Positions 1-35,264 of a DNA stretch of 35,264 nt are shown here, piece by piece. Numbering within the stretch: position 1 is the first letter of the stretch; the number at the start of each line of letters is the position of its first letter. Below the pieces are notes generated by a model, which was not told where the DNA came from, did no database searches, and saw only the letters and a list, made by a program, of their open reading frames with translations. The position numbers were made by a program, and so were the translations under genes. The DNA comes from Anaerolineales bacterium (GTDB lineage Bacteria > Chloroflexota > Anaerolineae > 4572-78 > J111). The stretch is taken from assembly GCA_012032575.1 (NCBI GenBank), contig JAAUSP010000008.1, forward strand, positions 1 through 35,264. The letters are read 5' to 3'.

Positions 1-1
1 T

Positions 2-877
2 TTGAAATTAAGCCGCATCCTTTACGAACAGACGCTCAAGGCTGAACAGTATCCTGTATCCCTCTGGGGGTACGGCGGCGAAACGTATCGTGGCTATTAT
101 TGGAAACAGGAGTTTTTAAACGCTGGTAAAACCTCCAAGGTTGATTACGATAGTCTTTTGGCTTATCGTATTATCGCTACTGATTATCCTATTCTAGCCG
201 GATATACGACTTGGCTAAAAACTACCCGCGAGCAGCTCAAAACTCGACTCATGGCTGTTGGGGAACAGCAGACTGACTGGCCGAATACGGTCAAATTGGA
301 TGTAATTAGTAAGTTCTTAGAGATTAACTCAAGTGGGGCAACTATATCGGCGGTAATGGGTGCGCAAAGGATTATTACTCCTTTGGATTTTAAAGAGGGT
401 TTAAATTGCGGCTTGTCGGTAAATTATAAGTGGCGTACCCAGGGCCGTTTGTTTAGATTAATACTGGAACGGCTTAATCGTCCCTTGGCCGATATGGAAA
501 CCGCCGATGGTGGTCCAGCCGCTCCTCTACGCCTAACTAATGTCCATAAATTTGCCCCTTATTGGTTGAACATGGGCGAAAAATTGCTCTGGGGGGTCAG
601 CCGTAAAATTGCGGGCCGAAGTTTGTGGCGGAAGCGAGACGCCGGGCCGATGGGCACAGCCTATCCACTGAACCGTTGGCTTCGAGAAACCCTGGCCGGG
701 CTTGAAGATGAAAATTGGCTTATTCCAGCAAAAATGTATTCAGCCGCCCTGTATGACCCGGAACGTTTGCAAACGCTTCTGACCCAGGCGCAGTCGGACA
801 ATTTTCGTTACGAGGGCTTGTTAAGCCGGATTTTGACCATTGAAATGGCTCTACGCCGCGTTGGAACATCTTTATGA
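2..877 (+). CDS. Asparagine-synthase-like protein, C-terminal part (5' end outside window)
   Basis: The open frame enters from the left edge, so the N-terminus (glutaminase half, if any, and the SGGxDS pyrophosphate loop) is missing. The visible 291 residues resemble the second half of the Asn_synthase domain. An early glycine-rich segment LWGYGGETYRGYY corresponds to the GGDE-FxGY stretch of that family, followed by a helical region and a Trp/Arg/Lys-rich tail. In exopolysaccharide clusters such proteins are thought to amidate sugars or amino-sugar carboxylates, but the substrate here is unknown. The stop codon overlaps the start of the next gene (ATGA), so the two are translationally coupled, which supports a shared role in polymer synthesis. 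Family call is by motif and context only. Confidence 0.6.
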   Translation: MKLSRILYEQTLKAEQYPVSLWGYGGETYRGYYWKQEFLNAGKTSKVDYDSLLAYRIIATDYPILAGYTTWLKTTREQLKTRLMAVGEQQTDWPNTVKLDVISKFLEINSSGATISAVMGAQRIITPLDFKEGLNCGLSVNYKWRTQGRLFRLILERLNRPLADMETADGGPAAPLRLTNVHKFAPYWLNMGEKLLWGVSRKIAGRSLWRKRDAGPMGTAYPLNRWLRETLAGLEDENWLIPAKMYSAALYDPERLQTLLTQAQSDNFRYEGLLSRILTIEMALRRVGTSL

Positions 878-1865
878 GCGCAAACAAATCTACCAAACGT
901 TGGCTCTTTATCGCTTGGGCCCCTTACAGCCGCCGAAGCGAAACTTTTGCCCAAGCCTTTGGCGCGGTCGTCTATCTCATTCATTACCTGAAATTTCAGA
1001 CGCCGCTTTACGCACCGTTGAAATATATTTTGCAGAGTGGGCGCACCTGGTTGGTGTTATGGAGGGAACGGCCCACCGTCGTGTTTGTGCAAAATCCACC
1101 ATTTGTCGCCGGTTTGGTGGTGCATCTGTATTGCCGTCTGACTGGCAGCCAATATGTACTGGATCATCATACGGCTGCGTTTGCCTCGACCTGGAAATGG
1201 GCTAAGCCTATTCAACAATTTTTAGCCCGGCGTGCGGCAGTTAATATTGTCACCAATCTTCATTGGGCCGAAATTATTCAGTCGTGGCAAGCCCTTCCTT
1301 TGGTTATGAAGGATCCCTTTGTCCCATTGCCAGAATGTGAGCCGTTAGAGGTCGAGCCAAACTTTTTTAACCTTATCGTCATCAATACCTTTGCGCCTGA
1401 TGAACCGCTCGATGCGGTGTTGACTGCTGCCGCACAATTACCTTCGGTTAAGTTTATATTACCGGTAATACCAAGCGCAAGCCAGCCACTTTCTTTGCCA
1501 ATTTGCCAGCTAATGTTGTTTTTACCGGCTTTTTGCCAGACAACCAATACCTGGGTCTCTTCCGGGCAGTAGATGCAGCTCTGGCCTTAACCACACGCAA
1601 CTATACTCTTCAGCGTGGCGGCTGTGAGGCAGTTTCACTCGGCAAACCCTTATTAACCTCTGATTGGCCCTTCCTCCGCGAATTTTTCGCCAGGGGTACT
1701 GTTTATGTCACCAATACCCCCGACGGTATTCGGGAGGGTATTACCGCTTTACAGGCCCGGCATCGGCAATTGGGAGGGGAAATGGTGGCTTTTCGTGATG
1801 AGCGTCGTCAGGAATGGGGTGCTCAATTTGCCCAACTCCGTCAGTTTTTGCCGGGTGCAGAGTGA
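874..1865 (+). CDS. GT4-like glycosyltransferase, interrupted by a one-base frameshift
   Basis: Two overlapping frames encode one protein of about 330 residues if a single T is restored at the TTT run at 1453-1455. The reading then becomes VKFYITGNTKRK, the usual strand-loop at the start of the second Rossmann domain of GT-B enzymes. The first half has the acceptor-side domain (VVFVQNPPF, YVLDHHT). The second half has FTGFLPDNQYLGLF and the donor-site region QRGGCEAVSLGKPLLTSDW, with a Glu in the place of the EX7E-type Glu. It probably transfers a sugar from a nucleotide donor at the cytoplasmic membrane during polymer assembly. Start ATG 874 overlaps the previous stop. The indel is more likely a sequencing error than decay, because both halves are well conserved. 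Confidence 0.75.
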
Positions 1866-1881
1866 AAGGTGGATAACTAGA

Positions 1882-4304
1882 ATGAGACAACCAGATAACC
1901 AATCCGCTTTTTTGTTGAAAGTATGCTTGATGGGCCTTTTACTTTTTGCGTTGGGCTATGCCTTGAACTTGGAAATACTCGTTCTTGGCACTCAAATAGC
2001 TTGGGCCGACAATGAAGCAGTTTTTTTTTCCAATGTCACTACCCTGGCCGGGGTCAGCCAGACAGTATCCCAGTGGGGCGCAGCCTGGGCTGACTACGAT
2101 AGCGATGGGGACCAGGACCTGTATGTGGGTAACCACTTTTCTTCACCCAATCTTTATCGAAATAACGGTAACGGTACATTCAGTGACCAACTGGTCCCCG
2201 CGGGCTTAAATCCCGGCCCATACGATTGGCATGGCGCCGCCTGGGGCGATTATAACAACGATGGTCGTCCTGATTTGTATGTGGTTGCAGGTCAGGCCGT
2301 TGACGGTAGCGATTTTTATGCTAACAATGGTAACGGTACTTTTACCGAACGGACCTCTGAACTCGGTATAAAAAATAATCCCGGTCGGGGGCGTCAGCCA
2401 GCCTGGATAGATTATGACCACGATGGTGATCTGGATTTGTTTGTAGCTAATTCCAACAAAGTAGATGCGCCCTCTATTTTATTCCGCAATAATAGCAGCG
2501 GCTCTTTTACCGATGTGGCCCTACAAGCCGGGGTTGCTTTAACCACCGGCATCGAATCAATGGCCTGGGCTGACTACAATAATGATGGCTATACCGATTT
2601 TGTAATGACCCAATTGGGCAGCGCCGGGCCACTGGGGTACCGGTTATATCGAAACCAGGGCAACGGTACGTTTATCAACGCTACGGCTAGCGCTGGCCTG
2701 ACTCTAAACCATTACCCTAACTCGGCGGTATGGGGCGACTATGACAATGATGGCGACCTCGACCTGTTCTTTAGCCGGGGGTATGACTCTATACAAGACA
2801 AATTGATCTGGAATTCAAACACAATCACCGCCGTAATCTCACCGCCCTCAACCGGGCAAGAAGGCCTGGTTTTCACCACTACCAGCTCCGTCGGCACTTT
2901 TGATTTATGGAAAACCGACCGGCGACAATATTTGCCTGAAATTGCCCTGGGGCCGGCCAATCAACCTGCCGCCAGTAATCCCTTCACCCTCGATAATAGC
3001 GCTACGGTGCATCTGGGTGGATCGCCAGCGTCTAATTTGGGCGATACTACCCTGATTTGGCGTGATGATGCTGCTGCTCCCTGGAATGTGCGTTGGCAGC
3101 GGCCTGTCCAGGCCGGCTACGAACTGTTAACAGTTATCACCACCCCCGGACAATTTGTCGAAGTTTCCGGTATCGGCCTTGATATACCACCAAGCCTGAC
3201 CAATCAATATTTCAATGCCCTTTATCGAAATAACGGCGGCGTCTTTCAACGCCTCTCTAACTCCGGCCTGGAAGATCCCACGGCTAACTCCCAACACGCT
3301 CAATGGATTGACGTAGACAACGATGCTGATCTCGACCTGTATGTTGTTAACATGGGTAACACCTACAGTGGCGATGAAGCGAATCGGCTCTATCGTAATA
3401 ACGGCAATGGTACTTTTACTGACATAGCCTTGGCTTCTGGCCTGGCCGGTCCCAGCACCGGTTACGATACTTGCTCGGCCTGGGCCGATTACAACAGTGA
3501 TGGTTTCTTAGATTTATATCTGGCTAATTCCGAATGGGTCGGTCCTCTGGCCGGGCCGCACCAGCTTTTTCTGAACGGTGGCAATACCAATCATTGGCTC
3601 GAAATCAAGTTAAGCGGTGTAACCAGTAATCGCCTGGGGATAGGAGCAAAAATTCAGATAAGCGCCGGGGGAATAACTCAATTTCGTGAGGTGGGGGTGG
3701 GTGCGTCAGGGGCATGCCAAAATAGTTTAGTAGCTCACTTTGGTCTCGATGATACCACTCAGGTAAATATTGTTACTGTAACTTGGCCGAGTGGTTACGT
3801 GCAAACCCTCCAAAATGTGGCTGTGGACCAGATTTTAACTGTTCAGGAAAGCCAAGCCACCCAAATGGCTGATCTCGCTTTGAGTAAAGCCCGGCTAGGG
3901 ACGGGTCAGGTGAACGCCGGAGAAATCATTACCTACACTTTGAACCTGACCAATACTGGGCCAACTTCACCGGTGACAGCGACTGTGATAGATACCTTTA
4001 ATCACTCCGCTGCTCTGGCTGCGGTCAACGTTCCTGCTGGCTGCACCTGGATGTCCGGCTCGGCGGTTGTTACCTGCACTGTCTCCGGCCTTACTAAAGG
4101 CGTTCCGGCTCAACTTCAATTGATTGTGACCACCAGCGCCAGTTATAGTGGTATTCTCACTAACAATGCTACGATTGCGCTATCCTCCCTGTGACCGACT
4201 CTGACCCGACAAACAACACCTCTAACCAGGTTGTTGTTACGGTAGTTGGGGGCAGCGGCAGTCCATCTGGGGTTTCCGTCTATTTGCCTTTAATTGTGAA
4301 GTAA
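1882..4304 (+). CDS. Secreted FG-GAP/VCBS repeat protein with ASPIC and DUF11-like domains (one-base frameshift near the 3' end)
   Basis: Start ATG 1882 is chosen because AAAGGTGG lies just upstream and the protein then opens with a signal peptide (basic start, hydrophobic LLKVCLMGLLLFALGYAL). Next come many calcium-binding FG-GAP repeats with DYNNDGxxDLY and RNNGNGTF motifs (about residues 45-230 and 440-560). A CRTAC1-type ASPIC/UnbV segment follows (GIGAKIQIS to TVTWPSG), then a DUF11-type domain (ADLALSKA...GEIITYTLNLTNTG). The frame stops at 4194, but restoring one C at 4187-4189 gives SSPVTDSDPTNNTSN, the normal end of DUF11, and continues to 4304 ending in VSVYLPLIVK. Total is about 807 residues. 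Likely a cell-surface beta-propeller adhesin or structural protein. Confidence 0.8.
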
Positions 4305-4334
4305 ACAGGCTGTAACCCGATTTAAGTTGAAAAG

Positions 4335-4362
4335 AGGAGTGTTGAAATTGCTCTACACTCCT
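4335..4362. terminator. Bidirectional terminator between convergent genes
   Basis: AGGAGTGT (4335-4342) and ACACTCCT (4355-4362) form an 8-bp stem with a 12-nt loop. It sits in the 81-bp gap between the + strand gene ending at 4304 and the - strand gene ending at 4386. There is an A-rich stretch on the left and a short TAAAATCGTTT on the right, so it could serve both directions, weakly. Confidence 0.55.
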
Positions 4363-4385
4363 GTAAAATCGTTTAATCAGTCAAA

Positions 4386-6017
4386 TCAATGTAACTCAGC
4401 CGTTCCAGTTCCAAACTCGAAAGCTCCCAGGTCAAAGCCCCCACCCTGAGGACGAATGCCGCCTTGATAATCAGTATTTATACCCTGAGTGCTTAAGTCA
4501 ACTCCGGCGTCAACTGCCGGTGAGTCGAAACGGAGCGAGTAATCGCCGGCGCTAGGATTGGTGAATTTAGCCTCCAGGAGGCTCCGTGCTTTAAGATTGT
4601 TGGTGATGGCAGCAACGGTATGGCTGTCATAGACAATATGAGAGTTGCTGATACCACTTGATTGAATGATAATATTATTTTGAACCATGTTGTCGCTGCC
4701 GTAAAGGTTCTGAAAACTGATGCCGGTTTCTTTCGGATTGATAATGGTGTTGTGCCAGACATAAATGCTATTGCCGGTGTTACTGCCGGTTGTCACCTTG
4801 ATTCCATATCCAACGTACTGGCTGTTATTCTGGCCGGGGTTGATAATAAGGTTATTGTAGATTTTATTATTACCGTTGCCCTGTACATAAATACCAGGCC
4901 CACCACCATCTTGGATTAAGTTGTTATAGATATCGCAAACACTGCCCTTGTTGTTCATAATGCCGCTTTCCTGAGATGATTTAACCTGCCAGCTATCTCG
5001 ATAAATTTTGTTGTGGTGAATAGCACAGTTTTCAACGGCTGAACCAACTTGGATGCCATCCCAACCAGTATCTTCGACTATGTTATTGTAAATTTCTACC
5101 CCTTTTACTAGAGGTGGCATAACTACCTGAGAGCCATTCTCACAAGTCACAGACTCGCCCTGGCTATAAAAGGAACTGCCAACGTAAAAACCTTCGGTGA
5201 GAGTATCATGAATGTAATTGTCATGAAAAATAGAATTATATTGAGTAAACGTTGAACGATTAATAATATCGTTGAGGTCGCCTTTAACTTGACCATCGCC
5301 ATCATAGTCATATTGATTAGTTGAGCCATCAGGACAAACAGCGTCAGTTTTGGCTAAAATACCGTCGTAATTGGCTCGGGCTACTTCAATATGGTCAACT
5401 TCAAAATTACTACTCTTGTCGGTAAGACTGACCCCAGCTGAGTAATTACCATCTATTTTGAAGCCATAAATGATGTCAAAATTCCCCGTACCGGTAATTC
5501 GGATAAATTGACTGTTGCGGGCAGAAATACCAAAGTCGGAGGTTTGATTAAAAAGTACCTGCCCACCATGATTGATGAAAGTGATCGGGTTTTCGACGGT
5601 TCCTCTGAAATTCTTTAAGGTCAACTTATTTCTGGACCCAGCCATAACACAGACAGTATCACCGGGTTTGACGGTAGAATAGTTGGTACGAGCATCCGCC
5701 ACCGAAACATTTAACTCGATTGTGTGTTGACACCTACGGATAATAAGCGGCAAGTAAATAGTTATTGAACCGGAGGCAGGCGGCGGCGGGGCAGTCGCTG
5801 TGTCGGTTAAAGAAACTGGTTCTGTAGAAGTGTAGTTTGCTGAGGCCTGGATTACCCCTTCTGTTGTGGTTTGGAGGGTGGTAAGATTGGCTACATCTGT
5901 GATGTAAACGCTTGTGTTGAGCGGAATAGAAGTCGTTTCAGCGGCCCCAATGAGTCGCAATGACAAAACTGGCAGTAAAAATATTTGAAAGAGTTGGATT
6001 TTAAGTGATAATCTCAT
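4386..6017 (-). CDS. Secreted right-handed parallel beta-helix repeat protein
   Basis: The 543-residue protein starts with a signal peptide (MRLSLKIQLFQIFLLPVLSLRLIGAAE). A Thr/Ser/Pro-rich linker follows, containing GSITIYLPLIIRR at about residues 82-94. The rest is a parallel beta-helix of the PbH1/NosD/polysaccharide-lyase type, with many turns of the form IYNNxIxDxGxxGIxV. An acidic loop DYDGDGQVKGDLND (about residues 240-255) resembles a calcium site. The C-terminus (AVDAGVDLSTQGINTDYQGGIRPQGGGFDLGAFEF) is the standard closing segment of choice-of-anchor beta-helix proteins. It probably binds or cleaves polysaccharide outside the cell; I see no specific catalytic triad. AAGGA lies about 10 nt before the ATG. 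Expression is probably controlled by the leader at 6052-6335. Confidence 0.8.
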   Translation of the reverse strand: MRLSLKIQLFQIFLLPVLSLRLIGAAETTSIPLNTSVYITDVANLTTLQTTTEGVIQASANYTSTEPVSLTDTATAPPPPASGSITIYLPLIIRRCQHTIELNVSVADARTNYSTVKPGDTVCVMAGSRNKLTLKNFRGTVENPITFINHGGQVLFNQTSDFGISARNSQFIRITGTGNFDIIYGFKIDGNYSAGVSLTDKSSNFEVDHIEVARANYDGILAKTDAVCPDGSTNQYDYDGDGQVKGDLNDIINRSTFTQYNSIFHDNYIHDTLTEGFYVGSSFYSQGESVTCENGSQVVMPPLVKGVEIYNNIVEDTGWDGIQVGSAVENCAIHHNKIYRDSWQVKSSQESGIMNNKGSVCDIYNNLIQDGGGPGIYVQGNGNNKIYNNLIINPGQNNSQYVGYGIKVTTGSNTGNSIYVWHNTIINPKETGISFQNLYGSDNMVQNNIIIQSSGISNSHIVYDSHTVAAITNNLKARSLLEAKFTNPSAGDYSLRFDSPAVDAGVDLSTQGINTDYQGGIRPQGGGFDLGAFEFGTGTAELH

Positions 6018-6051
6018 GATCTGATCCTTACACGGTTAGAATTTTTAAAAT

Positions 6052-6139
6052 AAAAAAAGCCGACTTTTCACCCGGAGTGAAAATTCGGCCTCGCTATTTG
6101 CATCAACACGTTTTGTTGTGAGGGGTATTTAGCTTTGCC
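6052..6139 (-). ncRNA. Leader element 2: candidate structured RNA ending in an intrinsic terminator
   Basis: Read on the - strand, the element starts GGCAAAGCTAAATACCCC, has a hairpin CAACA/TGTTG (6104-6118) and then CAAATAGCGAGGCC. It ends in a strong hairpin (GCCGA-TTTTCAC / GTGAAAA-TCGGC, 6059-6089) followed by a seven-T run (6052-6058). Flanking GCTA and TAGC can close the core hairpin. The layout of aptamer-like core plus terminator, 35 nt before the start codon of the beta-helix gene, is that of a transcription-terminating riboswitch. It resembles leader element 1 in the core but not in the terminator sequence. I do not recognise a known riboswitch class. Confidence 0.55.
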
Positions 6140-6242
6140 TTTTTTATGTTATATCTAGTTATATGGAGCAGGATGGCGTAAGATGGAAAAGAGTATTCTT
6201 TAATTAACCGTGGGCTGACCTCCATTTTGTCTAAAATTATTC

Positions 6243-6335
6243 AAAAAAAAGGCCGGTTTACCCATAAAAGATAGTAAACCGGGCCTCACTATTTACTCCC
6301 ACACTCTGGTGGGGATGGAGTAGTTAGTTTTACCC
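6243..6335 (-). ncRNA. Leader element 1: candidate structured RNA ending in an intrinsic terminator
   Basis: On the - strand the core reads GGGTAAAACTAACTACTCC, then a hairpin CCCAC/GTGGG (plus-strand 6298-6313), then AGTAAATAGTGAGGCC. It runs straight into a terminator with an 11-bp stem (GGCCGGTTTAC, 6251-6261, pairing with 6274-6285, one bulged base) and an eight-T run (6243-6250). The core blocks AAArCTAAnTACyCC and AAATAGyGAGGCC are shared with element 2, while stems and loops differ. That is the pattern expected of two copies of one RNA under structural selection. A promoter lies just upstream. Confidence 0.55.
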
Positions 6336-6357
6336 TAAAGAGTATTTGATTTATTGT

Positions 6358-6386
6358 ACTATATCATAAAATTGATATAAGAACAA
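6358..6386 (-). promoter_or_regulatory. Sigma70-type promoter for the leader and beta-helix gene
   Basis: On the - strand TTGTTC (6381-6386) and TATAGT (6358-6363) are separated by exactly 17 bp. Transcription would start near 6351, about 15 nt before the first leader element, giving a leader of about 330 nt. A palindrome ATATCA-6-TGATAT (6361-6378) overlaps the spacer and could be an operator. Confidence 0.5.
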
Positions 6387-6402
6387 GGTCTAAAAATAGC
6401 TT

Positions 6403-6432
6403 TTGAGTACTAATTGAGTCAACTGGTATAAC
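6403..6432 (+). promoter_or_regulatory. Sigma70-type promoter for the GHL10-like gene
   Basis: TTGAGT (6403-6408), an 18-bp spacer and TATAAC (6427-6432) place the start of transcription near 6439. This is downstream of the earliest possible start codon (TTG 6437) and argues for a start at 6470 or 6485. It is divergent from the - strand promoter at 6358-6386. Confidence 0.4.
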
Positions 6433-6469
6433 TGCTTTGAGACCGGTTGCCGGTAGGAGAATTCGGCCC

Positions 6470-8218
6470 TTGTTTTCTTTAAGAATGCATCTGCTTGTAG
6501 GTTTGAACCTTTTGGGATTGGTCTTCGGCTGTATAGCTTGCCAGGTGGACACTCGACCCACCGTTGGAGGTACGCTGCCGGTCGGCTTTCAAGCCAGTTC
6601 ATCGGCTGTGGCCGCTCAGCCAGAAATGCGGGCGGTCTGGATTCAAAGCTGGTCAATCGCCAGCCGGGAAAGAGCCGAGGCTACACTGAAACGGGCTGAA
6701 GCGGGCCATTTTAATGCTGTTTTTGTAAATGTCTTTGTTTATGGCCAGGCTTTGTATGAGAGTCACTTACTCAAAAAATATGATCGGGTAGAGCCTGGCT
6801 TCGATCCACTCGCTTATTTGATCGAAGCCGGGCAGCAACACCAGATTGCTGTACATGCTTGGTTGGTGGCTGGCCCGGTGGGTGGTCTCAATGGCCCAAT
6901 TCTTTCCCAGCATCCTGATTGGGCGATGATGAGCTTGGATGGAGAAAGGCTAAATTGGCTTAACTACAACCGGCCTGACGTTAGGAATTTTATAGCCGAG
7001 GTTGCCGAGGAAATTGTTGCAAATTACCAAGTAGCCGGGATTCATTTTGACTATACTCGTTATCCCCATCCCGGCTGGAAGTGGGGTTTTGACTCTTACA
7101 GCACCGTCCTTTTTGCCCAGGAGTACAAGTTTGACCCAAATCTACTGCGTTACGCCGACTTACCAGCCTATGGCAGTTTTAGAGGCAATCCCCTGACCAA
7201 TGCCACTACTGCTCAAGTGTTGGCCGTGTTTGACGATGGTCAACCGGCTGTGTTACTTAATCATTATGGGGATGGTGAAGTTATTCTCTTCAACTGGAAG
7301 GCAGATGAACGAACTATTGCCGCTGGCAGTGAGATAATGCGCCGCAGTTTAAATCGGTTTCTTGACCCAACCGGAACTGTTTACTTGTTGCGTTCTGAAA
7401 CCAATGCTGAACGGTACGGCTATACCGATTTTGAAAAAGTAGCTACCTGGTTGAAAGAATTAGGGTGGCCGCCTACATCAGTCTTCGAGACCGAAATAAA
7501 CGGCTTGCCCGAAAACGGAGTGTTAGTGCTACCCAGTGTTTATCTGATCGAAGCTCAGACAAGCACCGCTCTGGCCGATTTTGTTCGAAGTGGTGGCGAC
7601 GTTATCTTGATTGATGGCCCCACCCCCTCAATCAAAGACGAGAGGCTCCAGGCTATTATTGGAGTGCGAGCACAGGGCCAATATATCAATCGAACCGGCC
7701 TGTTGATCCCGGTAGGGCAACATCCTTTGATTCCCGTGACCGAGCACCTGTTAGAATTTGATGATTATGTGGAGATGGGAGTGAAATGGAAAAGCTTTCG
7801 CAAACAGGGCATTAATCGTTTACTTGAGGAAGTTCACCACCGGGTTAAGCAAAAGTCGCCCAGCACGCTAGTGTCTATTACCGTTACTGGGAGTCAAGAA
7901 ATTCTGGCCGAAAAACATTTTTTGGAGTGGTCGGCCTGGCTGGAAGGGGGCTATGTTGATTTAATTATCCCCCGCCTGTACGTCAAACAGGGCGAGTCGC
8001 TTGCCCCAGCTTTGGCTCTATGGCAACCAGTGATTGATCGGTCGGGGCGAGTAATGATTGGGTTGAACGTATTTGTGAGTGAAGATAGCCAAGAGGCAAA
8101 AACACTAGGTCAACTACAGACCGAACTTGACCTAGCTCGTGCTGCCGGTTCGCGAGGAGTTATCTTTTTTAACTTGAATGGTATTACCGATGAGTTTTTA
8201 ACTAATTTAAATTGGTAA
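6470..8218 (+). CDS. GHL10-like glycoside hydrolase (DUF187 family) with inserted GATase-like domain, exported
   Basis: The start is taken as TTG 6470, which follows TAGGAGA by 9 nt; ATG 6485 is the alternative. The N-terminus has a hydrophobic segment ending LVFGCIACQ, so it is probably a lipoprotein, although the lipobox is not canonical. A TIM-barrel typical of GHL10 follows: RAVWIQSW, FNAVFVNVF, IAVHAWLVAGPV, AGIHFDYTRYPHPG. The barrel is split by about 200 residues (VLAVFDDGQPAVLL to GQYINRTGLLIPVG) that resemble a ThuA/GATase1 or DUF4350 fold. It resumes with LIIPRLYVKQ and VMIGLNVFVS. Members of the family are presumed to act on cell-wall or exopolysaccharide glycans; the substrate is unknown. 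Length is 582 residues. Confidence 0.75.
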   Translation: MFSLRMHLLVGLNLLGLVFGCIACQVDTRPTVGGTLPVGFQASSSAVAAQPEMRAVWIQSWSIASRERAEATLKRAEAGHFNAVFVNVFVYGQALYESHLLKKYDRVEPGFDPLAYLIEAGQQHQIAVHAWLVAGPVGGLNGPILSQHPDWAMMSLDGERLNWLNYNRPDVRNFIAEVAEEIVANYQVAGIHFDYTRYPHPGWKWGFDSYSTVLFAQEYKFDPNLLRYADLPAYGSFRGNPLTNATTAQVLAVFDDGQPAVLLNHYGDGEVILFNWKADERTIAAGSEIMRRSLNRFLDPTGTVYLLRSETNAERYGYTDFEKVATWLKELGWPPTSVFETEINGLPENGVLVLPSVYLIEAQTSTALADFVRSGGDVILIDGPTPSIKDERLQAIIGVRAQGQYINRTGLLIPVGQHPLIPVTEHLLEFDDYVEMGVKWKSFRKQGINRLLEEVHHRVKQKSPSTLVSITVTGSQEILAEKHFLEWSAWLEGGYVDLIIPRLYVKQGESLAPALALWQPVIDRSGRVMIGLNVFVSEDSQEAKTLGQLQTELDLARAAGSRGVIFFNLNGITDEFLTNLNW

Positions 8219-8844
8219 ACCCCCGGCTATGCCGGGGAGACCCAGCAGTTTGACAGATCCGGGAATATCGAGGAGCCTCCTGACTATGAACCGCTCAAAG
8301 CTCATAGACCAAGAGGCAGGGAGTGATCCCCGAACAAAGTTTAAGTCATGGCAAATGGGAATGCAAGTATCATATCGTTTGGATTCCAAAGTATCGGCGC
8401 AAAAAGCTGTTTGGCGAATTGCGTAAAGAGTTAGGCCAGGTGTTGCGCGAACTGGCTCGGCAGAAAGAGAGTGAGATCATCGAAGGGCATCTGCTGCCCG
8501 ACCATGTGCATATGTTGATCTCAATTCCGCCGAAATACTCGGTTGCGCAAGTAGTCGGCTACATCAAAGGCAAAAGTGCGATTTGGATCGCACGGACGTA
8601 TGGGGGTCGCCAACGGAATTTCACGGGTGAACATTTCTGGGCACGTGGCTACTATGTTTCGACCATAGGCCGGGATGAACAAGTGATCCGAGCGTACATT
8701 CAACAACAGGAAAAGGAAGACCAACGCCTGGAACAACTGAATATGTTTGACCAGGGACTGCCGCCTTTAGGCGGCTCATAAAGTTTAACCAAAAACCGCT
8801 TTGAGCGGTTCACATCATAAGTCACCGGCTTTGCCGGTGGTCAA
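8219..8844 (+). mobile_element. IS200-type insertion sequence (IS200/IS605 family), complete
   Basis: A single Y1 transposase gene is flanked by the short hairpins typical of these elements. The left end has CCCCGGC-TAT-GCCGGGG (8221-8237) and the right end CACCGGC-TTT-GCCGGTG (8823-8839), followed at once by TCAA (8841-8844), a known right-end cleavage tetranucleotide in this family. There is no target duplication, as expected. The two ends share the CCGGC/GCCGG stem core. The exact left boundary is uncertain by a few bases. The element sits directly after the stop codon of the preceding gene without damaging it. Confidence 0.75.
8323..8781 (+). CDS. tnpA: IS200-family Y1 (HUH) transposase TnpA
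   Basis: A 152-residue protein with all the marks of IS200 TnpA: WECKYHIVWIPKYRRK at the N-terminus, the HUH-type metal motif PDHVHMLI (His61, His63) and the catalytic tyrosine in RAYIQQQEKED (Tyr125). It cuts and joins single-stranded DNA at the subterminal hairpins. Start GTG 8323 is the only suitable start and follows GGCAGGGA. No accessory TnpB/IscB gene is present, so this is an IS200 rather than an IS605 layout. The reading frame is intact and it may be active. Confidence 0.9.
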   Translation: MIPEQSLSHGKWECKYHIVWIPKYRRKKLFGELRKELGQVLRELARQKESEIIEGHLLPDHVHMLISIPPKYSVAQVVGYIKGKSAIWIARTYGGRQRNFTGEHFWARGYYVSTIGRDEQVIRAYIQQQEKEDQRLEQLNMFDQGLPPLGGS

Positions 8845-9099
8845 CTTAACTCAGCTTTGAGCCGTTTTAGCTCTTGTTTACGTAAGGTAATCGGCACAAT
8901 CTTGATATTTCTTGGGTGCTGAGGTTATTTTACCACTGCTCAGTCACTCAGGAAGTAGCCCCACTATATGTAGTATGCTTTACCGAAATTACCGAAGAAC
9001 CAAAAGTTTTGGTTTAATTCTGATTTCAGTAAAGCTTTAGGTTTTGTCAGACAACTTAAGAATACCAACGATCTTACAAATTCAGGGAGCAACGTAGGT

Positions 9100-10383
9100 A
9101 TGAACCCACTCGCAATTGCTACCAAAGGCAAAGGTTTAAAGAACGCCCTGCGGCGAGGGCAGGTTATCACCCAGCGGTATGGAATGACCTCGCACAAAAT
9201 GGATCAGACTCTAGAGCGGTTTGTCTGTCTGTTGCAAACGTATCAGGCCAGTGCTACCTTTCCTATAACTGCCGTCGCCCTGCAACGCAACAGCACCGCC
9301 ATTCGCCAGTTCGTCGAGCGCGGGCTAGAGTTTGCCATTCACGGCTTTACCCACATTGACCATTCGCAATTGTCGGCAGACCAACAGGCGGCTTACCTTA
9401 ACCGGGCTATGGCAGCATTTGGCCAGAGTCAAACGCCATTTAACGGCTTTCGCTGCCCCTACCTGCGTTGGAACGAAGGTACGCTAATCGCTCTCCGGCA
9501 GCACGGGTTGCTGTATGATAGTAGCCAGGGGTTGGCCTGGGACGCGCTTGACGGCCTGGAAACGCCGGCCTACCGGCACGTTCTTAATTTCTATGGGGCC
9601 CAGCCGGCCCAGCGGTATCCGGCTTTACCTCGTTTTGAGCAGGGGTTGCTCCGTATTCCTTACTGCTTGCCCGACGACGAGGGCTTGATTGACCGGCTAC
9701 AGCTCCCCCCCGCCGCTCGCACCCAAGTCTGGTTAAAAATGTTGCAGCAAATTTATGAGCTGGGCGAGTTATTCACCGTCGGCCTGCACCCGGAACGGTT
9801 TGACCTTTTGGCCGAACCCCTGGCCGCCACCCTGGCCCAAGCCCGTACCCTCGCGCCTGCTGTTTGGATTGCTCGCCTGGATGAAATTGCCGCCTGGTGG
9901 TGTAATCGAACCGAAACTAATGTTACCCTGACGGCTTTACCCGGCCAAGAAGAAGTGCAAGTGGCTGTAGCCGGCCCTGTCGGGTTGACCATTCTGGCCC
10001 GCCGCCTGATAGTTAACGGCCCGACCGCCCCCTGGTCCGGCGCTTATGAACGGGTGCTGGTCGAGAATTTTACCCTGACAACCTCGCTGCGTCCGGTGAT
10101 TGGCCTGTCGCCCCGCAGCGCCCCTTCACTGCACGAGTTTTTACGCCAGCAGGGTTATGTGATCGAACTTAATGAGGACTCGCGGCCTTATCCACTTTAT
10201 TTGGATCGGCTCGATTTTGCCCCGGAAGATGAACGTCCGCTGCTGGCTCAAATCGAAAATGGTGATTGGCCGCTACTGCGGTTAGGGCGCTGGCCCGATG
10301 GGGCGCGTGCTGCTTTGAACGTGACCGGCGATATTGACGCCTTGACATTATGGGATTATGGGCTGCGTTTCCTGGGCAGTTAA
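9100..10383 (+). CDS. NodB-like polysaccharide deacetylase (CE4) with unusual motif order
   Basis: The 427-residue protein carries the CE4 metal-site motif 2 as HGFTH (His81, His85), motif 3 as FRCPYLRW, and the closing LHPER (His230). These are preceded by ATFPITAVALQRN, equivalent to the ATFF strand of NodB domains. The first NodB motif, TFDDG-like, should lie just before ATF but is absent. A VTGDIDALTLWDYG segment with two Asp (411, 413) appears instead at the extreme C-terminus. It probably removes acetyl or a related group from a surface polymer. No signal peptide is visible, so it may act in the cytoplasm. It is the first gene of the polymer cluster. Confidence 0.7.
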   Translation: MNPLAIATKGKGLKNALRRGQVITQRYGMTSHKMDQTLERFVCLLQTYQASATFPITAVALQRNSTAIRQFVERGLEFAIHGFTHIDHSQLSADQQAAYLNRAMAAFGQSQTPFNGFRCPYLRWNEGTLIALRQHGLLYDSSQGLAWDALDGLETPAYRHVLNFYGAQPAQRYPALPRFEQGLLRIPYCLPDDEGLIDRLQLPPAARTQVWLKMLQQIYELGELFTVGLHPERFDLLAEPLAATLAQARTLAPAVWIARLDEIAAWWCNRTETNVTLTALPGQEEVQVAVAGPVGLTILARRLIVNGPTAPWSGAYERVLVENFTLTTSLRPVIGLSPRSAPSLHEFLRQQGYVIELNEDSRPYPLYLDRLDFAPEDERPLLAQIENGDWPLLRLGRWPDGARAALNVTGDIDALTLWDYGLRFLGS

Positions 10384-10447
10384 AGCTTGGTCGTATATTG
10401 GCTACCTCCCCTTTTGCTAAAGTGGTTGCTGATTGTGTGGAAAATTT

Positions 10448-10467
10448 GTTAGTATTCTAACTTTTTT
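10448..10467 (+). terminator. Weak intrinsic terminator after the deacetylase gene
   Basis: GTTAG-TATT-CTAAC (10448-10461) is followed by six T. The 5-bp stem is short, so termination may be partial. Confidence 0.35.
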
Positions 10468-10522
10468 CTAATTGTTTTCTTACAGATTTAACATGCTTTA
10501 TGGTTAGAATCAGGTTAAATCA

Positions 10523-10653
10523 GGCCTAAGAGCAATACTTTTCAAATAAGGAGGAGTGAGCATCCTCAGATGCGAACGGGGCCGCTCCGCATCTGAGGAT
10601 GCTCCGCTCCTCAAAGACAAAAAGCGTTATTTGAAAAGTATTGGGCCTAAGAG
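10523..10653. mobile_element. MITE-like palindromic element with 10-bp target-site duplication
   Basis: The direct repeat GGCCTAAGAG at 10523-10532 and 10644-10653 brackets a 111-bp segment (10533-10643) with 17-bp perfect terminal inverted repeats: CAATACTTTTCAAATAA at 10533-10549 and its complement at 10627-10643. Inside is a second, near-perfect inverted repeat (10551-10574 with 10588-10612, one mismatch/indel site) around a GC-rich loop, so transcripts would fold into a long hairpin. There is no coding capacity. The duplication size excludes the IS200 element nearby as the mobiliser; a DDE transposase elsewhere is needed. It occupies the intergenic region 10384-10701, which otherwise holds only AT-rich leader. 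Confidence 0.8.
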
Positions 10654-10701
10654 ATCAAACAAATTAAAGTATTAATAAGGAAATGATAAGGTTTTTAGAC
10701 C

Positions 10702-11715
10702 ATGTGGGTGGTACAGGAGCTCGAGGAAAATGTGTGGCGCGAGTTTGTGAACAAACAGCCGCAGGGAAATATTTTTCACACTCCGGAAATGTTTCGAGTG
10801 TTTGACCAGACAAAAGGTCACAAGTCAACTTTGTGGGCTGTGGTTGACAATGACAATTGCCCATTGGCCCTGCTTCTGCCAGTGCATGTGACGTTGATGA
10901 ATGGCCTGCTGCGTCAATTGACCACGCGGGCAATTGCTTACGGCAGCATTTTGAGCGTACCCGGCACGGCAGGACAGACGGCCCTGGCTTTGTTATTACA
11001 AACTTACAAACGTGAGGCTAAAGGTACTGCTCTATTTACTGAATTGCGTAACCTATCAGATTTAGGCCAGCCCCAAACCTTGCTTAACGATAACGGTTTT
11101 GCCTATGAAGGTCATCTCAATTATCTGATCAACCTCAACCGTCCTGCCGAGGAATTGCTGCAAAGTATCGGGCAGCGGACCCGCAAAAAAATTCGTAAAG
11201 GGTTGCGTGATGGTTTTGTTCAAATGAGTGAGGCTACTACCCTGGCTGAGCTAGAACACTGGTATGAGATTTTGCAGAAAACCTACAGCAATGCCCAGGT
11301 GCCACTGGCCGACCGCTCGCTATTTATGGCCGCTTTCAATGAGTTGTACCCCAAAGGCATGGCCAAGTTTTTGTTGGCCCAGGTAAATGGTGTAACCGCT
11401 GCTTGTTCGATTGAACTGCCTTATAAAAATGTAATTTATGGCTGGTATGGCGGTTCAGATCGTGCCTATAGTGATTATCTGCCCAACGAAATGCTGATCT
11501 GGCACATTTTGGAATGGGGTGCGAATAACGGTTATGGTATTTATGATTTTGGCGGCGCGGGCAAACCGGATGAGGAATATGGTGTGCGTGACTTCAAAGC
11601 CAAATTTGGCGGTGATTTGGTCAATTTTGGGCGCAATGTTTATGTGCATAATCCAAGCCTGCTGAAGTTGAGCAAGCGGGGCTATGAAGTATATCGCCGG
11701 TTTTTTATAAGGTAA
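10702..11715 (+). CDS. FemAB/BioF2-like GNAT-fold aminoacyl- or acyltransferase
   Basis: The 337-residue protein has the double-GNAT layout of the FemAB/lipid II glycyltransferase family. The first half ends in INLNRPAEELLQSIGQRTRKKIRKGLRDG, the diagnostic Arg/Lys-rich 'xxRxxIRxG' helix. The second half has FLLAQVNGVTAACSIELPYKNVIYGWYGGSDRAY and ends in GIYDFGGAGKP and VRDFKAKFGGDLV. Known members add amino acids from aminoacyl-tRNA to lipid II or act in exopolysaccharide clusters; the donor here is unknown. It is cytoplasmic or membrane-associated. It begins the long operon downstream of the MITE, and the next gene starts 19 bp after its stop. Confidence 0.75.
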   Translation: MWVVQELEENVWREFVNKQPQGNIFHTPEMFRVFDQTKGHKSTLWAVVDNDNCPLALLLPVHVTLMNGLLRQLTTRAIAYGSILSVPGTAGQTALALLLQTYKREAKGTALFTELRNLSDLGQPQTLLNDNGFAYEGHLNYLINLNRPAEELLQSIGQRTRKKIRKGLRDGFVQMSEATTLAELEHWYEILQKTYSNAQVPLADRSLFMAAFNELYPKGMAKFLLAQVNGVTAACSIELPYKNVIYGWYGGSDRAYSDYLPNEMLIWHILEWGANNGYGIYDFGGAGKPDEEYGVRDFKAKFGGDLVNFGRNVYVHNPSLLKLSKRGYEVYRRFFIR

Positions 11716-11734
11716 AGAGGAGTCAGTAAATCTC

Positions 11735-12940
11735 ATGAGCACCTTTCAGGGCCAAACAAAGCCCAACCGACACTGCATGGTTGTCCATGCTTACTATCCT
11801 CTGGGTGAAACCCGGGTTGAGCGGCAAGCCCTGGCCTTAATTAAGCATGGCTATGAAGTGGATGTAATCTGCTTGTGGGCCAGAAAAGGCCCGGAATTTG
11901 AAACCAGAGACGGCGTTAATATCTATCGTCTGCCGGTTAAGCGCGACAAAAAAGGTGGGGCAAAAGCACAGTTCTTCGAATATCTAACCTTCTTTCTTTT
12001 GGCGTTACTCAAATTGGCCCGCCTGCATCGGCAGCGACATTATGGAGTAGTGCAGGTGCATAACCTGCCTGACTTTTTGGTGTTTGCCGGTTTGCTGCCC
12101 AAACTGATGGGGGCCAAACTGATCCTGGATATTCATGATCTGATGCCCGAATTTTATGCAGCTCGGTTTAACAACCCCAACTGGTCAAGCTGGCCCATGC
12201 GGTTGATTCGCTGGCAAGAATGGCTTTCGTGCCGTTTTGCGGATCGGGTGATTACAGTCACCAAATCATGGCGTGAGAGTTTGGTCCAGCGAGGGGTTCC
12301 GGCGGAGAAGGTTCACGTGGTCATGAATGTGGCTGATGACCAAATTTTCTGTCGCCTCACCGAGGCAACTCCAACCCAAAGTAATGGCTCCCTGCGACTG
12401 ATCTATCACGGCAATCTGACCCAGCGGTACGGCATTGATTTGCTTATTCGGGCTGTTGACCTGGCCCGCCAACAAGCTCCCGGTCTACGTTTGATGATTC
12501 ATGGCGGTGGCGATTATCGGGAAGCATTGATGAATTTGACCGATGAGTTGAAACTGAATGATTATATCCAATTTACCACTACCTTTGTGCCAAGCACGGA
12601 ACTGCCAAATCTGATCCGTCAGGCCAATGTAGGGGTGGTGCCTTATCGCCGCGATGTTTTCACCGATGGTATTTTGCCCACCAAGCTTATGGAATATACA
12701 GCTCTGGGCTTACCCACTATTGTAGCCCGGACGCCGGCAGTTGAGGCGTATTTTGATGAGAGCATGGTTGAGTATTTTACAGCCGAAGATGTGGAAGGAT
12801 TAGCCACCAGTATTCTGAAGCTTTATCACCACCCCGCTCGGCGGGCTGAGCTGGCTCAAAAGGCTGATACTTTCAATCAGAATTATAATTGGGCCAAACT
12901 CAGTAACGAATATGTTGAGCTTATAGATTCGTTAGGATGA
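11735..12940 (+). CDS. GT4-family glycosyltransferase
   Basis: A 401-residue GT-B enzyme. The N-terminal domain starts HCMVVHAYYPLGETRVERQALALIKHGYEVDVICLW, with the acceptor loop VVQVHNLPDFL and LILDIHDLMPEF. The C-terminal domain has RLIYHGNLTQRYGIDLLIRAV and the donor-site helix LPTKLMEYTALGLPTIVARTPAVEAYF, in which the EX7E motif is represented by KLMEYTALGLPTI. It likely extends the polymer repeat unit on a lipid carrier. GAGGAG lies about 15 nt before the ATG. It lies between two FemAB-like genes in the same operon. Confidence 0.85.
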   Translation: MSTFQGQTKPNRHCMVVHAYYPLGETRVERQALALIKHGYEVDVICLWARKGPEFETRDGVNIYRLPVKRDKKGGAKAQFFEYLTFFLLALLKLARLHRQRHYGVVQVHNLPDFLVFAGLLPKLMGAKLILDIHDLMPEFYAARFNNPNWSSWPMRLIRWQEWLSCRFADRVITVTKSWRESLVQRGVPAEKVHVVMNVADDQIFCRLTEATPTQSNGSLRLIYHGNLTQRYGIDLLIRAVDLARQQAPGLRLMIHGGGDYREALMNLTDELKLNDYIQFTTTFVPSTELPNLIRQANVGVVPYRRDVFTDGILPTKLMEYTALGLPTIVARTPAVEAYFDESMVEYFTAEDVEGLATSILKLYHHPARRAELAQKADTFNQNYNWAKLSNEYVELIDSLG

Positions 12941-12977
12941 TAAAGGAGTTGGATAGTCCATTTAGGAGAAAATTGTT

Positions 12978-14134
12978 ATGGGGAAAATATCCAAGTTAGC
13001 ATACAACCTGTGGTTTCAGGCGCAATTAGGAGCACCACCTTTTGTCCAAAATTTGATTATATCCCCGCTGGTTGACATTAAAGAAATATTTCGAATTATA
13101 AAAAACCCGTTTTTCGACGTCTATCGAATACAAGACCAAAACCAGGCTGGTTCTTTTACGGCAACCTACTATACAACTAAAGAAATAAGAGCCTCACGTC
13201 AATTTAGAGGGATTTTTTTTTCAGAAAATTTAACCATAACCCCTATAGGGCGAGTGCCAATCTGGAATATTCACAAGGAAATTACTTCTATAGATAGTGA
13301 TATCATTATGGTTGAGACGGATAAAAAGCTGGTTAATAGATTACCTTGTCAAAAAGCTATTGTTATTCCATTGCAGGTATTATTACAGATAGATCTTCGA
13401 GGCTCATGGGATGATGTGAAAAAACGCTTCCATAAAACGGTGTCTCATACTGAACTTCGTTTAACCCAAAAGCATGGTTATACCTATCAGCTGAGTTATG
13501 ACCTGCAAGAATTTGAGTGTTTTTATCATCAAATGTACCTGCCAACGATGGAAGATAGACATGGCGATTTGAATTTGCCATTGACAAAAGAAGATTTGGC
13601 TGCTTATCTAAAGCGAGGTTTCTTGTTTCTAATTAAAAAAGGAGAGCAGGCTGTGGCCGGGGGGTGTGTTATCCCCAACAGAAAACACTTACGCTTCTTG
13701 TTGGAGGCCTGTTAAACGCTGATGAAGAGTTGAGAAGGCAAGGAGCAATGGGGGCAATGCGAACTCTGTTGATTAAATGGGCCAATGAGGCAGGTTTTGA
13801 GACATTTAATTTCGGTGATTCAGGGCCTTTTTTGGCAGGAGGTATATTTCAATATAAACGCAAATGGGGCGCTAAAGTGGTTGCCAGGAATCGAAGAGTT
13901 TGGTTGAAAGTTCAGCGTAACAATCCAGCAGTTTGTCAGTTATTAAAGGATCACCCGATAATCACAGTTGATAAAACGGGTGATTTGCATGGTTTGATTA
14001 TTGTGAATAACTCAAGAGAAATTGATGCCAGTGATGAAGTGGAAATGCAAAGAAAATATGCCACCCCTGGCCTAAACTCTTTACTTATCCGCTCTATGGC
14101 AGATTTAGTTGTTGAGCCGATAAGAGCCGCTTAG
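12978..14134 (+). CDS. BioF2/FemAB-like GNAT transferase, paralog A (one-base frameshift)
   Basis: Two frames join into one protein of about 385 residues if a seventh G is restored in the run 13659-13664. The junction then reads VAGGVCYPQQK, matching VAGGVCYPEQK of the next gene. The N-terminal 130 residues (transmembrane-like IISPLVDIKEIF, then a beta-rich region) are followed by a GNAT/BioF2 domain: LRGSWDDVKKRF, a basic helix, YHQMYLPTMEDRHG, FQYKRKWGAKVV. The C-terminus KYATPGLNSLLIRSMADL is shared with its paralog. By eye the coding sequence is more AT-rich than its neighbours, hinting at different history or relaxed selection. The start ATG 12978 has AGGAG 9 nt upstream. Confidence 0.7.
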
Positions 14135-14149
14135 GGAAGTGTCGGAATA

Positions 14150-15319
14150 GTGGAAAAGTTAATTGAATGGCGACATATGCTCTGGCTCAAGGTGCAGTTG
14201 GCCCTGCCCCCGCCAATACAACCCTTGTTGCATGAGAGCAAAGAAATTATCTTAACTTTGAGTGAACCGTATCTGACGGTTTATCAATGGCAAGGCCAGA
14301 GTCGCGGTGGCCCTCTTCGGGTTAATTACGCCGGGTTTGAGTATGCCCGTCCTTATCTTAAAAGTATGCTGTTTATTTCAGAACCCGAGGAAACAGAAGT
14401 GGGCCGGGTTCCACTGTGGCAGCCAAGTCGGTTTAGCCATTTGCCAGACAGCGATTTGAGTTACGTGGTAGCCGGTAAACGGCTGGTCGGTCAATTGCCA
14501 CGCCAGAATAGCCTGGTGTTACCATTTTGGACTCGTACTGCGCTTGATATTCGGGGTGAGTGGGCCGAAGTGGAGCAGCGTTTCCGTGAAGATGCCCGGC
14601 GGAATGAGGTGCGAAAAGCCAAAAAGTTTGGCTATAGCTATGTCATCAGCTATGATCGAGCCGATTTTGAGAATTTTTATTACACTATGTATCTCCCCAT
14701 GATGCAACGTCGCCATGCAGTGGTTGACCTCTTGCTAACCTTTGAGGAGGCATACGAATATTTTCAGCGTGGGATGTTACTGCGGGTCAAACGAGATGGG
14801 CGCTATGTGGCTGGAGGTGTTTGTTATCCAGAACAAAAGGTGCTTTATTTTATTATGATTGGTGTCTTGGATGGGGATGAACAATTGATGCGTGAAGGCG
14901 CAGTGGCCGCCATCAACTATTCTCGTATCCAATGGGCTCATGAACAGGGTTATGAGGCCGTTGATTTTTGGGGGAGTCGGCCTTATATGACCGGTTTATT
15001 TCTGTATAAACGTAAATGGGGGGTGACAGTCAGTGTTCCACCCAACCGTTATGAACGGATTTGGCTTCAAGTTCGACGAGATACACCAGCAGTACGTCAA
15101 TTTTTCAAAGATAACCCTTGCCTGGTACTAGATCAACAGCAAGATTTGTGGGGCTTAATCATTACCGATGCTCCTGACCAATTGACATCCGATGCTGAAG
15201 CTGGTTGGTGTAAACAATATGCTACCCCTGGTTTGAAGGGATTGCTTATTCGTTCTGTACCCGATCTGCTGGAAAATCGTCTTTACATAAGGAGAGAATC
15301 GTGCAAGGAGTCCAGCTAA
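14150..15319 (+). CDS. BioF2/FemAB-like GNAT transferase, paralog B
   Basis: The 389-residue protein parallels the preceding gene along its whole length: the start WRHMLWLKVQLALPPPIQPLL, VGRVPLWQ, the domain entry DIRGEWAEVEQRFRED, FYYTMYLPMMQRRHA, VDFWGSRPYMTGLFLYKRKWGVTV and the shared ending KQYATPGLKGLLIRSVPDL. These features place it in the FemAB-related GNAT group often found in exopolysaccharide loci. It presumably transfers an amino acid or acyl group, with a specificity different from its paralog. It starts at GTG 14150, 15 bp after the previous stop. Its last 19 bp overlap the next gene, indicating a tight operon. Confidence 0.75.
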   Translation: MEKLIEWRHMLWLKVQLALPPPIQPLLHESKEIILTLSEPYLTVYQWQGQSRGGPLRVNYAGFEYARPYLKSMLFISEPEETEVGRVPLWQPSRFSHLPDSDLSYVVAGKRLVGQLPRQNSLVLPFWTRTALDIRGEWAEVEQRFREDARRNEVRKAKKFGYSYVISYDRADFENFYYTMYLPMMQRRHAVVDLLLTFEEAYEYFQRGMLLRVKRDGRYVAGGVCYPEQKVLYFIMIGVLDGDEQLMREGAVAAINYSRIQWAHEQGYEAVDFWGSRPYMTGLFLYKRKWGVTVSVPPNRYERIWLQVRRDTPAVRQFFKDNPCLVLDQQQDLWGLIITDAPDQLTSDAEAGWCKQYATPGLKGLLIRSVPDLLENRLYIRRESCKESS

Positions 15320-16387
15320 CTGCTGACCGGCGTGACGAATGGAATCATTTTGTGGCTCAGGATAAGTTTTTTGCGCATCTCCAATCCTGGGGAATGGGGC
15401 GAATTCAAAGCCTTGTTAGGGTGGCAGGTGGTCCGCCTGGGAGTGGAGCATGAAGGGCGGCTGGTGGCCGGAGCACAATTGCTTATCAAAACTATGCCTT
15501 TAGGTCTGGCCAGCTTTGTATATGTGCCACGCGGCCCTGTGGTTAACTGGTCAAACCACTCTGTGACTATATGCTTGTTGGAGGCTATCCACGAGGTAGC
15601 CCGACAGCAGCGCGCTATTTTTCTACGCCTTGAACCACCTCTGGAAGATAGCCCGACCGCACATGCCTGGTTACAGCGTTACAATTTTCAGCCCTACACC
15701 AATACTAATCAGCCCCGCTGTACTTTGGTTGTAGATTTAACGCCCGGCCCCGAAGAGATGTTTAATCGTTTATCAAAAAGTACCCGCAAGAAAGTGCGCA
15801 CCACCCAAAATAAAGGGGTGCAAATCCGCACCGGCACAGAAAACGATCTCGACACCTTTCTACAGATTATGGAATCTACCGGCAAACGGGCTGATTTTCC
15901 TATCCGCTCCCGTGATTACTATACCCATGAATTTAAATTGTTCTCGCAGGCTGGTCGTGCCCGATTAGCCCTTGCTAGTTATGAAGGGGTAGATGTGGCG
16001 GTAGATATGACTTTTGTTTTCGGGCGTCAGGCTGCTTCATTTCATGGCGGCTTTGTGAGCGAATTTCCTCACTTGAAAATCAACCATGCCCTGGTTTGGG
16101 ATACAATTTGCTGGGCCAGTCAACAGGGTTGTGATAGTTTTGACTTGTGGGGAATCCCCGACGAGATTGGCGAACTGGTGGCAACCGGCCAGCCCCTCCC
16201 CGAAGATCGTCACGATGGCCTGTGGGGTGTCTATCACTTCAAGCGTACCTTTAGCGAGCAAATTGTTTATTATGTGGGCGCTTATGATTATGTTTATAAC
16301 CCATCGGTCTATCGCGCCGCTACGTTTGCTGCTGCCCGCTTTGGATCACTGGACCAGGTAGCCAAATTGGCTGATCGTCTTTTTTAG
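15301..16387 (+). CDS. FemAB family transferase (peptidoglycan-bridge type), one-base frameshift near the 5' end
   Basis: The true start is GTG 15301, preceded by AAGGAGAG. The first 30 codons (VQGVQLTADRRDEWNHFVAQ...FFAHLQSW) are in a different frame from the rest. Removing one G from the GGGG run at 15389-15392 gives FAHLQSWEWGEFKALLGW, the hallmark N-terminus of FemAB proteins. The corrected length is 361 residues. Further on are FVYVPRGPVVNW, the basic helix RLSKSTRKKVRTTQNKGV, and the closing GCDSFDLWGIPDE and GLWGVYHFKRTFSEQIVYYVGAYD. It likely uses aminoacyl-tRNA to add a residue to a lipid-linked acceptor. Of the transferases here it is the one closest to classical FemX/FemA. Confidence 0.8.
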
Positions 16388-16401
16388 GAGTCTGGCAGTC
16401 A

Positions 16402-17151
16402 GTGACCATCCTGTATGTGATTGAACAGCATGACCAGTTGTTACATTTGTGGCGGGAGCAACAGGCCGGTGGGTTGCGCGTTGTTCATTTGGATTTTCAC
16501 TGTGACCTGCGTGGCCTGCTTATCAATCGCCGTACCCAACAAGCCTATCTAATCAACGATCAGCCCCCAGAATTAGACGAAGGGAACTTTTTAACCCACG
16601 CTATTATCGAAGGCCGGATAGAGTGTTTGCATTGGATTCATCGCTTGCCGGGAGGGCGTCAATATGATGTAGGCACGGTAAAATATGAAACTGACTTGAC
16701 TGGGCGCTGGTTGAGCTGGCTACTGGCCCTTAAAGGTAGGCCGGCCAGACCGATTCATTATGAGGTGATGGAACTCTCGGCCTGGCCCGGTTTGACTGAG
16801 GGAGAGTTTTTGGATATTGATTGGGATTTTTTCGCCAGCCTGGAATATCCACTAAACTCGATTCAGGCTCAGGTGGAGTCATTTCTGGGTCTGGAATGGG
16901 CGGCAGCGCCCCAACAGATTTCCGTCTGCTATTCACCCGATTTTTCCCACCCCTCCCGATCTGACTTTGAAACTTTTATTCAACGTCTGGCTGAAAAATT
17001 TGGAGCAACACTGGTGCGCCTTCCACCGCCCTCCCCAGTAGTTGAAACACCTGCCGGCTATAAAAAATATATCCCACGCACGTTTTACCAGAGACTGAGG
17101 CGCGGTTATTATCAAACCAATTTGTGGTTGCGACAAAAAGGAATTTATTAG
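16402..17151 (+). CDS. Arginase-fold (UPF0489-like) metalloprotein
   Basis: The 249-residue protein carries two signature segments of the ureohydrolase fold: VHLDFHCDLRG near residue 30 (DxHxD pattern) and FLDIDWDFF near residue 138 (DxDxD pattern). Together these are the usual ligands of a binuclear manganese site. The overall architecture fits the UPF0489/C5orf22-like branch, which also includes peptide arginases that turn arginine into ornithine. The substrate here is unknown. GTG 16402 follows AGGAG by 11 nt, and the stop overlaps the next start. Lying among FemAB-type genes, it may act on an amino-acid substituent of the polymer; this is inference. Confidence 0.55.
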   Translation: MTILYVIEQHDQLLHLWREQQAGGLRVVHLDFHCDLRGLLINRRTQQAYLINDQPPELDEGNFLTHAIIEGRIECLHWIHRLPGGRQYDVGTVKYETDLTGRWLSWLLALKGRPARPIHYEVMELSAWPGLTEGEFLDIDWDFFASLEYPLNSIQAQVESFLGLEWAAAPQQISVCYSPDFSHPSRSDFETFIQRLAEKFGATLVRLPPPSPVVETPAGYKKYIPRTFYQRLRRGYYQTNLWLRQKGIY

Positions 17152-17816
17152 TGCGCTTATTAAAATCGTTATTTTATCAATTGGTTGACGCCCTCCAAAC
17201 CTTTCGAATCAAAGGTTGGCGTGCCGGGTTGACTCAACTGGCTAAAACTGGTCGGCGAGTGATTTATAACCAGGATGAGTTTATTGTTCTGGCCAAAGCT
17301 CTTTTTCCGGCTGAACCACCCCCTGATCCGTTGCCAGGATTGACAGTGCGCCGTTTGACTACTGAGGCGGATGTGAATAAACTGGAACCTTTGGCCGGTG
17401 CTACCGATATGGTCCGGTTTCAGCGTATGTTCGCACTGGGCGCAGTTGTATTTGCTGCCTTTCTGGAGGGTCAGGTAATCGGTTGGGGGTGGTTGGCTGA
17501 CAAAATTGATCCCCAAACTAATCGGGTACAGGCTCCGTTGAATCCTGGTGATGCCTGTCTCTATGACCTTTTTGTGGCCCCAGACTTTCGAGATCGAGGT
17601 ATTGCTCAAAGGCTAGTTGCCAGCCGGCTACAATTTCTAAGGGATCACGGCTACCAGCGTTCGGTTATAACTTGTTCAAAAGATAATCTGGCTGCTTTAA
17701 AAGTGGCGCAACGAGTTGGTTATGTTTCTGTCGGAAAGAGCCACCATACCCGATTGCTATTTTGGGACCGTTATGAATATGAAACCTTCGAATTAGAGGA
17801 ACCTTATCGTGTATAG
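17151..17816 (+). CDS. GNAT-family N-acetyltransferase
   Basis: Start GTG 17151 overlaps the previous stop by one base and has AAGGA 8 nt upstream; a longer reading from 17124 lacks a ribosome site. The 221-residue protein has an N-terminal basic/amphipathic region and then a GNAT domain. Strand 4 reads CLYDLFVAPDFRDRGIAQRLVASRL, with the acetyl-CoA pyrophosphate loop R-D-R-G-I-A, and motif B reads KDNLAALKVAQRVGYVSVG. It likely acylates a small or polymer-linked amine. The last 8 bp overlap the CapK-like gene, so the two are co-translated. Confidence 0.75.
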   Translation: MRLLKSLFYQLVDALQTFRIKGWRAGLTQLAKTGRRVIYNQDEFIVLAKALFPAEPPPDPLPGLTVRRLTTEADVNKLEPLAGATDMVRFQRMFALGAVVFAAFLEGQVIGWGWLADKIDPQTNRVQAPLNPGDACLYDLFVAPDFRDRGIAQRLVASRLQFLRDHGYQRSVITCSKDNLAALKVAQRVGYVSVGKSHHTRLLFWDRYEYETFELEEPYRV

Positions 17817-19152
17817 GAACTTTTACCAGTTAATTCGGTTTGCCGTAAACTATCGGCGTGAACTGCGCCTTATGGATCACCTCCGTGAGTTTGAACGCAA
17901 TCAATGGTTGAACACAGAAGAACTTCGCCAAGTGTCCTGGCAAAAACTTAAGCAACTACTTGAACATGCTTATGTTAATGTGCCTTTTTATCAACAACGC
18001 TTCCGGGAAGTTGGCCTGACACCGGCTGACATTCGGACTGAGGCGGATTTTCTTCATCTGCCACTTTTGACTAAAGAGGATATTAATAAACATACCGACT
18101 TGCTTTTGGCTAGAAATTATCATAAAAATCAGTTGAAACGTGATGTGACCAGTGGTTCGACAGGAGTGCCCCTTGTCTTGTTTCGTGAGCGTGATCACGA
18201 TATAGTAGATGTGGCTGCCTTCATTCGTTATAGACATTGGTTTGGGTGTGAACCAGGCGACAAAATTGCCTGGATTTGGGGCAGGCGTGGTGATATTTCG
18301 GGATTGACTTTGACGCAGCGATTAAAGCGTGAACGTTGGTTGGATGGTTATCGGCCAACCCCTGAAAAACTCCAGCAATATGCTGAAATGTTACTCAAGT
18401 GGAAACCGGCGATAATCGCTGGCTATGGTAATGTTATCTATGTCTTCGCTGAGTATCTGCGTAGTCAACAAATTACCGGTATTCAACCAAAAGTTATTGA
18501 AACAACGGGAATGACCATTTGGCCTCATGAACGTGAAATAATTGCTCAGGTGTTCCAGTGTCCTGTTTCAGACCGGTATGGCAGCCACGAAGCCGGCGCA
18601 ATGATTGCTGGTGAATGTTCGGAACATAGTAAACACATATTTAATGATTTCTGTTACGTAGAAGTTCTGGCCGATGAACAACCAGCCAAGCCAGGGCAAA
18701 TGGGTGAGGTCATTATCACACCTCTTTACACTTTTGGAATGCCGCTAATTCGTTATCGGATGGCCGATATAGCGGTTCTGGCCGACAAACCTTGTCCTTG
18801 TGGACGTGGTTTGCCGGTATTAGACAACCTGGTTGGTCGCACAACCAGTATTTTTACCTTACCTAGTGGCAAATTACTATATGGAGGTATTTTTCGACAT
18901 ATAGTTTTAAAAGATACTCTGGCTATTCGCCAATTTAGGGTACATCAATCTGACAAAAATCAGATTGAGATTTTCTTGCAGCCAGGGAAAGAATTTGATG
19001 AAACTATTGTGAGCCAGGTAAAGCAACGATGTTTGGCTATTTTGGAAGGTGAACCGGTCAACCTAACCATCACTGTTACTGACGATATTTCTACCACAGC
19101 CGCCGGTAAATTTCTAGTAACCACCTCAGATGTGCCTGTTTCGTTTAATTAG
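17809..19152 (+). CDS. CapK/PaaK-like adenylate-forming enzyme
   Basis: The 447-residue protein belongs to the phenylacetate-CoA ligase-like group often called CapK in capsule loci. Visible landmarks are the P-loop TSGSTGVPLVLFRERD (about residue 118), the DRYGSHEAGAMIAGEC core motif, the zinc-type cysteines CPCGRGLPVLDNLVGR, and a C-terminal lobe ending TTAAGKFLVTTS. Such enzymes activate a carboxylate as an adenylate and may load it onto CoA or another carrier. In this operon it could supply the acyl group used by the adjacent GNAT/FemAB-type transferases. Start GTG 17809 follows GAGGA by about 10 nt. Confidence 0.8.
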   Translation: MYRNFYQLIRFAVNYRRELRLMDHLREFERNQWLNTEELRQVSWQKLKQLLEHAYVNVPFYQQRFREVGLTPADIRTEADFLHLPLLTKEDINKHTDLLLARNYHKNQLKRDVTSGSTGVPLVLFRERDHDIVDVAAFIRYRHWFGCEPGDKIAWIWGRRGDISGLTLTQRLKRERWLDGYRPTPEKLQQYAEMLLKWKPAIIAGYGNVIYVFAEYLRSQQITGIQPKVIETTGMTIWPHEREIIAQVFQCPVSDRYGSHEAGAMIAGECSEHSKHIFNDFCYVEVLADEQPAKPGQMGEVIITPLYTFGMPLIRYRMADIAVLADKPCPCGRGLPVLDNLVGRTTSIFTLPSGKLLYGGIFRHIVLKDTLAIRQFRVHQSDKNQIEIFLQPGKEFDETIVSQVKQRCLAILEGEPVNLTITVTDDISTTAAGKFLVTTSDVPVSFN

Positions 19153-19237
19153 GTGGGGGCTCAAACAAAATTCAAACTTTCTTGTGGTATTATCAGGGTA
19201 TATTTTGGTGGTAGTTGTAGAGAAGTGTGGAGGTAAG

Positions 19238-22200
19238 ATGGCTAAATATTTCACCAAGACAATGTTTTTAGGCCGATTATTCGTGGTGGTAGTTATAGTC
19301 ATTGGAACACTGTCTTTATCTGAACCTCTGGCGGCTGCACCGGTAGCCCAGGTTGCTGGCTCGATTCTACCACCCGACTCCGATCTGGATGGGTTGGCCG
19401 ATACAGTCGAACTTCAAGGCTGGATAAATGAAAGGGTCAATGATCAGGGGGGCGGCGCACCCTATTTTACCGATCCTTATGATGCCGACAGCGATGATGA
19501 TGGTCTGACCGATGGCGAAGAAAAGTTATTTAATACCCATCCTCTGGATAACAAGAATCCGGGCCTCTACACTATTTATGAAGATCGGTTTGAGACAAGT
19601 GAATACAGTTTTGCCTGGACCCCGGTAGCTCGTTCTGGACTCTACCGTCCCTACGGCCATCGAATGATTGGCCTTAATACCTTAGTTATTCGTCGGGGAA
19701 CAACTTTTACTGTTGGTGGTCCTCGGGTTGTTGATGGGGCTGCGGTAACGCTGAATTGGTCGGACGGGCTAAAGAACCCCGGTGTATTAAGCCCATTGAC
19801 AATTGGTCAGTCCAATCCCTGTGGTGACCAATGCAATAGTTGGAATGTCACTGCACCGTCTAATAGTACGGTGGGAAAATATAAACTCACGGCTAGTAAT
19901 GGCCAGGGTTGGACTGATACGTTAATCGTAGATGTTATTTTTGAAATGCCTTCTGATCTGACCCCTGCGCAAGTTGACGCTTTTTTGTATGATGGTGACC
20001 GTAACAATAAGCGTGATGAAACCGGAATTTGGTTTTATGGAAATGGTACTGACCCAGACCAGGATTTAAAGATTAGACTGTATGCATTAAGCTACGATTT
20101 TAGCCAATATGCGGCCTTTATCTTTGATGGCGCTGAAGCAGTCAGATATTACGGCAAAACGGCCAGTCAATACCCTAGCGCCATTCAAGTAATTCACGGC
20201 TTGAAGACAACCTGGGATGCTTCAGATCGCTTAACTAAGCAAGCTGATGCATTTACATGTTTTGCTTATCCCCTAACCCCTCGGACCACAGCCTGGAATA
20301 CCCTTTTTCCCGGGAGCAGTAATTTGAACAATCAATGTTCTAACATTGCCGGACTGGTTACCTCTTTGCATCGCTCGGTGGGAATTCCAGCCCGCATGGT
20401 CGCTGTGGACCACCGAGGCAGTAATTTTGATACTTCGACGGAAATCTGGACACGTTCAAGTTCCTCCGGCTCTTATAACTGGTATACGGCTCGAGCTTTT
20501 GTTTCGAATGAAGGAGACCCCAATAACCTCGGTTATTGTACCCAGACTCATGTGGCTAATGGGTATTATCCCCGGGTTAGCCGCGCCGAGTGGGGGCGTA
20601 CCCGTTACAAGCCCTATTCCAAAGTTTGGCCATCACGCGGTAATGGTGGTTCAAATGGCAACGAATGGATGATGGTAACAGCTAATGAAAATTGGGTATT
20701 AGAAGATGCTCGTAGTGGCTCTAGCGTTGACTATAAATGGGTAGTCTGGGATAAATATAATGTGGTCCGCCAGGATTGGTTTGAAACCCTGGCGATGCCT
20801 TATTGGAATTCTAATTATCGGGTAGACCTTGAGCCAGTTGATCTGGGTGAACCGGAAGTTGATAATCCGCCGGCCTGGAATCAACCCGCTCCTTCAGATT
20901 GGCTGCCGACTGTTCCGCCCGGCACTCCCACCCTTAACCCCATTGCTAACGCCGATGGTGACGGCAGTTATATTGTTAACTGGACTAATGCCAGTGAGGC
21001 CCAATATTATCAACTCGAAGAGGATAGTAACCCCGATTTTACCAGTCCAACCACACGATATTATGGAGGGAGTAAGACTAAAAATATTACTGGTCAACCC
21101 TCGGGTACCTGGTATTATCGGGTTCGTGCCGAAAACAACATTGGCACCAGCGCTACTTGGAGTAACATTCAGTCCGTAACCGTTGGTTCTGGTAGTGCCT
21201 CGCTTGTGGCGGCTGAAACTAGCTCACTTGAATTGATGACCCTTCAGACGGTCGAAGACCCAGCCTCCGCCTCCCTTAAAGTTCGCCTGGGGGAGGTTGT
21301 CAATGAATATGGCCTTGATGAAAATAGTGATGGTCAATTTGAGGCCCTGGTGCTTCAGGTTGAACTAGATGCTATAGAAGCAGGCAGCTATTGGATTCAA
21401 GGCCAATTGGGTACGGATCATCCCACAGCGGCTCCGTCGGGTGGCATTATTGCCATTGACGAATTTCAGGTAAATCTGGAACAAGGTCGGCAATTAGTCA
21501 ATCTGTTATTTGATGGTCTGAGTCTTTCACGTAACCGGATAGATGGCCCTTACCAACTTATGCATCTTTTAGTAACAGATGTAGAAAACCCGACCCCGTT
21601 AGATTTTGCCAACGCCTCAATTGCTTCTAAGAATAACTCCCACGTTACCGCTGCTTATAAATTCAACGCCTTCAAAACCTCAGATGCGATGTTTGCCCGT
21701 AGTTTCAATGACCGAGCTATTGATCTTAATCAAGATGGTTTTGCCGAGGGAGTTGAGATAGAGGCTGTGCTGGATATTTACCGCTCTGGTAATTTTACCG
21801 TTGTTGGTGAACTGTATGATAGCAATGACTTGTTATTGGGTGAGGCCACCTGGAGTGGAACGGACAGCCGGGCTGTCCTTCGTTTCAACTACATCGCCGG
21901 AGCTTCCGGGCCGTTCGAATTACGCAATTTGCGTCTGAGTCGGGCCGATGGTCAGGGTTTGGATGAATTGGAACGAGCTTATACTACTCAAAATGTCATT
22001 CAAGGCCAGCCTGTCTCCGGTTTTGTTGCTTCACCCTCGGCTGATAGCGGTGGCATAGGAACTATGGGTGTGGGTATTACCACGACTACCTATCTAGACA
22101 TTCCTGTTGATACCAACGCTAATGGCAAGTACGATGCCTTGGAAATTAAGGCGGGTATCGAGGTGGTTACGCCGGATAATTACCAACTAGAGGGCTGGTT

Positions 22201-23332
22201 GGTAGACGAACAGGGCGAGTTGGTGTCCTGGACGCAAACCGGGCCGGTCAGTTTGGCAGCCGGCACTCAGGAACTAAGCCTGACTTACGATGGGCGAACT
22301 CTGGCTGATTATATGAAAACACGCGGTCTGGCTTCTCAAAAATTTACTTTAGTGGCATTGAAACTCTACACTGGTCCACTAAAATGGAATGAAATTAATG
22401 ATGAGGTTGATGTAGCTTATACAACTCGGAGCTATGGGATTAATGAATTTGAACCGGCGGTCAAGGGGGCAGTCGTGTCATTGGAAGACTATGTTGAAAA
22501 TGGGGTTGGTCAATGGACAGCTCAGGAACCGTGGTCTCTTGTAGAGACTGGAACCTACTTTAGCCCCACTCATGCGTGGCGAGCAGGAAATGCAAACGCT
22601 GTTTTGGACACAGTGTTGAACCTGGACAACGTGGCCGACCCGATCTTGAAGTTTAGAACCTATTACCAACTGGCAGGCAGCGGTGAAAGTGCTTACGTCA
22701 AAGTTTCTGGTAATGGGAGCAACTGGCAAACGGTCGCAACCTTTTCCGGAACGATCAAATCTTGGGAGACCCAAGAGCTTGACTTAAGGACCTATGATGG
22801 ACAACCGAATCTGTACTTGCGTTTTGAACTCAATTCCACGGGTGGGGCATCTAACGATTTTTGGTACCTTGACGATCTCTTAATTGTATTCGACTCATTT
22901 GATACTGATGGTGATGGTTTGGCCGATGAGAATGACCCCAATCCCACTAACCCCGATACCGACGGTGATGGTCTGCCCGATGGATGGGAGGTGGATCATG
23001 GTTCTGACCCAACAGTAAATAACGGCTCGGACCTTGACAACGATGGTTTAAGTAATGCAGATGAATTTGTGCATAGCACCGACCCTCTCAATCCAGATAC
23101 GGATGGGGATGGCCTGCCCGATGGTTGGGAAGTGAGCACTGGACTCGATCCAAACGACGACGCAGATGATAATGGTGCTGATGGCGACCCGGACAATGAT
23201 GATTTGACCAATGAAGAGGAATACAACAAGGGTACCGATCCTAACAAGCCAGATACTGATAATGATGGCATACCGGATAATGAGGACCCCAGGATCGATT
23301 TTATGATCTTTTTGCCTGCTATCTTCAAGTAG
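19238..23332 (+). CDS. Large secreted protein with transglutaminase-like domain and thrombospondin type-3 calcium repeats
   Basis: ATG 19238 is chosen because GGAGG lies 4 nt upstream and gives a clean signal peptide (RLFVVVVIVIGTLSLSEPLAAAP). The 1364-residue protein starts with TSP3-like calcium repeats (DSDLDGLADTVE, DADSDDDGLTDGEE). A transglutaminase-like domain follows, whose candidate nucleophile is in NNQCSNIAGLVTSLHRSVGIPARMVAVDHRG; the usual His-Ala-Trp is not obvious. An FN3-like domain (GTPTLNPIANADGDG to YYRVRAENNIG) and repeated beta-rich modules come next. The last 150 residues are more TSP3 repeats (DTDGDGLPDGWEV twice), and the end is FMIFLPAIFK. It is probably calcium-stabilised and displayed on the cell surface. 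It sits between polymer genes and the sugar dehydrogenase. Confidence 0.8.
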   Translation: MAKYFTKTMFLGRLFVVVVIVIGTLSLSEPLAAAPVAQVAGSILPPDSDLDGLADTVELQGWINERVNDQGGGAPYFTDPYDADSDDDGLTDGEEKLFNTHPLDNKNPGLYTIYEDRFETSEYSFAWTPVARSGLYRPYGHRMIGLNTLVIRRGTTFTVGGPRVVDGAAVTLNWSDGLKNPGVLSPLTIGQSNPCGDQCNSWNVTAPSNSTVGKYKLTASNGQGWTDTLIVDVIFEMPSDLTPAQVDAFLYDGDRNNKRDETGIWFYGNGTDPDQDLKIRLYALSYDFSQYAAFIFDGAEAVRYYGKTASQYPSAIQVIHGLKTTWDASDRLTKQADAFTCFAYPLTPRTTAWNTLFPGSSNLNNQCSNIAGLVTSLHRSVGIPARMVAVDHRGSNFDTSTEIWTRSSSSGSYNWYTARAFVSNEGDPNNLGYCTQTHVANGYYPRVSRAEWGRTRYKPYSKVWPSRGNGGSNGNEWMMVTANENWVLEDARSGSSVDYKWVVWDKYNVVRQDWFETLAMPYWNSNYRVDLEPVDLGEPEVDNPPAWNQPAPSDWLPTVPPGTPTLNPIANADGDGSYIVNWTNASEAQYYQLEEDSNPDFTSPTTRYYGGSKTKNITGQPSGTWYYRVRAENNIGTSATWSNIQSVTVGSGSASLVAAETSSLELMTLQTVEDPASASLKVRLGEVVNEYGLDENSDGQFEALVLQVELDAIEAGSYWIQGQLGTDHPTAAPSGGIIAIDEFQVNLEQGRQLVNLLFDGLSLSRNRIDGPYQLMHLLVTDVENPTPLDFANASIASKNNSHVTAAYKFNAFKTSDAMFARSFNDRAIDLNQDGFAEGVEIEAVLDIYRSGNFTVVGELYDSNDLLLGEATWSGTDSRAVLRFNYIAGASGPFELRNLRLSRADGQGLDELERAYTTQNVIQGQPVSGFVASPSADSGGIGTMGVGITTTTYLDIPVDTNANGKYDALEIKAGIEVVTPDNYQLEGWLVDEQGELVSWTQTGPVSLAAGTQELSLTYDGRTLADYMKTRGLASQKFTLVALKLYTGPLKWNEINDEVDVAYTTRSYGINEFEPAVKGAVVSLEDYVENGVGQWTAQEPWSLVETGTYFSPTHAWRAGNANAVLDTVLNLDNVADPILKFRTYYQLAGSGESAYVKVSGNGSNWQTVATFSGTIKSWETQELDLRTYDGQPNLYLRFELNSTGGASNDFWYLDDLLIVFDSFDTDGDGLADENDPNPTNPDTDGDGLPDGWEVDHGSDPTVNNGSDLDNDGLSNADEFVHSTDPLNPDTDGDGLPDGWEVSTGLDPNDDADDNGADGDPDNDDLTNEEEYNKGTDPNKPDTDNDGIPDNEDPRIDFMIFLPAIFK

Positions 23333-23373
23333 GAGCTAGTCGTTAAGATAACCAATCAGGTTTTGGTGTCACA

Positions 23374-23405
23374 AATCGAGGGGTGACAACTTTCGCCCCT
23401 CGATT
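23374..23405 (+). terminator. Intrinsic terminator after the TSP3 protein gene
   Basis: AATCGAGGGG (23374-23383) and CCCCTCGATT (23396-23405) form a perfect 10-bp stem with a 12-nt loop, followed by the T-rich GACTCTTTTATCTTT. It would separate transcription of this gene from the downstream algD-like gene. Confidence 0.65.
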
Positions 23406-23527
23406 GACTCTTTTATCTTTACTACACAGGTTGTCTCTCGGACAAGAGCAACAGCCTAACTCATTTTGTAGAAAGGAGATGTATACCCGTAGTTTTGTCG
23501 CTCTGACTACAGGATACAATGTATTAT

Positions 23528-24844
23528 ATGCGCATTGCGATTTTTGGTTTAGGTTATGTGGGGTGTGTTTCGGCAGCGTGTTTAGCTAATGAGGGACATC
23601 AGGTTATCGGCGTTGATGTTAGCCAGCTCAAAGTGGAAATGATTAATGCAGGAAAAAGCCCTATTATTGAGGCAGGCGTAGATAAGCTTATAGCCCAGGC
23701 AGTATCCCAGGGTAATTTGCGTGCCACGACCCTGGCCACGGAAGCAATTGCCCAATCTGAACTTTCATTTATTTGTGTGGGCACACCCAGCCATGAAAAT
23801 GGTAGTTTAGACTTGCAATATGTGCATCACGTGGCTGGCGAAATCGGTCAGGCTCTGGCCCGGCAGAGTGCTTATCACGTTGTCGCCGTGCGTAGTACCG
23901 TGCTGCCCGGTACTGTCTTTAAAGAAGTAATTCCGCTTTTGGAGGAAGCATCGGGCCGGCAGGTAGGCCGGGATTTTGGAGTTTGTTCTAATCCTGAATT
24001 TTTGCGCGAGAGCAGTGCTGTTGCTGATTTTCATCAACCGGCTTTTACCCTGATCGGTCAGTGGGACGAGCGCAGTGGAGATAGCGTAGCGGCTATCTAC
24101 AAAACCATTGATGCCCCTATTGTTCGCACTGATCTGCCTACAGCCGAGATGATAAAATATGTTAGCAATACTTTTCACGCTTTAAAAATAACATTTGCCA
24201 ATGAAATTGGTAATTTCTGTAAGAAGATGAACGTGGACAGCCATGAGGTGATGCGCATCTTCTGTATGGATACCAAACTGAATGTTTCTCCCGCTTATCT
24301 GAAACCGGGCTACGCTTTTGGTGGTTCTTGCCTGCCCAAAGATTTGCGGGCTTTGCTGCACCGGGCGCGCCAGGAAGATTTGGAATTGCCTGTTTTGCAG
24401 GCCATCTCCCGCAGTAACGAGTTACAGGCCCGGCTGGGAGTTGAAGCCGTACTACGCACCGGTAAGAAACGCATTGGTATTTTGGGCCTTAGTTTCAAAG
24501 CCGGTACTGACGATCTACGTGAAAGTCCGCTGGTATATCTGGCCGAAACTTTGCTAGGCAAAGGTTATGATTTGAGGATTTATGACGAAAATGTTTCAAT
24601 GGCGCGACTAACCGGAGCAAACAAGCAATATATTGAGAAAGTAATTCCTCATATCTCCTCATTATTAAGTTCATCTCTTGATGAAGTTTTAGCTACATCC
24701 GAAGTATTGGTTGTTGGAAATCGGCTGCCGGCTCTGACTGGTCTGCTGGAGCAAAAAAATAATCAGCATATTGTTATTGACTTGGTTCGTATTCGTGAAA
24801 CACTCAATGGCCTGGATGAGAATTATCAAGGAATTTGTTGGTGA
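23528..24844 (+). CDS. algD: GDP-mannose 6-dehydrogenase (AlgD-like)
   Basis: It oxidises GDP-mannose to GDP-mannuronate with two NAD+, the committed step to mannuronate-containing polymers. The protein matches AlgD along its length: RIAIFGLGYVGCVSAACLA (NAD-binding), FICVGTPS, VVAVRSTVLPGT, NPEFLRESSAV, FANEIGNF, and YAFGGSCLPKDLRAL with the catalytic Cys. Near the end come GLSFKAGTDDLRESPLVYLAE and the last residues GICW. Starting at ATG 23528 the catalytic Cys is residue 268, as in Pseudomonas AlgD. ATG 23519, three codons upstream with AGGA 4 nt before it, is the alternative start. UDP-glucose dehydrogenase is less likely, given the AlgD-type ending and the MDTKLNVSPAYLKPG region. Confidence 0.85.
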   Translation: MRIAIFGLGYVGCVSAACLANEGHQVIGVDVSQLKVEMINAGKSPIIEAGVDKLIAQAVSQGNLRATTLATEAIAQSELSFICVGTPSHENGSLDLQYVHHVAGEIGQALARQSAYHVVAVRSTVLPGTVFKEVIPLLEEASGRQVGRDFGVCSNPEFLRESSAVADFHQPAFTLIGQWDERSGDSVAAIYKTIDAPIVRTDLPTAEMIKYVSNTFHALKITFANEIGNFCKKMNVDSHEVMRIFCMDTKLNVSPAYLKPGYAFGGSCLPKDLRALLHRARQEDLELPVLQAISRSNELQARLGVEAVLRTGKKRIGILGLSFKAGTDDLRESPLVYLAETLLGKGYDLRIYDENVSMARLTGANKQYIEKVIPHISSLLSSSLDEVLATSEVLVVGNRLPALTGLLEQKNNQHIVIDLVRIRETLNGLDENYQGICW

Positions 24845-24869
24845 AAACACAGAAAGCAAATTTTAGAGA

Positions 24870-27257
24870 ATGAGCAAAGTTTACGTTAAGGTAAGTTCAG
24901 TGCTAATTTTGGCTTTCGTGTGGGGGCTTGTATTTAATCTACAGCATGCTTACGCACAGTGGCCTCCTTTTCGGTTTAACCTGGTTCCGGTTTATGAAAA
25001 TGGTAAGATCACTTATAATTTTACCTTTGCTAATCAGGCAGATTGGCCAATGGCAGACGTGACTATTACGCTGCCTCTGCCGACTGGAACTCGGTTTTTG
25101 AAAGCAGATGCCCAGCCAGGTACCGAGGTTACTTTTGATGGGCAGCAAGTTACCTTTTTTACCTCGGTTTTGCATCAGCCTCTTAGAAATGCCGTATTTG
25201 TGGTTGAAGTCATAGACCCGGCTCAGGTCATTTTTTCAACCCATGCCTGGATTGCCTGGAAGGGCGATCAACCTGGTGATTACCTTACTGAAGATATTTC
25301 GTTTGATAAAACTCAACCACCCTTAGGTTGGACTGGAACCTCCTCACCTCGTCTACTGTTGCGGACTACTGCTTCCGTAACTGCTGGAATTGTTACCTAC
25401 AACATTTATCCCGTTAAGACGGGGCAACTCCGTATGTGGGATGTCAAAATCAATGTGCCTATTCCTGAGGGGGCTACATTTCTTTCTACCGAAACGCCTT
25501 CTGCTTTTTCGGCCAATTTTGCTGGAAACGAAGTGTCGTATTTTACAACAGAATTGGGAAATCAAACTGAACCCGTATCTCTCATCCTGAAAGTTTCTAC
25601 AGCCGAAGTGTCCACGCCTTTTGTGGTCATGTATGCCTGGGCGAGTTGGAAAAATGCAGGCCGAAATGTGGGGCGGCTTATCCCTGCTCAGGAGGAAACC
25701 CGTAGTGGTGATATTGTGGTACAACCTAATATGCCACAGTTTATCCTCTCTGATCGCATCGGTGATGTGCCATTTAGCGAATATGATCTAACCAGTATTG
25801 CTCTGGGGTCAGATAGTGCTGACCTTAAATTCGTAGTGTATACTGCCGGGAAATTAGGACCAGTCGGCAAAAAGTTAATATATAACTTGTATATTGATCA
25901 GGATTGCCGCCTGGATACAGGGCAGGAGCGGAATGATCTGGGCAGTGATTATCTAATCCGGTATGAGCACGATAAAGGTCGTGCTAACTTTAACACTTGG
26001 GATATGGCGCAGCAAAGATGGGCCTGGGTTCAGCCTCTTCAATTTAGCCGTTCAGCCGATGAACAACAATTCACGATACGGATTCCAAACAATTTACTGG
26101 CAAATAGCCTCCAATTCTGTTGGCAAGCCGCAGCTACATACACCGACCCTGCCTTTCCCGTGAATCCACCGACCGATATAACTGCACTGACTCGATATGA
26201 AGCCATACCTGCGACCTCAATTGCAACAGTTCCTCTTGCTTCGTCTGATGCATTAGCGCTAGTGGAGAGATCTGAAAATGATACAAATACTTCGCCCGAA
26301 GAGTTAAGCGACACCGGTGTGGACTCATCAGATAAGGGTATAAACGGTAAATTAGCTATACCTTTCGATAACGGCTACACTCGTTACGATGTCCACATTT
26401 TCTCTTTGTCCACTGGTCAAGAGATATGGCAAATCCCTAATGCTCGTCAGCCCAAATTCCGCTTTGATGGTCAACGTTTGCTAATTAACCACGAAGGTGG
26501 CGGAGTAGAGAATATTTTTGAGTATAATCTGCTTGATGGTACAGAAAAGCAGGTTAGCAATTGGCCCGAAGACTCTTATCCTTCTTATGACTCGTGGGGT
26601 AATCGGTTAGTTTTTGCCAATTCCAACCTTATTATCAGTGCTAACGGAACTCGCCAGCCTTTTATCTTTGTACAGTGTGGCTTAATACCACCTTACCTGG
26701 AAACAGAAGCCCGCTGCCGCGATATTCCTTCATTGGGTGTTCTGGTCCCCGCCGGTCAAATGGGTGAAATCCAGGGAACTCATCCGGTTTGGACCAGCAA
26801 TGATATGATTGCCTATAAAGGCTGCAACACCTGGGCCGGTTCGCGGCTGTGTGGAATCTACCTGGTTCCTTCGGCCTCGACCAAGGGCTTTAGCGATGGG
26901 TTTATCCCCCGACAATTGACGCGCGACACCAGTGATATTCCTTCGGATAGCAAAGGAAACCTGATTGCTTTTACTTCGCGCCGCGATGGTAACTGGGAAG
27001 CTTATGTGATGGACCTGAACGGCGACGGGATAAGGAACTTGTCAAATAGTCCCGACTCCGACGACGGTCTTCCGGCTATCTCTCCCGATGGTTATTGGGT
27101 TGCATTTGTTTCTAATCGGGGTGGGCAGTGGGCGGTATGGGCTGCACCTGTTGCCGGCGGCGACGCCCAAAAGCTGTTCGATCTGCCAACCAATGCCCCG
27201 TGGGGTAGTGGTGATCGAGACTGGACTAACGAGCGTATTTCCTGGGGACCTAACTGA
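24870..27257 (+). CDS. Secreted protein with DUF11-like domains and C-terminal PD40 beta-propeller
   Basis: The 795-residue protein has a signal peptide ending HAYAQ. Two DUF11-like beta domains follow (ITYNFTFANQADWPMADVTITLPLPTGT and VTYNIYPVKTGQLRMWDVKINVPIPEGA, about residues 45-130 and 165-250). A central beta-sandwich (PQFILSDRIGDVP to RYEAIPAT) resembles CBM9/DOMON-type domains. The last third contains PD40/TolB-like blades (NLIAFTSRRDGNWEAYVMDLNGDG, YWVAFVSNRGGQWAVWAAP). It may sense or bind surface polymer or lie in the envelope as a scaffold. It follows the algD-like gene by 25 bp, so the pair is probably co-transcribed. No C-terminal YLPLI tail is present. Confidence 0.7.
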   Translation: MSKVYVKVSSVLILAFVWGLVFNLQHAYAQWPPFRFNLVPVYENGKITYNFTFANQADWPMADVTITLPLPTGTRFLKADAQPGTEVTFDGQQVTFFTSVLHQPLRNAVFVVEVIDPAQVIFSTHAWIAWKGDQPGDYLTEDISFDKTQPPLGWTGTSSPRLLLRTTASVTAGIVTYNIYPVKTGQLRMWDVKINVPIPEGATFLSTETPSAFSANFAGNEVSYFTTELGNQTEPVSLILKVSTAEVSTPFVVMYAWASWKNAGRNVGRLIPAQEETRSGDIVVQPNMPQFILSDRIGDVPFSEYDLTSIALGSDSADLKFVVYTAGKLGPVGKKLIYNLYIDQDCRLDTGQERNDLGSDYLIRYEHDKGRANFNTWDMAQQRWAWVQPLQFSRSADEQQFTIRIPNNLLANSLQFCWQAAATYTDPAFPVNPPTDITALTRYEAIPATSIATVPLASSDALALVERSENDTNTSPEELSDTGVDSSDKGINGKLAIPFDNGYTRYDVHIFSLSTGQEIWQIPNARQPKFRFDGQRLLINHEGGGVENIFEYNLLDGTEKQVSNWPEDSYPSYDSWGNRLVFANSNLIISANGTRQPFIFVQCGLIPPYLETEARCRDIPSLGVLVPAGQMGEIQGTHPVWTSNDMIAYKGCNTWAGSRLCGIYLVPSASTKGFSDGFIPRQLTRDTSDIPSDSKGNLIAFTSRRDGNWEAYVMDLNGDGIRNLSNSPDSDDGLPAISPDGYWVAFVSNRGGQWAVWAAPVAGGDAQKLFDLPTNAPWGSGDRDWTNERISWGPN

Positions 27258-27267
27258 CTTTAGGATC

Positions 27268-27304
27268 CCAAAGCTTGCTTTGGCTTTTCCAATGCAAGCT
27301 TTGG
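27268..27304. terminator. Inverted repeat between convergent genes, probable terminator
   Basis: CCAAAGCTTGC (27268-27278) and GCAAGCTTTGG (27294-27304) form an 11-bp perfect stem with a 15-nt loop, between a + strand gene ending at 27257 and a - strand gene ending at 27333. There is no clear T run on the + side. Confidence 0.5.
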
Positions 27305-27332
27305 ACTGCATTTCGTCCTCAAGCTGTCCAAT

Positions 27333-28423
27333 TTAGGGAATAATAAAGGTTTTCAACCGCTCCTCATCCACCGTAACCCCCGCCAGTGCATCGAGGTCAA
27401 GATAGCCCTCTCTCAACTCAATCGGCCGATTGACAATCTCATCCTCTAACTTGAGGAAAAAACTCAACTCCGAAGGATGCTCAATCCCGGTCAGGCCGGC
27501 AAAAATGGCCGCGCGAATGGTCCCAATGGTAGAACTGGCTTGTGAACCGACCATAACCCCCTTATCGTGCTGCCGGGCGGCGGCCAGCATTTGCAGCGAT
27601 TGAGTGTAGCCGGTGCGGGCTGTTTTGATATTGAGGATGTCAAAGGTGTCAAAGTGCAATTCGCGGGCCAGATCACGCGGGGTAAAAGTGCTGTCGTCGG
27701 CGATGAGGGGCAGAATTTGGGCGGCGCGCAGTTTGGCCCGTTCGGAGATCAGTTCAACCGGCAGCGGCTCCTCGACATATAAAATTCCCAAATCGGCCAG
27801 TTGACGTAACTGCGCCGGGGACTCCTCCGCCCGGAGACCTTCGTTCGCATCGGCATACAACTCAAGCTGACTGCCGGCAAACTCGACCTGCAACTGGCGA
27901 ATGAGCGCCAGATCATCCGCCAGATTGCGCCCGACCTTGACCTTGAGCACCCGCACGCCCCGCTCATAAACCGCTTTGGCCTCGGCCAGCATAGTCGCCG
28001 GGTCGGAAATGCCCAGGATATAGGAAACTTTGATTTTACGGGTGGGTGGGTTCAGATAGTCGAGCAAACTCTGCCCCTGACAGGCCGCCAAAGCGTCGTG
28101 CAGGGCCATGTCCAGCGCCCCTTTGGCCGTGTGGTTGTTGGCAATGGTCGCCATGTGCCGGTTGGCCCCGGCTAAATCGGCGACATCCAACCCTGTCAAT
28201 TGGGGGGCAAAATGTTTTGAATAATAACCTGGACCGACTCGGAGGTTTCGCCGTAAATGGTGGGACGGGGTGTAGCTTCGGCCAGACCGACCTGGCCGGT
28301 GTCGGTCACCACCCGGACGAGCACGTGCTCCAGAGCGTCCATCCGGCTGGCTTTGCCCCAGCTTAACGCGCCGGCCATGGGCAGCCGAAAGGGAATAGTT
28401 TCAATCTGGGCAATTTTTGGCAT
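27333..28423 (-). CDS. Enolase-superfamily (muconate-lactonizing subgroup) epimerase, probable dipeptide epimerase; one-base frameshift
   Basis: Reading from 28423, the first frame covers the capping N-terminal domain (IETIPFRLPMAGALSWG, EATPRPTIYGET) and stops at 28196. Restoring one base in the six-G run 28202-28207 gives ILPPQLTGLDVADLAG and joins it to the barrel domain, about 363 residues in total. The barrel has the MLE-subgroup residues: the KxK pair in VLKVKVG, Asp in YADANEG, Glu in YVEEPL, Asp in ADDSTFT and the second-side Lys in ILNIKTARTG. These ligands bind Mg2+ and the two lysines flank the substrate. L-Ala-D/L-Glu epimerase is the likeliest role, but other substrates fit. It starts 5 bp after the stop of the upstream ATPase gene. 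Confidence 0.75.
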
Positions 28424-28428
28424 AAGGT

Positions 28429-29253
28429 TTATGGTTCCAGCCAGCGGGCAATCTTTTCCGCAACCACTCGGGCCGGGTGGGCGGCGGTGTCAACCACCAG
28501 CACCTGCTGCGGGGGCAGCGTCCGGGTCAGGTGAACCCGCGCCGTGCTGGAGTCATAATTGCGGCGCTCTTTGACAATAATCGAAATCTTCTGGACCACC
28601 TCATCCACCGGAATTTGAGCCAGCCGAGCACCCGTAGCAATCTGTTGCAGGGTTTCTTCGCTAAAAACGGCTTCCACACTTGGCACGTTTTGCAAAGCCG
28701 CCATCAAATCCTGGCTGGCCAGCAAACCGGCTTGAACTTTGCTGGTGGTCATATCAAAAACATCGCCCCGATTCAACAGGCGGGTGAGGCGGATGGTATC
28801 GGGGGCGTCCAGCACCACAAAGCGGGCCAGGGGGAAAAAAGTAACGGCATGTTGAACCTCGTTCAGGCCACGCAGCCCATCGAAAATAAGCAGGGGTTGG
28901 GCCGTCTTGGGGTTGATAACCACTCGGCTCAAGGCGTGGGCCATCCCGCCGGGAAATTTGTCTCGATAGCGAGCGGTGTACTCAAAACGCTCCAACCGGT
29001 CGGTTACGGGGCCAACCGGCTTCCCTGCTTCAACTTGAAGCGAGGTGATAATGATCTGATCGGTAACATCGCGCCGGTTGGGTAACAGGGTAAAATTGAG
29101 ACCGTTTTCCGGCAGCAAGTCCAACACAGTTGACTTACCCACTCCGGTCAGGCCAACCATAATCACCAGGGGTAATTCAACCAGATATCGAAAACCGACC
29201 GGGATAGTATCGCCCTCCAGGGCAAAGGCCACAGCTTCGGTCAAAAATTTCAT
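28429..29253 (-). CDS. P-loop NTPase / putative kinase
   Basis: ATG 29253 is the likely start (AAGAGGG about 8 nt upstream); the longer frame to 29373 would cross the divergent promoter region. The 274-residue protein has a Walker A motif GLTGVGKST near residue 40, a Walker B-like LLIFDGLRG, and FVVLDAPDTIRLTRLLNRGD, resembling the LID region of small-molecule kinases. The C-terminal RRNYDSSTARVHL and LVVDTAAHPARVVAEKIARWL look like the end of a dephospho-CoA-kinase or nucleotide-kinase fold. The substrate is unknown. It is the first gene of a two-gene operon with the epimerase. Confidence 0.6.
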   Translation of the reverse strand: MKFLTEAVAFALEGDTIPVGFRYLVELPLVIMVGLTGVGKSTVLDLLPENGLNFTLLPNRRDVTDQIIITSLQVEAGKPVGPVTDRLERFEYTARYRDKFPGGMAHALSRVVINPKTAQPLLIFDGLRGLNEVQHAVTFFPLARFVVLDAPDTIRLTRLLNRGDVFDMTTSKVQAGLLASQDLMAALQNVPSVEAVFSEETLQQIATGARLAQIPVDEVVQKISIIVKERRNYDSSTARVHLTRTLPPQQVLVVDTAAHPARVVAEKIARWLEP

Positions 29254-29334
29254 AGGTTTTGCCCTCTTTTCTGGGCGGGATTTTACCTCAAAACAACAAA
29301 AAAGCCATTTTTGAGGATGGGTTACAATTTTAGT

Positions 29335-29363
29335 TTGCGACCCCCTCCCATCCATGCTACAAT
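29335..29363 (+). promoter_or_regulatory. Sigma70-type promoter for the first S41 protease gene
   Basis: TTGCGA (29335-29340), a 17-bp spacer and TACAAT (29358-29363) predict a start near 29370. An ATG at 29379 would leave almost no leader, so the ATG at 29406 with GGAAAG upstream is favoured. Confidence 0.5.
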
Positions 29364-29405
29364 TTTCCCACATACTAAATGTATATTTTTTCTGGAAAGC
29401 GGCCT

Positions 29406-30593
29406 ATGCAAATTGCGATTAAGATTGCCCTGACAACCCTGATTGCCCTGTTCATCTTCATGATGGGGGCCGGGGCTGGTTACGCTGTCCGTGATTATGT
29501 GGTTGACGACCAGCCGGATGAGACCGAGCTTGACTCACTGACCCTGTATTGGGAAGTCTGGCACCGGGTGGAGGAACAGTTCTACGGTGAAGTACCCAAC
29601 GGCCCGATTGCTACCTACGGGGCAATCCGGGGGGCGCTGGCAACCCTGAACGATCCCTACACTTTATTCATCGAACCGGAGCCGGCGGCGGAAGAAAAAG
29701 CCCAACTGGAGGGTCAATTTGGCGGCATTGGTGCTTTTATCCAGCGCGACGAAGCGGGCAAGGTCATCCTGGACCCGATGCCCGATCAGGCCGCCGAAAA
29801 AGCCGGACTGCTGAAAGGTGACATTTTACTGGCCGTGGATGGCCGGCCTGTCACCCCCGAAATGCCGACCGAAGATATTATCAAGTGGATCAAGGGCGAA
29901 ATTGGCACCACCGTTATTATAACGATTCAACGCGCCGGAGTCGAAGAACCGCTTGACATCACCATCGAGCGCGCCCCCATCGAAACCCCCAGCGCGCAGT
30001 GGCGAATTTTGGAAGAAGCCCCTAAAATTGGCTATATCCAATTGACCTCTTTTACCGAGCGCAGCAACAAGGAGTTGAATCGCGCTTTTGATGAGTTGTC
30101 GCAGCAGGGAGCCGAGTCCTACATTTTGGATTTGCGGAACAACGGCGGCGGTTTGTTGGAAACAGCGGTAGATGTCGCCAGCCAATTTCTGCGAGAAGGG
30201 GTGGTGCTGCGGGAGGACCGCAAAAGTGAAGGCGAGCGCGTTTATGATGTGCGCGCCGGGGGCAAGGCTTTGGACCAACCCCTGGTGCTGCTGGTCAACG
30301 GCGGCACCGCCAGCGCCAGCGAGATTGTGGCCGGAGCCTTGCAGGATTACAAACGAGCCATCCTCATTGGTGAAAAAACTTTTGGCAAGGGCAGTGTCCA
30401 GTTGATTTATGAACTGTCAGATGCTTCGCGTCTGCATGTTACCGTAGCAAAATGGTTCACTCCCAACAATAATGCTATTGATGGCAAGGGTTTAATCCCC
30501 GATATTGAAGTCCTGATTTCTGAAGAAGACCGGGCCAATAATCGTGATCCGCAGTTGGAGCGGGCCGTCACATTTTTGAAAGAAGAGAAGTAG
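29406..30593 (+). CDS. S41 (CtpA-type) carboxy-terminal processing protease 1
   Basis: The 395-residue protein (start ATG 29406, SD GGAAAG) has an N-terminal membrane anchor (IAIKIALTTLIALFIFMMGAGAGYAV), then an S41 N-terminal helical region (YWEVWHRVEEQFYG). A PDZ domain follows (GGIGAFI to DITIERAPI, about residues 100-190), then the catalytic domain. The Ser/Lys dyad is Ser303 in GGTASASEI and Lys328 in TFGKGSVQL. It faces the outside of the membrane and trims or degrades exported proteins. The second S41 gene follows after 73 bp and is a paralog. Confidence 0.9.
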   Translation: MQIAIKIALTTLIALFIFMMGAGAGYAVRDYVVDDQPDETELDSLTLYWEVWHRVEEQFYGEVPNGPIATYGAIRGALATLNDPYTLFIEPEPAAEEKAQLEGQFGGIGAFIQRDEAGKVILDPMPDQAAEKAGLLKGDILLAVDGRPVTPEMPTEDIIKWIKGEIGTTVIITIQRAGVEEPLDITIERAPIETPSAQWRILEEAPKIGYIQLTSFTERSNKELNRAFDELSQQGAESYILDLRNNGGGLLETAVDVASQFLREGVVLREDRKSEGERVYDVRAGGKALDQPLVLLVNGGTASASEIVAGALQDYKRAILIGEKTFGKGSVQLIYELSDASRLHVTVAKWFTPNNNAIDGKGLIPDIEVLISEEDRANNRDPQLERAVTFLKEEK

Positions 30594-30666
30594 TCAATAG
30601 ATTTTGAGGAAGCTGCATTCACCGAATTGAAACAAGCCCTCTTGGGTTAAAGAAGAAGGTGTTTTG

Positions 30667-31944
30667 ATGCAACGTCTCCCTAAACTACTGCTGATGATTG
30701 GTCTTGCCGGAATTGTCACCTTTGGCTCTTTTTTGGCCGGGATGGTCTATTACGCTAATTTTCTGGCCGCACCCCAGTTAGCGGCAGCTCCTGCCTTTGA
30801 GACAGGTATCCTCTTGAGTCAGCGACCAGAGCCAAACACCGCCGGCGTGCCCGACGAATTCAATACTTTTTGGGAGGCATGGTCATTTTTAGACGATCAG
30901 TTTTACGGCGAAGTTCCCTCAGACAGTGAACGGGTGTATGGCGCTATTCGGGGTATGGTGAATGCTTTTGATGACCAGCATACTGCCTTTATTGACCCGG
31001 CCCGCGCCGCAGTGATGAGCGAAAATATCAGAGGTAGTTTTGAGGGCATCGGGGCCACCATCCGCCTGAATGAAATTGACCAGTTGGTGGTGGTTGAAGC
31101 GCTGCCTGACCGGCCTGCTTTCAAAGCCGGATTGCACCCAGGGGACGTAATCTTGAAAATAGATGATGGCTCGGTCAAAGGGTTGAGCCTGTACGAGGCG
31201 GTCAGCCTGATTCGTGGACCGGCCGGCTCGTCAGTTGTGTTGACCATCGAGCGTGAGGCAGAGCCGGAAGTATTCCAGGTAGAGGTGGTCCGGGCCAAAA
31301 TCGAAATCCAGATTGTCGAAGCCCAACTACTGCCCGATGCCCCCGAAATAGGCTATGTTAAACTGGCTCAGTTCAGCAATGGCGCCGCCAGAAAAGTGGC
31401 CCGCGCCATAAAAACTTTGCGGGATCAGGGCGCTACGGCTATCATCTTCGATTTGCGCAGCAATCCCGGCGGCTTGTTGTCCGAAGCGGTCGAGGTGAGC
31501 AGCCTCTTTGTAGCTGAGGGAACAGTGGTGATTGAAAAGTTGAAGGATGGCCAGCAGAAAAAATTTGAAGCCGGCAACCACCCCCACGTTGCGACCGATG
31601 TGCCGCTGGTGGTGCTGGTCAACGGCGGCAGCGCCAGCGCCAGCGAGATTGTCGCCGGAGCCATGCAGGATTTGCAGCGGGCTGCCCTTATCGGCGAGCA
31701 GACCTTTGGCAAAGGTACGGTCCAACTGCCGCACGATTTGTCGGACGGCTCCGAATTGCGGGTAACGATTGCCGAATGGCTGACCCCCGCTTCGCGCCAG
31801 ATCCACGGCCAGGGTATCACCCCTGATGTTATCGTCGAAATGACCGCCACCGACACCGAACAGGAATTGGACCCGCAACTCGATGCGGCGGTTGAATATT
31901 TGCAGCAATCGTCGCCTATGTCACTAAACGAGTCAACCCAATAA
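30667..31944 (+). CDS. S41 (CtpA-type) carboxy-terminal processing protease 2
   Basis: The 425-residue protein starts at ATG 30667 (GAAGGTG upstream; TTG 30664 is a poorer start). It has an N-terminal transmembrane anchor (LLLMIGLAGIVTFGSFLAGMVYYANFL), an S41 helical region (FWEAWSFLDDQFYGEV), a PDZ domain (GSFEGIGATI to VEVVRAKI) and the catalytic domain. Ser324 (GGSASASEIVAGA) and Lys349 (TFGKGTVQL) form the dyad, 25 residues apart as in other CtpA enzymes. It is clearly related to the preceding gene and likely arose by tandem duplication. Confidence 0.9.
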   Translation: MQRLPKLLLMIGLAGIVTFGSFLAGMVYYANFLAAPQLAAAPAFETGILLSQRPEPNTAGVPDEFNTFWEAWSFLDDQFYGEVPSDSERVYGAIRGMVNAFDDQHTAFIDPARAAVMSENIRGSFEGIGATIRLNEIDQLVVVEALPDRPAFKAGLHPGDVILKIDDGSVKGLSLYEAVSLIRGPAGSSVVLTIEREAEPEVFQVEVVRAKIEIQIVEAQLLPDAPEIGYVKLAQFSNGAARKVARAIKTLRDQGATAIIFDLRSNPGGLLSEAVEVSSLFVAEGTVVIEKLKDGQQKKFEAGNHPHVATDVPLVVLVNGGSASASEIVAGAMQDLQRAALIGEQTFGKGTVQLPHDLSDGSELRVTIAEWLTPASRQIHGQGITPDVIVEMTATDTEQELDPQLDAAVEYLQQSSPMSLNESTQ

Positions 31945-31953
31945 ACAAGAGGC

Positions 31954-32001
31954 TTTGAAGGTTGCCAACCTTCAAACCTTCAACTTTCCAACTTTCCAAC
32001 T
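31954..32001 (+). repeat. Inverted repeat and 8-bp tandem repeats before smpB
   Basis: TTTGAAGGTT-GCC-AACCTTCAAA (31954-31976) is a perfect 10-bp stem with no T run after it. It is followed by degenerate 8-bp repeats (CAACCTTC, AAACCTTC, AACTTTCC, AACTTTCC) that run to the ATG of smpB, leaving no visible Shine-Dalgarno sequence. Confidence 0.65.
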
Positions 32002-32475
32002 ATGAGTGACCAACCTGTCAAAGTTATTGCCAGTAATCGAAAAGCCCGCCATGATTATCACATTGAAGATACGTTTGAAGCGGGTATAGTTCTGACCGGC
32101 AGCGAGATCAAATCAATCCGGGCCAGACAAGTCAACTTGAGCGATGGCTATGCTGCCATTCGCAACGGTGAGGTATGGCTGCTGAATGCTCACATTGCCC
32201 CCTACCATCAGGCCAGCTACGAAAACCACGAACCGCGCCGTGACCGCAAATTGTTGATGCATCGTCGTGAAATTAACCGGCTGACCGGCAAATTGCAGGA
32301 AAAAGGGCTAACCCTGATCCCGCTGCAAATCTATCTCAAAAACAGCCGGGCTAAAGTTGAATTGGGGTTGGCTCGAGGTAAAAAATTACACGATAAACGC
32401 GAATCCGTCCGGGAACGAGACGACCAGCGCCAGATGGCCCGTGCCATGGGACGACGACTAAAAGGAGTAGATTGA
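32002..32475 (+). CDS. smpB: SsrA (tmRNA)-binding protein SmpB
   Basis: A 157-residue protein with every SmpB landmark: NRKARHDYHIEDTFEAGIVLTGSEIKSIR, LSDGYAAIRNGEVWLLNAHIAPY, HEPRRDRKLLMHRREI and the basic C-terminal tail KKLHDKRESVRERD. With tmRNA it rescues stalled ribosomes and tags unfinished proteins for proteolysis. The stop overlaps the start of the next gene by one base (TGATG). No tmRNA gene is visible in the window. There is no obvious Shine-Dalgarno site, because a short repeat array abuts the start. Confidence 0.95.
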   Translation: MSDQPVKVIASNRKARHDYHIEDTFEAGIVLTGSEIKSIRARQVNLSDGYAAIRNGEVWLLNAHIAPYHQASYENHEPRRDRKLLMHRREINRLTGKLQEKGLTLIPLQIYLKNSRAKVELGLARGKKLHDKRESVRERDDQRQMARAMGRRLKGVD

Positions 32476-33804
32476 TGGCGGCCAACCCGTTTCAATTCAA
32501 ACATTACCACCCGCGCCCGCTGGAAATTATTGATACCACCCTGCGTGAAGGCTCGCAAAGCTCGCTGCTGCACGACCATTACAAATATTTTTCAATCAAA
32601 TGATAAGGTAGAGATTGCCCGTGCCCTGATTGTGTTTGGGGTTAAGTTTATTGAACTGTTTGCGCCCATTGTCAGCCCGCAAGAGCGCGATGATTTTGCC
32701 GCCATTAAGGCAGTGCGGGATGAGTTGATTATGCAAAAGGGCTACACCTTTTTGCTGGCCCACGTGCGCTGCCACCCCGACGACATCGCTTCGGCGATTG
32801 AGGCCGGGGCCGATGGGCTTAATTTCTATATCGGCCTGTCCGAAACATCGCGCATGTACAATCATGGCCGCGATTTGGAAGAGTTGACCCGGCGAGCCAG
32901 ATTACTCCTGGAAGAGGTGCGCCGCCATCACCCGGAATTGATTCTGCGCTTCAGCGGCGAAGATGCCTTTCGCACCCCTGAGCCGCATCTTTTCCAGGTT
33001 TATGATGAAATTGTGCCTTTTGTGGACCGCCTCGGCACGCCCGACACGGTAGGGGTCGCAACGCCGACTGGCGTTGTGCAGCGCATCAAAGCCCTGCGTG
33101 AGCGTTACCCCACCATGAACTTTGAAGGACATTTCCACGATGATCGTGGATTTGGCCTGATTAATGCTCTGGAAGCGGTCAAGAGTGGGATGCGCTATAT
33201 CAATACCACTTTGCTGGGCGTCGGCGAGCGCTCCGGCATCACTTCGATGACGGCCCTGTTTTTCAATCTTTACATTGACAAAGCCTATGACCACCTCGAA
33301 GGCTACAATCTGCGCGGCTCCTACCCCATCAATGTGATGTTTGCTTCCAAGCTGAAAAAGTTGGTCCCCTCCAAAGAGCCGGTCAGTTTGACCAACCGCA
33401 CCCACACCGCCGGCGTTCACCAGAAGGCCCTGCTCAACAACGCCGGCACCTACGAAGCTTTTCCGCTGGACCAGTTTGGCGTCAGCGAGTCGGAAGTGCT
33501 GTTGGGGCCGTTGAGCGGCTGGAATATTGTCCATTACTTCCTCAAAGAAATTAAGGGCTACAACCTCGACGAGGGTACAGCCCGGCAAATTGCGGCAGTT
33601 TTCAAAGAACGGGTTTACAACATCGGGCCAAACGACTCGCCTACCGAGATTCTCATCGAAATCGCCGAAAATCAGTTCGGCCTGAGCCACATCACCGTGC
33701 CGGAACGCTTCAAAGATAACATTCTGCAACGCCTGGACGCCGATCAGCAAGCCGAAATCGCCGAAACCTATGGCCGCGATGCCGCCGTCAGCCTGAAACG
33801 ATGA
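32475..33804 (+). CDS. Homocitrate synthase / 2-isopropylmalate synthase family enzyme (one-base frameshift)
   Basis: ATG 32475 opens a frame that reads PLEIIDTTLREGSQSSLLHDHYKYF and then stops. Deleting one T from the five-T run 32588-32592 restores YKYFQSNDKVEIARALIVFG and a protein of 442 residues. It is a DRE-TIM metallolyase: the catalytic DTTLREG loop, RFSGEDAFR, VGVATPTG, the metal His pair in EGHFHDDRG and GVGERSGIT. It condenses acetyl-CoA with a 2-oxoacid. The downstream aconitase-family gene fits either homocitrate (lysine via 2-aminoadipate) or isopropylmalate (leucine) chemistry. The ending lacks the LeuA allosteric domain, which slightly favours homocitrate or citramalate-type enzymes. 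Confidence 0.75.
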
Positions 33805-33843
33805 CGCGAAGATAGGTGAGGCGAAGCGTAAAGCATAACGCAA

Positions 33844-33887
33844 AAATCGTAAATCCGCCGAAGGCGCGCAAAGCGAAATCGTAAATC
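33844..33887. repeat. Direct repeat AAATCGTAAATC, two copies
   Basis: AAATCGTAAATC occurs at 33844-33855 and 33876-33887, 32 bp apart. The 86-bp gap between the synthase gene and the dehydratase gene also contains GCGAAG/GCGAAA-type short repeats. No terminator is visible. Confidence 0.6.
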
Positions 33888-33890
33888 AAA

Positions 33891-35213
33891 ATGGGTCACA
33901 CTTTTGTTGAAAAAATTCTCGCCAGAAATGCCGGGCTGCCGGAGGTAACACCAGGCCAGGTCCTTGACGTAACCCCTGATGTTGCCCTGAGCCACGACAA
34001 TACCGCGGCTATTTCCAAAATTTTCTACAGCCTGGGTATCCAGCAGGTGAAATACCCGGAGCGGTTGGCGATAACCCTGGATCATGCCGCTCCGCCCCCT
34101 ACCACGCAGCACGCCCAAAATCACGCCGATGTCCGCCGTTTTGTGGCTGTGCAGGGTGTCGAACATTTTTTTGAGGTGGGCCGGGGTATCTGCCATCAGG
34201 TTTTGTGCGAAGAAGGATTAATTTATCCGGGTGTGCTTCTGTTGGGGGCCGACAGTCATTCGACCCACTACGGCGCATTGGGCGCGTTTGGGGCCGGCGT
34301 GGGCCGCAGCGAAATGGCGGCGATCTGGGCGACCGGCCAATTGTGGCTGCGGGTCCCGGAAAGTCTCAAAATCACCTTGCATGGTACATTCAATCCCTGG
34401 GTGACGAGCAAAGACATCGCTCTGTTCATCATCGGCCAGTTGGGCGCGGATGGCGGCCTGTATGCCAGCGTCGAGTTTCACGGCGAAGCAGTCGCCGGGA
34501 TGAGCATGGCCAGCCGTTTTGTGCTGCCCAACATGATGGCCGAGATGGGTGCGAAGAATGCCTGGGTGATGCAGGACAAGGTGACGTTTGAGTGGCTGGA
34601 GCAGCAAATCAGCAGAGGGGTAGAGGGGCAGAGGGGCAGGGGAGAAAAAGATTTACAATCCCAACTCCAGGAGTGGGAGGCTGCCAGCCGTAAATTAGCA
34701 CCCGACCCGGACGCGACTTATCTGGCGAAGTATGATTTCGAGGCCGGGGCGATTGAACCGCAGGTAGCCTGTCCGCACAGCGTAGACAACGTTAAGCCGT
34801 TGAGCGCCGTAGCCGGCACAAAAGTGGATCAGGCGTTTTTGGGAACCTGCACGAATGGCCGCCTGGAAGACCTGGCTGTTGCCGCCCAGATCATGGCCGG
34901 TCGGCGGGTTGCGCCGGGGACGCGGCTGCTCGTCATTCCCGCTTCATCCCAGGTTTACCTGGATGCGGTCAAGGCCGGCTATGTCGAAACGCTGCTGGCT
35001 GCCGGAGCCGTTTTTAATTCGCCGGGCTGCGGCCCCTGTATGGGCAACCACATGGGCATTCCCGCCCCCGGTGAAGTCACTATTAGCACAGCCAATCGCA
35101 ATTTTCGCGGGCGCATGGGCACCCGCGAGTCCGACATTTACCTGGCTTCGCCGGCGGTGGTTGCCGCCAGCGCCATCGCCGGCAAAATTGCCGGGCCGGA
35201 GCAGGTGTTATAA
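33891..35213 (+). CDS. Aconitase-family dehydratase large subunit (homoaconitase / 3-isopropylmalate dehydratase)
   Basis: The 440-residue protein has the substrate loop [22 protein letters not shown] (Asp121, His123) and three Cys ligands of the 4Fe-4S cluster: Cys320 in GTCTNGR and Cys380/Cys383 in PGCGPCMG. It also has [17 protein letters not shown] at the C-terminus, as in LeuC/HacA. It isomerises a 2-hydroxy-tricarboxylate made by the upstream synthase, probably as a heterodimer with a small subunit. About 25 unusual residues ([19 protein letters not shown] and following) are inserted after FEWLEQQ, encoded partly by a G-rich repeat. There is no clear Shine-Dalgarno at ATG 33891. Confidence 0.85.
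34617..34642 (+). repeat. G-quadruplex-forming GAGGGG repeat inside the dehydratase gene
   Basis: Four GGGG tracts (34617-34620, 34625-34628, 34633-34636, 34639-34642) are separated by TAGA, CAGA and CA. This meets the canonical intramolecular G4 pattern on the coding strand, and hence in the mRNA. It encodes part of an insert not seen in ordinary LeuC-type proteins. Confidence 0.6.
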
Positions 35214-35235
35214 CATGCCGGGCCAGGAGGTTAAG

Positions 35236-35264
35236 ATGGAAAAATTATTACCTTTGCGCCGTCA
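35236..35264 (+). CDS. Start of a further gene, truncated by the window edge
   Basis: ATG 35236 follows AGGAGG by 5 nt and opens MEKLLPLRR before the window ends. An in-frame ATG at 35215 is the other possible start. By position a dehydratase small subunit is expected, but nine codons do not identify it. Confidence 0.45.

Follow-up and report, generated by a model that had tools for sequence, protein, structure and literature searches.

Why should a gene for a secreted beta-helix protein be preceded by two related RNA elements, each leading into a strong transcription terminator, and can the pair be understood as a switch? The question is raised by a leader on the minus strand of a 35,264-nucleotide stretch of DNA from an Anaerolineales bacterium, referred to here as the window. 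We believe that this region is probably a tandem ON-type transcription-antitermination leader in which a split stem serves as the antiterminator. At the level of sequence, and with two copies from one leader as its basis, the analysis supports a well-formed tandem attenuator that would be new to Rfam.

The first-pass annotation had described the region as a pair of riboswitch-like aptamers within a tandem attenuation leader. The attenuation leader, which is absent from Rfam, survives our analysis. The aptamer part is less secure: the supposed single-stranded blocks form a stem, the proposed pseudoknot differs between T1 and T2, the two elements, and searches that covered the right phylum with one exact pattern gave no other members.

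Two related elements ahead of a beta-helix gene

The leader runs from a promoter sequence (6386-6358) through the elements T1 and T2 to a ribosome-binding site (6029-6025) and the beta-helix gene (6017-4386). The promoter proposed earlier, TTGTTC-17 nt-TATAGT, is present and was recovered by a motif scan. It carries an extended -10 element, TGATATAGT, at 6366-6358, and matches the consensus at three of six positions in the -35 box and at five of six in the -10 box; the string TGNTATART occurs at two places in the window, counting either strand. We infer that transcription starts at this promoter, and from its sequence the start would be expected near 6351. Our own scan of the leader, which accepted matches of at least 3/6 (-35) and at least 5/6 (-10) with a spacing of 15-19, yielded six candidates. 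Four are clustered at 6392-6353, one lies between the elements at 6264-6236, and the sixth (6025-5998) extends into the beta-helix gene and is the sole candidate past the T2 terminator. The stricter standard promoter scan listed two 9/12 sites upstream of T1 (6422-6393 and 6392-6363), where 1.3 would be expected by chance on both strands, and TTGTTC-17-TATAGT is absent from that list because its -35 box reaches only 3/6. At the other end of the leader, the Shine-Dalgarno sequence AAGGA (6029-6025), also named earlier, can be read directly 7 nt ahead of the ATG at 6017.

Between these signals, and on the minus strand, lie the two tandem elements that the annotation had placed there: the promoter-proximal T1 (6282-6334) and the gene-proximal T2 (6087-6139). 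Their 53-nt cores align without gaps and share 34 of 53 positions. The next-best 53-mer for either core elsewhere in the window has 28 identities, and when the leader was dinucleotide-shuffled 300 times its best self-match averaged 27.4 (sd 1.2), with a maximum of 33. A covariance model built from T1 and T2, called R1, scores the two copies at 70.6 and 69.3 bits and, with a next score of 13.7 bits, reveals no further copy in the window. The likeness is concentrated in the blocks that pair; the apical hairpins and the terminator arms have diverged, with the terminators still strong.

The gene that would be regulated (4386-6017, minus strand) encodes a right-handed beta-helix protein of 543 aa that matches PF13229 (31.6 bits) and a choice-of-anchor Q domain (37.3 bits), and its N terminus is signal-like by our own reading of the sequence. 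A search returned 430 homologues, and the top non-self match, 56% identical, is named from an Anaerolineales bacterium; identities among the closer homologues are 45-62%. Among the best 120 of the 430, the names of P0032, P0039 and P0043 point to Chloroflexota/Chloroflexi and Anaerolineae, and those of the weaker homologues P0071, P0088 and P0116 to other groups. By these names the window would be placed in Chloroflexota, probably in Anaerolineae. No solved structure for the family was found by sequence search. The gene upstream of the leader (6437-8218) lies on the strand opposite to the beta-helix gene.

Several other features of the surroundings can be recorded. An IS200-type insertion at 8210-8850 contains a Y1 transposase gene (8323-8781; PF01797, 137 bits) and is flanked by the small palindromes CCCCGGCTATGCCGGGG and ACCGGCTTTGCCGGT. 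A polysaccharide-related run on the plus strand (9100-24844) includes genes for a polysaccharide deacetylase, two FemAB-like proteins, a glycosyltransferase, an acyl-CoA-ligase-like protein and a UDP-sugar dehydrogenase, together with a 1400-aa protein that has TSP3 repeats and a weak transglutaminase-like match. Two adjacent S41 C-terminal processing peptidases followed by smpB are found at 29379-32475 (plus strand). Taken together, the beta-helix product and its polysaccharide-related neighbours suggest a surface-related signal and indicate no particular one; no evidence emerged for c-di-GMP or for metals as the ligand.

A split stem that overlaps two terminators

The conserved blocks of the two elements had been taken to be single-stranded, but they pair with each other. 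The 5' block GGY-AAA-RCUA joins the 3' block UAGY-GAG-GCC in one split stem, P1, that consists of a 3-bp helix (P1a), a 3x3 loop of AAA opposite GAG, and a 4-bp helix (P1b). In T1, P1a is GGU/GCC, with a fourth pair, G-C, possible, and P1b is ACUA/UAGU; above it follow an AC/AA loop, a UAC/GUA helix and a hairpin cap. In T2, P1a is GGC/GCC, P1b is GCUA/UAGC, and above an AA/AA loop come an imperfect UAC/GCA helix and an apical hairpin that is weakly predicted. The third helix, UAC/GYA, is therefore complete in T1 and contains an A·C mismatch in T2. The minimum-energy fold that RNAfold gives for each core has the same P1a and P1b, with pair probabilities of 0.88-0.99. Between the copies, pair 7-47 is G-C in one and A-U in the other, which amounts to one two-sided compensatory change, and pair 3-51 goes from C-G to U·G.

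How unusual is such a shared stem? When a split helix is defined as at least 3 bp, a symmetric loop of 0-4 nt and at least 4 bp, with a span of at least 40 nt, the real pair of cores has one in common, yet just 0.1% of 2000 column shuffles do. The consensus-fold energy is marginal (z -1.9, with 5% of column shuffles equally good), and the folding energies of the single cores are not unusual (z -1.6 and -1.0). The pseudoknot CCUC/GAGG that had been proposed is available as 4 bp in T2; as read from the alignment, T1 offers only CUC/GAG in a register shifted by three columns. We have dropped it as a feature common to both elements, the registers being different.

Each element runs into its own strong intrinsic terminator, as had been claimed. 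Our scan for terminators on both strands, defined by a tail with 6 T in 7 and a hairpin below -9 kcal/mol, found eight sites in the window. The two strongest are those of T1 (6249-6287, minus strand, -18.5 kcal/mol, with a T run to 6243) and T2 (6056-6092, minus strand, -18.7 kcal/mol, again followed by a T run), and the next reaches -14.1 kcal/mol. A simpler terminator scanner reported no sites, both hairpins probably being excluded by its stem limits and its loop range of 3-8. Both terminators begin at alignment column 48, the G of the conserved GAGGCC, so that their 5' arms start from GAG and take the GCC of P1a. P1a and the terminator are mutually exclusive because GAGGCC, at the 3' side of the split stem, serves in addition as the terminator's 5' base.

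The terminator state is favoured over the P1 state by 2.6-3.7 kcal/mol in T1 and by 4.9-5.2 kcal/mol in T2, depending on the flank that is folded. When the growing transcript is folded, the mean probability of four P1 pairs falls from 0.98 in the bare cores to 0.37 (T1) and 0.33 (T2) with the terminator 3' arm made. This predicted hand-over is non-monotonic in T1, where the probability is 0.60 at 77 nt, 0.98 at 80 and 0.37 at 86. In T2, P1b is compatible with the terminator, and the real competition is therefore over P1a alone. If P1 is enforced, a strong upper hairpin stays in place, separated from the U run by 4 nt in T1 and by 3 nt in T2. This residual hairpin should terminate poorly, although partial termination may occur.

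An attenuation leader is supported because two strong terminators lie between promoter and start codon, because the same split stem occurs twice, and because P1a cannot form together with the terminator. We envisage that RNA polymerase would start near 6351 and make first T1 and later T2, each of which would initially fold into its split stem, with P1a holding the GCC that is needed at the terminator base. Without binding, the 3' arm of the terminator would displace P1a and transcription would stop. If instead an effector, either a small molecule or a protein that binds RNA, held the split stem, the terminator would lose its base, a gap of 3-4 nt would separate the upper hairpin from the U run, and transcription would continue. 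We infer both the existence of such an effector and its ON action. The beta-helix gene would be expressed only if both gates, arranged in series, were open.

Several observations count against this explanation. There are two copies, one leader and no homologue that we could find. The single-core energies are ordinary, the consensus energy is marginal and the T1 hand-over is not monotonic. P1b of T2 coexists with the terminator, a residual hairpin persists under P1, and the third helix of T2 has its A·C mismatch. The -35 box is also poor, an open reading frame (6656-6390) ends upstream, and a GTG frame in T1 follows GGGAG.

These small frames deserve attention, given that ribosome-mediated leader-peptide attenuation could be considered as the mechanism for both units. 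No ATG-initiated frame precedes the T1 terminator. GTG frames start within T1 at 6302 and 6289, and the second (6289-6200) has GGGAG six nt ahead of it; the position of T2 that matches 6289 lacks a start codon. A further frame, opened by ATG and 40 codons long (6225-6103, minus strand), begins in the stretch between the two elements and runs into T2, where it stops; no Shine-Dalgarno sequence is visible ahead of it. Because T1 and T2 share no frame, leader-peptide attenuation does not explain both, and we have rejected it in that role. Further upstream, the frame at 6656-6390 (minus strand, 88 aa, TTG start) overlaps the gene at 6437-8218 in antisense for most of its length and stops a short way before the promoter; Pfam gives no match for it at E values up to 1. 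We take it as probably a chance frame; if it were real, T1 could act in part as its terminator.

Relatives and rival readings

The annotation had looked to a covariance model, an Rfam comparison and covarying Chloroflexota homologues for support. The model was built and run, and the comparison upholds the view that the family is unrecognised: with Rfam release 15 (4227 models), the whole window has no match at the gathering cut-off. At E values up to 10, the region 5990-6480 gives seven matches, all well below the cut-off and none of them a riboswitch. Homologues with covariation were not found, Chloroflexota being covered by one exact-pattern scan and one plasmid.

The exact-pattern scan covered the genome_contigs collection (84,980 species) with a pattern matched by both copies and gave five matches, L001-L005, where a rough estimate by hand would expect about 15 by chance. 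All were judged spurious: L001-L003 lie wholly within frames of 267-991 codons, L004 lies partly in a frame (35 of 55 nt), and L005 is in an 85-codon frame at an apparent gene start. With R1, L003-L005 reach 14.1-15.3 bits, and the places of L001 and L002 are absent from its matches; a T run follows downstream at L001 only. Three pattern scans of viral contigs gave 0, 2 and 0 matches, both of them wholly in frames (281 and 301 codons). In the same contigs, 97 stretches fit a pattern for beta-helix relatives and none was confirmed. Searches with blastn against plasmids and phages returned four and three records, with at most 12% query coverage and E values of 0.02 or worse.

R1 itself found nothing in four genomes or records, one of them a Thermomicrobium plasmid. 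Three phyla other than Chloroflexota, reached through the chance loci of the exact-pattern scan, were also sampled with R1, which gave matches in 3 of 398 genomes (E<=0.1), 10 of 386 (E<=0.1) and 0 of 395 (E<=0.01). Eleven of these 13 matches were inspected, and the other two score 23.1 and 21.7 bits. Seven (28-29 bits) are inside frames of 721-722 codons, with the translation at L014 read as glycogen phosphorylase-like, and three (L021, L011 and L013) are opposite frames of 355, 163 and 480 codons. The last, L012 (1501-1553, 20.6 bits), is AT-rich (19% GC) and outside long frames, with a T run 40 nt beyond it; we took it as chance. Where there is no known positive, an empty result from such sampling carries no weight. 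That no relatives turned up indicates no more than that the exact blocks are uncommon, and it says nothing against a family.

Within the antitermination reading, the choice between a small molecule and a protein as the agent that holds the stem is close to even. We can tentatively entertain an RNA-binding antiterminator protein, as in the LicT/BglG RAT system and the pan RNAs, which are presumed to be protein-bound. The elements would suit such a protein, being small, simple and imperfect hairpins with symmetric purine loops that are arranged in tandem and overlap a terminator. However, the 27 window ORFs that were scanned, out of 60 listed, gave no match to the BglG/LicT type or to any other known antiterminator protein family, although a gene of this sort might be located elsewhere, and Rfam shows no match to pan or other leaders.

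It is likewise possible, if somewhat doubtful, that T1 and T2 are aptamers of a new small-molecule riboswitch class. The conserved loops and stem sequence, the equal core length, the lack of an Rfam match and a tandem ON architecture like that of known tandem riboswitches are all consistent with this proposal, but the core has a simple build, the stem accounts for much of the conservation, and the two copies come from one leader. A bolder version would make T1 and T2 the founding pair of a new riboswitch class confined to Anaerolineae. Its small aptamer of 53 nt would double as the antiterminator, and two copies in series would let a secreted surface protein respond to a signalling molecule with a steep ON switch. 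We regard this as unlikely.

Outside the antitermination reading, the leader might hold two sibling small RNAs, each with its own terminator, that stand before the gene by chance. The units are compact (roughly 90-105 nt) and end in a strong terminator, and a promoter-like sequence lies directly upstream of T1. However, at thresholds of 3/6 and 5/6 T2 has no promoter candidate immediately ahead of it, the closest one (6264-6236) being about 100 nt upstream. The sole candidate past the T2 terminator reaches into the gene, which therefore seems to need read-through, and the overlap of stem and terminator falls at an equal place in T1 and T2. We consider this account improbable. Least probable of all is a repeated or mobile terminator-bearing sequence without a regulatory role, now a decaying tandem duplication: T1 and T2 are clearly related and an IS200-type element is 2 kb away, but their likeness is concentrated in the pairing blocks, the terminators stay strong despite diverged arms and apical hairpins, and the window holds no third copy (13.7 bits against 69.3 and 70.6).

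Significance and comparison with known systems

If further members exist, the tandem antitermination leader would represent a new class of cis-regulatory RNA in Chloroflexota. In this regard, the main text of two large discovery papers contains no word beginning with 'Chlorofle' (PMC11109978, PMC8632094). Such a class would also provide a direct handle on the signal behind the control of a family of secreted beta-helix proteins, whose gene here has polysaccharide-related neighbours. Furthermore, the anatomy of the leader predicts specific base changes that are easily tested.

We found no description of this element in the open-licence literature, whose figures are not searchable. Among the systems that it resembles are the RAT hairpins of the BglG/LicT family, in which a short, imperfect antiterminator hairpin overlaps the 5' arm of a terminator and gene expression is ON when the hairpin is bound. 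T1 and T2 are also imperfect antiterminator stems that overlap a terminator 5' arm, but their sequence and loop layout do not appear to follow the RAT consensus.

The pan RNAs are portrayed in one account as simple stems with conserved unpaired purines that occur mostly in tandem upstream of operons, Chloroflexi included (PMC2864571). T1 and T2 are likewise tandem simple stems with purine loops. However, pan stems have two bulged A residues and precede pantothenate genes, whereas the elements described here have symmetric AAA/GAG loops and precede a beta-helix gene. Searching with cmscan gave no match to the pan motif (RF01749) in the window or the leader.

A further parallel is offered by contiguous T-box and guanidine riboswitches, which are reported to act on terminators by means of terminator/antiterminator pairs, in a source that also calls the riboswitch enrichment of Chloroflexota notable but less significant (PMC12452182). 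The present leader differs in that it matches no Rfam riboswitch family, even at E values up to 10. What it shares with these systems, as that source presents them, is a terminator and an antiterminator that exclude one another and elements that are placed in series (PMC12452182).
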